From IMG/VR virus record IMGVR_UViG_3300032246_001533, positions 1-64,000 of that record: a DNA stretch of 64,000 nt; one strand, given 5' to 3'. Below, piece after piece: positions 1 to 64,000 of the stretch (the stretch's first letter is position 1; each line of letters opens with the position of its first letter). The DNA is from a virus. Below the pieces are notes generated by a model, which worked only from the letters and a program-made list of their open reading frames with translations, did no database searches and was not told where the DNA came from. The position numbers were made by a program, and so were the translations under genes.

Positions 1-246
1 AAATGATAAATCATATGTTAGTTGATATACTGCAGTTAAGGCGTCTAATCTTCCTTCCGCCTCTGTGCGAACCATAGAGTCCATTGCTTCTTCGGTCTCT
101 TGTTCTCTTTCGCTAGCCTCTGCTAGTTCCTGTTCTGCCATTAGCATGAGGTTCTTTAGTTCCCCGTGCATGATGTCAAGACCTGATACTCCTGCATTGA
201 CCATGCGTTGTAAGTGGGGCGGAAGCCCAATATCTTCTGCATTCAT
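1..246 (-). CDS. Hypothetical protein, 3' end cut by window
   Basis: The ATG at 246 opens a frame that runs off the left edge with 82 codons visible. The product begins MNAEDIGLPPHL and is mostly charged helix, rich in Glu and Ala (LAEASEREQETEEAMDS), which suggests a coiled coil. I recognise no family. An AAAGGG ribosome site lies 7 bases before the start. A TGTCAG-type promoter at 273-294, inside the end of the preceding gene, would give a very short leader. Function unknown; the C-terminus is missing. Confidence 0.75.
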   Translation of the reverse strand, partial: MNAEDIGLPPHLQRMVNAGVSGLDIMHGELKNLMLMAEQELAEASEREQETEEAMDSMVRTEAEGRLDALTAVYQLTYDLSF

Positions 247-247
247 T

Positions 248-568
248 TTATACCCTTTCGTTAGAGTTATTCATTATATCAGTAGCCACTGACAACAAAT
301 GCCTGGTAGCATGTATTTGACCATTTAAATATATCTCCTGGTCTTTGCTCCCATCTCCCCATATAACAGATTTATTACTAAGTAATTTTTCTAAATCTTG
401 TTCTAAACTATTTAAATAAGCTTTAAGATATTCCATAAATTTAGATGATCGTGTTTCTAATTCAACATAACCCTCTTCATTACAATTGTGACACATTGCA
501 GATTCATCTTCTGTATAATGTATTCCAACACCACATCCTGCACACCAAGATTCATCATACATCCCCAT
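248..568 (-). CDS. Small zinc-ribbon-like protein
   Basis: About 106 residues. The N-terminus has two CxxC knuckles (CAGC and CHNC, roughly residues 9-30), which would bind one zinc. The rest is helical and acidic. The start is ambiguous: ATG 568, ATG 562 and TTG 574 are all in frame. I chose 568 because an AGAAGGG site lies about 10 bases upstream. The start overlaps the end of the upstream small gene (555-716), which suggests translational coupling. The 3' end also encodes a promoter for the next gene. Exact function unknown; small zinc ribbons of this sort often bind nucleic acid or protein. Confidence 0.75.
   Translation of the reverse strand: MGMYDESWCAGCGVGIHYTEDESAMCHNCNEEGYVELETRSSKFMEYLKAYLNSLEQDLEKLLSNKSVIWGDGSKDQEIYLNGQIHATRHLLSVATDIMNNSNERV
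273..294 (-). promoter_or_regulatory. Early promoter, TGTCAG class
   Basis: On the minus strand TGTCAG (289-294) is followed after 10 bases by TATAAT (273-278) preceded by TGA, an extended -10. It lies inside the coding end of the gene at 248-568 and points at the gene starting at 246. Confidence 0.65.
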
Positions 569-716
569 TGTCAAAATACCCTTCTGCCCATAGGCCTTGT
601 AAAAAGTCTTGTGCTTTATTTAAACCATTTAAGACCTTATCTTTGGTTACGGTTCTGCTTGCCAATTCAATTGACTGACACATTTCATTTAAATCATTTA
701 TTTCATATCCTAGCAT
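555..716 (-). CDS. Hypothetical 53-residue protein
   Basis: The frame begins MLGYEINDLNEMCQSIELAS and ends GYFDNGDV. A strong GGAGG ribosome site lies 7 bases before the ATG at 716. Its start overlaps the stop of the gene at 710-856 and its end overlaps the start of the gene at 248-568, so the three form one tightly coupled operon. The product looks helical. No family recognised. Confidence 0.75.
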   Translation of the reverse strand: MLGYEINDLNEMCQSIELASRTVTKDKVLNGLNKAQDFLQGLWAEGYFDNGDV

Positions 717-856
717 TCTATTGCCTCCATATATTTAATTATAGTTTGTAGTGTTATATGAATGTGGCAATCACAATCATCAGATGTATCTCTATCGTCA
801 AAATGAATTAAGTTGTCATCATAGATATAATCAATTAGTTCTTGTGTAGTAATCAT
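710..856 (-). CDS. Hypothetical 48-residue acidic protein
   Basis: The frame begins MITTQELIDYIYDDNLIHFD and contains an Asp-rich stretch with two cysteines (DDCDCH). It follows the gene at 866-1603 by 9 bases. The AAGGTGAG that could serve as ribosome site lies in the last codons of that gene. Its stop overlaps the next start by 7 bases. Function unknown. Confidence 0.7.
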   Translation of the reverse strand: MITTQELIDYIYDDNLIHFDDRDTSDDCDCHIHITLQTIIKYMEAIEC

Positions 857-865
857 AAGCAGAAC

Positions 866-1603
866 TCATCTCACCTTTCTATATTCGGGTACTTTAGTTT
901 CTAAGTATATCTTATGGGTCTGACATTCTTTAACAGATTCTAGGTCTGCTTCTCCAAGCCAGTTACAATTAGAACAGATTTGGTTTTCACAATCTTCACA
1001 GAATTCCATAGTATCTGTTGCATCACAATCACGACACATATTATCGTATTCAGATTCAGAAATGATTTCTCCACGAAGGAATTCCATTTCACCACCCCAG
1101 CCTGTCTCTTCTTCATATGATAATGTCATAAGAAGGTTTGGATACTGTGCAGATAATTTTTGCATTGCAGCAATTGGTCTTCCCCAAGCGGTTTCAAAGT
1201 TATAATGAACTACATAGTTATCACCATTCTCTGATTCTTGAATGTCAGTAGTAGGATATTCATCATCCTCGGCTACAGCCACATCCCATTTAACACCCCA
1301 TTCACGGTTATTAAAGTTATACCAATCATTGGATTCGAACTTAAGAAACTCCGCAAAGTCCTTATCAGGATTATGAGGGGGCTGGGAATGATAAATCTCC
1401 TCAGTAACACCATGGTCTACATAAGAATAGATATTATGAAAAGCAAAGATAGGATTGACATACTTACGTTGTCTAATTGAATATGCTAAATCACCATTAG
1501 ATTGTACAGAATACACGAATGGCTTGTTCATTTGTTTAATTAGTGATTTTACTTGGTCAGGATTACCTTCAATGGTTAAACCATTATATACCCAGTTTGG
1601 CAT
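866..1603 (-). CDS. YubB/Api92-like ferredoxin-fold protein with C-terminal zinc ribbon
   Basis: 245 residues. The N-terminus MPNWVYNGLTIEG and the central NNREWGVKWDV segment (about 100-110) match the ferredoxin-like domain of the plasmid and phage YubB/Api92 family (formerly DUF1281), whose role is not established. The last 60 residues add three CxxC pairs (CRDC, CEDC, CSNC), a treble or double zinc ribbon that is an extra beyond the family core. The start is well set: AAAGGA lies just upstream and a TGTCAG promoter lies at 1634-1655. It is the first gene of the operon running down to position 248. Confidence 0.8.
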   Translation of the reverse strand: MPNWVYNGLTIEGNPDQVKSLIKQMNKPFVYSVQSNGDLAYSIRQRKYVNPIFAFHNIYSYVDHGVTEEIYHSQPPHNPDKDFAEFLKFESNDWYNFNNREWGVKWDVAVAEDDEYPTTDIQESENGDNYVVHYNFETAWGRPIAAMQKLSAQYPNLLMTLSYEEETGWGGEMEFLRGEIISESEYDNMCRDCDATDTMEFCEDCENQICSNCNWLGEADLESVKECQTHKIYLETKVPEYRKVR

Positions 1604-1633
1604 TATTTTCCTTTGTTAGAGAGTTAGAGAGTT

Positions 1634-1655
1634 ATTGTATCAGAGGGCACTGACA
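1634..1655 (-). promoter_or_regulatory. Early promoter, TGTCAG class
   Basis: TGTCAG (1650-1655), 10-base spacer, then TACAAT (1634-1639) preceded by TGA, on the minus strand. It drives the gene starting at 1603 with a leader of about 25 bases. Confidence 0.7.
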
Positions 1656-1661
1656 AATATA

Positions 1662-1820
1662 TTAATTTACCAGTTCTACTTCATGGAAAAATCTAAGTTC
1701 GATTTTCCCATCTTTGAGATAACCAATCATGAATTCTTGGGTTTCATCATCGAGATAAATTTTCTCTACAATGACTTCATCTGTGTTATCTACTATGACT
1801 TTGCTTCCAGTTTCTATCAT
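1662..1820 (-). CDS. Hypothetical 52-residue protein, probably leaderless
   Basis: The frame starts MIETGSKVIVDNTDEVIVEK at 1820 and ends at 1662. The pattern of short alternating strands (VIVD, VIVEKIYLDD, GKIELRFF) suggests a small beta-barrel such as an SH3 or KOW fold. There is no ribosome site. The -10 box TAGAAT ends 6 bases before the ATG, so the transcript should begin at or near the start codon. No family recognised. Confidence 0.7.
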   Translation of the reverse strand: MIETGSKVIVDNTDEVIVEKIYLDDETQEFMIGYLKDGKIELRFFHEVELVN

Positions 1821-1826
1821 GGGATT

Positions 1827-1848
1827 ATTCTACCATTACCCACTGACA
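1827..1848 (-). promoter_or_regulatory. Early promoter, TGTCAG class, leaderless type
   Basis: TGTCAG (1843-1848), 10-base spacer, TAGAAT (1827-1832) preceded by TGG. The ATG at 1820 lies 6 bases past the -10 box. Confidence 0.65.
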
Positions 1849-1895
1849 TTATCAAGGGCATCTCGTAATAGTCTCGTAATATTGATCTCGTAATC

Positions 1896-1911
1896 TATGA
1901 TTTTTATCACA
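1896..1911. promoter_or_regulatory. CRP/GlxR-like operator (degenerate)
   Basis: Minus-strand TGTGATAAAAATCATA has one perfect TGTGA half and one weaker half. It is centred about 83 bases upstream of the predicted start of the promoter at 1827-1848. The surrounding 1861-1920 also holds four copies of CTCGTAAT. An ATGTCC motif pair follows at 1918-1936. Confidence 0.45.
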
Positions 1912-1954
1912 CTCGTAATATGTCCTATATGTCCGTTTTGTCGCCACGCAAGAT

Positions 1955-1985
1955 CCCCGCAGCTTTAGCTGCGGGGCCTGGTTTT
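1955..1985 (+). terminator. Strong hairpin with T-run on the plus strand
   Basis: A perfect 9-bp stem CCCCGCAGC/GCTGCGGGG with a TTTA loop (1955-1976) is followed on the plus strand by GGTTTTTATTT. It sits right behind the stop codon of the leftward gene 1989-2345. As an intrinsic terminator it would work best on rightward transcription, although no rightward gene precedes it. Confidence 0.55.
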
Positions 1986-1988
1986 TAT

Positions 1989-2345
1989 TTAAATAGAAAT
2001 GTGATTCTCTACAACTTCCATTTGATATTCTATAAATGAATCAAACGAATGTGAATGTCCATCTACAATAACATTTTGATTGTCCATGTCAATTACAACG
2101 TGGTGATAACTTTCTTCCCCGCCAAATTCACCTGCATATAAACCGAAACCTGTTTCAGAATCCCAGTCGTTGCCAATCAAAGTAGATACGGCTATGCGTG
2201 TTGCATATCCAATATCTCCCCAACGTGGCATTGCTCTCTTTAGTGCAACAGCAAGGTCAAGCAACTGTGTATCTCCACCCCAATGTGAGTAAAGAGTTAC
2301 ATAGTTATCACCTTGCTTGAAATGAAAATTAGTTCTAGCGCCCAT
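1989..2345 (-). CDS. Conserved phage hypothetical protein
   Basis: 118 residues starting MGARTNFHFKQGDNYVTLYS, with a SHWGGDTQLLDLAVAL segment. I have seen this N-terminal style (G-x-R then TLYSHWGG) in small phage proteins of unknown function, but cannot name a family. Ribosome site GGAGGT lies 9 bases upstream, inside the tiny gene at 2346-2414. The stop of that gene is followed at once by this ATG, so the two are coupled. Confidence 0.75.
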   Translation of the reverse strand: MGARTNFHFKQGDNYVTLYSHWGGDTQLLDLAVALKRAMPRWGDIGYATRIAVSTLIGNDWDSETGFGLYAGEFGGEESYHHVVIDMDNQNVIVDGHSHSFDSFIEYQMEVVENHISI

Positions 2346-2414
2346 TTAATTTAGACCTCCGATTGCTATTAGAATTGCGATTGCGATTGGTATTACAATA
2401 TAAATCCATGTCAT
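2346..2414 (-). CDS. Tiny membrane peptide (22 residues), leaderless
   Basis: The frame encodes MTWIYIVIPIAIAI followed by LIAIGGLN, which is almost entirely one transmembrane helix. The -10 box TAGGAT (2421-2426) ends 6 bases before the ATG, so translation would start at the 5' end of the mRNA. The gene carries the ribosome site of the following gene within its last codons and ends directly against that start. It could be a real membrane peptide or a coupling leader. Confidence 0.55.
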   Translation of the reverse strand: MTWIYIVIPIAIAILIAIGGLN

Positions 2415-2420
2415 GTGGTT

Positions 2421-2450
2421 ATCCTATCAGATTAGAGGGAGGGAAGTCAA
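2421..2450 (-). promoter_or_regulatory. Sigma-70-like promoter
   Basis: Minus strand TTGACT (2445-2450), 18-base spacer, TAGGAT (2421-2426) with an extended TGA. Its -35 box lies within the stem of the terminator at 2436-2464, so termination of one operon and initiation of the next share bases. It differs from the neighbouring TGTCAG promoters. Confidence 0.5.
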
Positions 2451-2464
2451 GGACTCCCCTCCCT
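2436..2464 (-). terminator. 13-bp hairpin after leftward gene
   Basis: AGGGAGGGAAGTC pairs with GACTCCCCTCCCT around a 3-base loop, with one G-T wobble. It lies 16 bases past the stop of the gene at 2481-2897. No clear U-run follows. Confidence 0.5.
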
Positions 2465-2480
2465 AAGAGAAGTTATCTAA

Positions 2481-2897
2481 TTAGAGATAACGAGCAATCT
2501 GCTTCATGGTAGAAGCATTAACTGTTTCCTCATCTGTCATGCGGAGGATAGAAAGTGCGTTAGAGATTTCCTCTACGATTTCTTTGTATTGGTGTCCGTG
2601 CATTATATCAAAGTCACGCTGTGGCTCAACTGGCAAATCCTTTTCGGATACTGTCAAATCAAAGTCAATGTTTAACTGATTATTCCAAGAACGATAGTTT
2701 GTGCGAAGGTTCTCAGCCTTTTTGATATTAGCGATTGCATACTCTTGGATTTCTTTCTGCCAAGCCTTACGAGCCTTTTCATACTTAGCCTCGTTTGCAC
2801 CTTGCTCTGCATATTCTTTCTTGATTGTTGCTAACTTTGTTTCCAAAGCCTTGATTACCTTTGGTGTTGCCACCTTTACTGTGATTGCTCTACTCAT
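2481..2897 (-). CDS. Hypothetical coiled-coil protein
   Basis: 138 residues, basic N-terminal half (ATPKVIKALETKLATIKKEY, then KYEKARKAWQKEIQEYA) with a heptad-like pattern, and a helical C-terminus. It has its own TGTCAG promoter (2930-2951) and an AAAGGA ribosome site, and is followed by a strong hairpin. It therefore appears to be a single-gene unit. Function unknown. Confidence 0.75.
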   Translation of the reverse strand: MSRAITVKVATPKVIKALETKLATIKKEYAEQGANEAKYEKARKAWQKEIQEYAIANIKKAENLRTNYRSWNNQLNIDFDLTVSEKDLPVEPQRDFDIMHGHQYKEIVEEISNALSILRMTDEETVNASTMKQIARYL

Positions 2898-2929
2898 TTT
2901 TTTCCTTTGTTAGTTGGGGTTGTGGGATT

Positions 2930-2951
2930 ATTATATCAGGGGGTACTGACA
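2930..2951 (-). promoter_or_regulatory. Early promoter, TGTCAG class
   Basis: TGTCAG (2946-2951), 10-base spacer, consensus TATAAT (2930-2935) with TGA before it. It begins one base past the stop of the upstream gene at 2952. Confidence 0.75.
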
Positions 2952-3179
2952 TTATGCTTCGTGCTTAGGCATTTCTACCTGAACATTTTTGTGATTTACA
3001 GCACTTTTAAGAGTGCCTTGAAAGGCTACCATCATGGTAGCAAGCTTCATTTCATCTGAACATGAGAGTTCAACTGTTGAATCATTTATTACTTCATATT
3101 CAACGCCATATTGGATCGCCTTGCCCAACCCGTAGCCCATTTGGGCACGGGACGGGACTTCAAGAGTAATTACAGCCAT
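2952..3179 (-). CDS. Hypothetical 75-residue protein
   Basis: Starts MAVITLEVPSRAQMGYGLGK. Its ATG overlaps the stop of the gene at 3179-3790 in a TAATG arrangement, so it is translationally coupled to it. The mix of beta strands and one helix gives no family I can name. Confidence 0.7.
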   Translation of the reverse strand: MAVITLEVPSRAQMGYGLGKAIQYGVEYEVINDSTVELSCSDEMKLATMMVAFQGTLKSAVNHKNVQVEMPKHEA

Positions 3180-3790
3180 TAGTATGCACCTTCTTCTACT
3201 CGTTCAACATCATAGTCATTTACAGAAATCTCTGAACCGAAAGAATCAACTGTAAGATTATTACGAATCAAATCTTCTAGGTCATAGTCACCTTCACGAA
3301 TATCAACTTCAATGGTTGCATCTACACGAATATACGCTGTTACTTCGATTTCCTTAGTTAGTGGAACATCAAAAATATCTGCAATTTGTTCTAGTGCTTC
3401 TTGGTCTTCTGAATCAGCAAATACTTCATGTAGCAAGGTACGCAACTTAGACTCTTTTGTGTACCACTCGTTTTGCTTAGAAGTAAGATTTTTGTTCTGC
3501 CAAACCATGTGACGAACATCTGACTCTGTATATTCTTTTGTAACTGTTGAATCATTTTCTACCCAATCAAGTGTCATTACCTGTGGGATAATTGGTGTTG
3601 TTGTTTCCATAGTTTGTTCTTCTTTCTGTATGATAGTTGGGTATATTGTAGCATCTGCTACTGACAAGAGAGTGAGGTCTCCATAACATTCGAGACAAGT
3701 TTTATCTCTAAGTTCATCTGATTTAGTTGTCATTTCAATTAGTGCATCACAAATTGAACAGACATATTCTTTTTTGTACCATTTTTCCAT
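3179..3790 (-). CDS. Zinc-ribbon protein with internal second promoter
   Basis: 203 residues from ATG 3790 (MEKWYKKEYVCSICDALIEM). The first 35 residues hold CSIC and CLEC zinc knuckles. The long C-terminal part ends in an acidic beta-rich region (EVTAYIRVDATIEVDI). The start is chosen because the -10 box at 3797-3802 ends 6 bases before it, giving a leaderless mRNA. A longer frame would read through the promoter. A second TGTCAG promoter (3645-3666) lies in frame within the gene and precedes an AAAGAAG site and ATG 3610 (METTTPIIPQ). This could yield a 143-residue form without the zinc ribbon. Function unknown. Confidence 0.7.
   Translation of the reverse strand: MEKWYKKEYVCSICDALIEMTTKSDELRDKTCLECYGDLTLLSVADATIYPTIIQKEEQTMETTTPIIPQVMTLDWVENDSTVTKEYTESDVRHMVWQNKNLTSKQNEWYTKESKLRTLLHEVFADSEDQEALEQIADIFDVPLTKEIEVTAYIRVDATIEVDIREGDYDLEDLIRNNLTVDSFGSEISVNDYDVERVEEGAY
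3645..3666 (-). promoter_or_regulatory. Internal early promoter, TGTCAG class
   Basis: TGTCAG (3661-3666), 10-base spacer, TACAAT (3645-3650) with TGC before it. It lies within the coding sequence of 3179-3790 and would drive the short form starting at 3610. Confidence 0.6.
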
Positions 3791-3796
3791 AGCGCT

Positions 3797-3818
3797 ATTG
3801 TAGCAGTTCCCACTGACA
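3797..3818 (-). promoter_or_regulatory. Early promoter, TGTCAG class, leaderless type
   Basis: TGTCAG (3813-3818), 10-base spacer, TACAAT (3797-3802) with TGC before it. ATG 3790 lies 6 bases downstream. Confidence 0.65.
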
Positions 3819-3856
3819 TATTCGGGAGACACGCCGTAATAACGTAATCTCGTAAC

Positions 3857-3872
3857 TGTGTTTTACATCACA
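3857..3872. promoter_or_regulatory. CRP/GlxR-like operator
   Basis: TGTGTTTTACATCACA, an imperfect TGTGA-N6-TCACA palindrome centred about 74 bases upstream of the predicted start of the promoter at 3797-3818. Confidence 0.5.
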
Positions 3873-3919
3873 TGGCCGTCGCCAAATTTTTATGCATTGC
3901 AGTGCATATTTATTTATTG

Positions 3920-3993
3920 CGATCTGTATCGGACTTGAACCGACGACCTCTACCGTGACAGGGTAGCGCTCTAACCAACTGAGCTAACAGACC
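3920..3993 (-). tRNA. tRNA-Asp (anticodon GTC)
   Basis: A complete 74-base cloverleaf reads on the minus strand. The 7-bp acceptor GGTCTGT/ACAGATC has one G-U pair. The D arm contains TAGCTCAGTTGGTTAGAGC. The anticodon stem CTACC/GGTAG encloses the loop CTGTCAC with anticodon GTC, and the T arm has GGTTCAAGTCC. The discriminator base is G, as expected for tRNA-Asp. CCA is not encoded. It lies between two leftward genes and is probably cotranscribed. Confidence 0.95.
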
Positions 3994-4060
3994 AGGTGCA
4001 GATTCTTACTTACGACATTGGGCGAGAACTTCTGCAAACTGCCCCTGTTTCGATTTTTTA

Positions 4061-5110
4061 TTAAGCGGTAAGTGCTAACACTTGCTTAACAATTTTATTT
4101 TTTTCTGCGGTAACAACAGGGTCAAATCCGCTTGCACCTGCCATAAGTGAATCGCCATTTCCCTTGCGGGCTGTGCGATAATAATCTAGGCGTTCAGTAA
4201 GTGCATTTACAACACCCCATGCTGTGCCTTTGATATTAGCGTTAGTTGGTGAATTATGATACAACTCATCAACTAGGAGAACCTTATTCTCCCATTTCTT
4301 GATTGAACCCTTAGCGTCCTTTTCAGGCTTAGCATAGATTGAATTTACGATTTTTGAGAATTGTGCATTAGTTACCTCACGAGAGAATAACTCTTTAGCC
4401 TGCAACTCGAATTCGTCCATGTATGAAAATGTAAGACCTAGAGCCTCACGAGCAGCAGCAATTTTTCCATCTACTGTTTGCGTGTGACGAATCTTGAAAG
4501 ATTGCTTAGCCTTTTTCATTGCAAGGTTTAGAGTGTTTTGGCACATAACACGAACGGGGGTGATTGCAGATTGAACCGCAACTGAACCATCGTGTGAAGT
4601 CCAAACAATAAGATAAAGTTTAGTCTCATCATTTGCACCATTAGGGTCAAGAATCATAGTGCGGGGAATAGACATTGAACCATAGACCACACGACCATTC
4701 TTTAGAGACCCAGCAGATTCCCAAACTACATCAGGATTTCCGTCATGGATATTATCTGCAAACGCAAACAAATCTTCATTCTGTACAGTCTTATAGCGTG
4801 AGCCTACAACTGAGAGAACATCTTTCTGTCCCGCTGTGATTGGATTATCACGAACAACAAGATAGTTATCTGAAACAGTTGTATAGTTATCTGCAAGCAA
4901 ATCTGAAACAGATTCTAGTTGCACATTCCAGTTAGATAGATTTGCACCTTGCAACATTTGCGCTGTAGTAACAGCCTCATCTTGCGAGAATACTTTATTG
5001 GCAAAAGAGTGCCATGCGGGATTGGTGCGAAGATTTACTGCAAGAGTTGCAGAACCATCGTTGATTTCTGATTGGTGAGCAAGATTGCCCACGGGTGATT
5101 GAACTGACAT
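4061..5110 (-). CDS. DUF932 family phage/plasmid-like protein
   Basis: 349 residues starting MSVQSPVGNLAHQSEIND. The length and segments such as NPAWHSF, LVVRDNPI, SRYKTVQNEDLFAFAD and RVMCQNTLNLA match the DUF932 / TIGR03299 family found in phages and plasmids. The function of the family is unknown. It has a dedicated TGTCAG promoter (5143-5164), an AAGAAGGA ribosome site and a CRP-like operator further upstream. The tRNA lies about 65 bases past its stop. It is the largest gene of the left arm. Confidence 0.85.
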   Translation of the reverse strand: MSVQSPVGNLAHQSEINDGSATLAVNLRTNPAWHSFANKVFSQDEAVTTAQMLQGANLSNWNVQLESVSDLLADNYTTVSDNYLVVRDNPITAGQKDVLSVVGSRYKTVQNEDLFAFADNIHDGNPDVVWESAGSLKNGRVVYGSMSIPRTMILDPNGANDETKLYLIVWTSHDGSVAVQSAITPVRVMCQNTLNLAMKKAKQSFKIRHTQTVDGKIAAAREALGLTFSYMDEFELQAKELFSREVTNAQFSKIVNSIYAKPEKDAKGSIKKWENKVLLVDELYHNSPTNANIKGTAWGVVNALTERLDYYRTARKGNGDSLMAGASGFDPVVTAEKNKIVKQVLALTA

Positions 5111-5142
5111 AGGTTTTTCCTTCTTTCTGTTTATGTATCGTT

Positions 5143-5164
5143 AGTCTAGCATACGGGACTGACA
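5143..5164 (-). promoter_or_regulatory. Early promoter, TGTCAG class
   Basis: TGTCAG (5159-5164), 10-base spacer, TAGACT (5143-5148) with TGC before it. It drives the DUF932 gene. Confidence 0.65.
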
Positions 5165-5224
5165 TCTGTCCATTCTTAATACCAAGATAAACATTCATTT
5201 GTCTTAAATGTCCGATTTCAGGAA

Positions 5225-5257
5225 TGTGATAAATCTCACACGTAAAGGTTATCCACA
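5225..5257. promoter_or_regulatory. CRP/GlxR-like operator next to a DnaA box
   Basis: TGTGATAAATCTCACA (5225-5240) is a full TGTGA-N6-TCACA palindrome. TTATCCACA (5249-5257) matches the DnaA box consensus. An ATGTCCGAT element lies just before (5208-5216). The CRP-like site is centred about 96 bases upstream of the DUF932 promoter start. Confidence 0.5.
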
Positions 5258-5314
5258 CGTAATACACAGACACGCCCGAACGGGGCGACATGTCGCCACA
5301 CTTTTTGCAAATTG

Positions 5315-5395
5315 TCAAGCTTTAAAAATATCAATAAAAAAACTTATAGCAGCAAGTATTAATAATGTAAATAAATCTGCTATAAGCTTTTTCAT
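5315..5395 (-). CDS. Tiny membrane peptide (26 residues)
   Basis: The frame encodes MKKLIADLFTLLIL then AAISFFIDIFKA, one hydrophobic helix after a short basic N-terminus. GGGGGG lies 5 bases before the ATG as ribosome site. It follows the gene at 5408-5548 by 12 bases and is the last of a four-gene overlapping cluster. No family recognised. Confidence 0.55.
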   Translation of the reverse strand: MKKLIADLFTLLILAAISFFIDIFKA

Positions 5396-5407
5396 TGTGG
5401 CCCCCCA

Positions 5408-5548
5408 TTAAATAAATTCGGTTAGATCTCGATCCATAATTTCATTTACATCAACACCTTCTACTTCTGCAATTGCATCCCATAATTCAGATTCGGTAAA
5501 ATTACCGTCAGGGTACCAAGTAGCAAGTACTTCGTCTAAACTATTCAT
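5408..5548 (-). CDS. Hypothetical 46-residue acidic protein
   Basis: Starts MNSLDEVLATWYPDGNFTES and ends DLTEFI. It overlaps the upstream gene by 8 bases. It is strongly acidic, a common trait of small phage proteins that act on host proteins, but nothing specific can be said. Confidence 0.65.
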   Translation of the reverse strand: MNSLDEVLATWYPDGNFTESELWDAIAEVEGVDVNEIMDRDLTEFI

Positions 5549-5843
5549 CGCTCACCAAGCATTCGTTACAGTCACAATAGTGTGCATGCGGTAGCCATGC
5601 ATCCAAGTGGTGAGATTCTGCAATAGCGGATGCTGGAGCACTGTCCTGGCCACGCCACGAGACGCCTTCAGGAAGTTTAATTAAACGGTCATATGCTTCA
5701 TCATGATACGCATCAATTGCATCTAAGCAAGGTTGGACCATGGAAGACGGAACGGGCGGATAGTGATTACCCTGCAAGTGAATACGTAGTGAAGAATGAA
5801 TATCTAATGATTCAGATAAATCTAGCGCTGTATTGTATCCCAT
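5541..5843 (-). CDS. Conserved phage hypothetical protein
   Basis: 100 residues from MGYNTALDLSESLDIHSSLR. The segment SWRGQDSAPASAIAESHHLD followed by AWLPHAHYCDCNEC holds clustered His and Cys that could bind a metal. The start overlaps the preceding stop by one base (TAATG). No function known to me. Confidence 0.75.
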   Translation of the reverse strand: MGYNTALDLSESLDIHSSLRIHLQGNHYPPVPSSMVQPCLDAIDAYHDEAYDRLIKLPEGVSWRGQDSAPASAIAESHHLDAWLPHAHYCDCNECLVSDE

Positions 5844-6049
5844 TATTCGGCCACCTTAAGAATTGCATAGGAGCCACCTTCGTTAATTCGGTCAATTTCA
5901 GGCTGGATTGTTGGAATAATTAATGCTTTAAGCATTCTTTCAAGCATTTCAATTTGCTCTTCAAGCGGTAGGCCAAGGAGACGTTGACCTATTGGATGAG
6001 TTTCATCTACTTCAGTGACGAACTTGAGTGTGTGTGGAATTTGTACCAT
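5843..6049 (-). CDS. Hypothetical 68-residue protein
   Basis: Starts MVQIPHTLKFVTEVDETHPI. It is the first gene of the cluster 6049-5315, with TGTCAG promoter 6079-6100 and an AAAGGA ribosome site about 7 bases before the ATG. Mostly helical in the middle (LEEQIEMLERMLKAL). Function unknown. Confidence 0.7.
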   Translation of the reverse strand: MVQIPHTLKFVTEVDETHPIGQRLLGLPLEEQIEMLERMLKALIIPTIQPEIDRINEGGSYAILKVAE

Positions 6050-6078
6050 TTTTTGTCCTTTGTTAGTTGGGTTAGAGT

Positions 6079-6100
6079 ATTGTATCAGGGAGCACTGACA
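6079..6100 (-). promoter_or_regulatory. Early promoter, TGTCAG class
   Basis: TGTCAG (6095-6100), 10-base spacer, TACAAT (6079-6084) with TGA before it. It starts two bases past the stop of the gene at 6102-6251. Confidence 0.7.
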
Positions 6101-6101
6101 A

Positions 6102-6251
6102 TTAGAGATATAAGTCTTCGGTGCTAGAGATTAATTCACCATACATTTTTTCTTCTTGCCATTCGAAGAAGTGAAGGTTACATAGTGTTTTGATATCGGT
6201 GCGGGGAATTCCTGAACACGCAGTGCACAAGGATTCGATTAGATTGCCCAT
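6102..6251 (-). CDS. Hypothetical 49-residue protein
   Basis: Starts MGNLIESLCTACSGIPRTDI at 6251 and ends EDLYL. An AAAGAAAGG ribosome site lies 7 bases upstream and a TGTCAG promoter at 6281-6302. It contains CTAC and one further Cys. A longer frame in another phase covers the promoter and is rejected. Function unknown. Confidence 0.65.
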   Translation of the reverse strand: MGNLIESLCTACSGIPRTDIKTLCNLHFFEWQEEKMYGELISSTEDLYL

Positions 6252-6280
6252 GAGTTGACCTTTCTTTTGGAGATAATTGA

Positions 6281-6302
6281 AGTATAGCGTAATGCACTGA
6301 CA
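6281..6302 (-). promoter_or_regulatory. Early promoter, TGTCAG class
   Basis: TGTCAG (6297-6302), 10-base spacer, TATACT (6281-6286) on the minus strand. The bases before the -10 read CGC, so the extended element is absent here. Confidence 0.6.
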
Positions 6303-6329
6303 TATTCAAGTTACCCGTAAATATTTTTG

Positions 6330-6345
6330 TGTGAGAAATATCACA
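6330..6345. promoter_or_regulatory. CRP/GlxR-like operator, perfect half sites
   Basis: TGTGAGAAATATCACA has both halves exact. It is centred about 63 bases upstream of the predicted start of the promoter at 6281-6302, close to the classic -61.5 activator position. Confidence 0.55.
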
Positions 6346-6401
6346 CGTAACGTAAGACACGACACGCCCGACCCCGCCGACAAATTTAGTTGAATTTTCA
6401 A

Positions 6402-6557
6402 CTATCTAAAAAATGGAGAAACAAGATCACTATAAAGCTTTAAGATTTTATTTTTTTCATTTTTTGTTTTGCGATTATATTTTTTTTTATTTTTAATTGG
6501 TGTTGCAGCATTACTGCGACGCAATTCCTGAATGCGTTTTACTTTTTCATTTGTCAT
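6402..6557 (-). CDS. Small basic protein of an actinophage-like family
   Basis: 51 residues, MTNEKVKRIQELRRSNAATP then IKNKKKYNRKTK and a Lys-rich tail. The IQELRRSNAA-(T)-P-(I)-x(4-6)-Y-x-R-K pattern is one I associate with small basic proteins in actinobacteriophages. Their role is unknown; the charge suggests nucleic-acid binding. The ATG overlaps the previous stop in an ATGA arrangement. Confidence 0.7.
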   Translation of the reverse strand: MTNEKVKRIQELRRSNAATPIKNKKKYNRKTKNEKNKILKLYSDLVSPFFR

Positions 6558-6763
6558 TTTTCTACGACCCTTCTTCCTTCACGATAAAATATTTTTGTGT
6601 AGCATTTACCCGAAGGCGTGTAGAGATTTACAGTAGAATATTTATCTGCAAATCCCCAGTCAATAAACTTTGCAAACTCTTTGTGTGCTTGCAATTCATC
6701 TGCATATTGAAAAGAAAAATCAGGTGATTTATTTTCATCATAGGTTACAGTTATTTTATACAT
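6554..6763 (-). CDS. Hypothetical 69-residue protein
   Basis: Starts MYKITVTYDENKSPDFSFQY. Alternating strands and a helix (ELQAHKEFAKFIDWG) suggest a small alpha/beta fold. It is a member of the coupled cluster running from 7116 to 6402. Function unknown. Confidence 0.7.
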   Translation of the reverse strand: MYKITVTYDENKSPDFSFQYADELQAHKEFAKFIDWGFADKYSTVNLYTPSGKCYTKIFYREGRRVVEK

Positions 6764-6764
6764 A

Positions 6765-6899
6765 TTAGTTATTCCAATCTAGTGTAACACACTCGCATTT
6801 TGTTATTGTTATGGTGTTACCATTGCTACTTACAGTAGCAATAGTATCGCACCCATCGCATAAGAATACATTTGATAAATTATCTAGCAGGTTTCCCAT
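6765..6899 (-). CDS. Hypothetical 44-residue Cys-containing protein
   Basis: Starts MGNLLDNLSNVFLCDGCDTI and ends CECVTLDWNN. CDGC and CEC give a possible four-Cys zinc site with a beta hairpin between. It starts one base past the stop of 6901-7116 and ends one base before the next start. Short but well placed. Confidence 0.6.
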   Translation of the reverse strand: MGNLLDNLSNVFLCDGCDTIATVSSNGNTITITKCECVTLDWNN

Positions 6900-6900
6900 A

Positions 6901-7116
6901 TTATTCACTCACCTTTACGGCTACTGTGCGATAAGTTTTGCGACCCCAAGTATTGCTTCCGCTATTAGGTGCAATTTCTACAAGATAGGTTTCGCAACCT
7001 TCATACCAAATTGGTTGTGGGTGCTTTTCTGCACTGATAATTTCACCTCGCATTGTGCGGGAAATATAAGGCTTTCCTACAAGTAGGTTTTCGATTGAGT
7101 ATACATTGGCTGACAT
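6901..7116 (-). CDS. Hypothetical 71-residue protein
   Basis: Starts MSANVYSIENLLVGKPYISR and is predicted to be mainly beta (RGEIISAEKHP, CETYLVEIAP, TYRTVAVKVSE). AAGGAAGGTGG lies 5-8 bases before the ATG. Its own TGTCAG promoter lies within the tail of the upstream gene at 7150-7171. Function unknown. Confidence 0.7.
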   Translation of the reverse strand: MSANVYSIENLLVGKPYISRTMRGEIISAEKHPQPIWYEGCETYLVEIAPNSGSNTWGRKTYRTVAVKVSE

Positions 7117-7235
7117 TAGTTGCCACCTTCCTTTTCTTTATTGTTAGATATTGTAGCAGATAGCACTGACATTGCTTTTTCTGCATTTGCTTTACGTGTT
7201 GCAAGGACGTGTGCCTTGTATTCATCTAGGTTCAT
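7116..7235 (-). CDS. Hypothetical 39-residue peptide
   Basis: MNLDEYKAHVLATRKANAEK then AMSVLSATISNNKEKEGGN. An AGAAAGAAGG ribosome site and TGTCAG promoter (7266-7287) support the start at 7235. The stop overlaps the next ATG (TAATG). Its last third also encodes the promoter of the next gene, as seen at 273-294. Function unknown. Confidence 0.65.
   Translation of the reverse strand: MNLDEYKAHVLATRKANAEKAMSVLSATISNNKEKEGGN
7150..7171 (-). promoter_or_regulatory. Internal early promoter, TGTCAG class
   Basis: TGTCAG (7166-7171), 10-base spacer, TACAAT (7150-7155) with TGC before it, inside the coding sequence of 7116-7235. Confidence 0.65.
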
Positions 7236-7265
7236 TTCTGACCTTCTTTCTCTTGATATGCCGTA

Positions 7266-7287
7266 AGTATAACAGAACGCACTGACA
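7266..7287 (-). promoter_or_regulatory. Early promoter, TGTCAG class
   Basis: TGTCAG (7282-7287), 10-base spacer, TATACT (7266-7271) with TGT before it. It drives the gene at 7235. Confidence 0.7.
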
Positions 7288-7334
7288 TTTTCCAGTTCTG
7301 CAAGGGTTTGTCTCAATATATGGAGCGTGGCAAA

Positions 7335-7350
7335 TGTGATAAAACTCACG
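7335..7350. promoter_or_regulatory. CRP/GlxR-like operator
   Basis: TGTGATAAAACTCACG, 9 of 10 consensus half-site bases. It is centred about 83 bases upstream of the promoter start at 7259. A 10-bp inverted repeat GGCGTGTCGT/ACGACACGCC (7359-7385) follows. Confidence 0.45.
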
Positions 7351-7397
7351 TAAAATACGGCGTGTCGTACTTGACACGACACGCCCGAACGGGGCGA

Positions 7398-7426
7398 CAA
7401 AAATTTGCAGCTTGTCAACTGCAAAT
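7398..7426 (-). terminator. Rho-independent terminator
   Basis: Minus strand ATTTGCAG/CTGCAAAT stem (8 bp, 8-base loop) is followed by TTTTGT. It lies 10 bases past the stop of the gene at 7436-7537 and ends the operon 8015-7436. Confidence 0.7.
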
Positions 7427-7435
7427 CTTTTTTAT

Positions 7436-7537
7436 TTATTTTATTTTATCTAAAATCTTTTCTAATTCTTTTAATTGTTCAAGATTAAGATGATCCAAAT
7501 TTATTGCATCAGCAAAACCAAAAATATCTTTTTCCAT
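7436..7537 (-). CDS. Hypothetical 33-residue peptide
   Basis: MEKDIFGFADAINLDHLNLE then QLKELEKILDKIK, a short amphipathic helix. ATG 7537 overlaps the preceding stop (TAATG) and GAGG lies 6-7 bases upstream. It is the last gene before a clear terminator. Small, but the coupling supports it. Confidence 0.55.
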   Translation of the reverse strand: MEKDIFGFADAINLDHLNLEQLKELEKILDKIK

Positions 7538-7677
7538 TATTCGACCTCTTTCCATTCAAAACAATAAGAATCTTTTACAAAAGAATTTTTAACTACAGAA
7601 TCAAAAAGAGAAATTGCTTGGTCTTCATCTTCTGCATTAATATCTAACCAAACGCCAAATGTATATTTTTTAGTCAA
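7537..7677 (-). CDS. Hypothetical 46-residue protein, TTG start
   Basis: The product reads (M)TKKYTFGVWLDINAEDEDQA then ISLFDSVVKNSFVKDSYC. TTG 7677 is the start: GGAGG lies 8 bases upstream inside the preceding gene. The two genes overlap by 8 bases. The beta-helix pattern resembles a small ferredoxin-like unit. Function unknown. Confidence 0.65.
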   Translation of the reverse strand: MTKKYTFGVWLDINAEDEDQAISLFDSVVKNSFVKDSYCFEWKEVE

Positions 7678-7882
7678 GGTAAATACCTCCCTTTACATTT
7701 TTATGATTAACACACACATTTCCACGGGGAATCGGTGTATGACATTTGAAGCATTGCATTTGAACACTAGCGTTATTTGCTATTGCCCATTCCAAATCTA
7801 TCTTAGTAGATGGAGAAGCATTTTCTAATGATACCCAGCCAGCACCATTTTCATTCATTTCAAAAATTTCTAAGTTAGCCAT
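7670..7882 (-). CDS. Hypothetical protein with CxxC knuckle
   Basis: 70 residues starting MANLEIFEMNENGAGWVSLE. The C-terminal half has CFKCHTPIPRGNVCVNHK, giving Cys/His ligands for one zinc. It overlaps the upstream zinc-ribbon gene by 8 bases and the downstream TTG-started gene by 8 bases. Function unknown. Confidence 0.7.
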   Translation of the reverse strand: MANLEIFEMNENGAGWVSLENASPSTKIDLEWAIANNASVQMQCFKCHTPIPRGNVCVNHKNVKGGIYLD

Positions 7883-8015
7883 TTACTAGAACTCCTAACT
7901 CCATTTTTACATACTTACCGCTTTTGCGGTCTGAGCAGACTGGGCAGAACCAATCTTGAGTTTCGCATGTCTGATACTGACATGTCTTGCATTTATTTAC
8001 CATATATTGAGTCAT
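7875..8015 (-). CDS. Zinc-ribbon miniprotein (46 residues)
   Basis: MTQYMVNKCKTCQYQTCETQ then DWFCPVCSDRKSGKY. CKTC and CPVC, with one further Cys, form a classic zinc ribbon. AGAAAGGAG lies just before ATG 8015. It heads the operon 8015-7436 under the promoter at 8064-8085. Confidence 0.7.
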   Translation of the reverse strand: MTQYMVNKCKTCQYQTCETQDWFCPVCSDRKSGKYVKMELGVLVNG

Positions 8016-8063
8016 TTTGACTCCTTTCTTTTGCTAACCTTTAGCAACTTTCTTTATAATGGA

Positions 8064-8085
8064 ATTATAGCAGGGGGGTCTGACA
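8064..8085 (-). promoter_or_regulatory. Early promoter, TGTCAG class
   Basis: TGTCAG (8080-8085), 10-base spacer, consensus TATAAT (8064-8069) with TGC before it. Confidence 0.75.
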
Positions 8086-8125
8086 TCTACTCGCGGGTAA
8101 TGTGTACAAATTGGACATTTGCAAA

Positions 8126-8192
8126 TGTGACTTATATCATGTGGATAACTTACGCTCAAATTTAAATGTGATGTGCATCATGTGGATAACTT
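8126..8192. repeat. Two direct repeats, each a CRP-like half site plus DnaA box
   Basis: Two copies of TGTGA-N6-TCATG followed directly by TGGATAACTT (8126-8151 and 8167-8192), 41 bases apart. Each includes TGTGGATAA, the reverse complement of the DnaA box TTATCCACA (8140-8148, 8181-8189). The region is AT rich and gene free, between the promoter at 8064-8085 and the next gene. Confidence 0.55.
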
Positions 8193-8252
8193 GTCGGCAA
8201 AAATCGAACAAATGTTTGAATTATATTTATTCATGATCTTGCATAAATATGC

Positions 8253-8286
8253 GGGCAGTTTCTAGAGTTGCCCAGCTCTTTTTTTT
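8253..8286 (+). terminator. Weak hairpin with T-run on the plus strand
   Basis: GGGCA and TGCCC flank an 11-base loop (8253-8273), followed on the plus strand by a run of T (8279-8286). It abuts the stop of the leftward gene 8285-8470. As with 1955-1985, the T-run faces rightward. Confidence 0.35.
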
Positions 8287-8470
8287 ATTCTTCTACCGCA
8301 AGATTTCTCATGCACTCTTCCCAAAATCGGTCAGAGTCAAAACGTTCATTGTCTGTAATAAACATTTCAGAAAAATCATTTACTAAATCTTCATACACGT
8401 CAATTTTAATTTCTGATGCATATGAGTTTAAGATTTCCGCAGTTGCTACATAGTCTTTGCGAGTCATCAT
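8285..8470 (-). CDS. Conserved small phage protein (MTRKDY family)
   Basis: 61 residues. MTRKDYVATAEILNSYASEI leads to VYEDLVNDFSEMFITDNERF and a WEECMRNL end. This arrangement (MT-K/R-x-D-Y, then DLV-x-DF-x-x-MF, then N-x-R-F-D) is common in small proteins of actinophages and plasmids of unknown function. Two ATGs in tandem (8470, 8467) can serve as start. AAAGGA lies upstream within the preceding gene. Confidence 0.75.
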   Translation of the reverse strand: MMTRKDYVATAEILNSYASEIKIDVYEDLVNDFSEMFITDNERFDSDRFWEECMRNLAVEE

Positions 8471-8497
8471 TTTAGTTCGTGTCCTTTTCTCTATTTG

Positions 8498-8668
8498 TTA
8501 CTTGCTTGTCTTTACCATAGCAAAACGGCGTGAACCATTTGCTAAGATTAAATTAACACGGGTTACTTTGTTAGAGATTGGAGAGAAGCCAGCAATTCGA
8601 CCTGTTACACCTGTTTTGCTTGTGGTGAATAGGTCTCCGATTTGGTAAGTGTATCCGCTTAGTGTCAT
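8498..8668 (-). CDS. Small beta-barrel-like protein, paralogue of 8754-8921
   Basis: 56 residues, MTLSGYTYQIGDLFTTSKTG then VTGRIAGFSPISNKVTRVNL. It shares TYQIGDLFTT, VTG, TRV-x-L-x-L-x-NG and a following Arg with the gene at 8754-8921, so the two arose by duplication. A KOW/SH3-like barrel is plausible from the strand pattern. GGAAAACTA lies before the ATG. Function unknown. Confidence 0.7.
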   Translation of the reverse strand: MTLSGYTYQIGDLFTTSKTGVTGRIAGFSPISNKVTRVNLILANGSRRFAMVKTSK

Positions 8669-8753
8669 TTTAGTTTTCCTTTTCTTTTTTTCTTTGTTGG
8701 GTTTGGTTGAGCCTTTTTATATCTTGCTCAGGATATTTAGCGATTTGCTAAAC

Positions 8754-8921
8754 TTACTTGATTGTAACTGTTGTCCAGCGATAATCGCCGTTTTCAAGTG
8801 ACAACTTTACGCGGGTGCGTGTTTCTGTGACGGGGATAATCTCTGTGATTGTTCCTGTTACATTAGAACGCTGTGTAGTGAATAAATCACCGATTTGATA
8901 TGTCTTTCCTTTTACTGTCAT
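8754..8921 (-). CDS. Small beta-barrel-like protein, paralogue of 8498-8668
   Basis: 55 residues, MTVKGKTYQIGDLFTTQRSN then VTGTITEIIPVTETRTRVKL and a WTTVTIK end. It is first of the operon 8921-8285, with AAAAGGA upstream and a TGTCAG promoter at 8956-8977. No known function. Confidence 0.7.
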   Translation of the reverse strand: MTVKGKTYQIGDLFTTQRSNVTGTITEIIPVTETRTRVKLSLENGDYRWTTVTIK

Positions 8922-8955
8922 TTCTTTGTCCTTTTCTTTAGGTGGTTATTTCCCT

Positions 8956-8977
8956 AGTGTATCACTAGGGTCTGACA
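8956..8977 (-). promoter_or_regulatory. Early promoter, TGTCAG class
   Basis: TGTCAG (8972-8977), 10-base spacer, TACACT (8956-8961) with TGA before it. Confidence 0.65.
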
Positions 8978-8988
8978 TCTTGTCAAAT

Positions 8989-9141
8989 TTAGAGGATTTC
9001 GTCTGGGTCAAAATCTGGTGTATCTGGTAAGTTAAACTCTGATTCTTCAGGGTTCTCATCTTCCCAAATATCGTTTTGCTCTTGCATGAAATCGAGGGGG
9101 GATAGAGTAGAGGTTCTCTCCCATGAATATACATATGACAT
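8989..9141 (-). CDS. Hypothetical acidic 50-residue protein
   Basis: MSYVYSWERTSTLSPLDFMQ then an acidic tail (EDENPEESEF, DTPDFDPDEIL). I start it at ATG 9141 because that ATG overlaps the stop of the membrane-peptide gene 9141-9245 (TAATG). A longer in-frame start at 9186 exists but lies within a promoter-like sequence. Function unknown. Confidence 0.65.
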   Translation of the reverse strand: MSYVYSWERTSTLSPLDFMQEQNDIWEDENPEESEFNLPDTPDFDPDEIL

Positions 9142-9245
9142 TAGTTTAGTCCATTCTTCTTGAGGTCTTGATAGATAGCATAGCATAGGGGTATGACAAC
9201 AGATAGCAAGCCTATCTGCACTAGGCTAGTTAGTAGGCGATTCAC
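9141..9245 (-). CDS. Tiny membrane peptide (34 residues), GTG start
   Basis: (M)NRLLTSLVQIGLLSVVIPLC then YAIYQDLKKNGLN, one hydrophobic helix with a basic tail. The GTG start overlaps the preceding stop (GTGA) and the TAA overlaps the next ATG (TAATG). Coupling at both ends makes a real gene likely in spite of the size. Confidence 0.6.
   Translation of the reverse strand: MNRLLTSLVQIGLLSVVIPLCYAIYQDLKKNGLN
9177..9198 (-). promoter_or_regulatory. Degenerate TGTCAG-class promoter
   Basis: TGTCAT (9193-9198), 10-base spacer, TATGCT (9177-9182) with TGC before it. It would drive the gene starting at 9141. It is weaker than its relatives but has the same spacing. Confidence 0.4.
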
Positions 9246-9409
9246 TTGTTTACCTCTACCTTCATTACATTAGCTGAAAACTTTACTTTACTAGCGAGGT
9301 TACTTGCATTGAGTGTATCTATTAAGTGGTCAATAGCCTTAACCTCATGCGCTATGTTATTAACGCTTAGTAGTGTAGAGCCTTGCCATATTGAGTAAGT
9401 GATAGTCAT
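9242..9409 (-). CDS. Hypothetical 55-residue protein
   Basis: MTITYSIWQGSTLLSVNNIA then HEVKAIDHLIDTLNASNLAS and a KVKFSANVMKVEVNK end. The strand-helix-strand layout is that of many actinophage miniproteins. AAAGAAGAA upstream, promoter 9446-9467. Followed by GTGA-coupled membrane peptide. Confidence 0.7.
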   Translation of the reverse strand: MTITYSIWQGSTLLSVNNIAHEVKAIDHLIDTLNASNLASKVKFSANVMKVEVNK

Positions 9410-9445
9410 TATCTGTTCTTCTTTCTTTAGTTTGTTATAGTTGGA

Positions 9446-9467
9446 ATTATAGGGGATAGGTCTGACA
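9446..9467 (-). promoter_or_regulatory. Early promoter, TGTCAG class
   Basis: TGTCAG (9462-9467), 10-base spacer, consensus TATAAT (9446-9451). The base triplet before it is CCC, so the extended element is lost here. Confidence 0.65.
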
Positions 9468-9496
9468 AATAGGGGGATATAGAGGGGGTGTGTCTA

Positions 9497-9512
9497 TGTG
9501 ATTTACATCACA
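9497..9512. promoter_or_regulatory. CRP/GlxR-like operator, best copy
   Basis: TGTGATTTACATCACA has both half sites exact and the central TA favoured by actinobacterial GlxR. It is centred about 65 bases upstream of the predicted start at 9439 and abuts the stop of the gene at 9513-9668. Confidence 0.6.
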
Positions 9513-9668
9513 TTAGATGCACTCTATACACTCGCATCCTTTAGAGCGGATAAGGTAGGCTAGTACCTCTTTGCGTGTATAAGCATCTAGTCCATAAGAT
9601 GACTTAACGCCTCCATTATGGAAGTCATGCACGATAGTGCTAAATAGTGTTTCTGTTAGTGTAGTCAT
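9513..9668 (-). CDS. Hypothetical 51-residue protein
   Basis: MTTLTETLFSTIVHDFHNGG then VKSSYGLDAYTRKEVLAYLI and a CECIEC end. AAAGGTAGG precedes the ATG. An extended -10-like TGCTAGTAT lies at about 9723-9731, with a CRP-like palindrome about 74 bases further up. No TGTCAG element is seen. Function unknown. Confidence 0.65.
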   Translation of the reverse strand: MTTLTETLFSTIVHDFHNGGVKSSYGLDAYTRKEVLAYLIRSKGCECIECI

Positions 9669-9782
9669 TTACTGACCTACCTTTCTTTATCAAGAACCTT
9701 TCTTGATTTTCTTTATAGTAGAATACTAGCACACAATATCGAGAAAATCAAGCACCAACACGGACATATCGGACATATTTTA

Positions 9783-9798
9783 TGTGTTTTACATCACA
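9783..9798. promoter_or_regulatory. CRP/GlxR-like operator
   Basis: TGTGTTTTACATCACA, identical to the copy at 3857-3872. Confidence 0.5.
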
Positions 9799-9915
9799 TT
9801 TGAGCCTTGATATGCATACAAATCGGACATTACGGGCGGACTATTAATTTTTTAGTTTTTTTTCTAAAACGTGATTCATACAAAAAAAATGGCCATTAAC
9901 ATTTTGACCAAATAT

Positions 9916-9931
9916 GGTTTCACATGAAACA
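9916..9931. promoter_or_regulatory. parS-like palindrome
   Basis: GGTTTCACATGAAACA matches the bacterial ParB-binding site TGTTTCACGTGAAACA at 14 of 16 positions. It lies 12 bases past the stop of the HNH gene. It could instead be a simple hairpin. Confidence 0.35.
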
Positions 9932-9943
9932 TTGGGCGGGAAT

Positions 9944-10261
9944 TTAAAGATCTTTTACTTCATATTGGGGATAAGTATGTTCCATATGGCAATTAGCACA
10001 TACAATTCGACATTTTTCGATCTCTTTTAGGATAGTTTTAACACTATATCGTGATTTTTCCTTAGAATCTAGCCCAGAAGCTGCTGTCATTTGAGCAATA
10101 CCTACAATTTTTCCTTTTTTATCACGATATTTTGTTGATGGATCAATATGATCGAAGTGTAAAACAGCTGTATTTTTTTTATAACCACATACAACACAAC
10201 CTGTAGACAATTTTATAGAATTTATATACTGTCTAACCTCTAAAGCAGACATATTTTTCAA
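9944..10261 (-). CDS. HNH endonuclease
   Basis: 105 residues. C22/C25 (CVVC) and C88/C91 (CANC) form the structural zinc site, and HFDHID (about 35-40) with CANCHMEH supply the beta-beta-alpha-metal catalytic motif. This is a free-standing HNH nuclease of the type spread among phages as homing enzymes or packaging helpers. Here it ends a gene cluster and overlaps the 2OG oxygenase gene by 4 bases, so it is probably cotranscribed rather than recently inserted. Target unknown. Confidence 0.85.
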   Translation of the reverse strand: MKNMSALEVRQYINSIKLSTGCVVCGYKKNTAVLHFDHIDPSTKYRDKKGKIVGIAQMTAASGLDSKEKSRYSVKTILKEIEKCRIVCANCHMEHTYPQYEVKDL

Positions 10262-10740
10262 GATTTTACCAAAGAAATTGTAAAAAAATAGCGGGTACCT
10301 CTAGTAACTGGTAAAACACCATGGATTGGCTCAGATGACATATAAACTAGATCGTATTTTTTAGGTTTATAGATAAAATCATCTCCGACAGCAAGTTCTC
10401 CACCTTCATAATCGTCATTTAAATAAAATAAAGCTCCCATTTCAGGAAAAGGCTGGGAGTCAGAATGCATATTCATACCTACACCTTCTCTATAAATAGT
10501 CATAACACTTCCAGATACTTTATTAAAACCATCATTAAAATAAGCAGCAACCTTGTCACGATATTTATCTATGAACTGAATGGTGTATCTATTCTCTAAA
10601 TCAACGACACCTATACGTCCATCTCCTCTATCTTGCATTAAGCCTTCTTCTTCAAGATGATCCATATACTCAATTAAATTTTCAGCATCATCCTTATCAA
10701 AAAAATTAGGAATTATTTTTACATCATTTCTCATCTTCAT
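10258..10740 (-). CDS. 2OG-Fe(II) oxygenase (prolyl 4-hydroxylase-like)
   Basis: About 160 residues. The iron triad is visible: H92-x-D94 in MHSDSQPF and H140 in IHGVLPV, with R150 (TRYFF) for 2-oxoglutarate. EGGELAVGDD is typical of the P4H-type double-stranded beta helix. Such phage enzymes hydroxylate proteins or nucleotides using 2-oxoglutarate and oxygen. Several ATGs are possible at the start (10752, 10740, 10734). I chose 10740, inside the end of the upstream gene. The collagen-like fibres of this phage have few X-Pro motifs, so they are not an obvious substrate. Confidence 0.85.
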   Translation of the reverse strand: MKMRNDVKIIPNFFDKDDAENLIEYMDHLEEEGLMQDRGDGRIGVVDLENRYTIQFIDKYRDKVAAYFNDGFNKVSGSVMTIYREGVGMNMHSDSQPFPEMGALFYLNDDYEGGELAVGDDFIYKPKKYDLVYMSSEPIHGVLPVTRGTRYFFTISLVKS

Positions 10741-10945
10741 TTTCACTTTCAAATATAAAGGACGGGGCGGGAGCTAGAATTTTTCCAGATTCGTGTAAAG
10801 AATACAATCCCTTAGCATCAGCACCTAGTTTATCTGCAATAATGGACAACATATCATAATTTCGTTGTTCCTGGATAAAAATAGCTCCTAGGAGTTCACG
10901 AATATTTTGGACAGTATCCTCAAAATTATTTTTTTCTTCTGTCAT
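10724..10945 (-). CDS. Hypothetical helical protein
   Basis: 73 residues starting MTEEKNNFEDTVQNIRELLG. Helical and acidic with an ESENEDEK tail. It overlaps the tiny membrane gene upstream by 20 bases and the oxygenase downstream. No family recognised. Confidence 0.7.
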   Translation of the reverse strand: MTEEKNNFEDTVQNIRELLGAIFIQEQRNYDMLSIIADKLGADAKGLYSLHESGKILAPAPSFIFESENEDEK

Positions 10946-11021
10946 ATCTCAATACTTCTACAATACCCCATATAAAGCCTATAACAGCCAATACAGACAA
11001 TATTACGTTAATCTTGTTCAC
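10926..11021 (-). CDS. Tiny membrane peptide (31 residues), GTG start
   Basis: (M)NKINVILSVLAVIGFIWGIV then EVLRYDRRKK: one transmembrane helix followed by a basic tail. GGAGAT lies 5-7 bases before the GTG. It overlaps the ends of both neighbours. It lies near the endolysin gene, so a role in membrane permeation is conceivable but not shown. Confidence 0.6.
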   Translation of the reverse strand: MNKINVILSVLAVIGFIWGIVEVLRYDRRKK

Positions 11022-11259
11022 CTAGTATCTCCTTAAGTATATGTTCCCATTTATTGCTTTCCATGCCCGCCGAATTATTTATCATTAAATCATCATTTTT
11101 TGCGGTAGATAAGTGAATCCAAGCAATATCATGGGTAAGCTCAACTTTTCCTGCATATATATGTTCATTGCCCTGTTTTATATGTATCAGAATTTGTTTG
11201 AGTTCTTCTTCTTTTTCGAACGGCTCAATGTAAGCCCGCTCTATATGTATTTTTGCCAT
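11008..11259 (-). CDS. Hypothetical 83-residue protein
   Basis: Starts MAKIHIERAYIEPFEKEEEL. Mixed alpha/beta with an N-terminal strand and Glu-rich helix. It belongs to the cluster downstream of the endolysin. No family recognised and no clear ribosome site other than weak AT-rich sequence. Confidence 0.65.
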   Translation of the reverse strand: MAKIHIERAYIEPFEKEEELKQILIHIKQGNEHIYAGKVELTHDIAWIHLSTAKNDDLMINNSAGMESNKWEHILKEILGEQD

Positions 11260-11278
11260 ATTAAATTATATTAAATTA

Positions 11279-11539
11279 CTAATCCCTTTTTTTCGGCTCA
11301 ATGTTTTCCGAATTTTTTGCATTTTTAATTTTTTCTAAAATGCTATTGTAAAAATCTATTCCTACTTTTTTCTTGTATCCACATGCAAAACAGTCTAACA
11401 CAATTTCTTCTTCAGGCGTTAAACGGTGGATTAATTGATAGGTAATTTCGGGATCTTCTTGATGCATAGGACAGGCGAGGAAGTTTGCCTTCCCCGCCTG
11501 TGCTAATTGTAAATATTCTGAAAAAACTTGTATCAGCAT
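11279..11539 (-). CDS. Small Cys/His protein
   Basis: 86 residues starting MLIQVFSEYLQLAQAGKANF. CPMH (about 23-26) and CFAC (about 50-53) make a likely zinc ribbon. The start overlaps the stop of the endolysin gene by one base. Function unknown; zinc ribbon of this sort is common in phage accessory genes. Confidence 0.7.
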   Translation of the reverse strand: MLIQVFSEYLQLAQAGKANFLACPMHQEDPEITYQLIHRLTPEEEIVLDCFACGYKKKVGIDFYNSILEKIKNAKNSENIEPKKRD

Positions 11540-12249
11540 TATGCGGAAACCAAGTTTGCCTTATCAAATACAGAATTTACATAATGTGCAACTGTAGGAT
11601 TTCCAAAAATTGGTTTATTCCATGTTTTTGGATTTCCTGCTCTGCTTGGCATTAAATGACTTGCAACCACTTTTTCCCAATCACCGTACTTTTTGTAGTT
11701 ATATTCAAGTTCATGAATAATCCTAGCATCTTGTACCCATTCTGGAGCGTCGCAGGCTGATTTATAGCCCATATAGTTATCCCATGTAGAAGGCATGTAT
11801 TGGTAGGCACCACATGCACTGCTGGAATAAGACTTTCGATGGTATGCCGTAGCACCGCCAGTTTCCACTGACTTAATTCCATTGGCAAGTCTTGATATTA
11901 CAACCCGATGATCTACTCTGTCATTTTTTATATTTAGCTTTTTGCTATATTCGGGCATTAAAAAAGTTGTTCTAGAATGTAAATCATTAATAAAATAAAG
12001 ATGCTTTACTGCTTTTTCTTTATTATTATTATTAATATAATCTATATATATAATATCTTTAATATTAACTAAGTTATTATATTTATTAATATATAATATA
12101 TTTTTATTATACACTATAACTTCTTTCATTTGAGCTTGTGCTGAATTATTTGTGGTAAATAATGCTGTGATAATCATCACATTAATCATAAACCAAACTG
12201 TTTTTATCAGCATTTTACTTTCTATCCTTATTTTGTTCTCATTATTCAT
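11539..12249 (-). CDS. Secreted lysozyme/transglycosylase-like endolysin
   Basis: 236 residues. A hydrophobic segment at 15-31 and an AQA-Q junction near 39 look like a cleavable signal peptide. Residues 120-215 carry a lysozyme-like transglycosylase domain: VETGG with the presumed catalytic E129, then SSACGAYQYMPSTWDNY. C146 and C166 may form a disulfide. Residues 45-78 are an Asn/Ile/Tyr-rich, AT-rich linker. AGGAGGT lies 6 bases before ATG 12249. It would cut cell-wall glycan after Sec export. It is the first leftward gene from the divergent start. Confidence 0.8.
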   Translation of the reverse strand: MNNENKIRIESKMLIKTVWFMINVMIITALFTTNNSAQAQMKEVIVYNKNILYINKYNNLVNIKDIIYIDYINNNNKEKAVKHLYFINDLHSRTTFLMPEYSKKLNIKNDRVDHRVVISRLANGIKSVETGGATAYHRKSYSSSACGAYQYMPSTWDNYMGYKSACDAPEWVQDARIIHELEYNYKKYGDWEKVVASHLMPSRAGNPKTWNKPIFGNPTVAHYVNSVFDKANLVSA

Positions 12250-12282
12250 TTTGAACCTCCTGGGGAAAGAGTAGCAATATCA

Positions 12283-12300
12283 ATACTATCATGATACAAT
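12283..12300. promoter_or_regulatory. Divergent promoter pair
   Basis: Minus strand TGATAGTAT (-10 at 12283-12288) faces the endolysin. Plus strand TGATACAAT (-10 at 12295-12300) faces the glycosyltransferase. Both are extended -10 boxes without the TGTCAG element. This is the only point where the two arms diverge. Confidence 0.5.
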
Positions 12301-12322
12301 TGGAAAAACAAGTCGGGAGCGT

Positions 12323-13324
12323 ATGAAAGTCTCATTTACTGGTGCCCCAGAATACATGGATCGCAATGTAGGCTACGGTGAAGCATCATTTCATATATTT
12401 AAAGAATTTAAAAAAAATGATATTGAGTGTGTAATTGGTGATCCTTTTGCAAATATAGGTATATCTTTTATTCAACCAAATCTTTATTCATTTGGAAAAA
12501 AACAATATAAAATAGGATATACTCCATGGGAGTCAACAGATGTTTTTTTTCAATGGAAAAAACCATTAATGGAAAATATTGATGAACTTTGGACAACATC
12601 TACTTGGTGTGCAAATATTTTTAAACAGCATACCAATAAACCAATTTTTGTTTACCCACATGGTGTAAATCAAGATTGGGTTCCAGTTAAAAGAAATATT
12701 AATAAAGACAGACCATTTAGATTTTTACATATTGGAGACCCAGCATTTAGAAAAGATGCTCAAATGGTTGTTGATGCATTTATATCTTTATATGGAGATG
12801 ATCCAAATTATGAATTAATATTAAAATGTAGTGGAATGTCAATTGTAAAAGTTTATGATCCTATTACTGGAAGCATACTTGGAACCCCCTCAACTTTTTA
12901 TAAAAATATAAAAATTATTGAAAGCATGCTTTCTACAGAACAAATAAACGGATTATATGATCTTTGTGATGTATTTGTTTATCCCTCTTGGGGAGAAGGA
13001 TTTGGATTTAACCCACTTCAAGCTATGTCTAAAGGTATACCAACTATATGCACTGCAGACTGGGCCATGTATAAAGATTATATAACCGCACCGCTAGATT
13101 CTGTTTGGTATCCGTCACCTTGGCAAACAACTCATCCAGGATTAATGTTAAAACCAGATTATTCACAATTAAAATTTTACTTAAAAGATATTGTAGAAAA
13201 TTATAAATCTTATAGTGCAATTGCCTATAAAAATGCTTTCTTAATACATGGAGAGTACAATTGGAAAAAAGTTTCAAAACCAGCTATAGAAAGATTAAAA
13301 GAAATTCAAAAATCTAATTTTTGA
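12323..13324 (+). CDS. Glycosyltransferase, GT4-like (GT-B fold)
   Basis: 333 residues starting MKVSFTGAPEYMDRNVGYGE. The C-terminal Rossmann domain contains YPSWGEGFGFNPLQAMSKGI (about 217-236), the GT4 E-x7-E region, although the second Glu is replaced by Gln. FRFLHIGDPAFRKD is the linker to the second domain. Such enzymes move a sugar from a nucleotide donor to a glycan or protein. It is not in the main enzyme island but could feed the same pathway. GGGAG lies 3 bases before the ATG, which is close. Confidence 0.8.
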   Translation: MKVSFTGAPEYMDRNVGYGEASFHIFKEFKKNDIECVIGDPFANIGISFIQPNLYSFGKKQYKIGYTPWESTDVFFQWKKPLMENIDELWTTSTWCANIFKQHTNKPIFVYPHGVNQDWVPVKRNINKDRPFRFLHIGDPAFRKDAQMVVDAFISLYGDDPNYELILKCSGMSIVKVYDPITGSILGTPSTFYKNIKIIESMLSTEQINGLYDLCDVFVYPSWGEGFGFNPLQAMSKGIPTICTADWAMYKDYITAPLDSVWYPSPWQTTHPGLMLKPDYSQLKFYLKDIVENYKSYSAIAYKNAFLIHGEYNWKKVSKPAIERLKEIQKSNF

Positions 13325-13377
13325 AAAAAATATATGATACACTTAAGTTCTTAATAATTTAAATCTCAGGAGATAAC

Positions 13378-15309
13378 ATGTCTAACACAATTAAAAACCC
13401 ATATGAAAACTTTATCGCTCTTTCACGTTACGCCCGTTGGCTTGAATCAGAAAATCGCAGAGAAACATGGGGTGAAACTGTAGACCGTTACTTTAAGTTT
13501 ATGGTTATTCAGTTGCGTGAAAAACATGGATATTTTCCAGATGATAAAGTTATTGCAGAACTTCGTGATGCAGTATTTAATAGAAACGTAATGCCATCAA
13601 TGCGCTCCGTGATGACTGCGGGACCAGCGTTAGAAAGAGAAAATATTTCTGGATACAATTGCGCTTTTATTCCAGTAGATAATCCTAAATCATTTGATGA
13701 AGCAATGTATATTTTAATGTGCGGTACGGGTGTTGGTTTTTCAGTAGAGTATAAATACATTAATAAATTGCCAATTTTACCAGAGACATTAGAAAAAAGT
13801 AATACAGTTGTAATTGTTTCAGATTCAAAAGAAGGTTGGGCAAAAGCTTATCGTGAATTTCTTTCATTGCTTTGGGCGGGCCAAATTCCACAAATTGATA
13901 TTAGTAAAGTAAGACCTGCGGGAGCAAGACTTAAAACAATGGGTGGTAGATCATCTGGGCCACAACCGCTTGTTAATCTTTTTGACTTTACAATTAAAAT
14001 TTTTAAGGGAGCGCTTGGTCGCCAACTTAAGCCAATCGAAGCACATGACATTATGTGCAAAGTTGGAGAAGTAGTTGTTGTTGGAGGGGTTCGTCGTTCA
14101 GCATTAATTTCTCTTTCTAATATTAATGATATTGAAATGGCAGCAGCAAAAGCTGGCAATTGGTGGGAATCAAACGCTCAACGTGCCCTAGCCAATAATT
14201 CTGTTGCATATTCTCGCAAGCCAGAAATGGCACAATTTATTGCAGAGTGGAAATCATTATATGATTCAAAATCAGGCGAACGAGGTATTTATAACGTTGC
14301 AGCAGCACAAGCTCAAGCAGCAAAGTATGGAAGACGCAGTGAAGATATTCACTACGGCACTAATCCGTGTTCAGAAATTATTTTACGCCCTTATCAATTT
14401 TGTAATCTTTCAGAAGTTGTACTTCGTGAAAAAGACACAATTGAAGATGTAAAAAATAAAGTTAAACTTGCAACAATCCTTGGAACCTGGCAATCAACTC
14501 TTACAGACTTTAAATATATTCGTAAAATTTGGAAAGATAACACAGAAGAAGAACGATTGCTAGGAGTTTCTCTTACAGGTCAATTTGGACATAAGTTCTT
14601 TTCTGGACAAGAAGGCTCTGAAAAACTTGCTAAGGTATTAGATGATTTTCGTGAGTATTCAGTAACAATTAACGTGGCAGAGGCAGAGAAAATTGGGATT
14701 CCAGCTTCAGCAGCAATTACATGCGTAAAGCCATCAGGAACAGTTTCTCAATTGGTCGGGGTGAGCTCGGGAATGCATCCATGGCATTCAGAGTACTATA
14801 TTAGAACAGTTCGTGGAGATAAAAAAGATCCTATTACACAATTTCTTATTGATTCAGGAATTCCAGCAGAAGATGATGTAATGAAACCACAAGATACAGT
14901 TGTTTTTTCATTTCCAGTAAAAGCTCCAGAATATGCAATTACTCGTGATAAGGTTAATGCAATTCAACAACTTGAAATTTGGCTTACATATCAACGCCAT
15001 TGGTGCGAGCATAAGCCTTCTGTAACAATTACAGTTAAAGAAGATGAATGGATGGAAGTTGGTGCTTGGGTTTATAAGCACTTTGATGAATGTTCGGGAA
15101 TTTCATTTTTGCCATATTCAGACCATACATACGTACAAGCTCCATATCAAGAAATTGATAAAAAAGCATACGACACCCTTTTAGAAAAAATGCCTAAAGA
15201 TATAAATTGGACAGCTTTATCACTTTATGAGCTTGAAGATTCTACTACTGGCTCCCAGGCCCTAGCGTGTGTTTCTGGTGAATGTGAAATTGTAGATATT
15301 AACAAATAA
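13378..15309 (+). CDS. nrdJ: Adenosylcobalamin-dependent ribonucleotide reductase (class II, monomeric)
   Basis: 643 residues. The segment from PSMRSVMTAG to NCAFIPVD (about 77-102) holds the first redox Cys. GTNPCSEI (about 326-333) carries the thiyl-radical Cys and the catalytic Glu, followed by FCNLSEVVL with the partner Cys. The C-terminal pair in CVSGEC is the re-reducing site. This is the monomeric class II type, shorter than the 739-residue Lactobacillus enzyme. It makes deoxynucleotides for phage DNA without oxygen, using B12 from the host. AGGAGATAAC precedes the ATG. Confidence 0.93.
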   Translation: MSNTIKNPYENFIALSRYARWLESENRRETWGETVDRYFKFMVIQLREKHGYFPDDKVIAELRDAVFNRNVMPSMRSVMTAGPALERENISGYNCAFIPVDNPKSFDEAMYILMCGTGVGFSVEYKYINKLPILPETLEKSNTVVIVSDSKEGWAKAYREFLSLLWAGQIPQIDISKVRPAGARLKTMGGRSSGPQPLVNLFDFTIKIFKGALGRQLKPIEAHDIMCKVGEVVVVGGVRRSALISLSNINDIEMAAAKAGNWWESNAQRALANNSVAYSRKPEMAQFIAEWKSLYDSKSGERGIYNVAAAQAQAAKYGRRSEDIHYGTNPCSEIILRPYQFCNLSEVVLREKDTIEDVKNKVKLATILGTWQSTLTDFKYIRKIWKDNTEEERLLGVSLTGQFGHKFFSGQEGSEKLAKVLDDFREYSVTINVAEAEKIGIPASAAITCVKPSGTVSQLVGVSSGMHPWHSEYYIRTVRGDKKDPITQFLIDSGIPAEDDVMKPQDTVVFSFPVKAPEYAITRDKVNAIQQLEIWLTYQRHWCEHKPSVTITVKEDEWMEVGAWVYKHFDECSGISFLPYSDHTYVQAPYQEIDKKAYDTLLEKMPKDINWTALSLYELEDSTTGSQALACVSGECEIVDINK

Positions 15310-15334
15310 TCTATGATTTATATTTACAAAATGC

Positions 15335-15340
15335 TATAAT
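15335..15340 (+). promoter_or_regulatory. Extended -10 promoter
   Basis: TGCTATAAT ends at 15340, 30 bases before the start of the fibre cluster. GGGGG lies before the ATG. No TGTCAG element. Confidence 0.6.
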
Positions 15341-15369
15341 CATATTAAATAATTTGTTTTGGGGGCATA

Positions 15370-15720
15370 ATGGCTGTAGACTCAGATAATCCTGTAAACT
15401 TTAGAGTTACTCAAGGTGAAACTTTTTCATTGCAGTTAGAATATCAAGACCCAACAGAAAATCCAATAAATATATCTGATTATACTATTGTTTTTACTGC
15501 TAAAAATAAACCCCAAGGAAAAACAACTTGTGCAACTTGCACAATAGGCGATGGAGTAGATATGTCTCGTGCAAATCAAGGCATAATTAACTTAACTGTA
15601 TCTTCAAGCAAAACATCTCTTTTTGTTTATCCAAGAACACATTATCAAATTAAAGCCAGAGATCCATATTCATCAGACTTTGTTCTTTTGCAAGGATGGT
15701 TTGAGGTAACAGCGGGGTAA
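15370..15720 (+). CDS. Structural protein, BppU N-terminal-like
   Basis: 116 residues starting MAVDSDNPVNFRVTQGETFS. The plan F-R-V-x-Q-G-x-T-F-x-L, then a central ISDYTIVFTAKNK and a GWFEVTAG end is like the small beta-sandwich found at the N-terminus of baseplate and head-fibre proteins (BppU-like). It opens the fibre block and is directly followed by the next gene. Exact place in the virion is unknown. Confidence 0.6.
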   Translation: MAVDSDNPVNFRVTQGETFSLQLEYQDPTENPINISDYTIVFTAKNKPQGKTTCATCTIGDGVDMSRANQGIINLTVSSSKTSLFVYPRTHYQIKARDPYSSDFVLLQGWFEVTAG

Positions 15721-15721
15721 A

Positions 15722-16000
15722 ATGACAAATATAATTGTAGTAAGAGCTTTAGGAGCAAGAGGACCACAAGGACCATCAGGTGCCACAAGTGGCTTCAATA
15801 CATCTTTAGTCTCATATAAATTTGAACAACAATCTGCAGTAAATATTTGGAATATTACTCACAATTTAAATTTTAATCCAAATATTACAGTTTTGGATTA
15901 TAGCGGAAATACTATAGAATGTGATATAAGTCACGTTAGTGCTAACCAAGTTAGACTAACATTTTCTAGCGTGGTTTCTGGTTATGCGTATTTATCATAA
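15722..16000 (+). CDS. Short fibre protein with one collagen-like turn
   Basis: 92 residues. A short GARGPQGPSGATSG collagen-like part (about 12-25) is followed by a beta domain (SAVNIWNITHNLNFNPNITV) that I associate with phage fibre ends. It starts 2 bases after the previous stop. Likely a small trimeric structural protein. Confidence 0.65.
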   Translation: MTNIIVVRALGARGPQGPSGATSGFNTSLVSYKFEQQSAVNIWNITHNLNFNPNITVLDYSGNTIECDISHVSANQVRLTFSSVVSGYAYLS

Positions 16001-16035
16001 CAAAAAAATAAAAATATAAGGGGTGTTTAAACACA

Positions 16036-17517
16036 ATGGCAAAAAAGTTTTTAGTAAATATAGATCTAGCAGGTAATCAATTACTCAATGCAGTAATTCA
16101 ACCTCAAAGCACAGCCCCAGCTAATCCCGTTACAGGTCAAATTTATTTTGACACCGCGTTAGGATACTTACGCACATGGACAGGATCTGCATGGGTTAAT
16201 ACAAGCCAAGGCGCACAAGGTACAACTGGCGCACAAGGTACACAAGGCGTTCAAGGAACACAGGGTATTCAAGGTACTCAAGGTATTACAGGTTCCCAAG
16301 GAACAACTGGTACACAAGGTATTACAGGTTCCCAAGGAACTACAGGCGCTCAGGGAACAACTGGAACTACGGGTAGCCAAGGTACAACTGGCGCACAAGG
16401 TACACAAGGCGTTCAAGGAACACAGGGTATTCAAGGTACTCAAGGTACACAGGGTATCCAAGGAACAACTGGTGCTCAAGGTACTACTGGTACCCAAGGT
16501 ACAACTGGTACAACTGGTTCCCAAGGAACAACTGGTGCTCAAGGTATTACAGGTACCCAAGGTATAACTGGTACACAAGGTATTACAGGTTCCCAAGGAA
16601 CACAAGGTATTCAAGGTACGCAAGGTACACAGGGTATCCAAGGAACAACTGGTGCTCAAGGTATTCAAGGAACTACAGGTTCACAGGGTACAACTGGTAC
16701 TCAAGGAATCCAAGGCGTTCAAGGTATTCAAGGACAAAATGCTGGTATTACATCAGTTGGTTCAGGCTTAACTTTAACTACAGGTACTCTTTCAGTTGAT
16801 ACAACAACTATTGCAACAAGAGCATACGTAGATGCAACTGCAACTGGACTAGATGTTAAGGCATCAGTTCGTGCAGCAACTACTGCTAATGGAACTCTTG
16901 CTACAGCCTTTGCTAACGGTCAAGTTATTGACGGTGTAACACTTGCAACTGGCGATAGAATCCTTCTTAAGAATCAAACAACTGGTGCTGATAATGGTAT
17001 CTACACTGTTAACGCTTCAGGCGCACCAACCCGTGCAGAAGATGCAAATACAAGTGCAGAAGTTACAGCAGGATTATTTACCTTTGTATCAGAAGGTACA
17101 GTTAACGGTAATGCGGGATTTGTATTAACAACAGATGACACCATTACTCTTGGAACAACAGCGCTAGTATTTACACAGTTCTCTGGCGCTGGAGCGTACA
17201 CAGCAGGTGCTGGTCTTACACAGTCTGGTACAACATTTAATGTTGGTGCTGGAACAGGTATAACTGTAAACGCTGATGATGTAGCAATTAATACATCAGT
17301 TGTTGTACGTAAGTCCTCAACAACAGTTGGAAATGGCTCAAGTTTAACATTTGCAGTAACACACAATTTTAACTCTGATGTTGAAGTTGCAGTTTATGAA
17401 ACAGCAACAGGCATAAAAGTTGAAACAGATGTTACTTTAACAAGTTCAAATGTTGCAACAGTTGGTTTTGCAACAGCTCCAACTAGCAATCAATATACAG
17501 TTGTAATTCAAGGATAA
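16036..17517 (+). CDS. Collagen-like tail fibre protein
   Basis: 493 residues. An N-terminal module of about 55 residues (NPVTGQIYFDTALGYLRTWT, then GSAWVN) resembles fibre attachment modules. Residues about 58-232 are Gly-x-x repeats such as GTQGTTGAQ, which should form a trimeric triple helix with Gln and Thr in place of Pro. The C-terminal 260 residues are a beta-rich domain with DVKASVRAATTANG and a DRILLKNQT region, shared by many phage fibres. The repeats contain a 70-bp exact DNA duplication (16216-16285 and 16378-16447). Confidence 0.85.
   Translation: MAKKFLVNIDLAGNQLLNAVIQPQSTAPANPVTGQIYFDTALGYLRTWTGSAWVNTSQGAQGTTGAQGTQGVQGTQGIQGTQGITGSQGTTGTQGITGSQGTTGAQGTTGTTGSQGTTGAQGTQGVQGTQGIQGTQGTQGIQGTTGAQGTTGTQGTTGTTGSQGTTGAQGITGTQGITGTQGITGSQGTQGIQGTQGTQGIQGTTGAQGIQGTTGSQGTTGTQGIQGVQGIQGQNAGITSVGSGLTLTTGTLSVDTTTIATRAYVDATATGLDVKASVRAATTANGTLATAFANGQVIDGVTLATGDRILLKNQTTGADNGIYTVNASGAPTRAEDANTSAEVTAGLFTFVSEGTVNGNAGFVLTTDDTITLGTTALVFTQFSGAGAYTAGAGLTQSGTTFNVGAGTGITVNADDVAINTSVVVRKSSTTVGNGSSLTFAVTHNFNSDVEVAVYETATGIKVETDVTLTSSNVATVGFATAPTSNQYTVVIQG
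16216..16447 (+). repeat. 70-bp exact direct repeat inside fibre gene
   Basis: Bases 16216-16285 recur without change at 16378-16447, 162 bases away. The spacing is a multiple of 9 bases, so loss or gain would keep the reading frame and the Gly-x-x register. Confidence 0.9.
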
Positions 17518-17530
17518 TAATAAATTGTAA

Positions 17531-17556
17531 GGCGGGGAGTTTAAAAGCTCCCCGCC
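17531..17556 (+). terminator. Intergenic GC-rich hairpin
   Basis: GGCGGGGAG pairs with CTCCCCGCC around an 8-base loop, between two fibre genes. No U-run follows. It may act as an attenuator or protect an mRNA end. Confidence 0.5.
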
Positions 17557-17572
17557 CCAATAAGGAGATAAG

Positions 17573-18265
17573 ATGGCTAAATTTTTAACACCAATTCTTT
17601 ATCCTATATTATCTTCAACACCTACATCAACAATAGGTGCAACTTATTACGATACAAGATATAAAGCAGTAATGCTTTATGATGGAACAGATTGGAATCC
17701 TCTACAAGGCGTACAAGGCGCAACTGGTTCAAATGGCGTACAAGGAACTACAGGTTTACAAGGCACAACAGGTTCTCAAGGAATTCAGGGAATAATTGGT
17801 TCTCAAGGCATTACGGGTACAACGGGTGTCCAAGGTGCGACAGGAACTCAAGGTGTTCAAGGTGTTATTGGCGATGATGGGTTTGTCTCTCAACCAACTG
17901 CGCCAACAAATACAAGTTTATTATGGCTTGACACAGCTTCTCCAGCTGATACAACAATTCTTTCGTTTAATGCACAGGTTGGAACAGCCTATACACTTGG
18001 TAGCGGTGATGTTGGTAATCTTGTTACAGCATCAAACGCAAGTGCTATAACTATTACGGTTCCCCCTAGCGTTTTTTCAACTGGACAAATAGTAAACGTT
18101 CAACAAACAAACACAGGACAAGTTACATTTGCTCAAGGAGTTGGTGTAACTATAACTTCTACTGGCGCAACATCTAGTGCGCCAAAAATACGTACACAGT
18201 ATTCAGCAGTTACAGTTATATGTACTGGTACTAATACTTTTACAATTATAGGAGACACAGTCTAA
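17573..18265 (+). CDS. Collagen-like fibre protein
   Basis: 230 residues. MAKFLTPILYPILSSTPTST with YDGTDWNPL is a short attachment module like the one in the preceding gene. Residues 45-102 are Gly-x-x repeats. The rest is a beta domain (SFNAQVGTAYTLGSGDVGNL, then TITVPPSVFSTGQIVNVQQ) seen in phage adhesins. AAGGAGATAAG precedes the ATG. It ends in TAATG overlap with the next gene. It shares a 69-bp DNA segment with 19101-21446. Confidence 0.8.
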   Translation: MAKFLTPILYPILSSTPTSTIGATYYDTRYKAVMLYDGTDWNPLQGVQGATGSNGVQGTTGLQGTTGSQGIQGIIGSQGITGTTGVQGATGTQGVQGVIGDDGFVSQPTAPTNTSLLWLDTASPADTTILSFNAQVGTAYTLGSGDVGNLVTASNASAITITVPPSVFSTGQIVNVQQTNTGQVTFAQGVGVTITSTGATSSAPKIRTQYSAVTVICTGTNTFTIIGDTV

Positions 18266-19433
18266 TGCCTATAAATAAACCATTGCTTGGAACTTTTGCA
18301 TATAAAAAAGCTGCCACAGTAACAGGTGGTACCTTAACCTCTGATGCAACTTATTATTACAGAACTTTTACAACAACTGGAACTTTTACAGTATCAACTA
18401 GTTCACTAACAGCAGATATTTTGGTAGTAGCTGGCGGTGGCGGTGGAGGTCGTTCTGACCGAGGTGGGGGCGGTGGTGGAGCTGGTGGTCTTTTGTACTT
18501 TTCAAATCAAACACTTACCCCAACTGGTTATGGAATTACAGTAGGTACTGGAGGCCCAGCTGCAACAGCAAGCGTAACTACAGGTACTAGTGGAACTAAC
18601 TCACAGTTTGGTTCTTTTACTGCAGCTATTGGTGGAGGTGGTGGAGGTAGAGATAATACGACTGCATTAACAGGCGGTTCAGGTGGTGGTCAAGGACATC
18701 AAGGACAAAGTACTAACGCTGCAGGAACTGCGGGTCAAGGAAACCAAGGTGGAAGAGGTATAGATGGCGGAGCAAGCTTATGGTACAACGGTGGAGGTGG
18801 TGGTGGTGCAGGAGGCGCGGGAGGTAATGCAACCTCAACCGCAGCTGGTGCTGGAGGAATTGGACTTGCTTACTTTGGAACCACTTACGCAATTGGCGGT
18901 GGCGGAGGGGCACAAATAGGTACCTCTACTGGTACTGGCACTGCTGGATTAGGTGGAGGTTCTGCAACTGTTGCTGGAGCAGCAAATAGAGGTTGTGGGG
19001 GTGGCGGTGGTACTGGCACAAATGCTGGAAACGTAGCTGCTGGAGCTGGCAGTGGAGGCGTAGTAGTAGTTCGCTACACAAGAGCACAGGTGGGTGGATA
19101 ATGCCTCAACTTAAATACTGGAACGGTTCTGCTTGGGTTAATGCCGTCATTGGCGCACAAGGTGTATCTGGAAGCACTGGTACTCAAGGTACACAAGGCA
19201 CTACTGGTATTCAAGGTATTCAGGGAACACAAGGAGTACAAGGTACTACTGGCATCCAAGGCATAACAGGTACTCAAGGTACTCAAGGCCTTACAGGTTT
19301 GCAGGGTACTCAAGGAACAACAGGTTCACAAGGAATCACTGGTTCTCAAGGTACTACAGGTACTACAGGTTCTCAAGGAATTCAGGGAATAATTGGCTCT
19401 CAAGGCATTACGGGTACAACGGGTGTCCAAGGT
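17768..19433 (+). repeat. 69-bp near-identical segment shared by two fibre genes
   Basis: Bases 17768-17836 and 19365-19433 match with one mismatch, joining the collagen-like regions of the fibre genes at 17573 and 19101. Confidence 0.85.
18265..19101 (+). CDS. Glycine-rich adhesin-like protein
   Basis: 278 residues. A 75-residue beta module ([20 protein letters not shown], then [14 protein letters not shown]) leads into long glycine runs. This is like the glycine-rich, polyglycine-helix receptor-binding proteins of phage tips such as the T-even gp38 class. The glycine loops between conserved stretches are where specificity often varies. It is coupled to both neighbours through TAATG overlaps. 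Confidence 0.75.
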
Positions 19434-21446
19434 ACCACTGGTTCTCAAGGAACTACTGGTACAACTGGTAGCCAAGGTACCACTGGAACCCAGGGAACTA
19501 CGGGCACAACTGGAAATCAGGGAACTCAAGGAATTACTGGTAGCCAAGGTACTACAGGAACTCAAGGTACTACAGGAACTCAAGGTACTACAGGACAAAA
19601 CGGTAACTTTGGTGGAGCAACTTTTGACTACACTTACAGCACAACTACAACAGCAGCAGATCCTGGCACAGGGAATGTTAGATTTAACAATGCAACTTTA
19701 GCGTCAGCAACTGCAGTATACTTAGATGCAAGCAATGATGCTTCAACTGATATATCATCTTTCCTTAACACTATTGGAACTTCGACTTCTACACTAAAGG
19801 GTCACTTCCGTATGTCAAAGAAATTTGACGCTAATACATTTGCACTTTTTACAATTTCTTCAGTAACAAACAACACGGGTTGGTTTACTGTAAATGCATC
19901 GTATGTATCTGGTAGCGGAACATTTACAAACTCAGATGATATTATTATCACTTTTGCTCGCACAGGTGATAAGGGTGACACTGGTGCACAAGGAACAACA
20001 GGCGCTCAAGGCGCAACAGGTTCCCAAGGAACACAAGGAATTCAGGGAACTAACGGAACACAGGGTACACAAGGCACACAGGGCATTCAAGGACGCTCAC
20101 ACCTTAACGTAACTTCTACAACATCTACAACAATTGGAACAGGCTCTAAAGTATTTGGGGTTACAAACTCTGGTGATTTCCAAACTGGTGAGTATGTAAT
20201 TGTTACAAATACAGGTACCCCTACCAACTTTATGTTTGGTCAAGTAACTGCAGTATCTTTAGATAGCACTATTACTGTAAACGTCACTTTGACAGGTGGT
20301 TCAGGAACACTTGCTGCTTGGACATTTGCATCCAGCGGTCTACAAGGTACAACAGGTACAACAGGCGCACAAGGTACAACAGGTACAACAGGCGCACAAG
20401 GTACAACAGGTACAACAGGCGCACAAGGTACAACAGGTACAACAGGCGCACAAGGTACAACAGGCGCAATAGGTGCACAGGGCGCAATTGGTTCAACTGG
20501 ATCACAAGGCACCACAGGTTCAACGGGCGCACAAGGCACCACAGGTTCAACGGGCGCACAAGGCACGACTGGTTTAACAGGCTCTCAAGGAACCATTGGT
20601 TCACAGGGTTCAACGGGCGCACAAGGAACTCAAGGTGTTCAAGGAACACAAGGTACAACAGGTGCCACAGGATCACAAGGTACAACAGGTACTACGGGTG
20701 CTCAAGGTACAATTGGCTCAACTGGTACACAAGGAGCAATTGGTACAACTGGTTCTCAAGGTACAAATGGTACACAAGGTACAACTGGTTCTCAAGGCAC
20801 AACAGGTTTACAAGGTGTTCAAGGAACAGCAAGCGATAGATATGCTACTACATCAACTACATCTTTTGCTCTTTCTGGCACGGGATCAACAACAATAACA
20901 GTAGGAATAAACTTAAACTACTCTATTGGACAAAACATTGTTGCAGCAGCAGATGCTACACATATTGTTTATGGAACAGTAACAGCATATACACCAGGAA
21001 CTGGATCTTTAACATTTACAAATGATAGAGCTGTTGGAACTGGAACATTTGCAGCTTGGACAGTTAACCTAGATGGAGCAGTTGGTATTCAAGGTCAACA
21101 AGGTCCTCAAGGTGTTCAAGGTGTTCAAGGTACAACAGGAATTCAGGGTACACAAGGTACAAATGGTACACAAGGTGCAATTGGTTCAACTGGTGCACAA
21201 GGTGCAATTGGTGCAACAGGATCACAAGGTGTACAAGGAACAACTGGTATTCAAGGATTTACTGGCACAACAGGTGCACAAGGCACAACTGGTTCTCAAG
21301 GTACAACGGGTGCTGGTACACAAGGATTAACTGGTACACAAGGAAGCACGGGAACACAAGGTATTCAAGGCCCACTTCCTTCTGGTTATGCAACAGCAGT
21401 AAACTTAAGTAACTTAGAAATTTTAACTTTAATGTCAGCAAGATAA
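19101..21446 (+). CDS. Large multi-domain collagen-like fibre protein
   Basis: 781 residues from ATG 19101 ([16 protein letters not shown]). Four collagen-like blocks alternate with three beta modules. The second and third modules are related: both are Thr/Ser-rich, followed by a [10 protein letters not shown]- or [10 protein letters not shown]-type strand and a FAAWT- or LAAWTF-type end. This gives a long stalk with knobs. A perfect 27-bp unit repeats four times at 20346-20453. The start is set by the TAATG overlap with the preceding gene, since a longer frame would read the glycine-rich gene out of phase. Confidence 0.85.
20346..20453 (+). repeat. 27-bp unit in four exact tandem copies
   Basis: Each copy encodes GTTGTTGAQ. 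Copies are identical at DNA level, while neighbouring collagen codons vary, so the expansion is recent. Confidence 0.9.
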
Positions 21447-21469
21447 TGTGTCTTTATAAAAAGATATGT

Positions 21470-21475
21470 TATAAT
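21470..21475 (+). promoter_or_regulatory. Extended -10 promoter
   Basis: TGTTATAAT ends at 21475. GGGGG lies about 10 bases before the ATG at 21502. Confidence 0.6.
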
Positions 21476-21501
21476 TTAATCTATATAGGGGGTAGTAACT
21501 A

Positions 21502-21804
21502 ATGGCTACAACATCTAAACAAATGTTTATTGGGGCAGCAAGCCTTACAGACACAACGCTTTACACAGTTCCATCTTCAACAACTTCAGTAGTAACAGAA
21601 ATAGTTGTTGCAAATACAGCGGGGACAGCAGCAACATTTACAATTAATCTTAAAGGAACAGCTATGGCTGGAACTACAGCAATTGCAGCAAACTCAACAA
21701 CTGTAATTGATATTAAGCAAGTTCTAAATACAACAGAAACAATTACAGGCTCTGCATCTGCAACAACTGTTAAATTCTTTATTTCAGGAGTGGAGATCGC
21801 ATAA
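21502..21804 (+). CDS. Small beta-sandwich structural protein
   Basis: 100 residues. TLYTVPSSTTSVVTEIVVAN followed by TAGTAATFTINLKG and a FFISGVEIA end matches a compact beta domain widely found as small fibre or decoration proteins next to phage fibres. It ends in a TAATG overlap with the next gene. Confidence 0.65.
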   Translation: MATTSKQMFIGAASLTDTTLYTVPSSTTSVVTEIVVANTAGTAATFTINLKGTAMAGTTAIAANSTTVIDIKQVLNTTETITGSASATTVKFFISGVEIA

Positions 21805-23378
21805 TGTCACCAATCAGTCAATTTCCCGCAGCAAGCACAGGTAGTGAAGCGGTAACATATACATCTGGAACAACCGCACAACGTGCAGCATCTCCAACAG
21901 CAGGTTCAACATATTATAATACCACACTTGGTGAATTACAAATATTTCAAAATGGTATTTGGACAGCTCTTCAAATGCCAGCATTATCTAAAATTCCAAC
22001 AATTGTAAGTGTAACAGATAACGGCTCGGGAATTGCATATGGTTCAAATTCTTCTGTAACAATTGTTTATACTCAAAATCAAGAAGGTGGATTTGCTCCA
22101 AACTATACTGCAGTTTCAACTCCAGGCAGTATTACTCAAACTACAGCAATTTCAAACCCGTCAACTTCAAATAGCATAACTGTAAATGGATTAACATCAA
22201 ATACAAGCTATACCTTTACATTAACTGGTACAAATTCTTCTGGAGCAGGTGCTTCAGCAACAACAAATTCAATTTTAGCAACTTCTGTTCCACAAGCTCC
22301 ACAATCTACTTCTTACACTTCAATTACAGCAAATTCATTAACATTAAATTGGACAGCTGGAAATACAGGCGGTAAAGCAGTAACATATAGAATTAGAAAT
22401 ATGTCAACAAGTACAGATGTTACAACATCAAACACAACTTATAATTTTACAGGCCTATCTGGTGCTGTATATTTTAATATTTATGCAGTAAATGCAAATG
22501 GTGATTCTCTGCCACTTACAACAGAAACTCTTGTAATGGGTCCCTATACATTGCTGTCAACTGTAACTTCATCAACAACTTACACAGTCCCGTCTGGTAA
22601 AACACAACTTTCATTTTCAGCAATAGGATCGGGAGCAAATGGTTCTGCTGGAAATACAACTTCTGGAGGAGCAGGTGGCCGTGGCGGTGGTGCAGCAATT
22701 GTTTATAATTTTGCAGTCACACCTGGAGATCAATTTGTAATATCAATTCCAGGTTCGGGTGGCGGTACAACAACAGTAACTAAATCTGGTCAAGCAACGC
22801 TAATATCAGCTGGAGCAACAGTTTCAGTAGACAGCGCACAAACTTCAGGAAATCACGCAACCGCAAATCCTGGAACAGCTGGAACAGCTGGAAACAATGG
22901 TAATGGCCCAACAACAGGAACTGCTGGTGGTGCTGGTAATTCATTAACATATCCAACAACAATAACAAATATTTCAGGGAACCAAGCTGTAAACACAGGT
23001 TCAGGCGGTGGTGGCGGTGGTGGCGGAGGAGCATTTAACGAAGCACAAGTAACTGTAGTTAATGGCCCTTACACAGGATATGCTAGATATTATTCTTATC
23101 AATACTATACAACAAGTTACTATTTCTTAGCCTCATCTCTTAGCAATCCTTCATCAGGTGGAGCAGCAGGTGGAACAAATGCAGGAGCAGGTGGCGCAGG
23201 CGGAACAGGAATGTTTGTATCTGCAGGATCAATTGTTTCAGATACAGTTCAAGGCTCTAATGGAACAAACTATGGTGGTGGCGGAGGCGGATCTGGCGGT
23301 ATTTCCTCTGGAAAAACTTCTACAAATGCTGTAGGTGGAACAGGATCACAAGGGGTGGTGTATATTTATGGTAAATAA
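21804..23378 (+). CDS. Fibronectin-III and glycine-rich fibre protein
   Basis: 524 residues. An N-terminal attachment module (AAQRAASPT-like, GSTYYNTTLGELQIFQNGIW) is followed by two Fn3-like domains (about 65-245) and a C-terminal glycine-rich part with TYTVPSGKTQLSFSAIGSGA and long GGGG runs. The glycine-rich end resembles that of 18265-19101 and probably contacts a receptor. Confidence 0.75.
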   Translation: MSPISQFPAASTGSEAVTYTSGTTAQRAASPTAGSTYYNTTLGELQIFQNGIWTALQMPALSKIPTIVSVTDNGSGIAYGSNSSVTIVYTQNQEGGFAPNYTAVSTPGSITQTTAISNPSTSNSITVNGLTSNTSYTFTLTGTNSSGAGASATTNSILATSVPQAPQSTSYTSITANSLTLNWTAGNTGGKAVTYRIRNMSTSTDVTTSNTTYNFTGLSGAVYFNIYAVNANGDSLPLTTETLVMGPYTLLSTVTSSTTYTVPSGKTQLSFSAIGSGANGSAGNTTSGGAGGRGGGAAIVYNFAVTPGDQFVISIPGSGGGTTTVTKSGQATLISAGATVSVDSAQTSGNHATANPGTAGTAGNNGNGPTTGTAGGAGNSLTYPTTITNISGNQAVNTGSGGGGGGGGGAFNEAQVTVVNGPYTGYARYYSYQYYTTSYYFLASSLSNPSSGGAAGGTNAGAGGAGGTGMFVSAGSIVSDTVQGSNGTNYGGGGGGSGGISSGKTSTNAVGGTGSQGVVYIYGK

Positions 23379-23802
23379 TTTAACAAAAGAGAACGGACAT
23401 TTTGAAAATCATCCTTATGTTTTTTTAAATGAAAATAACGAAGTAATTTCTGTTTATTTGTTTGAAGAATGTGAGAGTCAAGATTTAATAAATCATGTAT
23501 CAGAACTCCTAGAGACAACAAATATAATTTCTTTATGTGAAAATTCTTCATATGATGGATCTTATACAGTTAGTCCAGGAATGAAATATGAAAATGAAAT
23601 GTTTTATGATGTAGCTCCATACCCATCATGGAAGAAATCTACAGAAGCGCCAGTTTGGGAAGCACCTATTGAAATTCCATCTGAAAACCACGATGAAGAC
23701 GGAAACGAAATAGAATGGCTTTGGGATGAAGAACACAAATGCTGGTCACGAGGCATATACATAGAAAATCCAAATAAAAACAATGGAGATAACAATGAAT
23801 GA
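23368..23802 (+). CDS. Small fibre-associated protein
   Basis: 144 residues. APYPSWKKSTEAPVWEAPIE and a LWDEEHKCW segment form a pattern I know from cyanophage and other marine phage fibre-linked proteins (PYPSW then W-x-x-P then W-D-E-x-x-x-x-W). It starts at ATG 23368 after GGGGTGGTG and overlaps the previous gene by 11 bases. Role unknown. Confidence 0.65.
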   Translation: MVNNLTKENGHFENHPYVFLNENNEVISVYLFEECESQDLINHVSELLETTNIISLCENSSYDGSYTVSPGMKYENEMFYDVAPYPSWKKSTEAPVWEAPIEIPSENHDEDGNEIEWLWDEEHKCWSRGIYIENPNKNNGDNNE

Positions 23803-24400
23803 GATTATAGTTAATTCAATATCAAAAACACAAGCGATTGCACTTAAACATTTTTTATCTAATGTTTATAACAATGTTAATATTTCTTTAAAGGTTAATA
23901 AAAATGTTAGATTTTCTGAATTAGAAAATAACATAGGTGTTATTGTTATAGTAAGAAACCCTCTAGATACAATTACAGACCAATATTATGGTCTGCTTGA
24001 AACTGCTACTTCAACAAGCAATAAACCAGATTTAGACTTCCTTTTAGAAAATTATATTGACTCTGTAAACAAACAAAACGCTCATAAAGAAATAGTTTTA
24101 TTTTTAACATATGATTTTGTAAAAAATATTTCAAAAGAAAATTCAAATTATGAAGAAAATAAAGCAAAATTAAAAGAAGCTATTGAAGAAAAATTTAATC
24201 TTAATACAACAAAAGATTTTAATATTATGGAATCAAGAAAAGTTGAAACAGAACAGTTTAAAGATGAAATTGGTAATTTAAGAAGTTTTTCAGTAAATGA
24301 AAGTGTTATAAATTCTATTAAATCTAAAATTGTTGAAAATGCATTGTATTTAGATGCAATGATTGCTTATAATGAAGCAATCTCTTTATCAAAAATATAG
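23795..24400 (+). CDS. Hypothetical protein at the head of the enzyme island
   Basis: 201 residues starting MNEIIVNSISKTQAIALKHF; GGAGATAACA just upstream sets the start at 23795. The segment IGVIVIVRNPLDTITDQYYG resembles the R-x-P-x-D core of sulfotransferases and related P-loop enzymes, but the usual phosphosulfate loop at the N-terminus (K-x-G-T/S-T/S) is not evident. It could be a degraded or diverged sulfotransferase. Low certainty about function, high about the gene. Confidence 0.65.
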   Translation: MNEIIVNSISKTQAIALKHFLSNVYNNVNISLKVNKNVRFSELENNIGVIVIVRNPLDTITDQYYGLLETATSTSNKPDLDFLLENYIDSVNKQNAHKEIVLFLTYDFVKNISKENSNYEENKAKLKEAIEEKFNLNTTKDFNIMESRKVETEQFKDEIGNLRSFSVNESVINSIKSKIVENALYLDAMIAYNEAISLSKI

Positions 24401-24412
24401 AAAAGAAATAAA

Positions 24413-25171
24413 ATGATTATACAAATAATAGGCCTGCCAGGTTCTGGTAAGACAACTCTTTCTATTGCCCTTAAAGATAGAATTAATGCCGTACATATTA
24501 ATGCCGACCAGGTTAGATCAACTATAAATTCAGATCTTGGCTTTGCAATAGAAGACCGCATTGAACACTCCCGACGAATGGGTGCCATGGCTAGAATGTT
24601 ATCTGGACAGGGCTTAAATGTTGTGGTAGACTTTGTATGCCCTACAAAAGAAACAAGAGAAGCATTTGGAAAACCAGATATTCTTGTATGGATGAAAACA
24701 ATTGAAGAAGGAAGATTTGAAGATACAAACAAGATGTTTGTAAGTCCCGAAGAATTTGATATTATATTTGATTCTCATCAAATGGATGAATATCAAAAAT
24801 CAACTTGGATTATTCAAAAATTTAATTTACACGATTGGTCTGCACCTACAACTTTGATGTTAGGCAGATATCAACCATGGCATGAAGGTCATCACGTTCT
24901 ATATGAAGAAGCGGGAAAGAGAACAAGTCAAGTTATGCTAGGTGTTAGAAATACATTTAACACAAGCCCTAAAGATCCACTTACATTTGATCAAGTAAAA
25001 GAATACATTGCAAAAGATGAATTTATGGATGGCTCAATGGTAGTTAAAATGCCTAACATTACTAATATTGTTTATGGACGTGATGTAGGCTATAAAATTG
25101 AACAGGTTAAACTTGGCGATGAAATTGAGGCTATATCTGCTACTCAAAAACGAAAAGAAATGGGGATTTAA
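24413..25171 (+). CDS. APS kinase-like / nucleotidyltransferase fusion
   Basis: 252 residues with two domains. Residues 1-125: Walker A GLPGSGKTT (7-15), NADQVR (30-35), INSDLGFAIEDRIEHSRR (38-55) and a VVVDFVCP strand, the signature order of adenylylsulfate kinase (CysC), which makes PAPS. Residues 145-252: GRYQPWHEGHH (151-161) and ISATQKR (241-247) are the HxGH and ISxxxxR motifs of nucleotidylyltransferases. The second domain looks more NMN-adenylyltransferase-like than ATP-sulfurylase-like. It is followed by DUF2061 and a sulfotransferase, which supports a sulfate-activation role. Confidence 0.8.
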   Translation: MIIQIIGLPGSGKTTLSIALKDRINAVHINADQVRSTINSDLGFAIEDRIEHSRRMGAMARMLSGQGLNVVVDFVCPTKETREAFGKPDILVWMKTIEEGRFEDTNKMFVSPEEFDIIFDSHQMDEYQKSTWIIQKFNLHDWSAPTTLMLGRYQPWHEGHHVLYEEAGKRTSQVMLGVRNTFNTSPKDPLTFDQVKEYIAKDEFMDGSMVVKMPNITNIVYGRDVGYKIEQVKLGDEIEAISATQKRKEMGI

Positions 25172-25374
25172 TGAAAGTAACTAAATCACGTTCGTTTACA
25201 AAATCTTTAACTTATAGGGTTTTTGGCACAGTATCTTCTTGGGCTGTTGTGTATGCTATTACTGGAAAAGGATCTCTAGCTACCCTAGTAGCATTTTGGG
25301 AAACAGTAGTAAAAGTTGCTATTTATTATATACATGAACGTGTATGGAATGGTATTAATTGGGGTAGAAAATGA
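25171..25374 (+). CDS. DUF2061 membrane protein
   Basis: 67 residues: KSRSFTKSLTYRVFGTVSSW then two hydrophobic stretches and KVAIYYIHERVWNGINWGR. The KSRS-x5-T/S-x-R and YY-x-HER-x-W motifs are those of DUF2061. In bacteria this small two-helix inner membrane protein is often found beside sulfate activation genes. Here its ATG overlaps the stop of the APS kinase gene and its stop overlaps the sulfotransferase start, so the three are translationally coupled. Confidence 0.9.
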   Translation: MKVTKSRSFTKSLTYRVFGTVSSWAVVYAITGKGSLATLVAFWETVVKVAIYYIHERVWNGINWGRK

Positions 25375-26033
25375 TTTATTCTCCCGACCACAATTTTTTA
25401 CTTTTAAAAAATAGAAAAGTCGGGGGATCTTCATTAGAAGTTGAGCTTTCAAAAGTCCTACCTAGTAACGCAATAATAACTCCAATCAATGGAGAAACAA
25501 ATATTTGGGATACAAAACCAAAAGACCATAATGAAAGAAATTATGGCAAAAATTTTTTTAATCATATAAAATACAATCAAATTGAAAAAATATTGGATTT
25601 ATCAAATGTTAAGACATATGTTTTTGTAAGACATCCGTATAACTCTGTACTATCTCATTTTTTTCAACATATTTGGTTTTTTCACCAAGATATAGTTTGG
25701 GATAAACTTTTAGAAAATGAAAAAAATGATTTAATTAAAAAATATTTTAATGATGAATTTTTTAAATGGTTTAGAGGAGATAAATATCTTTATTTAGATA
25801 AAAATACAAACACTGTATTAGTAGATAAAATATTGTATTATGAAAATGGTATAGAAAATGAAATTAATCCAATTTTAAAATTACATAACATACCTAAAAT
25901 ACAATTAAATTCATTTGAAAAAGCTCACAGACCAAAAGAAATAAATGTCAAAGATGTTTTTAAAGAAGAGCACCTAGAAAAAATAAGAAAGGAATGGTGG
26001 TGGGAGTTTGAAAATTTAAACTACCAACCTTAA
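25371..26033 (+). CDS. Sulfotransferase
   Basis: 220 residues. KVGGSSLE (16-23) is the 5'-phosphosulfate binding loop. YVFVRHPYNSVLSHF (83-97) is the 3'-phosphate binding motif with R87 and S92. Both are in the right order and place for PAPS-dependent sulfotransferases of the Sulfotransfer_2 type. The acceptor is unknown; a glycan on the phage fibre or host surface is most likely from context. Start overlaps the DUF2061 stop by 4 bases. Confidence 0.85.
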   Translation: MIYSPDHNFLLLKNRKVGGSSLEVELSKVLPSNAIITPINGETNIWDTKPKDHNERNYGKNFFNHIKYNQIEKILDLSNVKTYVFVRHPYNSVLSHFFQHIWFFHQDIVWDKLLENEKNDLIKKYFNDEFFKWFRGDKYLYLDKNTNTVLVDKILYYENGIENEINPILKLHNIPKIQLNSFEKAHRPKEINVKDVFKEEHLEKIRKEWWWEFENLNYQP

Positions 26034-26034
26034 T

Positions 26035-26775
26035 ATGAAAAAAATATTAGTTATAATGCCAGTGTATAATCAAGAAAGGCTTTTAAAAAGATCAATATAT
26101 AGTGTGCTTGAACAAACACATACAAATTTTACACTTGTGATTATAAATGATGGTTCAACAGACAATACTGGTGCAGAAGCTGATAAATTTTTATATGATC
26201 GAAGGGTAAAAGTAATTCACAATAAAGAAAATTATGGATGTTATTATTCAAGAAATTTAGGTTTAAACTTTATGAAAACAGATGAATATGATTTTTTTAC
26301 AATACAAGATTCTGATGATTTTTCTCAACCAGATAGATTTGAAAAAATTTTAAATGTTTTTGAATCTGATAATAATTTTATATCTGTTTATAATTATTAT
26401 TTAAGATTTGGAAAAGAAGCTCCAAAATGGCACAACAAACCCTTTGAAGCTATTCCCGATTTAGCTCATGCTTTTTTTACAAAAAATGTTTTTAAAAAAT
26501 TAGGTTATTTTGATAATATAGATTTTGCTGCAGATCAAGAATACTGGGAAAGAGCAAGAGCACTTTGTCATATAAATCCGTCTCATATTTATTTAATAAA
26601 TGAAGTTTTATATTATGCAGAAATGACGGGTAATAATATGATTCTAAAATATGACAATGATATGAGAGAAAAATATAGGCAAAAATGGAGACCTGAAGTA
26701 AAAAAAATGGAAATTAATCAAAATTTTTATAGACCATTTTTTGAAATAAAAGATATTGTAAAATGGAAACCATAA
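26035..26775 (+). CDS. Glycosyltransferase family 2
   Basis: 246 residues. MPVYNQERLLKRSIYSVLEQ (8-27), then LVIINDGSTDN and a DSDDFSQPDRF motif that gives the DxD metal site. It has the compact GT-A fold of GT2 enzymes. It begins one base past the sulfotransferase stop. Sugar and acceptor unknown. Confidence 0.88.
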   Translation: MKKILVIMPVYNQERLLKRSIYSVLEQTHTNFTLVIINDGSTDNTGAEADKFLYDRRVKVIHNKENYGCYYSRNLGLNFMKTDEYDFFTIQDSDDFSQPDRFEKILNVFESDNNFISVYNYYLRFGKEAPKWHNKPFEAIPDLAHAFFTKNVFKKLGYFDNIDFAADQEYWERARALCHINPSHIYLINEVLYYAEMTGNNMILKYDNDMREKYRQKWRPEVKKMEINQNFYRPFFEIKDIVKWKP

Positions 26776-26963
26776 CTCAACTTTTTGTGGGAGGAACAGG
26801 AAGAAGCGGTACAACAATATTGCTTGAATACCTAAACCAAAGCTTTCTAGTAAATGCATCAAAATGGCAAAATATAGATGATTTTAAAAAGTTTAATAAA
26901 ATGTATAACAAAATATTAAATGATTTAAAAGATAATAATATATATATTGAGAAATATTATTAA
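26763..26963 (+). pseudogene. Truncated sulfotransferase (N-terminal P-loop only)
   Basis: 66 residues: METITQLFVGGTGRSGTTIL, then YLNQSF. GTGRSGTTIL is the 5'-phosphosulfate loop of Sulfotransfer_3 enzymes, but the chain stops where a usual enzyme would go on for 200 more residues and there is no R-x-P-x-D/S motif. The next gene starts right after. Probably a remnant of a second sulfotransferase cut by the insertion of the DXD glycosyltransferase gene. A short functional peptide is less likely. Confidence 0.65.
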
Positions 26964-26964
26964 A

Positions 26965-27633
26965 ATGATTCCTAAAATAATTTGGCAAACATATGAGTTA
27001 GAACACAAAAACCTTCCAAAAAAAGCAAAAAATTTTTCTTCATCCTGGCAGCATTTAAACCCAGACTGGGATTACGTATATGTTTCGGAAAAAAATAGGT
27101 TAAATTTTGTTAAAGAATATTTTGGAGAAGAGTGGTATACTATATATAAATCTTACAAGATTAATGTCATGAGGGCAGATTTATGGAGATATATGTGTTT
27201 ATATATTAAAGGTGGCCTGTACTCCGATCTAGACATTGTTTGTAAAAAACCAATAGAAAGCTGGTTAAATCTAGATACTGGATTTATGTTTTCTGAAGAA
27301 CCAAACAACCCAGGCTACACACAAATGATTTTTGCATCAGAACCTAAAAATGTTTTTTTAAAAAATATATTAGATGCAATTAAAGAACAATATTATAAAA
27401 AAAATATATATAGCAATTTAATAGATGCAGAATCTAAAGAAGTAGGATATATTGTTTTTACAAATTCTATATTAAAAACAATTAATTCAGGTGAAAAAAA
27501 TTTTATAGCATTTTTGGGTAAAGATGCAGAGCAAATACACTATAATTGCATTAAACATTACAGAGCAGGAAACACAGAAGTCTTTGGAAAAAAATATAAA
27601 CAATGGCAAAAGGAAATGGAGCAATATGTTTAA
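26965..27633 (+). CDS. DXD-type glycosyltransferase (GT32-like)
   Basis: 222 residues. MIPKIIWQTY at the start and MRADLWRYMCLYIKGGLYSD followed by LD (69-90) form the DXD sugar-binding domain of the Och1/GT32 family; D88 and D90 bind the metal and nucleotide sugar. The start is ATG 26965, one base past the stop of the fragment. It probably adds a hexose to a glycan. Confidence 0.88.
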   Translation: MIPKIIWQTYELEHKNLPKKAKNFSSSWQHLNPDWDYVYVSEKNRLNFVKEYFGEEWYTIYKSYKINVMRADLWRYMCLYIKGGLYSDLDIVCKKPIESWLNLDTGFMFSEEPNNPGYTQMIFASEPKNVFLKNILDAIKEQYYKKNIYSNLIDAESKEVGYIVFTNSILKTINSGEKNFIAFLGKDAEQIHYNCIKHYRAGNTEVFGKKYKQWQKEMEQYV

Positions 27634-28324
27634 GAAAAAACAAGAAGTTTTAAAAATAGAATATGAAAATAAATTTTTATGGATGCCACCAATATCTCCA
27701 GCAAAATCCGTTGTGCCAGATTGGTATAAAAGCATATTACCAGTAAGCAATGATATAAAACAGTTACCAATTGCTCCAAATGTAAAATCATGCATCCCAT
27801 TTTTAGATTCTTTAACAATTGGCTACGTTGTTCCATTGCCAATGGATATTGCTGTAAGAATAGATGAAGAGGGTTTTCCAATAATTAGTTGGGAAATGAA
27901 TGATCATAAAATAGTTGGTGCAAGAACTGGAGATGAAGCTCCAATACCAACACCAGCTGGTTTTGATGATACGCATTTTGTTTGGTCAACAATATCTGCA
28001 TTCCAATTACCAAAAGGATATAGTGCAGTAATAACGCACCCATTAAATAGACATGATCTACCATTTATGACACTTTCTGGAGTAGTAGATGCAGATGCAA
28101 TTATGCATGAAGGAAGTATTCCTTTTTATATTAAAAAGGGTTTTGAGGGTTTAATAAAAATGGGAACACCAATGTTTCAAGTAATTCCATTTAAAAGAGA
28201 AGATTGGCAAATTGAAGAGAAAAAAGGTTTATTTGAAATTGGATCAGCTAATGGCGCCAGAAATAAATTCTACACACTTGGAGGGTATAAAAAGTTTCAA
28301 TGGAAGAGAAAGAGTTATAATTGA
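27626..28324 (+). CDS. Conserved phage protein of unknown function
   Basis: 232 residues from ATG 27626 (MFKKKQEVLKIEYENKFLWM). PPISPAKSVVPDWYKS and SCIPFLDSLTIGYVVPLPMD are striking conserved-looking stretches that I associate with unnamed marine-phage proteins. The middle is rich in His and Asp (THFVWS, ITHPLNRHDLPF). A beta-rich enzyme or binding protein is possible. It overlaps both neighbours, so it is part of the island operon. Confidence 0.7.
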   Translation: MFKKKQEVLKIEYENKFLWMPPISPAKSVVPDWYKSILPVSNDIKQLPIAPNVKSCIPFLDSLTIGYVVPLPMDIAVRIDEEGFPIISWEMNDHKIVGARTGDEAPIPTPAGFDDTHFVWSTISAFQLPKGYSAVITHPLNRHDLPFMTLSGVVDADAIMHEGSIPFYIKKGFEGLIKMGTPMFQVIPFKREDWQIEEKKGLFEIGSANGARNKFYTLGGYKKFQWKRKSYN

Positions 28325-29319
28325 ACCTAGTTGAAAAAGCAGTTAAAAATGGTGGAAAGCTTGTTCCATTAACAATATCTACAGGTGGTACGGGTTTAAT
28401 GAATCCCGCTGTTTTTGTAGATGATAATGATGAAATTTTAGTTAATCTAAGACACGTAAACTATACGCTATATCATTCTGAAAGAGATCAAATGTTTCCT
28501 AGCCCTTGGGGCCCTTTAGCGTATTTACATCCAGAAAAAGATATGAAGTTAAAAACAACAAATTACCTTATGAGATTAAATGAAGATTTAAGTGTTAAAA
28601 ATTCATGTTTAATAAATACTAAAGATTTAGATATAGAGCCAAAGTGGGAATTTCATGGATTAGAAGATGCTCGTCTTGTAAAATGGGAAAATAAATATTA
28701 TATAACTGGTGTAAGAAGAGATACAACAGATCACGGACAAGGAAGAATGGAGTTGTCTGAGATTGAAATTGATAAAGAAAATTGGTCTGCAAAAGAAATA
28801 TCAAGATTAAGAATTCCAGCTCCAGGAGCAGATTCATCATATTGTGAAAAAAATTGGATGCCAGTTTTAGACATGCCATATCATTATATTAAATGGAGTT
28901 CTCCAACAGAACTTGTTAAAACATATCCAGAATTACCTGCAAGATGTGAACAAGTTAAATTAAAAGAAAGTTTAAAATCACCGACTGATTTAAGAGGCGG
29001 GTCCCATGTTGTGCCCTGGAAAGATTATTATATTGCTATTACTCATGAAGTTGATTTATATAAAAACTATCTTAATCAAAAAGACGGAACCTATAGACAT
29101 AGACTCTGCGTATGGGATAAAGATTTTAACTTGGTTGCTATAACACCAGAAAACTTTTCTTTCCTAGATGCTAGAATTGAATTTGTGGCAGGAGCAGCAA
29201 TACACAAAGGAGATTTGTTGATTTCTTTTGGATTTCAAGATAATGCAGCATTTGTTTTAAAAGTTCCAAATACAGTAGTTGAAGAAATGATTCAGAAAGC
29301 AATTGCTTATGCTACATGA
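28321..29319 (+). CDS. GH130/GH43-like five-bladed beta-propeller enzyme
   Basis: 332 residues with TTG start at 28321 overlapping the previous stop. EFHGLEDARLVKWENKYYIT (about 102-121) is the G-x-E-D-x-R motif of GH130 mannoside phosphorylases. STGGTGLMNPAVF near the N-terminus and RGGSHVVPWKDYYIAITHEV later give other propeller blades. GH130 enzymes split beta-mannosides with phosphate. The presence in a glycan island is consistent, but the reaction here is not proven; the catalytic Asp cannot be confirmed by eye. Confidence 0.7.
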   Translation: MNLVEKAVKNGGKLVPLTISTGGTGLMNPAVFVDDNDEILVNLRHVNYTLYHSERDQMFPSPWGPLAYLHPEKDMKLKTTNYLMRLNEDLSVKNSCLINTKDLDIEPKWEFHGLEDARLVKWENKYYITGVRRDTTDHGQGRMELSEIEIDKENWSAKEISRLRIPAPGADSSYCEKNWMPVLDMPYHYIKWSSPTELVKTYPELPARCEQVKLKESLKSPTDLRGGSHVVPWKDYYIAITHEVDLYKNYLNQKDGTYRHRLCVWDKDFNLVAITPENFSFLDARIEFVAGAAIHKGDLLISFGFQDNAAFVLKVPNTVVEEMIQKAIAYAT

Positions 29320-30031
29320 CCCATTCTTTCCACAACATACCGAATTACAAATATCAGATAACCCTATAGGAACTTTTTTTTTACCATCAGATGCTCCTAA
29401 TGATGAAATACTTAATGCTATAAAAAATGGAAATGTTTATCAAGAAGATATTATAAGTGAATTTGTTTTTTATGTAAAGCCAGAATCTACTGCTATTGAT
29501 TTAGGTTCAAATATTGGACAAATGACAATAGCTCTATCAAAATTAGTTGGAAAAAATGGTAAAGTAATTTCTGTTGAACCAGATCCATTTTTATTTTATA
29601 TTTTAAATAAAAATATAATAAAAAATAAATGTTTTAACTGTAATGCATATTCTATGTGTGCATGGGATTCTTCAGAAATAAATTTGCCATATCCAGATCC
29701 AAATTTATCAAGATTTGAAAGCCTTGGTTCTTATGGGGTGTCTTTTAACAAACAAACAAATAGGATGTTGCCCGCAGTTGCTTTAGATGATTTAAATTTA
29801 AAAAATGTAAGTTTTATAAAAATAGATATACAAGGATCAGAATTACACGCTTTGCGTGGATTAAAACAAACAATATTAAAATTTAAACCAACAATATTAG
29901 TTGAATATGAACCAATTTTTAATTCTGATTTTAAAATATCTTGGGACGACTATGAAAATTTTATAAATGAAATAAATTACAAAATAGTAAAATGGATAGA
30001 TAATTGGAATTTTATAATGGAGAGTAATTAA
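29309..30031 (+). CDS. FkbM family methyltransferase
   Basis: About 240 residues from ATG 29309. AIDLGSNIGQMTIALSKLVG is the SAM-binding motif I, VISVEPDPFLFYIL motif II, and SFIKIDIQGSELHALRGLK the FkbM signature. FkbM enzymes O-methylate sugars or small molecules. In this island it would cap a glycan. It overlaps the preceding gene by 11 bases. Confidence 0.88.
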   Translation: MLHDPFFPQHTELQISDNPIGTFFLPSDAPNDEILNAIKNGNVYQEDIISEFVFYVKPESTAIDLGSNIGQMTIALSKLVGKNGKVISVEPDPFLFYILNKNIIKNKCFNCNAYSMCAWDSSEINLPYPDPNLSRFESLGSYGVSFNKQTNRMLPAVALDDLNLKNVSFIKIDIQGSELHALRGLKQTILKFKPTILVEYEPIFNSDFKISWDDYENFINEINYKIVKWIDNWNFIMESN

Positions 30032-30622
30032 ATGAATAAAAATCTGCAAACAGATTCAATTGAAGAATTAATTGAAAATGCATCTCACGACATGTTTAAT
30101 CCAATTTTAAACTTTAATATTGCACAAAAATATCATGAGTCTGATCAAACAGCATCTGCAGTTTCATTTTATTTAAGAACAGCAGAGTATGGATATGATA
30201 AAAATCCATTATATACCTACACTTCTTTATTAAAAATTTCAGAGTGCTTAAGCCATCAAACAGGTAGAGAAAATAGTGTAAAAAATTCTTTACTACAAGC
30301 AATTCAATATTTGCCAAAAAGACCAGAAGCTTATTTCTTTTTATCAAGATACTATGAACAACAGCAAGAGTGGCAACAATCATACACTTTTGCTCAGCTA
30401 GGACTAGTTTATTCAAATGGAAATGAACCCTTGCCAATTGAGACAGACTACCTAGGCGAATTTGTTTTATTATTTGAAAAAGCAGTAAGCGGTTGGTGGA
30501 TTGGCAGAAGAGAAGAATCTATGTCTATATTTCGAGATCTTTTAAAAATCAAAATTCCAAGCAATTATCGTGCTTCAATTCAATACAATATGTCAAAAAT
30601 AGATCCAAATATTAAGTTTTAA
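30032..30622 (+). CDS. Tetratricopeptide-like protein
   Basis: 196 residues in helical pairs (NIAQKYHESDQTASAVSFYL, EAYFFLSRYYEQQQEWQQS). TPR-like repeats are often joined to glycosyltransferases and may hold the enzymes or their protein substrate. It starts directly after the FkbM stop and closes the island. Confidence 0.75.
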   Translation: MNKNLQTDSIEELIENASHDMFNPILNFNIAQKYHESDQTASAVSFYLRTAEYGYDKNPLYTYTSLLKISECLSHQTGRENSVKNSLLQAIQYLPKRPEAYFFLSRYYEQQQEWQQSYTFAQLGLVYSNGNEPLPIETDYLGEFVLLFEKAVSGWWIGRREESMSIFRDLLKIKIPSNYRASIQYNMSKIDPNIKF

Positions 30623-30656
30623 GGGGCAAAATAAATGCTTTTATTATTTGTTTTGG

Positions 30657-30662
30657 TATACT
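30657..30662 (+). promoter_or_regulatory. Extended -10 promoter, near-leaderless
   Basis: TGGTATACT ends at 30662; ATG 30671 lies 8 bases on and there is no ribosome site. Confidence 0.5.
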
Positions 30663-30670
30663 TATAGCAT

Positions 30671-31879
30671 ATGAGCCTGCAAACTACAAAGGGTTTTCCT
30701 TACCCACAATATACTGACACTCCCGACGTACCCAGAGATATGCTTAATCTGGCTACGCAGATTGACTCATATCTTACAACCAACAGGGGTCCACAAGGCG
30801 TTCAAGGAACAACGGGAACTCAAGGTTTTTATGGAACTCAAGGTTTAATTGGAAATCAAGGAATACAGGGAACAGTAGGAATTGCTGGATCTTCAACAAA
30901 TTATCATCAATACAAAGCAGACACAACAAGCCAGCTAGACTTGCCACCAACAGCTGGATATTTAAGATGGAATAATTCAGATCAAAAAAACTCTACTTTT
31001 ATTTATGTAAGCCACTTAACAAACGAAAATTTAGATATTGATGTTATTTTAGATGTTTTAAAAAAAGATGACACAATAATTATTCAAGAAACAAGTAATT
31101 CCAATAATTATCAAACATTTGCCTTAACAAGCGATGCAATTGTTGTTCAAAATAGCTATATAAAAATTCCAGTTACATTAGCAATATCTAACGGTTCTGG
31201 AACATCTGGTTTTTCCAACAATCAAGTTATTTCGTTGATTACCTTTTCTACAGGTATTCAAGGAGCAACAGGTACACAAGGAATTCAAGGATTAATTGGT
31301 TTACAAGGTTTACAAGGCAATCAAGGCACTCAAGGCTCTCAAGGTGTTCAGGGAACACAAGGTGTACAGGGACTACAAGGCACTCAGGGTATGCAAGGCA
31401 CTCAAGGTACGCAAGGTACTCAGGGCTTACAAGGCACACAAGGTTTACAAGGCACACAGGGTTTACAAGGTTTTGGCTATCAACAACTTCAAGGAGTTCA
31501 AGGACACATAGGTACAGGAATTGAATTACTTGGAACTTATGAAAGCTTGCAAAGTTTGCAATCAGCGCATCCATCAGGATCAAATGGCGACACTTACATA
31601 ATTAATGGTTCTTTATATGTTTGGCAAAATGGACAATATGTAGATGCAGGAGCTGTTCGTGGTATTCAGGGATTACAAGGTACTCAAGGAACCCAAGGGG
31701 TACAAGGGGTACAAGGTACTCAAGGTACTCAAGGAACCCAGGGGGTACAAGGTACTCAAGGAACCCAGGGGGTACAAGGTACTCAAGGTTTGCAGGGAAT
31801 TCAAGGAGTACAGGGAGTTCAAGGACCATTGCCAACAAGCTATGTTGATATAAATATGGCTGTAATGGGCGCATTTTAA
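30671..31879 (+). CDS. Collagen-like fibre protein
   Basis: 402 residues. [20 protein letters not shown] then [15 protein letters not shown] is an N-terminal module found in phage fibres. Two collagen-like blocks, the first short and the second long ([10 protein letters not shown] type), flank a beta domain. A second small module ([20 protein letters not shown], then [16 protein letters not shown]) matches a fibre insertion motif. Residues near the end are again Gly-x-x. Repeats of 27 bp lie at 31724-31777. Confidence 0.82.
31724..31777 (+). repeat. 27-bp tandem repeat, two exact copies
   Basis: Two perfect copies, with a third diverged copy at 31679-31705, in the last collagen-like block. 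Confidence 0.85.
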
Positions 31880-31890
31880 GGGGTGTGTAA

Positions 31891-33867
31891 ATGTCATATA
31901 AACAAGCAGTCCTTAGAGATGATCCAATTGCTTATTGGCCCTTAACTGGAACTGTAAATTTAAGAACTTATGCAACTTTGCTTGAAGAATACGCAACATA
32001 TCAAGAATTTTTACTTTCAGAAGATACTTACGGATATCAACCAGGGTCTTTTTATTTTGAAGATTTATCTATAAACTCAAATCATGCTGCCGTGTCATTT
32101 GGAACACAGCTACCAATATTTCAAGATGTTTTAACATTAAATTCAAGATCTTTTAATGACAAAAATATAAATGGTTGTAAAATTACAGATACATCTATTG
32201 TAAGCATTTATGATATTTATAGTTTTTTTGATAAAAATCAAGAAAATAAAATTTTTGGAGCAGAGTTTTGGGTTTTTTTTAATGACAACCCATCAACAAA
32301 TGTAAATCTTTTATCAGTATATGATAGTTTATCTCAAATAAATGTTTTTGAAGTTTATGCTTATAATAATGCAATATATCTAACCGTTAGAAATTCTACA
32401 GAATCATACACAACAAAAAAAGAAATATTTTCATGGGACAAAAAAATGAATATTTTTGTTTCATATTCTGAAAGAAATATAGAAATTATGGTTAATGGAA
32501 TTGCTGATGAAACAGTTTTGATACCAAATACATTTAAATTTATTGGAAACGATTATCCATATCTTAAGTATAAAATTGGTCCAGCAGAAACAGGCAAAAA
32601 CTTTATTATTAATGACCTTGCTTTTTATACAAGAAAATTATCTGTAAATGAAATAAGAAACCACATGGTTTGGGCAAATATTAACTCTGACCCTGAATTT
32701 GCTGCTTTACAAGGAAGTGCATATCACTTTAATATTAAAGAACGTAATGAAATGATACATTTACAAAAAATATTTACAAAGCCAGAAGACTATAACCTAG
32801 GTGTTTATTCAAATCTTATACCAGACAAAAATGGATTAAAAATACAACAAACATCTGCAGCGGGATCGCAAACGGGGTATTGGCAGTACAACTTCCCAAT
32901 AGTACAATACACAAATTTTGCTGGAGTAGACATATCTTGGGACTCAGGATTTACTCCAAATTCTTCTATTGCAAATATGGAATATGTAAAAGTTTATTCA
33001 TCATATGATAACGGTCAAACATGGAATCAGGTTTACAGCAATAAAATAGTTCCTTATTTTTTATCCAGAGCATCCAACGCATCGGCAGCACAACTACTTG
33101 TAAAAGTTATAATGAATTCAACAAATACTTCAGACGAGCTCCAACCCAGATTGGATAACCTTAGAATTACTATTTATAAAAACCTTAACTTGCCTTCAGA
33201 TTCTGGTGAATTTATTTTATCACCCGTTGCAAGTCAAACTTACATGATAAGACAAAATGAAGATACATTAATATCAAGAGATAGAAATTTTGGCATACAT
33301 TTTGTTAATCAAAATCCGAACTCTGGATACCCAGGAACAGCATTAATTAATTCAGTAAATAATGCAGAATATAAAACTATTGAATTTTGGTTTAAATATG
33401 AAGGTTGTCAAAATAACACTCTGGGGGCTGTTTTAGACACAGCAACAGTAAATGGGGTTGATCTATACGTTAACCCGTCTACAAGCGTTCTAACAAGCAA
33501 CCTAGGCTCAAATGGCACACTGTATGTAAATGGATTAGCTCAAAACAACGGATACACAATTGTACCTGGAGAAACTTATCATATAACTTTAACTTATAAT
33601 CAATCTACGTCTAATCAAATATACATTAATGGAAGCACTGATGGACTTTCTACTCCATTACAGGCCATGTATGGGTTTATAACATTATTTCCAAACAAAT
33701 TATCTTCTTCAGAGATACAATCAAGATATTTATCGTATATCACAATCAAATCAACTGTTGTTTACGATAGCACAACAAGTCTGGGTAGTGTGGTTGAGTA
33801 CTCAGGATCAGAACCAACCAGCATAAATGGCGGTTTACCTGTCATTTCACATGATCATACATACTAA
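31891..33867 (+). CDS. LamG/concanavalin-like virion protein
   Basis: 658 residues. MSYKQAVLRDDPIAYWPLTG is the opening of LamG-type jelly-roll domains in phage virion proteins. A second LamG-like domain appears at about 480-630 (NAEYKTIEFWFKYEG, then YHITLTYNQSTSNQIYINGS). Likely binds sugar at the fibre or tail surface. GGGGTGTG precedes the ATG. Confidence 0.75.
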   Translation: MSYKQAVLRDDPIAYWPLTGTVNLRTYATLLEEYATYQEFLLSEDTYGYQPGSFYFEDLSINSNHAAVSFGTQLPIFQDVLTLNSRSFNDKNINGCKITDTSIVSIYDIYSFFDKNQENKIFGAEFWVFFNDNPSTNVNLLSVYDSLSQINVFEVYAYNNAIYLTVRNSTESYTTKKEIFSWDKKMNIFVSYSERNIEIMVNGIADETVLIPNTFKFIGNDYPYLKYKIGPAETGKNFIINDLAFYTRKLSVNEIRNHMVWANINSDPEFAALQGSAYHFNIKERNEMIHLQKIFTKPEDYNLGVYSNLIPDKNGLKIQQTSAAGSQTGYWQYNFPIVQYTNFAGVDISWDSGFTPNSSIANMEYVKVYSSYDNGQTWNQVYSNKIVPYFLSRASNASAAQLLVKVIMNSTNTSDELQPRLDNLRITIYKNLNLPSDSGEFILSPVASQTYMIRQNEDTLISRDRNFGIHFVNQNPNSGYPGTALINSVNNAEYKTIEFWFKYEGCQNNTLGAVLDTATVNGVDLYVNPSTSVLTSNLGSNGTLYVNGLAQNNGYTIVPGETYHITLTYNQSTSNQIYINGSTDGLSTPLQAMYGFITLFPNKLSSSEIQSRYLSYITIKSTVVYDSTTSLGSVVEYSGSEPTSINGGLPVISHDHTY

Positions 33868-33906
33868 AAGTGGCATTGGTATGTTCTATTTTAATGAATT
33901 AGGTGG

Positions 33907-33912
33907 TATTAT
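33907..33912 (+). promoter_or_regulatory. Extended -10 promoter, leaderless type
   Basis: TGGTATTAT ends at 33912, 6 bases before ATG 33919. No ribosome site. Confidence 0.5.
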
Positions 33913-33918
33913 TGGCAT

Positions 33919-34257
33919 ATGGGAAAAATGAAGATTACTCCAATAGATGAAGTAAATTGGGGATTATATGGATGGCAAATGCCAGACGGAACTCTTGTTA
34001 CTAATGAAGAAGGAGCTTATTTAAGCATACCATCTTTAAAAGGTGACATAAGACAAATTAAAAAATTAAAAGATGCTGCAAAGCATTATGGGCTTGAAGA
34101 AGGAAAACCTATATTTTTTTCAGGGCATAGGCCAGTGACAGACGAAGAGCTTGCAGAACAAAGACAAAGGTTAGAGCTAGGCTTAGTTCCAGATGTTGAA
34201 GACACACCCGCAATGATGGATTATATTAAAGAAGTGAGGGACATGAAGATTGGCTAA
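33919..34257 (+). CDS. Conserved protein upstream of portal
   Basis: 112 residues starting MGKMKITPIDEVNWGLYGWQ. Contains MPDGTLVTNEEGAYLSIPSL and a helical C-terminus. Its place directly before the portal, where many actinophages have a small unnamed protein or terminase subunit, hints at a role in head assembly. It is not clearly a small terminase. Overlaps the portal start by 8 bases. Confidence 0.65.
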   Translation: MGKMKITPIDEVNWGLYGWQMPDGTLVTNEEGAYLSIPSLKGDIRQIKKLKDAAKHYGLEEGKPIFFSGHRPVTDEELAEQRQRLELGLVPDVEDTPAMMDYIKEVRDMKIG

Positions 34258-35833
34258 TTTAAGTATTGCTGACGATGATAATGATGAAAATGTAATGATT
34301 AGATCAAATCTAGATTACAAATCTATGGTTCAACCAGAAGAAATTTTTGATGACCCATTTAATAACAACTGGGAACAAATTAAAAAATCTGAAGGCCTAA
34401 GTCCTAATTTTCGTCGTCAAGTAAACAGATTAGAAAAGTCTTTTATGGGACACGATGATTCAAAATCAAAAAAGTTAGACCCCCTAGACCTTACTGGATA
34501 TTCTTTATTTCAAATTGTTCAACCACCCTATAATATTTTATATTTGGCACAACTTTATGATGTGTCTCCATATCATCACTCAGCAGTAAATGCTAAAGCT
34601 GCAAACGTAGTTGGACTTGGATATAAGTTTGAAGAAACATGGAGAACTAAGCAAAAAGTTGAATCTGTTTTAGATAATCCTAAAAAACTTGATAAAATTC
34701 GTGCAAAACTTGAACAATCAAAAGAAGAGTTAAGAGATTATTTAGAATCAATGAATTCTGAAGATTCATTTATTGAAAATATGAAAAAAGTTTTTGTTGA
34801 TTTAGAATCAACAGGAAATGCTTATCTTGAAGTTGGAAGAACCTCAACTGGTAAAATTGGTTACTTGGGTCACATACCAACACAAACCATGAGAATACGT
34901 CGTCACAGAGATGGTTTTGTTCAAGTAGTTTATAACCGATACACATTTTTTAGAAACTTTGGAGATACTGAAACTCCAGATCAAATTGGAACAGATCCCA
35001 ACCCTAACGAAGTTATTCACTTTAAAGTATTTACTCCTTCTAACACATACTATGGAGTACCAGACGTTTTATCTGCAAAGAATGCAGTTGCTGGTGATGA
35101 ATTTGCACAAAGATTTAACCTTGACTACTTTGAAAATAAAGCGGTTCCAAGATACATTATTACAGTAAAAGGCGCAAAGTTAACTGCTGATTCAGAAAGA
35201 AAACTTCTTGAATTTTTTCAAACAGGTTTGCGTGGAAGAAATCATAGAACACTCTACATCCCACTTCCTTCAGATGGAGATCAAGGAAGAGTTGAATTTA
35301 AAATGGATCCAATTGAAGCTGGGGTACAAGACTCATCGTTTAAGAATTATGCAGTAGAAAATAGAGACCGCATTCTTCTTTCGCATAGAGTTCCAGTATC
35401 AAAACTTGGAATGCCAGCAAACGTATCCTTGGCAAACGCCAAAGATGCCGATAAAACATTTAAAGAGCAAGTTTGTCGTCCAAGGCAAGAAGAACTTGAG
35501 TTTAAAATTAATAAGATTATTTCTGAGTTTACAGACGCATTTACGCTAAGATTTAACGAACTTGCACTTACAGATGAAGAAACTCAATCAAGAATTGATG
35601 ATCGCTACCTTAAAGATCAAGTTTTACTTCCAAATGAAGTACGTGCACGTAAGGGCCTTGCCCCTATTTCTACTGGTGATACAGTCCTAGTATTAAACCC
35701 AAAACAAGCAACTGATGCAATATCTGATGCCAGCGGGAATAAAACTAGAGACCAAAATAGAACAATTAATGCTCCAGATAAAATGGGAACTGGAAGAAAT
35801 CCTAAAGGCGAAGGCTCGCAAGAAGGAAATTAA
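34250..35833 (+). CDS. Portal protein
   Basis: 527 residues with TTG start at 34250. Segments IVQPPYNILYLAQLYDVSPY, HHSAVNAKAANVVGLGYKF and FVDLESTGNAYLEV are those of PBSX/HK97-type phage portals. The dodecameric portal sits at one head vertex and lets DNA through. The C-terminal 50 residues are polar. No terminase gene lies upstream in this window. Confidence 0.9.
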   Translation: MANLSIADDDNDENVMIRSNLDYKSMVQPEEIFDDPFNNNWEQIKKSEGLSPNFRRQVNRLEKSFMGHDDSKSKKLDPLDLTGYSLFQIVQPPYNILYLAQLYDVSPYHHSAVNAKAANVVGLGYKFEETWRTKQKVESVLDNPKKLDKIRAKLEQSKEELRDYLESMNSEDSFIENMKKVFVDLESTGNAYLEVGRTSTGKIGYLGHIPTQTMRIRRHRDGFVQVVYNRYTFFRNFGDTETPDQIGTDPNPNEVIHFKVFTPSNTYYGVPDVLSAKNAVAGDEFAQRFNLDYFENKAVPRYIITVKGAKLTADSERKLLEFFQTGLRGRNHRTLYIPLPSDGDQGRVEFKMDPIEAGVQDSSFKNYAVENRDRILLSHRVPVSKLGMPANVSLANAKDADKTFKEQVCRPRQEELEFKINKIISEFTDAFTLRFNELALTDEETQSRIDDRYLKDQVLLPNEVRARKGLAPISTGDTVLVLNPKQATDAISDASGNKTRDQNRTINAPDKMGTGRNPKGEGSQEGN

Positions 35834-35888
35834 TTCAAATATTATAGCAATATATTTATCAAAATTATGAGTTATTTATAAACTTTGC

Positions 35889-35894
35889 TATTAT
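35889..35894 (+). promoter_or_regulatory. Extended -10 promoter
   Basis: TGCTATTAT ends 10 bases before ATG 35905. No ribosome site, so a leader of only a few bases is expected. Confidence 0.45.
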
Positions 35895-35904
35895 TTATTT
35901 ACAT

Positions 35905-37335
35905 ATGGACATTCAAAAAACTTACTGGAAAAATAGCGAGTCTTCAATGGCTCTTGCTTTTCCTATTTCTAAAGTAAATAGAGAGAAAAGAACAGTCTCT
36001 GGATTCGCATCGTTGGATAATATTGATCGTCATGGTGATATTGTTAAGTCAGATGCAAGCAAAAAAGCTTTTGAAACATTCAGAGGAAATATTCGTGAAA
36101 TGCACGGGCCAACTGCTGTTGGCAAAATGGTTGATTTTAAAGAAGATAATTTTTTTGATCCAGAAACTAATAAAAAATATAACGGTATATACGTAACAGC
36201 TTATATTTCAAAAGGTGCACAAGATGCTTGGGAAAAAGTTTTAGACGGAACTTACTCAGGTTTTTCTATTGGTGGAAACATTAAAGATGCAAAAATGGAA
36301 AAAGCTGATGATGGTTCAAATGAAACTCGTCGTGTTATTTATGATTACGAACTACATGAATTAAGTCTTGTTGATTCTCCAGCAAACCAACTAGCAAATT
36401 TTATGTCAATTCAAAAAAATCAAGATGGAAGCCTTTTTGTTAAAGGTATGGTTTCAGAAGTAACTTTGGAAAATGTTTTTTGGTGCAAGCAAGATGAAAT
36501 TGCTTCAACTTCAGAATCTACAAAAAAAGATTGTGTAGTTTGTGATGCTCCAATGACAAATATTGGCTGGGTAGAACAAACAGATTCAGAAAAATTTGAA
36601 GCAATTGAAAAAGTAATTGATTCTTATTTTAAGAAAGATGATGCTCCAGATAGCACACACTCAGCAACAACACATGATTCAGATTCACAAAATGTGATCA
36701 GTTCGGATCAAACAATTAATTTATATCCAGATCAAAATGAAAAAACAAAAGTTTTGTTCCATGATGGAACAAAAGTAAACAAGAGTGATAATCAAATTTC
36801 GCTCAACGAAGGAGGTAAACAAATGACAGAAGATACAAATACAACAACAGAAAATGCGGTTGATGTAGAGGCTCCAGTCGAAGAAGTTTCAACTGTTTCA
36901 GAAACAACAGAAGATGCAAGCATTGAAAAAGCTGCAAATATATCTGAGGTTGAAGACACACTTGATTTAGAAAAGATGGTTAAGGACCTTTCAACCTTCT
37001 TTGGTGAGTCTATTGAAAAAAACTATGCAACACACGCTGCAACTATAGCTGACATGTTAAACATTGTTAATGCTACAAGAGCAGAAATGGCTCGTTTGTC
37101 AAAAAATTATGAGGATATTCAAAAAGCAAACGAAGATATTAATGCAAAGTACGAAACCTTGAGTAAGTCAGTAGAGGATATGCTCGGAAAGATTGAGTAT
37201 GTAGATAATAGTCTCAAAAATTTTGAGTCAGCTACTGCAGTTCAGAAGTCCATTGGGGTTGAAGCTCCGATGGGTCAAACAAAACCAAAACAAAGTATAT
37301 GGCAAGGACACTTCCTCGGTGTTGATAACCTATAA
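35905..37335 (+). CDS. Prohead protease with C-terminal scaffold domain
   Basis: 476 residues. Residues 1-165 are an HK97-type S78 protease: REMHGPTAVGK with H67, GTYSGFSIGG with the likely nucleophile S121, then ELHELSLVDSPAN. Residues 165-305 are a linker. From about 310 the chain is acidic and coiled coil (YEDIQKANEDINAKYETLSK), as expected for a scaffold. An in-frame start at 36823 could give the scaffold alone. It matures the capsid and removes the scaffold. RBS absent at the first ATG. Confidence 0.88.
   Translation: MDIQKTYWKNSESSMALAFPISKVNREKRTVSGFASLDNIDRHGDIVKSDASKKAFETFRGNIREMHGPTAVGKMVDFKEDNFFDPETNKKYNGIYVTAYISKGAQDAWEKVLDGTYSGFSIGGNIKDAKMEKADDGSNETRRVIYDYELHELSLVDSPANQLANFMSIQKNQDGSLFVKGMVSEVTLENVFWCKQDEIASTSESTKKDCVVCDAPMTNIGWVEQTDSEKFEAIEKVIDSYFKKDDAPDSTHSATTHDSDSQNVISSDQTINLYPDQNEKTKVLFHDGTKVNKSDNQISLNEGGKQMTEDTNTTTENAVDVEAPVEEVSTVSETTEDASIEKAANISEVEDTLDLEKMVKDLSTFFGESIEKNYATHAATIADMLNIVNATRAEMARLSKNYEDIQKANEDINAKYETLSKSVEDMLGKIEYVDNSLKNFESATAVQKSIGVEAPMGQTKPKQSIWQGHFLGVDNL
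36811..36825 (+). promoter_or_regulatory. Internal ribosome site and start for separate scaffold
   Basis: GGAGGT (36811-36816) lies 6 bases before ATG 36823, which is codon 307 of the protease gene and in frame. It would give a 170-residue scaffold beginning MTEDTNTTTENAV. Confidence 0.65.
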
Positions 37336-37371
37336 CAAAAAAATAAAAGAAATAAAGGTGGTGAAATAAAA

Positions 37372-38520
37372 ATGAGTAATGAACTTCTACAAAAAGTAAT
37401 TGATACAACGAACCTCGGTTCTTCAGCAGTAAATGCATCAGGAGATTCTTCTAACCTTTCAGGTAACGGACTTCTATATCCAGATCAAGCTAATCGCTTC
37501 TTGGATTACATGTGGGATGCAACAATTCTTGCTAAAGCAGCTAGAACAATTCGTATGCGTTCAAACACAACCGAAATTGATCGTGTTGCAGTTGGACAAC
37601 GTATCATGACAGTTGCACAAGAAGACAGCCCTCGTGATTATGTAGGCGCATCTGGTACATATACCAATGCAAACTCTTCTACATTTACAGCACAAGGAGC
37701 AACCTTTAACAAGGTGTCTCTTACAACACGTAAACTCCGTCTTGATTGGGAGCTTTCATCAGAATCTCTAGAAGATAACGTTGAAGGTCCAGATCTTGAG
37801 GATCACATTGCACGTCTTATGGCTACCCAAGCTGGTAACGATATTGAGGATACCCTTATTAACGGTACTGGAACTGGTAGCGGTTTGATGTCAGCATTTA
37901 AAGGCTTCCGCCAATTAGCACTTGACAACGCACACGTTGTTGATGCACAAGGCGTAGGACTTGACAAGTCTGTATTTAACCTAGCAATTAAAACATTGCC
38001 TCGTAAGTACAAGCAACGTCGTAACCAACTAAGATTCTTCACAGGATCAAACTTGGTACAAGACTATCTATTCAATTTAACAGCTAACGCTGGCTCAGTA
38101 AATCCATTTGATATCGCTTCAGGTATCATTCGTGGTGATGTTGCAGCTAACGATGGTGGTCCAGGTGCTACAACGCCATTCGCGTTTGGTATCCCAGTGA
38201 TTAACGTTCCATTGATGGATGAGACAAAGGCAGGAACATATTCTAGCCCTTCAGGTCTTCACGGAGACGTACACTTGACTTTCCCACAGAACTTCATCAT
38301 TGGCATTAAGCGTGACGTAACAGTCTATCGTCTTTTCCAACCAAAGAAAGACACAATTGAATACACACTATTCATCCGTGTTGGTTGCGTAATGGAAAAC
38401 TACGATGCACACGTCATTGTAACAAATGTCAAGATTGCTGGTTCTGTTGCATCAGGAGCATTCGGTTCTGTAACACACGGAGCAAATGTAACTGGCGGAC
38501 AAAACGGAAATACATACTAA
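37372..38520 (+). CDS. Major capsid protein (HK97 fold)
   Basis: 382 residues starting MSNELLQKVIDTTNLGSSAV. LLYPDQANRFLDYMWDATIL, then TLTTRKLRLDWELSSESLED-like text (VSLTTRKLRLDWELS) and SGIIRGDVAANDGG fit actinophage-type HK97 capsids. Codon use shifts to CGT, AAC and GTA/GTT, unlike neighbours. AAAGGTGGTG leader is shared with the major tail protein. A terminator follows. Confidence 0.92.
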   Translation: MSNELLQKVIDTTNLGSSAVNASGDSSNLSGNGLLYPDQANRFLDYMWDATILAKAARTIRMRSNTTEIDRVAVGQRIMTVAQEDSPRDYVGASGTYTNANSSTFTAQGATFNKVSLTTRKLRLDWELSSESLEDNVEGPDLEDHIARLMATQAGNDIEDTLINGTGTGSGLMSAFKGFRQLALDNAHVVDAQGVGLDKSVFNLAIKTLPRKYKQRRNQLRFFTGSNLVQDYLFNLTANAGSVNPFDIASGIIRGDVAANDGGPGATTPFAFGIPVINVPLMDETKAGTYSSPSGLHGDVHLTFPQNFIIGIKRDVTVYRLFQPKKDTIEYTLFIRVGCVMENYDAHVIVTNVKIAGSVASGAFGSVTHGANVTGGQNGNTY

Positions 38521-38541
38521 TATTTATTAGTTGCAAGATTA

Positions 38542-38567
38542 GGGGGGCAGTAGAAATACTGCCTCCC
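38542..38567 (+). terminator. Terminator hairpin after capsid gene
   Basis: GGGGGGCAGTA pairs with TACTGCCTCCC around a GAAA tetraloop (11 bp with one wobble). TTAATCATT follows, so the U-run is weak. Confidence 0.7.
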
Positions 38568-38582
38568 TTAATCATTATCTGA

Positions 38583-38588
38583 TATAAT
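38583..38588 (+). promoter_or_regulatory. Extended -10 promoter
   Basis: TGATATAAT ends at 38588, right after the capsid terminator. AAAGGG lies before ATG 38611. Confidence 0.65.
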
Positions 38589-38610
38589 AAGTTATGACGA
38601 AAGGGTACAA

Positions 38611-39009
38611 ATGTCATTTTCAGATCTAAAAATAACAGAGTTAAGAAAAGCTGCAGACTCATTTGGAGTAGATACGGCAGAAGCTAAAACTAAACAAGAA
38701 ATCATTGCAATTCTTGAAGAAGAAGGTATAAACTATCAAATGTATGCTAAGTTTACTAATGTTGAAAAAGCAGAGATAGAAATACCAGAAATAGAAAAGA
38801 AAAACAGAGAGAGAAAAATTATGAAAACAACTAATTCAGTACTTGTTAAAATGGAAAGAACAAACCATTCATTTCAAACACATGGACATACATTTACAAC
38901 AGAACATCCATTTGTAGCAATGCCAGAATCAGATGCTCAAAGAATTTTTGATACTATGCCAGGTTTCCGCCTAGCAACTCCTAGAGAAGCTCAAGAATAC
39001 TATAACTAA
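38611..39009 (+). CDS. HeH/SAP-like head protein
   Basis: 132 residues. FSDLKITELRKAADSFGVDT then AKTKQEIIAILEEEGI is a short helix-extended-helix (SAP/LEM-like) motif, as found after capsid genes in many phages. A second part (FTTEHPFVAMPESDAQRIFD) follows. Role in head completion likely but not proven. Confidence 0.65.
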   Translation: MSFSDLKITELRKAADSFGVDTAEAKTKQEIIAILEEEGINYQMYAKFTNVEKAEIEIPEIEKKNRERKIMKTTNSVLVKMERTNHSFQTHGHTFTTEHPFVAMPESDAQRIFDTMPGFRLATPREAQEYYN

Positions 39010-39022
39010 GGGGGTGTTTTGA

Positions 39023-40000
39023 TTGCAAACAATCAACACCAATAGTCAAGAAAAAATTTATTTAAATGTCTATAATGATGGCATATTAACTCAGGCTACC
39101 GCAACGCCTAGAGTAACTATATATGATGCTGATTCAAGTACATATGCTGCAAATGGTGTTCAAAGCAACACACCTTTATCTGGTTTTAATAATTTAATAG
39201 CACATGATGAAGATGCAGATGGCTCTTATTCATTTTTATTAACTCCAGCAATAACCTCAATAAATAGAGTATTAGAGGTTAGATGGAGCTATTCAATAAA
39301 TGGAATTGCAGTAGTTCAAACAGATTTTTATCAAATTGAAACTCCATATGCAACAGTTGCTGAAGTAAATGATTTTTTAAATTTTGATCCAATTCCCTCA
39401 GACCTTAATTACATAGATCCTGTATTAATATCAAACGCTGAAAAGGTGGCAAGAACTATTATTGAAGGATATACAGGGGTAAAATTTTATAAATATTATG
39501 GCGGACAAGAAATTTATGGAATTGGTGCAAATACAATTCAATTAACAGAAAGAATGATTTCGTTAGATAAAATTTTTGAAAATGAGGTTCTTGTTTATGA
39601 TAGAACATCAAATCCAGTTTATAATACATTTGGATATAATACAGCAATAAGCCCTTCTGGATATCAAATAAGAGTGTGGCAACCAGATTTTGGAAATACT
39701 TGGAACAACGAATTAGATCCAATACATTACATGACTGGAAGATTTAGAGATAATTCACTTTATAGATTTGTGGGTCAAATTGGATATAAATATGTTCCAG
39801 AAGATATTAAAACTGCATGTATGCTTTTAATTCAAGATATAATATCAAATGACTATAATTGGAGAAACAAATATTTGTCAAAGGTTAACCTAAAAGAAAT
39901 TTCATTTGAAATGGCAAAGGGTGCCTTTAATGGTACAGGAAATATTACAGTAGACAATATTCTTGATCAATACCGCAAAACAAATATTGTTATAATATAA
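39023..40000 (+). CDS. Head-to-tail adaptor
   Basis: 325 residues with TTG start 39023 behind AAGGGGGTG. The N-terminal 110 residues form a beta domain. The C-terminal part (TVAEVNDFLNFDPI, then AEKVARTIIEGYTGVKFYKY) is the helical gp6/gp15-type connector that attaches below the portal. The extra N-terminal domain makes it longer than usual. Confidence 0.75.
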   Translation: MQTINTNSQEKIYLNVYNDGILTQATATPRVTIYDADSSTYAANGVQSNTPLSGFNNLIAHDEDADGSYSFLLTPAITSINRVLEVRWSYSINGIAVVQTDFYQIETPYATVAEVNDFLNFDPIPSDLNYIDPVLISNAEKVARTIIEGYTGVKFYKYYGGQEIYGIGANTIQLTERMISLDKIFENEVLVYDRTSNPVYNTFGYNTAISPSGYQIRVWQPDFGNTWNNELDPIHYMTGRFRDNSLYRFVGQIGYKYVPEDIKTACMLLIQDIISNDYNWRNKYLSKVNLKEISFEMAKGAFNGTGNITVDNILDQYRKTNIVII

Positions 40001-40446
40001 TGTTTAACGCATCTTTTGTTGGCTCAATAATGAATATGAAAGCTGATATTTATACTCAGCAAAACACACAAGACCCCAACACTGGACAAATAACAAGGCA
40101 ATGGCAGTATGAATCAACAATTTCATGCAAAATAGAACCAATAAGTTCTTCAGGAACATATGGAACATCACATAATAAAAGTTTTTCTAACGGACAAAAT
40201 TTAGCTTATACTGAAAAAATGCAGCTAATTGTTTATTCAAAAAAGCTTATGAGTAAACGTTGGCGCATACAAAATATAAGAAGTAATGATAATAAACAAG
40301 TTTTTGTTGAAATTGACAAGTATGATGCACCAGATACAATTTTTGAAGTAATATCTTCACATGGAGTTTTAGACCCTTTTGGAAAAATTTCACATTATGT
40401 ATCTAATCTATTAAGAACCGAGTTACAAGATGACAGTCAGTCTTGA
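40000..40446 (+). CDS. Head closure / stopper protein
   Basis: 148 residues. MKADIYTQQNTQDPNTGQIT then RQWQYESTISCKIEPISSSG is typical of small beta-barrel head-tail joining proteins (SPP1 gp16 type). TAATG overlap with the adaptor. It seals the head after packaging. Confidence 0.65.
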   Translation: MFNASFVGSIMNMKADIYTQQNTQDPNTGQITRQWQYESTISCKIEPISSSGTYGTSHNKSFSNGQNLAYTEKMQLIVYSKKLMSKRWRIQNIRSNDNKQVFVEIDKYDAPDTIFEVISSHGVLDPFGKISHYVSNLLRTELQDDSQS

Positions 40447-41149
40447 GGTAGATACAAAGCAACTTGTAAATGAATTGGATGAATTTGTTAATGGAATAAA
40501 AGAATTAACAAAACCTAAAGTTCTTGACAATATATCTAAAGCTGTTTTTACTATAACGGGCAAAAGATTTATGATTGACATTGATAATTATTCAAGAAAA
40601 AATCCTAAAAAAATGCATCATATTTATGAATGGGGAAAAGTAGGTAATTCAAGCGCAAGACTTTTTGTTCTAGAAAGATCATCAATGATTAATGGTAATC
40701 TTACAATAAACACAAATTTTTTACAATCAAGAATGCCTGTCCCAATTGATCCTAAATTGTTATCTCCAGGAAAAACTGGAAAGAGAGTTTCATCAAGAAG
40801 TGTTTTTAGGAATAAAGCAAATATCATGGAATCTGGAACTCCAGTTTCTTTTCAAGCAAAAAGAGTTCTTGCTTTTATGGGAAACAATGAAATAGCATTT
40901 GTTGCACCTGGCACACAGATTAATATTCTTCATCCAGGTGGAATTCAAACAAAAAATGCTTTTGCCTCATATATGGTTGAATGGTATTCAAGAAATGGAC
41001 ATGCAGTTATGGATTCTTCTGGGTTTTATGAGAAAATATCTAATGCGGTTGCAAAAGCACTAAATACTAAAAAGGGCGGTGCAGCTCAAGTAAGATCTGC
41101 AGTATTTGAAGTTACAAATTCAATAGATAGTGGGGTAATAATTAAATGA
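40430..41149 (+). CDS. Tail completion protein (HK97 gp10-like)
   Basis: 239 residues. MTVSLEVDTKQLVNELDEFV then a helix and a central HPGGIQTKNAF place it with HK97 gp10-type tail components, although longer than the 120-150 usual. It overlaps both neighbours, in the normal position between stopper and tail terminator. Confidence 0.65.
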   Translation: MTVSLEVDTKQLVNELDEFVNGIKELTKPKVLDNISKAVFTITGKRFMIDIDNYSRKNPKKMHHIYEWGKVGNSSARLFVLERSSMINGNLTINTNFLQSRMPVPIDPKLLSPGKTGKRVSSRSVFRNKANIMESGTPVSFQAKRVLAFMGNNEIAFVAPGTQINILHPGGIQTKNAFASYMVEWYSRNGHAVMDSSGFYEKISNAVAKALNTKKGGAAQVRSAVFEVTNSIDSGVIIK

Positions 41150-41673
41150 CAGCTAACTACTCATATTTTGCTGTAACAGATGTTCGTAATTTAATATGGG
41201 AAGAATTAAAGAATTATGGAATCTTAGATGAGCAAGATTACTATGCTGATGGATTTTCATACCCATTAATACCAATTATTCCATCTCAACAGGTTCCAGA
41301 ATTTAATAATTTACTACCAGGTAAAACCTATATTACATATGATGTTGTACAAAAAAACTATGGTGTTCAATGGTGGATTTCCCAAGAAGACATGATTATG
41401 CAGATTATATCAAGAAACAATTCACAGATTATGACAATATCTAATTTTTTGACCGACCTATTTAGAAGATATGAAAAAACGGCAGTAGATATCAATGCCC
41501 AAATACCAGACTCTAGCCCATTTAAATTTTTGTATTTTAGGCTTGAATCAGCCAACCCAATTCAACCTTTTGAAGATGAAGGTGGATTTATGAGCGGGGA
41601 TTTTGTAATTAACTATTCCTATACTCGTCAAGTAGATGAAGGAACAGTAGCCAATACAGGCAGATTTTTGTAA
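41146..41673 (+). CDS. Tail terminator
   Basis: 175 residues. TDVRNLIWEELKNYGILDEQ, then KTYITYDVVQKNYGVQWWIS. The place just before the major tail protein and the helix-strand layout are those of tail terminator (gpU-like) proteins that cap the tail tube. ATGA overlap with the upstream gene. Confidence 0.6.
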   Translation: MTANYSYFAVTDVRNLIWEELKNYGILDEQDYYADGFSYPLIPIIPSQQVPEFNNLLPGKTYITYDVVQKNYGVQWWISQEDMIMQIISRNNSQIMTISNFLTDLFRRYEKTAVDINAQIPDSSPFKFLYFRLESANPIQPFEDEGGFMSGDFVINYSYTRQVDEGTVANTGRFL

Positions 41674-41770
41674 ATTTGATTTATTTAGCTTTAATGCTAT
41701 GCTTTTACATGAGGAAGTAACTAGTTTTAATCTTTGTTTTAATTAAATAAAATAAGGTGGTGAAATAAAA

Positions 41771-42556
41771 ATGGCTTTAAATACAAAAAATGTAATAGTT
41801 GGCGCAGCAGACTTATTCATATCAGTTGGCAACAGCGGAAACGCAGCAGGTCGCCCAGCTACTAACAAAGCAGCTCTGACTACTTTGTTAGGAACAAATA
41901 CATCAGCACGTACTGGCTTGTTATCAAGCGCAGCTTACCGTGAAGTTGGATTTACAAATACAGGACTTGAAGTTTCATATGAGCCTTCATACGGCGAAGT
42001 AATGGTTGATCAACTTCTTGATGCAGCCCGTCTATTTAAGCAAACACTTAAAGTTATGCTAAAGACAGAGCTTACAGAAGCAACTCTTGAAAACATGCAG
42101 TTCTCATGGGGACAGCTAGATAACGTTTATGTAACAGATTCAGCAGGAACATCTATTGTTAACGTTCCAACACTTGTTAACAATGATTCTGCTGTTAACA
42201 CTACACCAGATACACCAGCAGCTGTATTAAATATGGCAGCAGGCGCACTTGGTGATGCACCAGTAGAGCGTGTTATCATTGCAGTAGGACAAGCTCCTGC
42301 TCAAATTGGAACATCAGCAAACATTGGAAACCCAGGTGGATCAACTGGCGTTGGAACTACAACATCAGTTAACCGTCAAAAAGAACGTGTTTATGTAGCA
42401 CGTCGTGTTGTTTCTATTGATACAACTGCACACTCTCTAAAGCGTGATTCAGCAACAGTATTCCCAATTAGTTTCCGTTGCTTACCAGATTCAGACCCAC
42501 AATACGCGGGTTCAGAGTACGGTGTAGTAATTGATCGTGTTTACGGAACAGTCTAA
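41771..42556 (+). CDS. Major tail protein
   Basis: 261 residues starting MALNTKNVIVGAADLFISVG. GLEVSYEPSYGEVMVDQLLD and a FRCLPDSDPQYAGSEYG end are those of actinophage tail-tube subunits. Codon use (CGT, AAC) and the leader AAGGTGGTGAAATAAAA are like the capsid gene. A terminator follows at once. Confidence 0.88.
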   Translation: MALNTKNVIVGAADLFISVGNSGNAAGRPATNKAALTTLLGTNTSARTGLLSSAAYREVGFTNTGLEVSYEPSYGEVMVDQLLDAARLFKQTLKVMLKTELTEATLENMQFSWGQLDNVYVTDSAGTSIVNVPTLVNNDSAVNTTPDTPAAVLNMAAGALGDAPVERVIIAVGQAPAQIGTSANIGNPGGSTGVGTTTSVNRQKERVYVARRVVSIDTTAHSLKRDSATVFPISFRCLPDSDPQYAGSEYGVVIDRVYGTV

Positions 42557-42578
42557 CAATTAAATAACAACTTAATAA

Positions 42579-42621
42579 AATTTGAAGCCCCCTTCAGCAA
42601 TGGAGGGGGCCTTGAATTTGT
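42579..42621 (+). terminator. Terminator after major tail protein
   Basis: GCCCCCT/AGGGGGC core extended by AAATTTGAA and its partner (15 of 16 paired with wobbles), followed by GTCTATACC. Strong stem, poor U-run. Confidence 0.65.
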
Positions 42622-42639
42622 CTATACCCACAATATTGG

Positions 42640-42645
42640 TATAAT
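42640..42645 (+). promoter_or_regulatory. Extended -10 promoter
   Basis: TGGTATAAT with TTGTCT 16 bases before it. AGAGGAG lies 5 bases before the TTG at 42672. Confidence 0.65.
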
Positions 42646-42671
42646 TTAACTAACTAACAGAGGAGCTACAA

Positions 42672-43007
42672 TTGGCAACAACAGTATATGACATAGTAGA
42701 AATTCAATTATCAGATGGTTCAACTTTATCTTTGAAACCGCTTCCATTGAAGCATTTAAAAAAGTTTATGACCGTAATAAGATCTATTGATTCTAACCCA
42801 GATGCAACAGAAGATGATGCAATGGATATCTTTATTAAAGCAGCAATGGTTTGCCTTGAAGTATTTAAGCCAGAGCTTTCAACAGACCTAGAAAAATTTG
42901 AAAGCGTTATAGAGGTACCTACAATGATGAAAATTCTTGAAGTTTGTGGTGGCTTAAAGCTAACAGACTCAAACCTGCTCGGAGCGGGACTAGTTGGGAC
43001 GAACTAG
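42672..43007 (+). CDS. Tail assembly chaperone, short form
   Basis: 111 residues with TTG start. The product is acidic and helical (KSIDSNPDATEDDAMDIFIK-like) and lies between the tail tube and the tape measure, where all long-tailed phages have gpG-type chaperones. It coats the tape measure during tail assembly. A second frame at 42941-43291, in -1 phase, is its expected extension. Confidence 0.75.
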   Translation: MATTVYDIVEIQLSDGSTLSLKPLPLKHLKKFMTVIRSIDSNPDATEDDAMDIFIKAAMVCLEVFKPELSTDLEKFESVIEVPTMMKILEVCGGLKLTDSNLLGAGLVGTN

Positions 43008-43291
43008 ACCTACGCTCTCTAGAGTCCGAGGTATTTTTAACTGGTCACTGGAAAAACTTTGATGAATTAGAAAGTAGTCTTTCTCTTGAAGAATTAATGG
43101 CAATCATTGAAGCTATCAGGAATAAAGACAATAATGATAAAAAGTTTTTAGCAGCAGTAAATGGCGTGGATTTAGAAGAAGAAAAAGAATCTGGAAACGT
43201 AGAAGATTTAAATGATAAAAAATCTGCTGCAGAAGAAGGATTTGGAATTAACGAAGGTCTAGATTTTATGCAAATGGAGGTGGATGAATAA
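42941..43291 (+). CDS. Tail chaperone extension by -1 frameshift
   Basis: About 115 codons, open in the -1 frame from 42941, encode an acidic helical tail (ELESSLSLEELMAIIEAIRN, GNVEDLNDKKSAAEEG). No ribosome site fits a separate start. The slip must lie between 42941 and 43007. Possible sites are A-AAG at 42956-42959 and G-GGA at 42986-42989. No canonical X-XXY-YYZ heptamer is present. It ends in a TAATG overlap with the tape measure. Confidence 0.65.
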   Translation, partial: SLWWLKANRLKPARSGTSWDELDLRSLESEVFLTGHWKNFDELESSLSLEELMAIIEAIRNKDNNDKKFLAAVNGVDLEEEKESGNVEDLNDKKSAAEEGFGINEGLDFMQMEVDE

Positions 43292-46200
43292 TGGCAAGAA
43301 TAGAGCTAAATATAGTAGCACTTGGAGATTTTTCTTCAGTAGATGCTCAGATAAAAGCTCTTCAAGCCCAAGTCGTCGCCTTAAATAAAAATATTGCTGG
43401 AGTGGGATTAAGTAGCAATTTAACAAAAGAACTTAATTCTGCATCAGCAGCATTTTCAAATACTCTATTATCAACAGGTCAGTTTACAAAATCAACAGTA
43501 CAACTTACAACAGAAACTCAAAAATTTGGTCAAGCCCTAGAAAAAGGAAAACTTTCTTTAAAACAATATTATGATATTGTTAGCAAAAACTCTGGTTCAG
43601 CAACAAATAGTGTTAAGCAACTTGCAATAGAACAAACTAAACTTCAAAACTCTGTTATTATGTCAGATCCTTCAAAAAAAGGATTTTATTCAGTATTTAC
43701 TCCAACAACAATTAATCAAATTGCAGATGCAACAAAGATTGCTGCAAATCAACAAAATATTTATAATATTGCAGTAAACAAAGGAACGCAAGAATTAATT
43801 AACTGGGGTAAAAATACTCAATGGGCAGGACGTCAGTTAACAGTTGGCTTATCTGTTCCACTTATGATATTTGGAAACCAAGCTGCAACAACATTTAAAG
43901 AATTAAATGAGCAACTTGTTAGGTTGCAAAAAGTTTATGGAAATGGAATTGTAGCTCCTTCAAAAACAGAAATTGATTCAATTTCAAAAGATGTAACAAA
44001 TCTTGCAAAGACCTTAGCTTCATCAATGGGCATTGCAGTTAAAGACACAGCAGCAATGGCAGCGGATCTGGCAGCAACTGGAAAAACTGGAAACGATTTA
44101 GTTGTTGCAACAAGAGAAGCAATGCGTTTGTCTAAGTTGGGTGAGCTTGATACACAAGCTGCAATGCAAGCAACAGTTTCTTTACAAAATGTTTATAAAT
44201 TAAGTACAGAAGATTTAACAAAATCAATTAATTTTCTTAACGCAGTAGAAAACCAAACATCAACAAGTTTACAAGATTTAGTTGATGGAATTCCTCGTGT
44301 GGGTCCAATTGTACAACAATTAGGTGGATCATTTAAAGATACTGCAGTAATGATGGTTGCAATGAAAGAAGCTGGTGTTCCAGCAGCACAATCTGCAAAC
44401 GCAATTAAATCAGCATTAGCCTCACTTATAAATCCAACTAAAGCAGCTCGTGACGCATTTGGAGAATACAATATTAACTTAGCTGGTATTGCAAAAGTAA
44501 CAAATGGAAATCCAGTTCAAATGTTTCTTCTATTACAAAAAGCATTAAAAGATATTGAGCCACTAGCGCAATCACAGTTAATTGAAAAGTTATTTGGTAA
44601 ATTTCAACAGGCAAGAATTCAAGCTCTTGTAACAAATTTGGGTGCAGCAACAAGTCAAACAAAAACTGCCTTTGATTTGATGAGTGCAAATAGTCAACAA
44701 CTCTCCACCCTAGCAGAAAAAGAAATGAAAACCGCCACAGAATCAGTAAGTGGAAAATATAAAATAGCTCTTGAAACTTTTAGGGCAAATCTTATACCAG
44801 TAGGCGAAAAAATTGTTGAAATTACAACATCTTTACTTAATTTTGGAAATTCGGTAGCAGATGTTTTTGGTAAACTGCCAGGACCAATGAAATCAATTCT
44901 TGGAATAGCAGCAATTGGAACAGTTTTTGCTGGTCCAATAATCATGTTAACTGGCTTAATGGCAAACTTTATTGGATACATAACAAAAGCAGTATTTAAT
45001 TTAAAACAATTAGCAACAGGTGGCAAAACTCTTGGACAACTTTTAACGCCAGAAATAATTGCATCTCAACAAGCAGCACAATTATTTGGAACTGGAATTT
45101 TAAATGATGTTGAAGCAGTTAGCTTATTAAATCAAGCTATTAAAAACTTAACAGTAACAATGCAGGGATTAGTTGGGACAATGGAGGCATCTGCAGGGCT
45201 TTCAGCTGTTGCAGGAGCAGCAGCTACTCGTGGAGTACCAAATAACCTTAGAAACCCATTTAGACCACCAGGCATGGCAGCAGGAGGGTATGTACCAGGA
45301 ACTGGCAATACTGATTCATTCCCAGCACTTCTTATGCCAGGTGAAGCAGTTATTCCAAAAGGACCTGCACAACAATATCAATCATTTATTTCTTCAATGA
45401 TAGATGGAAAATTGCCAAAATTTGAAGAAGGCACACCATATGCTAAAAGGTTTGGCAATATATTTGGTCCAAATGCAAAACAATTTGAAAGCAAAACTTA
45501 TCTAGGTGGTGGCTCTACAAATGAAGGTTATTTGTCAAACGTAACAGGCACACATAATTTAATTATGCAACAAATTGCAGAAAGAAAAGCAGAAGCAGAA
45601 GCATTAAAAAATATAGAAACAGCAGGATCCGCACCTCTTAGATTTTATGGTGGAACAAGAAATGGTCAACCAACTACAGAAAGACCAGCAGAACTTCAAG
45701 GCGCAGCTCAAATGTCACTTGAAATGCATGGCTTACCAGGTGAAAGAGATAAGCTCCAAGCAATAGTAGAAGCAGCAATTGCTAAATATGATTTAACAGG
45801 ATCTCAAGCATCTAATATTTCTGGGGATCATTTATTAAACCTTGGGCACGTTCAAGGTGCAGAATATGAAGAGTATAAAGGTGCAAAAAGAAAAGTTTGG
45901 GAAGCATCAAACTTAAGAACAACATCAGGAGCCGAGAATAAAGGTTTTGAATATTTAAATCGTTCTGGCCCGCTTGGAGATTCATTCCGATCAGCACTTG
46001 GAAATACTTTTGGAGCAAAAGAACCAGGTGGCGCAGAGGCAGCAGCAGCTATTGCAGCAGGAAGACAACCTTTAACAAAACTTGAACAATCAATTTTTAT
46101 ACAAGCAATTAATGCGCTTGAGCACCAAGTTTCAAGAGGAGCGTTAAAAAATTATCCAGCTTTAAAAACAGCATACGTTGCAAGAGATGTTATGCAAGCA

Positions 46201-48288
46201 AGAGTAAATGGAAATCAAGGTTTAACGCAAGATTTATCTACGCTTATAATTAGCGACAAAGTTATTGCTCAAGCAACTGTAAAAAATAAAGCTGCAGGAA
46301 AGAAAATTGGAGCAGCAGTAGAACAAGGCGTTAAGGAACAGCTTGGAATTAGAAGTCCATCAACAAAAGGAATCTTAATTGGAGAAAGCATTGATCAAGG
46401 AATAAAAATAGGACTTGAAAAGGGTGCGCCACAAGTTTATGCTGAAGCAGAAAAAATTGGTGCATCAACTTATGAATCAATGGCAAAAGAATCAACTGGA
46501 AATGGAAGATTTTCTAGATTAAGAAGTCTTGCTATGAAGCCAAATGGCGGAATGAACATGCTTGGAAGATTTGGTACTGGAAGCGCAATGATGATGGCAG
46601 CACCTATGTTAACATCAATGCTTCCTCAAAATGCAGCAACAAATGCGATATCAACTACATCAAGTTTTGCTGGAATGGGCATGATGTTTGGTGGATATGG
46701 TGCAGCAGCAGGAGCTGCAATAGGTCTTGCAACAAGTGGTATAAAGCTTTTAATTGAAATGGAAAAACAGCATAAAGCAGAAGCAACAGCAACATTTACT
46801 GCAAGTGCATCAGCTGTAAAAATGTTTGGCGGAGCCGTTGCTGGAGCAACAACTCCAACTGGAAATCTAGACTCAGTACTAGATTCATTACTTCCTAAAA
46901 CTCAAAAAACAGTAGATGCAGTACAAAGCTTTGTTACTGAAATTAATAAACTTAAAAAAGATGACCCTATGTCAATTATACTTAAAAAAGTAAAAGATGC
47001 ATCAGACTCAGACAGCGCTGGAAAAATTGCTAGAGCTTTTGCTACAACACAAATGGCAATTAATGGAATGAATCCAGAACAAGCACAAAAAATGATTGAT
47101 CTTTATATGGCAGCAGCAGGATATAGTGGCGCTTCTGTACAAGCTCCAACAACCGAATCTGCAACAAAGAAATTTTTGGATAATGCAAATAAAGAAACTT
47201 ATAAGCTTATACCAACAAGAGGTGGCGTAGCAAGAATAGCAACGGGACAAGAAGTTGATGCTAAAGCAGTTAAAGACTTAGTAAACGTAGTGACAACTGC
47301 ATCTCCAAATTTTGCACAATATAAGAGTCAGCTTGATGGAATTGCAGCAAGTAAAAACAATACAGTTCAAGCAACACAAAAATATGCTTCTGCCATTAGA
47401 AAAGAAAATCCAGAACTAGCAACAAATATTGTTTCTCTTGCAAAAATGAAATTAAATCTTTCTGAAATTACTCCAGTTCTTACTTTAATGTCTAAAAATC
47501 CAAAATCTCCATTGCTTACTCAAGTATTAGAAGCAGCACAAAAAGGTGATACTGCTGGTCTTGCAAAAGGACTGGGTTTAGTAAACACAGAACTAGAAAA
47601 ATTATTTAAGTTAAATCCAAGCGGTGTTCCTGGCACACCAGATGTTCCAACGGGCTACACTGATCCATCTGCAAAAGTTACAGCAAAGTATAAAGATTTA
47701 ATTAACTTTGAAAATAAAAGAATATCTTTGCTTGAAAAAACAAACACATTGATGAATCAACAAAATCAAGCAGCACAAGACGCAATTGATTTAGCAACAA
47801 AACAAACAGATTTACAAGGACAGATTAGAAAAGCAATTGCAGGTGGAGATTATTTACAGGCAAATATGCTAAGACAACAGATGGCTGGAAATGTTGATGC
47901 TTATAATCAAAAAATAGTTGCAAATAAAAATGATAATACTATATCAACTTTAAGACAACAACTTGCAGATTTTCAAGATCAACTTGCACAAGGTAAAGAT
48001 CCAGGTAAGAAAGCTGCAGCTCAATTAAAGGCTAATACACTGGCTGCATCAATAGAAAAATATCAAGTTGGCTCAGTTACAATGCCTTCAGCGGTGTCCT
48101 ATGGCCCTACAACACAGCTAGGAAGTTCATCAAATAATGTACCAGCAATAAATGTTGTAGTAAATGCAAATGGTTTAAGCCCAGATCAAGCTACAATAGT
48201 TGCAAGAAATGCAATAGAAAAAGCATTAAGCGATGCGGGAATTAAAGCAAGCGCATCAGCTAGAAAAACATCTGTAGGAGGCAAATAA
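43291..48288 (+). CDS. Tape measure protein
   Basis: 1665 residues, by far the longest gene. N-terminal coiled coil (SSVDAQIKALQAQVVALNKN), PhageMin_Tail-like domain at about 180-460, hydrophobic stretch ILGIAAIGTVFAGPIIMLTG near 530-560, then GGYVPGTGNTDSFPALLMPG and EAVIPKG near 675. The C-terminal part again has coiled coil and hydrophobic segments. Length sets the tail at roughly 230-250 nm by the 0.15 nm per residue rule. It also leads DNA through the membrane. Confidence 0.92.
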   Translation: MARIELNIVALGDFSSVDAQIKALQAQVVALNKNIAGVGLSSNLTKELNSASAAFSNTLLSTGQFTKSTVQLTTETQKFGQALEKGKLSLKQYYDIVSKNSGSATNSVKQLAIEQTKLQNSVIMSDPSKKGFYSVFTPTTINQIADATKIAANQQNIYNIAVNKGTQELINWGKNTQWAGRQLTVGLSVPLMIFGNQAATTFKELNEQLVRLQKVYGNGIVAPSKTEIDSISKDVTNLAKTLASSMGIAVKDTAAMAADLAATGKTGNDLVVATREAMRLSKLGELDTQAAMQATVSLQNVYKLSTEDLTKSINFLNAVENQTSTSLQDLVDGIPRVGPIVQQLGGSFKDTAVMMVAMKEAGVPAAQSANAIKSALASLINPTKAARDAFGEYNINLAGIAKVTNGNPVQMFLLLQKALKDIEPLAQSQLIEKLFGKFQQARIQALVTNLGAATSQTKTAFDLMSANSQQLSTLAEKEMKTATESVSGKYKIALETFRANLIPVGEKIVEITTSLLNFGNSVADVFGKLPGPMKSILGIAAIGTVFAGPIIMLTGLMANFIGYITKAVFNLKQLATGGKTLGQLLTPEIIASQQAAQLFGTGILNDVEAVSLLNQAIKNLTVTMQGLVGTMEASAGLSAVAGAAATRGVPNNLRNPFRPPGMAAGGYVPGTGNTDSFPALLMPGEAVIPKGPAQQYQSFISSMIDGKLPKFEEGTPYAKRFGNIFGPNAKQFESKTYLGGGSTNEGYLSNVTGTHNLIMQQIAERKAEAEALKNIETAGSAPLRFYGGTRNGQPTTERPAELQGAAQMSLEMHGLPGERDKLQAIVEAAIAKYDLTGSQASNISGDHLLNLGHVQGAEYEEYKGAKRKVWEASNLRTTSGAENKGFEYLNRSGPLGDSFRSALGNTFGAKEPGGAEAAAAIAAGRQPLTKLEQSIFIQAINALEHQVSRGALKNYPALKTAYVARDVMQARVNGNQGLTQDLSTLIISDKVIAQATVKNKAAGKKIGAAVEQGVKEQLGIRSPSTKGILIGESIDQGIKIGLEKGAPQVYAEAEKIGASTYESMAKESTGNGRFSRLRSLAMKPNGGMNMLGRFGTGSAMMMAAPMLTSMLPQNAATNAISTTSSFAGMGMMFGGYGAAAGAAIGLATSGIKLLIEMEKQHKAEATATFTASASAVKMFGGAVAGATTPTGNLDSVLDSLLPKTQKTVDAVQSFVTEINKLKKDDPMSIILKKVKDASDSDSAGKIARAFATTQMAINGMNPEQAQKMIDLYMAAAGYSGASVQAPTTESATKKFLDNANKETYKLIPTRGGVARIATGQEVDAKAVKDLVNVVTTASPNFAQYKSQLDGIAASKNNTVQATQKYASAIRKENPELATNIVSLAKMKLNLSEITPVLTLMSKNPKSPLLTQVLEAAQKGDTAGLAKGLGLVNTELEKLFKLNPSGVPGTPDVPTGYTDPSAKVTAKYKDLINFENKRISLLEKTNTLMNQQNQAAQDAIDLATKQTDLQGQIRKAIAGGDYLQANMLRQQMAGNVDAYNQKIVANKNDNTISTLRQQLADFQDQLAQGKDPGKKAAAQLKANTLAASIEKYQVGSVTMPSAVSYGPTTQLGSSSNNVPAINVVVNANGLSPDQATIVARNAIEKALSDAGIKASASARKTSVGGK

Positions 48289-48803
48289 TGCAAATACAAT
48301 CAGGCATACAAGTTTCACTAGATGGCACAACATGGTATAAACTAACAGACCACAATCGTGAGCCCTTTAAAATTGGATATGAAGTTATTGATAAAACAAG
48401 CCGTATGGCAGATGGAACCTTAAGAAGATATGTTATTGCAAGAAAACATAAAGTTACAGCATCTTGGAAAATGACAACAACTTTAGATTCTGATGCAATT
48501 GATTATGTTTCTACAGATTCAACATCAGGAAAAGCAGGAGCATGGATGAAATCTTTTTATGAAACAAATGTGTTTTTTCCAGTATACTTAAAATTAATAA
48601 ATGCAGCAACAGATCTTAATACACCAGGCTCATATCCAGATGGCACTACATATTATTCTTCAAAAGATGCTTCTTCAGAAGCTATTATATATCAAACATA
48701 TATAACTGGCTTTGACTATGAAGTTGTAAAAAGAAGCGTGGGTGGAAATCAAAATAACGGTAGAGACTTAGTAAATATAAGTATAGAATTTACGGAGGTA
48801 TAA
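48288..48803 (+). CDS. Distal tail protein candidate
   Basis: 171 residues. MQIQSGIQVSLDGTTWYKLT then RYVIARKHKVTASWKMTTTL; a beta-rich chain, directly past the tape measure. The usual Dit protein occupies this place. Overlaps both neighbours by one base. Confidence 0.55.
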   Translation: MQIQSGIQVSLDGTTWYKLTDHNREPFKIGYEVIDKTSRMADGTLRRYVIARKHKVTASWKMTTTLDSDAIDYVSTDSTSGKAGAWMKSFYETNVFFPVYLKLINAATDLNTPGSYPDGTTYYSSKDASSEAIIYQTYITGFDYEVVKRSVGGNQNNGRDLVNISIEFTEV

Positions 48804-51800
48804 TGAAAGGCACCTCAGTAGTAAAACAATACTTTTCATCAGGATCAAGACATTATGTAACTCCTTCTGTTTCTGCAGAATGGAATTATAATCTTTTTTA
48901 TGCACCATACGCAACATTTTCTGGAAATGGAAATGCAATAACAACAAATTGGACAAATCCATCAAGTTGGAATAAATCTGGATGTACGGCAACATACGAT
49001 ACAGCAAAAGGAAGAACTTCAACTTCATATACAGACACATCATGTTTAAAGCTTACAACTTATGGGCAAAATGGATCAGCTTCCATAGTAATAAATCCAA
49101 CAGGCTATGCAACAAATAATACATATAAAGTAATTTTTTATGCCAAACTTGTAGAAAATGCTCAAGTTACCCTTACAGCTTTAAATTATGTTGATAGCCA
49201 AAGATCTTCTTCTGCATCAGAAGTAATTGATAGTGCCGTTTGGACTAAATTTGAAGTATATGTTAGTTCATTGCCAACAGAAAATCCTTACACAACATTT
49301 ACATTTACTTTAGATTTTACTTCACTTGACACAACAATTGGATCACAAACTCAACAGCCAATAAGTAGTTATAATATTTTAATTGATCAATTTGAAGTTT
49401 TTCAAACAACAGATCAAGATTATCAATATGGAAATTTATGGAAAACATTAGCACCGTTTGGATTTTTTAGACCAGGAGAAAGTTACATTCCATCAGGCAA
49501 TTCATTAACTCCATTGCCAACAGATTTTAGAAAAATTAATACATCTTTTCAGCAAACACTTTTTAATGGACAAGTAATGCCAGTAAGTCCTGTTACATAT
49601 CATCCAACCGTGCTTGGTTCTGCAAAATCAAATCCATTGTTTAAAAATGGTATATTGTCAGATTATACAACTTATAAATATTTTGTATCTGACGGAATAA
49701 CAAACTCGTTAGGCGCACTATATGATAAAGTGCTTGCAACAAATAAAATTGTTATTAAATTAAATATTAATTATGCTGAACCAACAAGCTTAACCATAAA
49801 TTTATATAATACTGTAAATAATTATAGCTACACTAAATCTTTAACAAGTTCTGATATTTCTGATGCTGGAGTAATTATTCTTTACCACCAAGCCGATGGT
49901 TCATGGACTACAACACCATGGACTGTAATGCCAATGTTTAATACTGAAGGACAAATTACTAATTATCAAAATATTAATAAAATTGTTGTTACTCAAAATT
50001 CTGCAAATATAAATCCTGCATATCAATCTCCATCAAGTGATATTACAAATAACACAATGGATGGCGTCTCATATCCAAATAGATACTCAAATTATCAAAA
50101 AGACATGAAAAGACTTCACGTTGTTGAAATTTCTCCAAGAATAGAAATAGATTTAACTAATTATTTGGTTAGTGTAAATACTAAAGAGGAGCTAGATAAT
50201 AAAGAATACCCACTTCCAATATCAGGAATATCTGCTAATTCTGCAAAAATAACACTTTCAAACATTCCATTTAAACTTACTGATAACATATTAAGTCTTT
50301 TTTCAAATAACTCCAGCACTTCTCCATTAAATGGCTTATTTAAAAATAACGTAAAGTTTTATATCAATTATATTATTCAGGATGCATTAAGTGGAGCAAG
50401 CGGGGCCGACAAAGTTATCTCTGGTGGAGTTTATTATGCAGAAGAATGGATAGGAAAAGATTTACAGCAAACAGAAATTATAGCTTATGATATAAGTAAG
50501 TACCTTCAGCTTCTTTCTCCAACAGATTATGTTTCTCAATCACAAGATGTTTTTAATGTAATATCAAACATAATGGACTTTGCTGGCTTTACAGATTATG
50601 ACTATGATAGTTTAAAGAAAGTTACATCTTCAAGAGTGCCATTAACAGATGGATCAACATCAATAAACACTTCACCTATAAAATCATCTTATTTCTATTG
50701 CGATGGGCTACAACAAAAAGTTTTTGATGTTTTAAGAGAATTATTTGAGGTATATCAAATAGGAGCATATATAAATTCTTATGGAGTTATGAAGTTTTTA
50801 GACTTAGAAAATATACTATCTAATGTAAAACCAAACATATTGTTGCATGATAGCAAAACCCCAATTACTATATCTACACCAACATACACAGATAATTTAA
50901 CCATAACAAGTAATATTACAGAAAACACATATACTGAAAAAATTGGCACCAAGCTTGGAAAAGCAACAATGAAATTTAAAATTCCACAAATAAATAAAAC
51001 ATTTGGAATTGAAGGCACCTCTAACACCCAATCACTAGAAACAAAAATTATTGACAAGAATGATATTCTTTGGCAACTTGAAAAAGAATCAGTTGTTACA
51101 TTTAATTTTTTAAATCAATCAATAGATAGTTATTCGCAAAATTATTTTTATCTTGATCCATATGATTTAACTAAAACTTTTAGATCATTTAATATTGATC
51201 AAGAAGGATATGCAATTATAGAGGGCGAAATTGTTAGCTTTAAAGATAAAGAATTTTTATTTACAGTCACAGACCCTGTAGATAATTCTGCTACACCATC
51301 AAACATAATTTCAGATTATAGAGTAGTTGTTTCAAATGGAGCAGATTTACAAGCAGCAATATCAGATTACTCTGCTAAATCAGGGTATGGAGGATCAGTT
51401 TCCTATAGGCCAACTGGTAAAATATGCAATATAGAAAGAGGATTATTTAACACACCAGTTAGAGTACATAAAATTATTGATAATGTTTCAACTCTTTTAA
51501 CAAGAACAAGTGTAATTAGTGGTTTACAGCCATCTGTATCAAGCAATCAAATTATAATGAATGCTTCTCAACAAGGTGTAAAAAGCATACTTTCTCCAAC
51601 AGACAATACAAGCTCAAGCACTACGCCATATCAAACTTTTTCAACAAAGATGAGAATTGGTCCATCATCGGATTCAAAATTTCAAGCTGGAGTCGGAGGG
51701 GGCTTAGTATTTAATATTGAAGGAACACCAACATACGTTGAAATAAGGCAGGTAGAATCTGGTGGGAAATATGTAGGTTCAATGTTTGTCCCAGATAAAT

Positions 51801-52963
51801 CATACATGCTCTATGTATACCAAGGAAATTCCCCAACATCATCTACCACTTTGCTGGGCTCAGAAAAAAATCCAGTTGTAGGGGTAAGCATTAATAAAAA
51901 CATATTAGACGAATCGGACATATACCCAGTCGGATCACCGTTTGAAGAATTTGGTAAAACAGTTAATTTAAAATTTGTTAAAATACAAAATCCATCAAGT
52001 TGGGTTGACCCAAAAACAAAACAAACAGTTTATGGGCCATCTTTTGAAATATATATAAACAAAAAGAAGTTAAGTTTAAATACAAAAAAAGTCAATTTAA
52101 ATACATCTGGTAGATACGGTATTTTTACTCAAACAGTAAACGCACAAGCTGGAACAACAGGAAGCATTGGTTTTACAGAAATATATGCTACCCAGACTCC
52201 GCTAGATAGATCAGACTTATACTATCATTGGCAACTAAATAGTTTTGCAAACACGCTTGCAGGAAAGCATAAAGTGTTTGAAGTAAATTATATGCTTCAG
52301 GTAAGACCAGAAGTTATTGGAATTAATTATTATGATATTCAATACCAAACAGCTCCAGCATTAAATGCTTATTCTGTGCCATCCCCATACGATTGGTTTT
52401 ATTTTACTGAAGATAAAGCTAAAGCAAATAATGCCACAAATGGAAATAATCAAAACTTAAAGCTAAACGTAGTTTCGGTTGGGGAAGATGCATTAACTTA
52501 CTCCAACATATACAATTCTGGATTTAGAGGTAGATTTGCTATTATTAATGGATCACCTTCTATGATATGGCTTAAAAAAACACCAGATTCTAAAAATCCA
52601 GTAGATGTAACATATCTTGTAAATACAAACGACCTTGTTTCTTTAAGTACTGAAATTTCTATTGAAAAAATATTTGATCCAGCTAATATATCTGAAAGCA
52701 TAGAAATAAACTCTAACTGGGTACAATCAAAAAGCGCAGCAATTGGTATTTTAAAAAATATTTTTAAAGCTGTAGACGGTTTTAGTCGAGATACTAGAGT
52801 TTCTGTTTATGGAAATCCTTTGTTTGAAGTTGGCGATGTTCTTCAAGTTAATTATAGTCAAAAAAGTATAATTAATAAAAAATATTTTGTTCAAGGTGTT
52901 GAACAACTACATACATATGGCCTTGAAACTGTATTAACTTTAAATGAATTGACAAACAGTTAA
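48803..52963 (+). CDS. Large minor tail protein / baseplate hub
   Basis: 1386 residues. N-terminal 200 residues look like a carbohydrate-binding jelly roll (VIFYAKLVENAQVTLTALNY). At 420-700 is a hub-like part (EISPRIEIDLTNYLVSVNTK, then VISNIMDFAGFTDYDYDSLK). A LamG-like domain lies at about 940-1120 (FSTKMRIGPSSDSKFQAGVG). The C-terminus (SVYGNPLFEVGDVLQVNYSQ) is another tail-hub type module. It likely forms the tip around which fibres bind. Confidence 0.75.
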   Translation: MKGTSVVKQYFSSGSRHYVTPSVSAEWNYNLFYAPYATFSGNGNAITTNWTNPSSWNKSGCTATYDTAKGRTSTSYTDTSCLKLTTYGQNGSASIVINPTGYATNNTYKVIFYAKLVENAQVTLTALNYVDSQRSSSASEVIDSAVWTKFEVYVSSLPTENPYTTFTFTLDFTSLDTTIGSQTQQPISSYNILIDQFEVFQTTDQDYQYGNLWKTLAPFGFFRPGESYIPSGNSLTPLPTDFRKINTSFQQTLFNGQVMPVSPVTYHPTVLGSAKSNPLFKNGILSDYTTYKYFVSDGITNSLGALYDKVLATNKIVIKLNINYAEPTSLTINLYNTVNNYSYTKSLTSSDISDAGVIILYHQADGSWTTTPWTVMPMFNTEGQITNYQNINKIVVTQNSANINPAYQSPSSDITNNTMDGVSYPNRYSNYQKDMKRLHVVEISPRIEIDLTNYLVSVNTKEELDNKEYPLPISGISANSAKITLSNIPFKLTDNILSLFSNNSSTSPLNGLFKNNVKFYINYIIQDALSGASGADKVISGGVYYAEEWIGKDLQQTEIIAYDISKYLQLLSPTDYVSQSQDVFNVISNIMDFAGFTDYDYDSLKKVTSSRVPLTDGSTSINTSPIKSSYFYCDGLQQKVFDVLRELFEVYQIGAYINSYGVMKFLDLENILSNVKPNILLHDSKTPITISTPTYTDNLTITSNITENTYTEKIGTKLGKATMKFKIPQINKTFGIEGTSNTQSLETKIIDKNDILWQLEKESVVTFNFLNQSIDSYSQNYFYLDPYDLTKTFRSFNIDQEGYAIIEGEIVSFKDKEFLFTVTDPVDNSATPSNIISDYRVVVSNGADLQAAISDYSAKSGYGGSVSYRPTGKICNIERGLFNTPVRVHKIIDNVSTLLTRTSVISGLQPSVSSNQIIMNASQQGVKSILSPTDNTSSSTTPYQTFSTKMRIGPSSDSKFQAGVGGGLVFNIEGTPTYVEIRQVESGGKYVGSMFVPDKSYMLYVYQGNSPTSSTTLLGSEKNPVVGVSINKNILDESDIYPVGSPFEEFGKTVNLKFVKIQNPSSWVDPKTKQTVYGPSFEIYINKKKLSLNTKKVNLNTSGRYGIFTQTVNAQAGTTGSIGFTEIYATQTPLDRSDLYYHWQLNSFANTLAGKHKVFEVNYMLQVRPEVIGINYYDIQYQTAPALNAYSVPSPYDWFYFTEDKAKANNATNGNNQNLKLNVVSVGEDALTYSNIYNSGFRGRFAIINGSPSMIWLKKTPDSKNPVDVTYLVNTNDLVSLSTEISIEKIFDPANISESIEINSNWVQSKSAAIGILKNIFKAVDGFSRDTRVSVYGNPLFEVGDVLQVNYSQKSIINKKYFVQGVEQLHTYGLETVLTLNELTNS

Positions 52964-52975
52964 AACTGGTATAAT
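52949..52975 (+). promoter_or_regulatory. Sigma-70-like promoter in gene end
   Basis: TTGACA (52949-52954), 15-base spacer, TATAAT (52970-52975) with TGG before it. Part of it lies in the end of the hub gene. Confidence 0.5.
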
Positions 52976-52990
52976 GGATTAGGTGAAAAA

Positions 52991-53800
52991 ATGACTCAGA
53001 TATCAAGAAGTACTAGGCAGGCAACAACAGTACCAGGTGGGGTACAAAAAAGACGTACCCTTATAATATCTGATAGAGACCCAAGAAACAATCCATCCTA
53101 TATAGCTAACTATATTGGAGAAATTAAAATTTTGCCTTATGAAAAATATATACAGTATATTAAAACTTCTTTTTATTCAGATGTAGATGAATTAACTCAG
53201 GAATCAGAAAATGTTGTTGCTGGACTCCGCCCGCCAACAAATTTATATTGGGATCCAACAAATGCTTCTTCCTCAGAAATAATACCATCAGGATTAACAC
53301 ACACAATCAATCTATATTTAACTTTTGATCCATCTGTAGATGAAATTGCAGATAATGGTGATGTTACATATGAGGTTCGAGCTATTGCAACAGGTCCAGC
53401 AATTACACAAGCAGTAATAGACAATGGTGGTGGTATCTCAACTGGACTTTCTGGCTCAACAATCACTCCTTCTGGAACAAGTCAATTTACGCCAATTACA
53501 AGATCAACAATAGTTGTAGTTATAAAAACATCTTCTCAAATTAAATTAAAATGGAAAGGTGTACCAGGTGCAAGTGGGTATGATGTTGTAGTAACGGGAA
53601 GAAATCAACTTGCAGCTGTAGGCAAAACTTCAAAAGCTTATTCAAGCGGAAATGGTGTAAATACTGACGGATATCATTATCTTACAATAGTTCCACAAAG
53701 CGGATACACATTTAGCGGTTCTTATAATTTTAGCATTAAGGTAAAATATAATCAAGGAGTTTCAAAGGCGGTGACATACAATGGACAAGTTAACATTTAA
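52991..53800 (+). CDS. Minor tail protein with Fn3-like domain
   Basis: 269 residues starting MTQISRSTRQATTVPGGVQK. The C-terminal 100 residues (SSQIKLKWKGVPGASGYDVV) form a fibronectin-like domain. Ribosome site weak (AGGTGAAAAA). The gene overlaps the next by 20 bases. It belongs to the tail tip block. Confidence 0.65.
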   Translation: MTQISRSTRQATTVPGGVQKRRTLIISDRDPRNNPSYIANYIGEIKILPYEKYIQYIKTSFYSDVDELTQESENVVAGLRPPTNLYWDPTNASSSEIIPSGLTHTINLYLTFDPSVDEIADNGDVTYEVRAIATGPAITQAVIDNGGGISTGLSGSTITPSGTSQFTPITRSTIVVVIKTSSQIKLKWKGVPGASGYDVVVTGRNQLAAVGKTSKAYSSGNGVNTDGYHYLTIVPQSGYTFSGSYNFSIKVKYNQGVSKAVTYNGQVNI

Positions 53801-54713
53801 AGGTACATATGTTTTTAAACAAAACAGTGTAGAAATAGGTAGATCAGAAAACTTAATAACTACAAATGGTAGAAAAGTTTTACTTCAGTACCTTGTTGGA
53901 ACAAGAACAAATTGGGCTGCAGATATGGCAATAGGAGCAATAAATAATTCTGTAAGCGTATCAGATGTTGAATTAAATTTTGAAACAGGAAGATATCCAG
54001 TTTCATTAAAAACATACATATCCGCAAATCAAACAAATCCAGACTTAATTGTTGTTAGGGCAACTTTGCCTTCAAGTCTATACGCCAATATATATGAAAT
54101 TGGTTTATACCCAGATACAAGAATTACAAATGTTGCTAATAGAAACGATAAAATATTAACAGATTTTTCTGATCTAACTAACTGGGTTACAAGTATTGCT
54201 AATGAAAGCTTAAACGTAACAAATCAAGGAAATACTTATATTACTGGATTTTCTCCACAAGGAACTGCTTCCCCAAGAATTGGTGGGTTTTCTGTAGATC
54301 TTGAGCCTAACACAAAGTATGAAAATAATTCTTTTGCTTTTAGTTTAGAAGGATATACAGATTTAGATACATTACAAATTTTAGCATATAATACAGCAAG
54401 CGGTGTTGTTACTGTAAAAATGAAAGATGTTTTAGAAAATGAATATTCTTTTAATTATACCTTAAGTGCAAACGGCTCTTATCAAATTTTAAGCGTACCA
54501 TTTCCAGCAAACATTAATTTTGCAGATACAATCAATTCTGTTTCTATAACAACAGATTCAACAGCTTCATTAACGATTGATGCAATAAAAACATCTGTGA
54601 CTAACGAGCTTACAAATGAAGATTATATTATAAGTAAATCAATTCTTACAACCCCAATAGCAAAAGTTTACGGGACACCCTTGGATATTGAATATTACGT
54701 ACAGGTATTGTAG
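53781..54713 (+). CDS. Minor tail protein
   Basis: 310 residues. GTYVFKQNSVEIGRSENLIT then TTNGRKVLLQYLVG is an N-terminal module that I know from virion proteins of many actinophages and cyanophages. The C-terminal half resembles a carbohydrate-binding jelly roll (GGFSVDLEPNTKYENNSFAF). Role likely adhesion. Confidence 0.6.
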   Translation: MDKLTFKGTYVFKQNSVEIGRSENLITTNGRKVLLQYLVGTRTNWAADMAIGAINNSVSVSDVELNFETGRYPVSLKTYISANQTNPDLIVVRATLPSSLYANIYEIGLYPDTRITNVANRNDKILTDFSDLTNWVTSIANESLNVTNQGNTYITGFSPQGTASPRIGGFSVDLEPNTKYENNSFAFSLEGYTDLDTLQILAYNTASGVVTVKMKDVLENEYSFNYTLSANGSYQILSVPFPANINFADTINSVSITTDSTASLTIDAIKTSVTNELTNEDYIISKSILTTPIAKVYGTPLDIEYYVQVL

Positions 54714-54723
54714 GGAGAAATAA

Positions 54724-56652
54724 ATGGCCGTTGGAACAATTGCAAAGGTAAGTGTGTCTGTTTATTCAACATACGTAAATGTTCAATTTGCAAAACCAGC
54801 TAATACAACAAAATTTATTATACAGGTAACTGATTCTGCAGGATTTTACGTAACACCAATATACAATACTTTTACTTCCTCCGCAGCAACTGGAACAAAT
54901 TTAACTTATAAAGTCTCTGGCCTAACTCCTGGTCATAAATATTATCTTGATGTTACACCATATAACGGATCTCAAGTTGGAACTGCAAGACCTTATTACA
55001 ATAGCAACACAAATAATACATTTACAACTACAAAAACAACAACATCTTCAACGCCAACAACAACATTTAGTGCATCTTCCCCCACAACTGGAACTTCCTC
55101 TACTGGACCAGTAAGTACTTCAAATAAAACAGGAACAACAGCAAATGGCGGTACAACAAATAAGTCTTCAGCAGCTTCATCAAATACCCCCAATCCTGGC
55201 TCTGTAGAAGCAACACCACCGTATGATTTAAACGCTGCTGGAAGAATACAAGAAAAAATTGAAAAGCTTGACCCAAACACCCCATACTCAATTGACGTTA
55301 GAGCCGTTTCTACAGATGCCGATGGCAAACCAATTTATTCTGAATGGTCAACAAAACTTAATTTAATTACACCAGGATATGCTACTGACGGAAAAAATTT
55401 CCAATCTATAAATTCTAATACCGACATTCTTCTTACTGGAGGATCATTATATGCGGGAGAATTTACTGGGAGCACTGGTTCTGCCAATGTTGTAAATGAT
55501 GAAATTTTTGGAACTGGCATCATATTAAATCAAAGTGGTCTTGCAGGAATTAATAATGGAGAAAAACAATTCTATATAGATGCAAGTACAGGTGATGCAT
55601 ATTTTGCAGGCACTGTAGCTGCAACAATTATTCAAAGCACTAGTTATTCAGGTGTAACAGATGGAACTGCTTTTTCAAGCAATGGAATGGCTATTAATTT
55701 AAATAATGGATCCATAACATCAGAACAATTTAGAATTGATACTCAAGGAAATGCATATTTTGGCGGAGATGTTTCTGGCTCTTTGTATGGAGTCCAGACA
55801 CTGGGAAATTATATATCTGCTACAGCACAAGCTTCTGCAAGCGGTAAAAACACTATTTATTATAGAATAGGAACAACAGCAACATCAAGTAGGGCGCCAG
55901 ATGGAAATATTTATTCTATTACAGAAGGAAGCGGAACAACTGGTCCTTCATCAGCATTTCCAGTAGGCCCGATAACTGGACAAACTGCAATTGATGGAGA
56001 TACATGGTTTGCATACAATGTAAATAAACGTGTGATCGCACAATACACATATAGTGCTTCAAGCGGTGGCTGGATTCAAACAAAAGTTGACGGTTTAGTA
56101 ATTGCAAATATTGATGCAGGAGCAATAACATCAGGAACAATTTCTGCTTCAATTGAAATAAGATCTCCAAATATTGTTGGTGGACTTATTATTGGAGGAA
56201 GGTTTCAAACTTCAAATAATGCAGGTCATATTGAAATAGGAAATACCAACTATCAAGATACTATTGTTTTTAAAAATTACAACGGAGCAGTTGGCGCTAC
56301 GTTGGCTCCTTTTGTTGATGAAAGCGGTACTGACGGATTAATAATACACTCGGGATCAAGCCCAACTACAAATACTGAAGGGTCAACAAATGGTGTTGCT
56401 ATGCAGTGGGTAGGCAGAGATTATTGGACAGTTCAATATAAGAACAATCTCCCATTGATAGATATACAATTTAATTCACTTCGTACAAGAAATCATTTTG
56501 GATATGCCTATACAGTTAACAATTCTAATACACCTTCATATGGTCCATCAGACGTAAGAATGAGAAATATTGGATACGGAAATACTGGAACAACAAGCCC
56601 CGCCAGCAGCACTGTATATGCTGGCAACGGGGACATATATTTGGGATATTAA
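54724..56652 (+). CDS. Minor tail / fibre protein
   Basis: 642 residues. Fn3-like first domain (VQFAKPANTTKFIIQVTDSA), then a Thr/Ser-rich linker (about 100-160), a second Fn3-like end, and a long beta-solenoid-like part with GSLYAGEFTGSTGSANV and DASTGDAYFAGTVAATII, typical of phage central fibres. GGGAGAAATAA precedes the ATG. Confidence 0.7.
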   Translation: MAVGTIAKVSVSVYSTYVNVQFAKPANTTKFIIQVTDSAGFYVTPIYNTFTSSAATGTNLTYKVSGLTPGHKYYLDVTPYNGSQVGTARPYYNSNTNNTFTTTKTTTSSTPTTTFSASSPTTGTSSTGPVSTSNKTGTTANGGTTNKSSAASSNTPNPGSVEATPPYDLNAAGRIQEKIEKLDPNTPYSIDVRAVSTDADGKPIYSEWSTKLNLITPGYATDGKNFQSINSNTDILLTGGSLYAGEFTGSTGSANVVNDEIFGTGIILNQSGLAGINNGEKQFYIDASTGDAYFAGTVAATIIQSTSYSGVTDGTAFSSNGMAINLNNGSITSEQFRIDTQGNAYFGGDVSGSLYGVQTLGNYISATAQASASGKNTIYYRIGTTATSSRAPDGNIYSITEGSGTTGPSSAFPVGPITGQTAIDGDTWFAYNVNKRVIAQYTYSASSGGWIQTKVDGLVIANIDAGAITSGTISASIEIRSPNIVGGLIIGGRFQTSNNAGHIEIGNTNYQDTIVFKNYNGAVGATLAPFVDESGTDGLIIHSGSSPTTNTEGSTNGVAMQWVGRDYWTVQYKNNLPLIDIQFNSLRTRNHFGYAYTVNNSNTPSYGPSDVRMRNIGYGNTGTTSPASSTVYAGNGDIYLGY

Positions 56653-58266
56653 ATGGCTGGATTTGTTTACAATGGAAGCTGGAGAAATCTAAAAAGCATC
56701 TTTGTTTATAATGGCGCTTGGCGTTCAGTAAAATCTGGGTGGGTTTATAATGGAGCTTGGAGAAGATTTTTTTTAGCAGGATCTTCTATAGAATCAGAAG
56801 TTACAATTTCTAAATCTTTAAATTCAACCGACCTTGTAGTTTTAACAGGAAGAAACTACCACTGGAACCCAACACCAACTTCATTGTCATATTCATTTCA
56901 GTGGTCTTCAAACGGTGGCTCATCTTGGTCAGACATAGACAATGGAACAGCAACTAACCCGTCCTCTGGATCAAGTAATACATATTCGTATACAGTTGCA
57001 AAGAATGAAGTTGCAAAAGGTGGAGTAGATAATCTTTATAGGTTTGTGGTTAATGCTACAATAGACGGTGATTCTGTAAGCAGCACATCAAGCACAACTA
57101 CAATAAGTAGTCCCTATGACATAGGCGTTTATGAAGATACTCGTGGAATAACAAGTGTAAGAATATACTGGGATGCATCTGTAAATGCAAATAGATATAT
57201 TGTTTATTATCAAGATATATTTACAGGTACATTTTATTATGCAGTAAATGGAGCAGGAGGAAAAACAGGAACTTCAGCTACAATAACTAACCTAACATCA
57301 AATAGAAATTATAGGTTCTATGTTCTTCCAATAACGGGAACAGCTGGGTCAACATTATTAAATTATTATGGATACGCAGGTAACAGTGCCTATGTAGACA
57401 TAAAAACAGATAGACCCACTACACCAGATGTGCCAACAGGCTTAACAGTCACTCCCCGTGGATCAAGATATTACACGTTATCCTGGGATTATGATTCAGA
57501 TTATACATATGATATTTATTGGGGATCACTAAATCAACAATATGCAGGAGATTATGCTGACGCATATAACATTGGTTCATCGCCATTTGAATACTCATAT
57601 CAATTCCCAGCAGGGTCTACTTGGTATTTTTCAATAAGAGCAGTTTTAAATGGCGCTAAAGGCGATTGGTCAGCACCAGTTGGAGCAAAGCTACCAGGCA
57701 AACCTACGGGAGGCGCAATTGAGCTGTCAGGTTCTGGAGCAGCTGGAAGTACATTGACGGCTACAACTACTGGGTGGACAGATTCTCCAACAACCTATAG
57801 TGTAGAAATCTGGGCGGGAACGACAGCTGGAAGCTACAACATATTAAAAGCATATAATTCACCATCAACATCAAATACAGTTTCTTATACTATTACAACT
57901 AATGACGCTTCACCACCACCATATATATTTATTGCATATGCTTATGGCATAAATTCATATGGAACTTCAGATAGAGCAACTTCAAGCACTATTACTTCAT
58001 ACATACCTACACCAACCCCTACACCAACCCCTACACCAACCCCTACACCAACCCCTACACCGACTGGGATCACTTATTATGTTGGCACATCTACATGTGA
58101 TTTCCAACTTGGCGAATATGTTTCTGGTCCTTCTGTTAGTGGACCATTTACTGCTGAAAGTATGCCATCCGATACATCGGTACTTGGAGCAAGAACTCTT
58201 AGACTTACTGCTTATAGAAGCACATCTGACGCTGCTTTAGCTGCTGTATCAGGTTCATGCGGATAA
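56653..58266 (+). CDS. Fn3-domain virion protein with Thr-Pro linker
   Basis: 537 residues. The first 40 residues have three copies of a YNGAWR-type motif (YNGSWRNLKS, YNGAWRSVKS, YNGAWRRFFL), a known virion-protein leader. Two to three Fn3-like domains follow. At about 450-470 is a TPTPTPTP linker coded by a 12-bp repeat. The last 65 residues (YVGTSTCDFQLGEYVSGPSV) contain two Cys and may form a small end knob. Confidence 0.75.
   Translation: MAGFVYNGSWRNLKSIFVYNGAWRSVKSGWVYNGAWRRFFLAGSSIESEVTISKSLNSTDLVVLTGRNYHWNPTPTSLSYSFQWSSNGGSSWSDIDNGTATNPSSGSSNTYSYTVAKNEVAKGGVDNLYRFVVNATIDGDSVSSTSSTTTISSPYDIGVYEDTRGITSVRIYWDASVNANRYIVYYQDIFTGTFYYAVNGAGGKTGTSATITNLTSNRNYRFYVLPITGTAGSTLLNYYGYAGNSAYVDIKTDRPTTPDVPTGLTVTPRGSRYYTLSWDYDSDYTYDIYWGSLNQQYAGDYADAYNIGSSPFEYSYQFPAGSTWYFSIRAVLNGAKGDWSAPVGAKLPGKPTGGAIELSGSGAAGSTLTATTTGWTDSPTTYSVEIWAGTTAGSYNILKAYNSPSTSNTVSYTITTNDASPPPYIFIAYAYGINSYGTSDRATSSTITSYIPTPTPTPTPTPTPTPTPTPTGITYYVGTSTCDFQLGEYVSGPSVSGPFTAESMPSDTSVLGARTLRLTAYRSTSDAALAAVSGSCG
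58009..58056 (+). repeat. 12-bp repeat, four exact copies
   Basis: ACACCAACCCCT four times, in frame, coding Thr-Pro pairs. Number of copies can change without loss of frame. Confidence 0.95.
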
Positions 58267-58285
58267 AATAAAAGCAAAAATATGA

Positions 58286-58291
58286 TATACT
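58286..58291 (+). promoter_or_regulatory. Extended -10 promoter
   Basis: TGATATACT, 25 bases before ATG 58317; AGGAAAAAT as ribosome site. Confidence 0.55.
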
Positions 58292-58316
58292 GATAAATCA
58301 AGTCGCTAGGAAAAAT

Positions 58317-58514
58317 ATGGATGATGCAAAAGTTTGGGATTTATTAAATCCAAATATTAAATGGGCAGACGAACATAAAACAAATTTAAGATACAGTATT
58401 TGTAAATCTTGCCCCGAGTTAATTAAATTAACTAAACAATGTAAAAAGTGTAGTTGTTTAATGCAATTTAAAACAAAAATTGAAAAAGCATCCTGTCCGA
58501 TTGGAAAATGGTAA
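58317..58514 (+). CDS. DUF6171-like zinc-ribbon protein
   Basis: 65 residues: RYSICKSCPELIKLTKQCKK then CSCLMQFKTKIEKASCPIGK. The CxxCP...CxxCxC...CP-x-GKW pattern is that of a small zinc protein (DUF6171) found in many phages, including cyanophages. Function unknown. Its stop overlaps the start of the next gene. Confidence 0.8.
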   Translation: MDDAKVWDLLNPNIKWADEHKTNLRYSICKSCPELIKLTKQCKKCSCLMQFKTKIEKASCPIGKW

Positions 58515-59047
58515 TGAAAATTAAAGAGCCTGAAATAATTAAAACAATACTTCCCCCAGAAGAATTAAAAAAAATACAACAATATGCAATGAAAATGTGG
58601 GCAACAAATCCAAATTATGATTTTTCTTTTGGCAGACATCAATGGGCTAATACTCCAGAGCTAAAAGAGTTTCATGAAATGCTTACAGAAATAGCTAAAG
58701 ATCATTTTGAGTCTAATACACTAAAACCTTCATGGTGCCTTATGTCAATTTATGAAGGAAAAGAAGCAAAACTATGGAAACATAAAGATGATAATGCTTG
58801 CACATATCATATAAATTTTTGTGTATTTCAAAAAACACCGTGGGAACTTTGGGTAGAAGGAAAGCCTTATCTTTTAGAAGAAAATGACGCTCTTATGACA
58901 TATGGTAATGATCAAGAACACTGGAGAGAACAATTTCCAGATCCAGAAAAAAACCTTGTTTGTAATGTATTTTTCTTTTATTGTGAGCCAGATCACTGGT
59001 ATTTTACAGAAGGTCCAGATTATCTTTATACACATATCAGAAAATAA
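58514..59047 (+). CDS. 2OG-Fe(II) oxygenase-like protein
   Basis: 177 residues. KLWKHKDDNACTYHINFCVF gives a possible H-x-D metal pair, and NDQEHWREQFPDPEKNLVCN a later His and basic residue, in the right order for a double-stranded beta helix. It would be the second such enzyme here (the other is at 10258). Pairing is less convincing than for the first. ATG 58514 and 58508 are both possible. Confidence 0.6.
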   Translation: MKIKEPEIIKTILPPEELKKIQQYAMKMWATNPNYDFSFGRHQWANTPELKEFHEMLTEIAKDHFESNTLKPSWCLMSIYEGKEAKLWKHKDDNACTYHINFCVFQKTPWELWVEGKPYLLEENDALMTYGNDQEHWREQFPDPEKNLVCNVFFFYCEPDHWYFTEGPDYLYTHIRK

Positions 59048-59057
59048 GCGTTTATGC

Positions 59058-59063
59058 TATAAT
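59058..59063 (+). promoter_or_regulatory. Extended -10 promoter
   Basis: TGCTATAAT ends 15 bases before ATG 59079, with AAGGAGG between them. Confidence 0.6.
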
Positions 59064-59078
59064 TAATAAGGAGGAATT

Positions 59079-59297
59079 ATGACATATCAATTAACAAATG
59101 AAGAAAAAAGATCTATTATTAATCAACATTTAAAAAATCTTGAGTTCAACAGGTACAATCTAGAAATAAGTTTGATTGAAGTAAATGCAGCGGGAGAATC
59201 ATCAAAAGAATCTGCCGAAGATATTCAAGCTCAGATAAATTTAATAATTTCTAAACAAACATCTTTAAATGCAGAACTTGCATCTTTAACAGAATAG
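59079..59297 (+). CDS. Small coiled-coil protein
   Basis: 72 residues: MTYQLTNEEKRSIINQHLKN then YNLEISLIEVNAAGESSKES. Helical throughout with heptads. Near-perfect ribosome site. Function unknown. Confidence 0.7.
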   Translation: MTYQLTNEEKRSIINQHLKNLEFNRYNLEISLIEVNAAGESSKESAEDIQAQINLIISKQTSLNAELASLTE

Positions 59298-59303
59298 GTA
59301 AAA

Positions 59304-59480
59304 ATGGAAAAAGCAGAGTTAATAATTACTGCTCTACAGCAACGTATTGGCGAAATTGTTTCTGATTATGAAACACGCATTGCCGTGCTCAGAGCTGATT
59401 TAACGCAATTAATGGATAAAGAGAAAGCTAAGGAAGAATATGCTGAATCTCTTCAAGAAAAAACTAGTCAAAGAAACTAA
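59304..59480 (+). CDS. Small coiled-coil protein
   Basis: 58 residues: MEKAELIITALQQRIGEIVS then a helical remainder. AGGTAAAA precedes the ATG. It overlaps the next gene by 41 bases in another frame. It may pair with the preceding coiled-coil protein. No family recognised. Confidence 0.65.
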   Translation: MEKAELIITALQQRIGEIVSDYETRIAVLRADLTQLMDKEKAKEEYAESLQEKTSQRN

Positions 59481-59835
59481 AATAGCGTCGTTTGTACCAA
59501 GCGGTTTAATTGGATTAAACGCTGGCTCTTTTTATTACGTAAAGGGAAACAAAAGATTTAAATTTGTTTCAGAAAGAGCTATGAAATCTTGGTGCCTTCC
59601 TATTTTAAAAATTGATGCTGCATTTTTAAACCGTTTAATTTCAGGTGGAACCCTGGGATTTAGAGACGGTTCTTTGGTCCAAGACATATCAGATGGTAAA
59701 ATATATCTTATAAGCAATTCAAAAAAACGACACATTTTAAACCCAGATGTGCTAGAATGGTTTGAAGCAGATATAATTAAAGCTTCACAAAAAGAAATAT
59801 TAATACATACAGAGGGGGAGCCAATAGATGAGTAA
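59440..59835 (+). CDS. Hypothetical protein with two short beta repeats
   Basis: 131 residues. SFYYVKGNKRFKFVSERAMK and GKIYLISNSKKRHILNPDVL are two versions of a Y-x-x-x-x-x-K-R-x-x-x-x motif, which I associate with surface or cell-wall proteins. CTAAGGAAGAAT upstream sets the start. It is in the possible lysis/structural cluster. Confidence 0.6.
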   Translation: MLNLFKKKLVKETKIASFVPSGLIGLNAGSFYYVKGNKRFKFVSERAMKSWCLPILKIDAAFLNRLISGGTLGFRDGSLVQDISDGKIYLISNSKKRHILNPDVLEWFEADIIKASQKEILIHTEGEPIDE

Positions 59836-60241
59836 CAAAATAATTCAATCCGATAATGCTGTAATTGATTACACAACTATCTCTGTAATGATTGATACTT
59901 TAAACAAACAGCAAAAAGCTATTGAAGATTTACAAGCAACTGTAAATGGAACAGTAACAACAGTTGATCTTATTTCAGGAAAAGTAACAGAAACAACTGG
60001 ATCAAAAAAAGCAATTGGTAGTGCGGTTCAGATTACGGGAAAAACAGTCAAGGTAGATTTTGGTTCAAATTTTACACAAAAACCAAGTTCTGTAGTTGGA
60101 ACAGTTTTATCAAATACTGGAACTCCAGCATATGCTTTTGTAAGCTCTACTGTTACAAGTACACAGGCTATATTTACAATAGTGACAAGCTCAACAACCT
60201 ATAAAGGCATGTACCTTTATTGGATGGCATACGGAATTTAA
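59828..60241 (+). CDS. Small structural-like protein
   Basis: 137 residues. An N-terminal helix (VMIDTLNKQQKAIEDLQATV) leads to a beta domain (AVQITGKTVKVDFGSNFTQK), the plan of many short trimeric phage tail proteins. GGGGGAG lies upstream. Confidence 0.6.
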   Translation: MSNKIIQSDNAVIDYTTISVMIDTLNKQQKAIEDLQATVNGTVTTVDLISGKVTETTGSKKAIGSAVQITGKTVKVDFGSNFTQKPSSVVGTVLSNTGTPAYAFVSSTVTSTQAIFTIVTSSTTYKGMYLYWMAYGI

Positions 60242-60501
60242 TGTACAAGCCTATCAAGTTTTGGAATAAACAAGATAGTAAAATTAGTAAAGAAGGTTAC
60301 GTTTTGGTAAAAGCTCCAGAGCATCCTAAAAATTTTAAAGGTTGGTATTATGAGCACCGACTTATTATGGAAAAAGAAATTGGTAGAGTTTTGCAAGATT
60401 GGGAAACAATTCACCATATAAATGAAAATAAGTTAGATAATAGATTAATTAATCTATTTTTATGCTCAAGAATAGAGCATAATAAAGCACACGTTGCTTG
60501 A
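60241..60501 (+). CDS. HNH homing-type endonuclease
   Basis: 86 residues from ATG 60241 (TAATG). EHRLIMEKEIGRVLQDWETI then HHINENKLDNRLINL is the HNH/HN motif of homing enzymes (H58-H59, N61, N71). It is inserted between genes, not inside one, and might be mobile. Its codons do not differ from its neighbours. Confidence 0.82.
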   Translation: MYKPIKFWNKQDSKISKEGYVLVKAPEHPKNFKGWYYEHRLIMEKEIGRVLQDWETIHHINENKLDNRLINLFLCSRIEHNKAHVA

Positions 60502-60527
60502 CAAAAAACAATAAATTACGCTACAAT
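60498..60527 (+). promoter_or_regulatory. Consensus sigma-70-like promoter
   Basis: TTGACA (60498-60503), 18-base spacer, TACAAT (60522-60527). It begins within the last codon of the HNH gene and drives the phosphoesterase gene. AAAGGA as ribosome site. Confidence 0.7.
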
Positions 60528-60552
60528 TAACTAAACCTAAACAAAGGACTAT

Positions 60553-61314
60553 ATGACTAATGATTTAAAATGGATGATGGTATCGGATATTCACTTCCCC
60601 CGCCATGATCCAAGAAAAGTAGAACTATTCATGAATGTTATGAAGTGGTTTAAACCAGACTCTGTTGATTTGCTAGGCGACATTGATGATGCAGATTCAA
60701 CATCACGATGGGCTGCAGAATATCCTGCAGAGTTTTCAATTCCAGTAAGCGATGGTGGTGTTACAGGGACAAGAGATTTTCTTGCGGACCTTCGTAAAAT
60801 TGCTGGAACAAATGCAGATTTACATTTTCATGACGGTAATCACGGCTGGACAAGACATGGTGATTATTTAGCAAAAAAAGCTCCAGCATTTCTAGAATTC
60901 ATTACACCAGATTCACTCTATGAATATAAAAAACACGGCATTAACTGGCACGAATATAACGAGCCACCTGTTAAACGCTTTGGTGATATGTATGGTCATC
61001 ATGGTGAGTCCATTTCAAAACACTCTGGAGAATCAGTTCGTAATGACGTAAACAACTGGGGAGTATCCTTAGTTCGTGGACACTCTCATCGCATGGGTGC
61101 CTATTATCAAACATACAATATTACGGGGCAAGAGCTTCGTGGATATGAAATAGGACATCTTTGCGATGAAACTAAAATGGATTATTCCATTCAAAAAAAC
61201 TGGCAGGCGGGATTTGCAATAGCACACGTTGTTAATGATTATCCGCATATGCAGTTAATTCAAATTACACGAGATTATACTTGTGTAGTTGACGGTAAAA
61301 CATTTACCGCATAA
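60553..61314 (+). CDS. Calcineurin-like metallophosphoesterase
   Basis: 253 residues. D12-x-H14 (SDIH), G42-D43 (LLGDID), G95-N96-H97 (DGNHGW), a later GHHGES and G176-H177-S178-H179 give all metal ligands in order. Such phage enzymes split phosphoesters in nucleotides, DNA ends or proteins. The substrate is unknown. The strong separate promoter suggests high expression. Confidence 0.9.
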   Translation: MTNDLKWMMVSDIHFPRHDPRKVELFMNVMKWFKPDSVDLLGDIDDADSTSRWAAEYPAEFSIPVSDGGVTGTRDFLADLRKIAGTNADLHFHDGNHGWTRHGDYLAKKAPAFLEFITPDSLYEYKKHGINWHEYNEPPVKRFGDMYGHHGESISKHSGESVRNDVNNWGVSLVRGHSHRMGAYYQTYNITGQELRGYEIGHLCDETKMDYSIQKNWQAGFAIAHVVNDYPHMQLIQITRDYTCVVDGKTFTA

Positions 61315-61335
61315 TATAAATAGGAGAAATAAAAT

Positions 61336-61602
61336 ATGAAGATTAATCAAGCAATGATTGAATCTTATGCACGTAACTTGCTGGGCCAACTTATTGGTGC
61401 AGCAACAATTGTTTCAGCAGCAACAAATGTTTCTATTCAAAATTTTGGTGGACACGAAGTATTGCTAGTTGCAAACGCACTTTGGGCATCACTTGTCCCA
61501 GTAGTAATTAGATACGTTAATAAGAAAGATCCAGCATTTGGACTTATCGCAGAAGTAGCTACAGCTAAAGTAACAAAAAAGTTGGGTAAAGCTGCTAAGT
61601 AA
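61336..61602 (+). CDS. Holin-like two-helix membrane protein
   Basis: 88 residues. Two hydrophobic stretches (LLGQLIGAATIVSAAT at about 15-30, VLLVANALWASLVPVVIRYV at about 42-61), followed by a Lys-rich tail. This matches small actinophage holins, but the endolysin is far away at 11539, so it may not be the lysis holin. GGAGAAATAAAAT precedes the ATG. Confidence 0.6.
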   Translation: MKINQAMIESYARNLLGQLIGAATIVSAATNVSIQNFGGHEVLLVANALWASLVPVVIRYVNKKDPAFGLIAEVATAKVTKKLGKAAK

Positions 61603-61622
61603 TTAACAGCCAAAACTAAATA

Positions 61623-61808
61623 ATGTTAACGTGTAAAAGATGCAAAGGACGAGTATTTGTTGATAGAGTTTATTCCCAGAACCTTCGGATCGAATTGTAT
61701 TGCATCATGTGTGGGAAAAGATGGATGATCAGAAAAGATAATAGGTTCGCATCATGGGCAACAAAACAAGAAGAGATACTTCATCACGCCTACGGTATTT
61801 TTACCTAA
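61623..61808 (+). CDS. Zinc-ribbon miniprotein
   Basis: 61 residues: MLTCKRCKGRVFVDRVYSQN then ELYCIMCGKRWMIRK. CKRC and CIMC (about 4-7 and 27-30) bind one zinc. Seen in many marine phages without known role. It overlaps the next gene by 55 bases. Confidence 0.7.
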   Translation: MLTCKRCKGRVFVDRVYSQNLRIELYCIMCGKRWMIRKDNRFASWATKQEEILHHAYGIFT

Positions 61809-62269
61809 ATGGTAAATTACACAAGGCTATACGTCGTTCCCGTCCCGAAGACCTAATTATTGCTTGGGATTATCAGTTGGAGAAGCGTGTTGCTTATAAT
61901 TTAACAGATGTTATTAAAAATAAACAACACGCCTATCCAATTAAAGAAGTTGTTAAAATAATTGGAAAACATGAAGATACAATTAAGTTGCATTTATATA
62001 AAGGAGATTTAAAATTTCCACAAAGAATTTATTCTTTAAATGGAAATAGAACTCCAGGAAAATATTTTTGGAGTGAAGACGATATTAGACAAATGCATGA
62101 TTTTTTTAAAACAGTACACAGGGGTAGGCCAAGAAACGATGGCGGTATAACTCCAGGAGATATGCCAAGCAGAGCAGAATTAGAAGCAATGATTAAACAA
62201 GAAAACATTTTATATATTAAAAATAACGACGGGGAATTTGTCCCAGTTTGGAAGCAGCCTGAATGGTAA
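61754..62269 (+). CDS. HTH-type DNA-binding protein
   Basis: 171 residues. AYPIKEVVKIIGKHEDTIKL is a helix-turn-helix, followed by HLYKGDLKFPQRIYSLNGNR and a basic HRGRPRNDGG stretch (AT-hook-like GRP). MerR or excisionase-like binding is likely. Next to small replication genes. Possible regulator of replication or transcription. Confidence 0.7.
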   Translation: MGNKTRRDTSSRLRYFYLNGKLHKAIRRSRPEDLIIAWDYQLEKRVAYNLTDVIKNKQHAYPIKEVVKIIGKHEDTIKLHLYKGDLKFPQRIYSLNGNRTPGKYFWSEDDIRQMHDFFKTVHRGRPRNDGGITPGDMPSRAELEAMIKQENILYIKNNDGEFVPVWKQPEW

Positions 62270-62493
62270 ATGAAAAATTAAGTAAAGAAGCAAAGCACAC
62301 ACTAGATCAATCATTAAAAGTTTTAGAGTATGCTATGGAATTAGCTTTACAAAAAGATGACCTAGATGCTATGATAGCAATATCAGATAGATTGATGATG
62401 TTGTATCAACATCTAGCGGACAAAAACCCTAGAAAATTTAAACCAGGTTTTGCATTAGTTGAAAAGGAAGAAAAAAATGAGCAGCCAGAGTAA
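62263..62493 (+). CDS. Small helical protein
   Basis: 76 residues: MVNEKLSKEAKHTLDQSLKV then a helical remainder. Overlaps both neighbours. No family recognised; probably belongs to the replication operon. Confidence 0.65.
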   Translation: MVNEKLSKEAKHTLDQSLKVLEYAMELALQKDDLDAMIAISDRLMMLYQHLADKNPRKFKPGFALVEKEEKNEQPE

Positions 62494-62695
62494 TATAAAG
62501 GTTGACTTACAATTTACTCGCAATTTAGGCAATTATGAAAGCCTTAAGGTTGGTATTGGAATTGAAGATTTTCAACGTGCTGGAGAAACTATTGATGAAG
62601 CAACTAATCGGGTTTATGCTTTTGTTGAAAAAAAATTAATGGAAAAAGTTTCTGAAATAGAAGAAGAATTAAAAAGTAATAAGGGAAGCAAATGA
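62477..62695 (+). CDS. Small helical protein
   Basis: 72 residues from ATG 62477 (MSSQSNIKVDLQFTRNLGNY). GGAAGAAAAAA lies before it. A longer frame in the same phase was not used because its start lacks a ribosome site. IDEATNRVYAFVEKKL is a helix. Unknown function. Confidence 0.65.
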   Translation: MSSQSNIKVDLQFTRNLGNYESLKVGIGIEDFQRAGETIDEATNRVYAFVEKKLMEKVSEIEEELKSNKGSK

Positions 62696-63024
62696 CAAAA
62701 GATGAAGCAAAACTTGCCTACGGTTTAGTTTCACTTTATTGCACTATGTATAAAGAAAAATATGGAAAAGCTCCAGTTGTTAATAAGTACAGAGAAAAGT
62801 GGGCAATGCAAGATGTCATAGATAGTGTTGGTTATGACAGAGCAAAAGTATTACTTGATTATTATTTTAAAGTAACAAATAGAGGACATGCTATATCTTG
62901 GTTTTTTTATAATTTTGAAAAATTAGATATAACATTGCAGCAAGCAGAAGAAGATAAAACAAGAAGAGAATTAATTAGAAGCAAGACTAGAGCTATGGTT
63001 GAAGAAAGAGACAATGAACACTGA
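62692..63024 (+). CDS. Conserved phage replication-linked protein
   Basis: 110 residues: MTKDEAKLAYGLVSLYCTMY then YKEKYGKAPVVNKYREKWAM. Helical; overlaps the helicase start by 11 bases. Position fits a helicase loader or primase-associated factor, but the sequence alone does not show it. Confidence 0.65.
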   Translation: MTKDEAKLAYGLVSLYCTMYKEKYGKAPVVNKYREKWAMQDVIDSVGYDRAKVLLDYYFKVTNRGHAISWFFYNFEKLDITLQQAEEDKTRRELIRSKTRAMVEERDNEH

Positions 63025-64000
63025 ATCAGCAGTAATAACATCAGTTTGTAAAAATAAAGATATCTCTACTGTTCTTGCTGAAAATATTGATGAAGTTTTT
63101 ACATCTCACAGAGATGTTTGGGAAGGACTTAAATCTTATTATTTAAAGTTTAAATCAGTTCCAGATGTTTCAGTACTTACAGAAAAATTTAAAGATTTTG
63201 AACCAACAAATGTCAAAGGCGAGACTGCATATTATTTAGACCAACTTAAAAATGAATATCTTGCAAGTAGGTTGCGAAATCTTCTTTTAAGTTCAGGCGC
63301 TAGTTTAAAAACAGAAGCATCAAGTCGAGTTATTCTTCAAATGCAATCAGAGCTTAATTCTCTAGGAAAGCTAACCTCTGCTGTTAGAGATGTTGATTTA
63401 ACAGACTTTAAGCTTGCAGAAAAACACTTTGAGTCTGTCAAAAATCGTTCTGATGCAATGGGCGGAAGCCCAGGAATCATGACAGGGTTTAAAGCTATAG
63501 ACTACGCATATCCCACTGGAATGGCTCCAGGGCACCTAATTGTTATGATTGGTTGGCCAGGTAGGGGTAAGACTTGGATGAGCTCCTATTTGGCTTGTAA
63601 GGCATGGGAACAAGGCTTTAAACCTATGATCATATCTCTTGAAATGACACCAGAAAATATGCGTGACCGCATATATACCATGTTGGGCTCAGGTTTATTT
63701 AAAGCATCAGATTTTTCAAGAGGACAAGTAGACATAAGTTCATTTGATGATTGGGCTACAAAAAAGTTTAAAGATAAGAATCAATTTATATTAGTATCTA
63801 ATGAAGGAACTGGACAAGTAACTCCAAATACAGTTCAGGCCAAAATTGACCAGCATAAACCAGATCTTGTAATTCTTGATTATCATCAATTATTTAATGA
63901 CTCATCTGGAGCTAAATCAGAAGTAGAAAGAAATAGAAATATTTCTCGTGACTTTAAATTGCTTGCAGTAAGAAATAATATTCCAATTATTGATATTACC
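63014..64000 (+). CDS. Replicative DnaB-like helicase, 3' end cut by window
   Basis: 329 codons visible from ATG 63014. N-terminal helical domain to about 145, then MTGFKAIDYAYPTGMAPGHL (156-175), Walker A GWPGRGKT (180-187), SLEMTPENMRDRI and Walker B LVILDYHQLF (about 285-294). This is the RecA-like core of DnaB/gp4-type helicases. It opens the fork for phage DNA replication. The reading frame runs off the right edge. Confidence 0.92.
   Translation, partial: MNTESAVITSVCKNKDISTVLAENIDEVFTSHRDVWEGLKSYYLKFKSVPDVSVLTEKFKDFEPTNVKGETAYYLDQLKNEYLASRLRNLLLSSGASLKTEASSRVILQMQSELNSLGKLTSAVRDVDLTDFKLAEKHFESVKNRSDAMGGSPGIMTGFKAIDYAYPTGMAPGHLIVMIGWPGRGKTWMSSYLACKAWEQGFKPMIISLEMTPENMRDRIYTMLGSGLFKASDFSRGQVDISSFDDWATKKFKDKNQFILVSNEGTGQVTPNTVQAKIDQHKPDLVILDYHQLFNDSSGAKSEVERNRNISRDFKLLAVRNNIPIIDIT

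What the first reader, a model, noticed from the sequence alone, without database searches (positions are those of the whole stretch)
273..9467. Fifteen copies of one unusual early promoter: TGTCAG-N10-extended -10
On the minus strand 15 sites share TGTCAG (one TGTCAT), exactly 10 spacer bases and a -10 hexamer near TATAAT, usually with TGN before it. Sites: 273, 1634, 1827, 2930, 3645, 3797, 5143, 6079, 6281, 7150, 7266, 8064, 8956, 9177 and 9446 (left ends). Each is 5' of a gene start at a sensible distance. The TGTCAG box lies about -28 to -23, far closer than a -35 box. It could be a binding site of a phage activator, or contact an altered RNA polymerase. Fixed spacing and repetition make chance very unlikely. 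I know of no described promoter with this spacing.
Basis: seen in the sequence. Interest (0 to 1): 0.78.

Follow-up and report, generated by a model that had tools for sequence, protein, structure and literature searches.

The report
Phage promoters copying host DNA-damage promoter
A group of freshwater phages puts nearly every gene of its presumed early region behind the promoter that actinobacteria use for their DNA-damage response, so the virus probably borrows the host's damage-sensing activator PafBC to switch on its first genes.

Summary
All 15 sites are present, there is a 16th at 904-925, and all lie on the minus strand of the presumed early region. A matrix trained on distant relatives finds exactly these 16, one weak site elsewhere in the 70.6-kb record and none on the plus strand. 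Eighty related viral loci carry 906 TGTCAG sites with the same 10-base spacing.

The claim that no such promoter is known is wrong. TGTCAG(TG)-N8-TAnnnT is the published RecA-independent DNA-damage promoter of actinobacteria (RecA-NDp, tTGTCRgtg-8nt-TAnnnT). PafBC reads it, replacing the -35 contact ("sigma adaptation"). In freshwater acI actinobacteria, the probable hosts, the same motif sits at recA, directly before a LexA box, and at carD. Hosts encode adjacent pafB-pafC, and 61 of 61 genomes sampled in the order have PafC. No relative searched encodes a WYL protein or a sigma-70 factor.

Best reading: a phage lineage runs its early genes from host PafBC promoters. Leaderless ORFs start exactly at the predicted +1, which supports function. 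One third of sites also carry helically phased CRP-like boxes upstream. PafBC dependence is inferred, not shown. The promoter class is known; I found no report of a phage lineage adopting it wholesale.

The parts
273..294 (-). PafBC-type promoter TGTCAGTGGCTACTGATATAAT
   Evidence: 26.3 bits with relative-trained matrix
904..925 (-).
   Evidence: 23.1 bits
1634..1655 (-). PafBC-type promoter before DUF1281_C gene 866-1603
   Evidence: 31.6 bits; Pfam
1827..1848 (-). PafBC-type promoter, ATG exactly at inferred +1 (leaderless)
   Evidence: 27.5 bits, ATG distance 0
2930..2951 (-). PafBC-type promoter before ORF 2481-2897
   Evidence: 28.2 bits
3645..3666 (-). PafBC-type promoter before ORF ending at 3179
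   Evidence: 26.1 bits
3797..3818 (-). PafBC-type promoter, ATG exactly at inferred +1 (leaderless)
   Evidence: 31.8 bits
5143..5164 (-). PafBC-type promoter before DUF932 gene 4061-5110
   Evidence: 30.5 bits
6079..6100 (-). PafBC-type promoter before ORF 5843-6049
   Evidence: 29.7 bits
6281..6302 (-). PafBC-type promoter, CRP-like box upstream
   Evidence: 27.6 bits
7150..7171 (-). PafBC-type promoter before ORF 6901-7116
   Evidence: 33.5 bits
7266..7287 (-). PafBC-type promoter
   Evidence: 28.4 bits
8064..8085 (-). PafBC-type promoter
   Evidence: 32.5 bits
8956..8977 (-). PafBC-type promoter before ORF 8754-8921
   Evidence: 24.0 bits
9177..9198 (-). Weakest PafBC-type promoter (TGTCAT, TATGCT)
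   Evidence: 16.4 bits, still above shuffled maximum 9.9
9446..9467 (-). PafBC-type promoter before ORF 9242-9409
   Evidence: 21.1 bits
5225..5240 (.). CRP-like palindrome TGTGAN6TCACA upstream of promoter 5143
   Evidence: lineage-wide phasing
6330..6345 (.). CRP-like palindrome TGTGAN6TCACA upstream of promoter 6281
7336..7349 (.). Relaxed CRP-like palindrome GTGAN6TCAC upstream of promoter 7266
9497..9512 (.). CRP-like palindrome TGTGAN6TCACA upstream of promoter 9446

Best explanation
The 16 sites are RecA-NDp (PafBC-type, -26 element) promoters. The phage belongs to a freshwater lineage related to Stanwilliamsviridae that probably infects acI (Nanopelagicales) actinobacteria. It has placed nearly every transcription unit of its presumed early region under the promoter class that its host uses for recA. 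Mechanism, by analogy with mycobacteria: host PafBC, made competent by single-stranded DNA bound to its WYL domains, joins RNA polymerase-sigmaA. The PafB HTH reads TGTCAGTG at -26, the PafC HTH holds sigma region 4, and no -35 is needed. Shown here: the motif, its spacing, conservation, position and inferred start sites, its match to the published consensus, the same motif at host recA and carD, pafB-pafC in the probable hosts, and no WYL or sigma-70 region 2 match in the phages searched. Inferred: that host PafBC reads the phage sites, that the genes are early, that the host is acI, and that ssDNA present at entry or replication is the trigger.
For: Published consensus tTGTCRgtg-8nt-TAnnnT (PMC5656591) equals the phage logo from 662 unique sites. 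Spacer 10 holds for 906 TGTCAG sites in 80 loci, 2 on the antisense strand. No -35 conservation in 733 sites. In the 8 acI recA sites among the fetched loci the motif is followed by a LexA box starting 23 nt after the T of TGTCAG (RecA identity), the dual-promoter plan of mycobacterial recA. carD carries the motif too. Host pafB-pafC lie side by side before tatC, match PDB PafBC chains at 4.5e-40 and 6.3e-27, and the PafB recognition-helix region RMFERDK is identical to M. smegmatis. PafC HTH in 61/61 genomes of the order. No WYL or sigma-70 region 2 in 15 phage records, three of which close on themselves. ORFs start at exactly +0 or +1 of the predicted TSS in 45 cases and once in the five bases before it, with a second mode at 18-35 nt. 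PafBC structure and ssDNA activation from PMC11804915.
Against: No expression or binding data. The host is not proven; acI is inferred from habitat, WhiB, GC and tRNA-Asp similarity (86% over 56 nt). Host sites are few (14 in about 13 Mb), and the host recA -10 (TACCTT) is poorer than the phage -10s, so phage sites may be less dependent on PafBC. Streptomyces relatives do not use the motif.
Confidence: 0.86

Rival explanations
1. A phage-encoded activator that binds TGTCAG, such as the WhiB-like protein of the lineage or an unknown early protein, acting like T4 MotA.
For: WhiB-like gene in 14 of 15 records, absent only from the incomplete window record; many early genes have no known function.
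Against: The exact motif is a published host promoter class and sits at host recA and carD. No sigma-70 region 2 or WYL in the phages. WhiB genes lie far from the early region, and WhiB is common in actinophages generally.
Confidence: 0.07
2. The sites mainly act as decoys that occupy host PafBC and mute the host DNA-damage response.
For: 10-25 phage sites against a few per host genome.
Against: Every window site has a good -10, starts are set at leaderless distance, and PafBC does not bind promoter DNA without RNA polymerase (PMC11804915). A decoy needs no exact 10-base spacing to a -10.
Confidence: 0.03
3. A different host regulator such as ClgR, once reported at RecA-NDp promoters, reads the motif.
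For: ClgR binding to the P1/RecA-NDp motif was reported in M. smegmatis (cited in PMC5656591).
Against: P1 activity is lost in a pafBC mutant and the cryo-EM complex shows PafB at the -26 element. ClgR was not tested here.
Confidence: 0.03

Closest known systems
RecA-NDp / PafBC-dependent promoters of mycobacteria and other actinobacteria
   Same: Identical consensus tTGTCRgtg-8nt-TAnnnT, -26 position, no -35; same promoter at host recA
   Different: Here 10-25 copies in one phage region, driving phage genes, often with near-consensus -10, no LexA box (1 of 923), and frequent phased CRP-like boxes
T4 middle promoters (MotA/AsiA sigma appropriation)
   Same: Activator box near -30 replaces the -35 element, with an extended -10
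   Different: Different box sequence; MotA is phage-coded, whereas here a host activator is implied (comparison from general knowledge)
SOS/LexA-controlled phages
   Same: Phage transcription tied to host DNA-damage sensing
   Different: Those use LexA repression, mostly in prophages; here an activator and a lineage related to phages regarded as virulent (general knowledge)
Stanwilliamsviridae (Streptomyces phages Jay2Jay, BillNye)
   Same: Gene order glycosyltransferase then RNR after a minus-strand early block, DUF932 51%, DnaE 57%; early block in terminal repeats of Jay2Jay
   Different: Their early genes show apparent canonical -35/-10 promoters and not the TGTCAG motif

Membership tests
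RecA-NDp / PafBC promoter | TGTCRGTG-like -26 box | tested here: met
   TGTCAG in 15/16; T, G, C/G preferred next; TGTCGG variant in relatives
RecA-NDp / PafBC promoter | 8 nt from TGTCRGTG to TAnnnT | tested here: met
   All 16 exact; spacer-10 peak in 80 loci
RecA-NDp / PafBC promoter | No -35 element needed | tested here: met
   No -35 conservation in 733 sites
RecA-NDp / PafBC promoter | PafBC present in the host | tested here: met
   pafB-pafC in acI genomes, PafC in 61/61; acI as host is itself inferred
RecA-NDp / PafBC promoter | Same motif at host recA | tested here: met
   8 acI recA sites with adjacent LexA box
RecA-NDp / PafBC promoter | PafBC- and ssDNA-dependent activity | not testable with these tools
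   Needs in vitro or in vivo transcription
T4-type MotA middle promoter | MotA box sequence | tested here: not met
   Logo TGTCAG(T/A)(G/C) is unlike the MotA box as recalled from general knowledge
Phage sigma-factor promoter | Phage-encoded sigma-70 factor | tested here: not met
   PF04542 absent in 15 records
Class I CRP promoter (upstream boxes) | TGTGAN6TCACA helically phased upstream | tested here: met
   260/771 sites; centres at -63/-64, -74, -84/-85, -96, plus an off-phase group at -69
Class I CRP promoter (upstream boxes) | Crp-family protein binds it | tested here: inconclusive
   Hosts have one strong Crp-type gene, phages none; binding untested; box not enriched in 400 kb of one host

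The most novel reading that the evidence does not exclude
A phage lineage whose whole early programme is gated by two host sensors: PafBC, which detects single-stranded DNA, and a CRP-like protein at helically phased upstream sites. The virus would read the processing of its own incoming or replicating DNA, together with host metabolic state, as its start signal.
Probability: 0.4. Interest if true: 0.87.

Novelty: new variant of a known kind. Interest (0 to 1): 0.74.

Why it matters
DNA-damage control of phages is usually LexA repression of prophages. Here a phage lineage appears to use a damage-response activator as its main early transcription factor. That would mean infection proceeds only if the host's ssDNA sensor is on, which can be tested directly and which would explain how phages of the abundant, hard-to-culture acI bacteria start transcription. 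It also provides about 900 natural PafBC-type promoter sequences, a large set for learning what PafBC needs, and a possible PafBC-CRP combined promoter type.

Tried and rejected
Searches used a pattern with an 11-base spacer by mistake. They count only as off-by-one controls: a sharper pattern gave 1 hit in all IMG/VR at spacer 11 against 119 or more at spacer 10. Rejected: sigma-70 promoters with a -35 (consensus scan at chance level, 54 against 49.8 expected); phage sigma factor; phage-coded WYL regulator; a dispersed repeat (flanks not conserved); general actinophage motif (8 named actinophages have 0-4 scattered sites each). Could not reach: E7/F5 or G2 acI phages (KU886271 not held; no Planktophila phage seen). 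The 2021 sigma-adaptation paper is not held. Literature searches found no report of PafBC promoters in phages.

Full report
WHAT WAS CHECKED. The window is bases 1-64000 of a 70,579-base virus record. The 15 sites are real, and a 16th lies at 904-925. Fifteen of the 16 have TGTCAG, all have exactly 10 bases to a -10 with TA....T, and all are on the minus strand between 273 and 9467. The column information is confined to the motif; flanks are random, so the sites are not copies of a longer repeat. A matrix trained on relatives with at most about 80% DUF932 identity, after removing any 24-mer found in this record, returns exactly the 16 sites at 16-34 bits, one 12-bit site elsewhere and none on the plus strand; simulated sequence of the same length never passed 9.9 bits.

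CONSERVATION. The DUF932 protein at 4061-5110 retrieved 80 IMG/VR loci at 64-98% identity. On the sense strand 906 TGTCAG words are followed by TANNNT at spacer 10; on the antisense strand 2 are. Relatives with 52% DUF932 identity or largely different proteins (G311, G312, G313) still have 9-25 sites on one strand. The same pattern with an 11-base spacer hit one.

THE PHAGE. Gene order (early minus-strand block, then plus-strand glycosyltransferase and ribonucleotide reductase), DUF932 at 51% and DnaE at 57% place it near Streptomyces phages Jay2Jay and BillNye of Stanwilliamsviridae. In Jay2Jay the homologous block lies in the terminal repeats and is therefore present at both ends. That position is why the region is called early; no expression data exist. 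All 14 longer relatives examined encode a WhiB-like protein, a mark of actinophages.

WHAT THE MOTIF IS. The published RecA-independent DNA-damage promoter of mycobacteria, RecA-NDp, is tTGTCRgtg-8nt-TAnnnT (PMC5656591). TGTCAG-N10-TANNNT is the same string, and the phage logo prefers T/A, G/C and C/G after TGTCAG. PafBC is its regulator. It sits between sigmaA domain 4 and the DNA, with the PafB HTH at the -26 motif, and is activated by ssDNA in its WYL domains (PMC11804915). RecA-NDp promoters extend beyond mycobacteria (PMC8223512; PMC5087735).

THE HOST SIDE. A published acI 16S probe located acI (Nanopelagicales) genomes. The extended pattern occurs 14 times in 11 genomes. Eight of the fetched sites are recA promoters of the form TGTCAG..........TACCTT with a LexA box starting 23 nt after the first base of the motif; two are carD; others are unassigned or look like chance (identities). 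Across 296 genomes of the order the recA-type site recurs. Hosts carry adjacent pafB and pafC, followed by tatC. These match solved PafBC chains, PafB keeps the RMFERDK recognition-helix segment of M. smegmatis PafB, and PafC is found in 61 of 61 genomes sampled. Fifteen phage records, three of them closing on themselves by a 120-123 base overlap, contain no WYL domain and no sigma-70 region 2.

EVIDENCE THAT THE SITES ARE PROMOTERS. Across 723 distinct sites, ATGs of open frames appear sharply at +0 (24) and +1 (21) from the predicted start and only once in the five bases before it, then again at 18-35 nt. This is the pattern expected of leaderless plus short-leader transcripts and fixes the start without any experiment. 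In the window, 1827 and 3797 are leaderless.

A SECOND INPUT. A third of sites (260 of 771) have GTGAN6TCAC within 150 bases upstream, against 35 of 972 random windows. The centres fall at -63/-64, -74, -84/-85 and about -96 from the inferred start, steps of one helical turn, plus an off-phase group at -69. This resembles class I CRP sites. Hosts have one strong Crp-type regulator and the phages none. Binding is untested, and the box is not enriched in 400 kb of one host genome.

MECHANISM AND LIMITS. Best reading: host PafBC, activated by ssDNA produced when phage DNA enters or replicates, recruits sigmaA polymerase to all early units, perhaps helped by Crp. The motif identity is firm; host, timing, PafBC dependence and trigger are inferred. 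A decoy role may add to this but does not explain the exact -10 spacing and start sites, and PafBC does not bind promoter DNA without polymerase. Streptomyces relatives lack the motif, so the habit was probably gained in, or confined to, the freshwater lineage.

NOVELTY. The promoter class is known. No paper found in the library reports phages using it, although most subscription papers are not held. I rate it a new variant of a known kind.

Noticed in passing
window 5225-5240, 6330-6345, 7336-7349, 9497-9512; also 12166-12181: CRP-like palindromes; across the lineage they sit at helical-turn steps upstream of the PafBC-type promoters.
   Followed up: partly
L404-L413, L417 (acI genomes): acI recA promoter: PafBC-type motif followed at fixed distance by a LexA box; carD promoter also has the PafBC-type motif.
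   Followed up: yes
L414 positions 1501-1522 and 1582-1603: Two tandem PafBC-type sites 81 nt apart in an acI genome (G022), also seen in G197, before an unidentified gene.
   Followed up: no
L315 / record G312: Divergent phage with 24 clustered PafBC-type sites of the form TGTCAGTGGTA...TATAAT, many without the extended -10 TG.
   Followed up: partly
G001-G014: WhiB-like gene in all 14 longer relatives; G010 has two.
   Followed up: partly
L206 (Streptomyces phage Jay2Jay), minus strand 900-10500: Early genes there show a repeated TTGTATC...TGTAGACT promoter and GGACA-containing repeats in place of TGTCAG.
   Followed up: partly
window 16036-17517 and 30671-31879, plus strand: Proteins with collagen-like repeats, probably tail fibres.
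   Followed up: no
window 3919-3993, minus strand: tRNA-Asp(gtc) inside the early region, 97% identical in G004 and 86% over 56 nt to acI tRNA.
   Followed up: partly
window 1-9500: Genes in the region are short, mostly of unknown function, and often start their own transcription unit, some with GC-rich hairpins between them.
   Followed up: no
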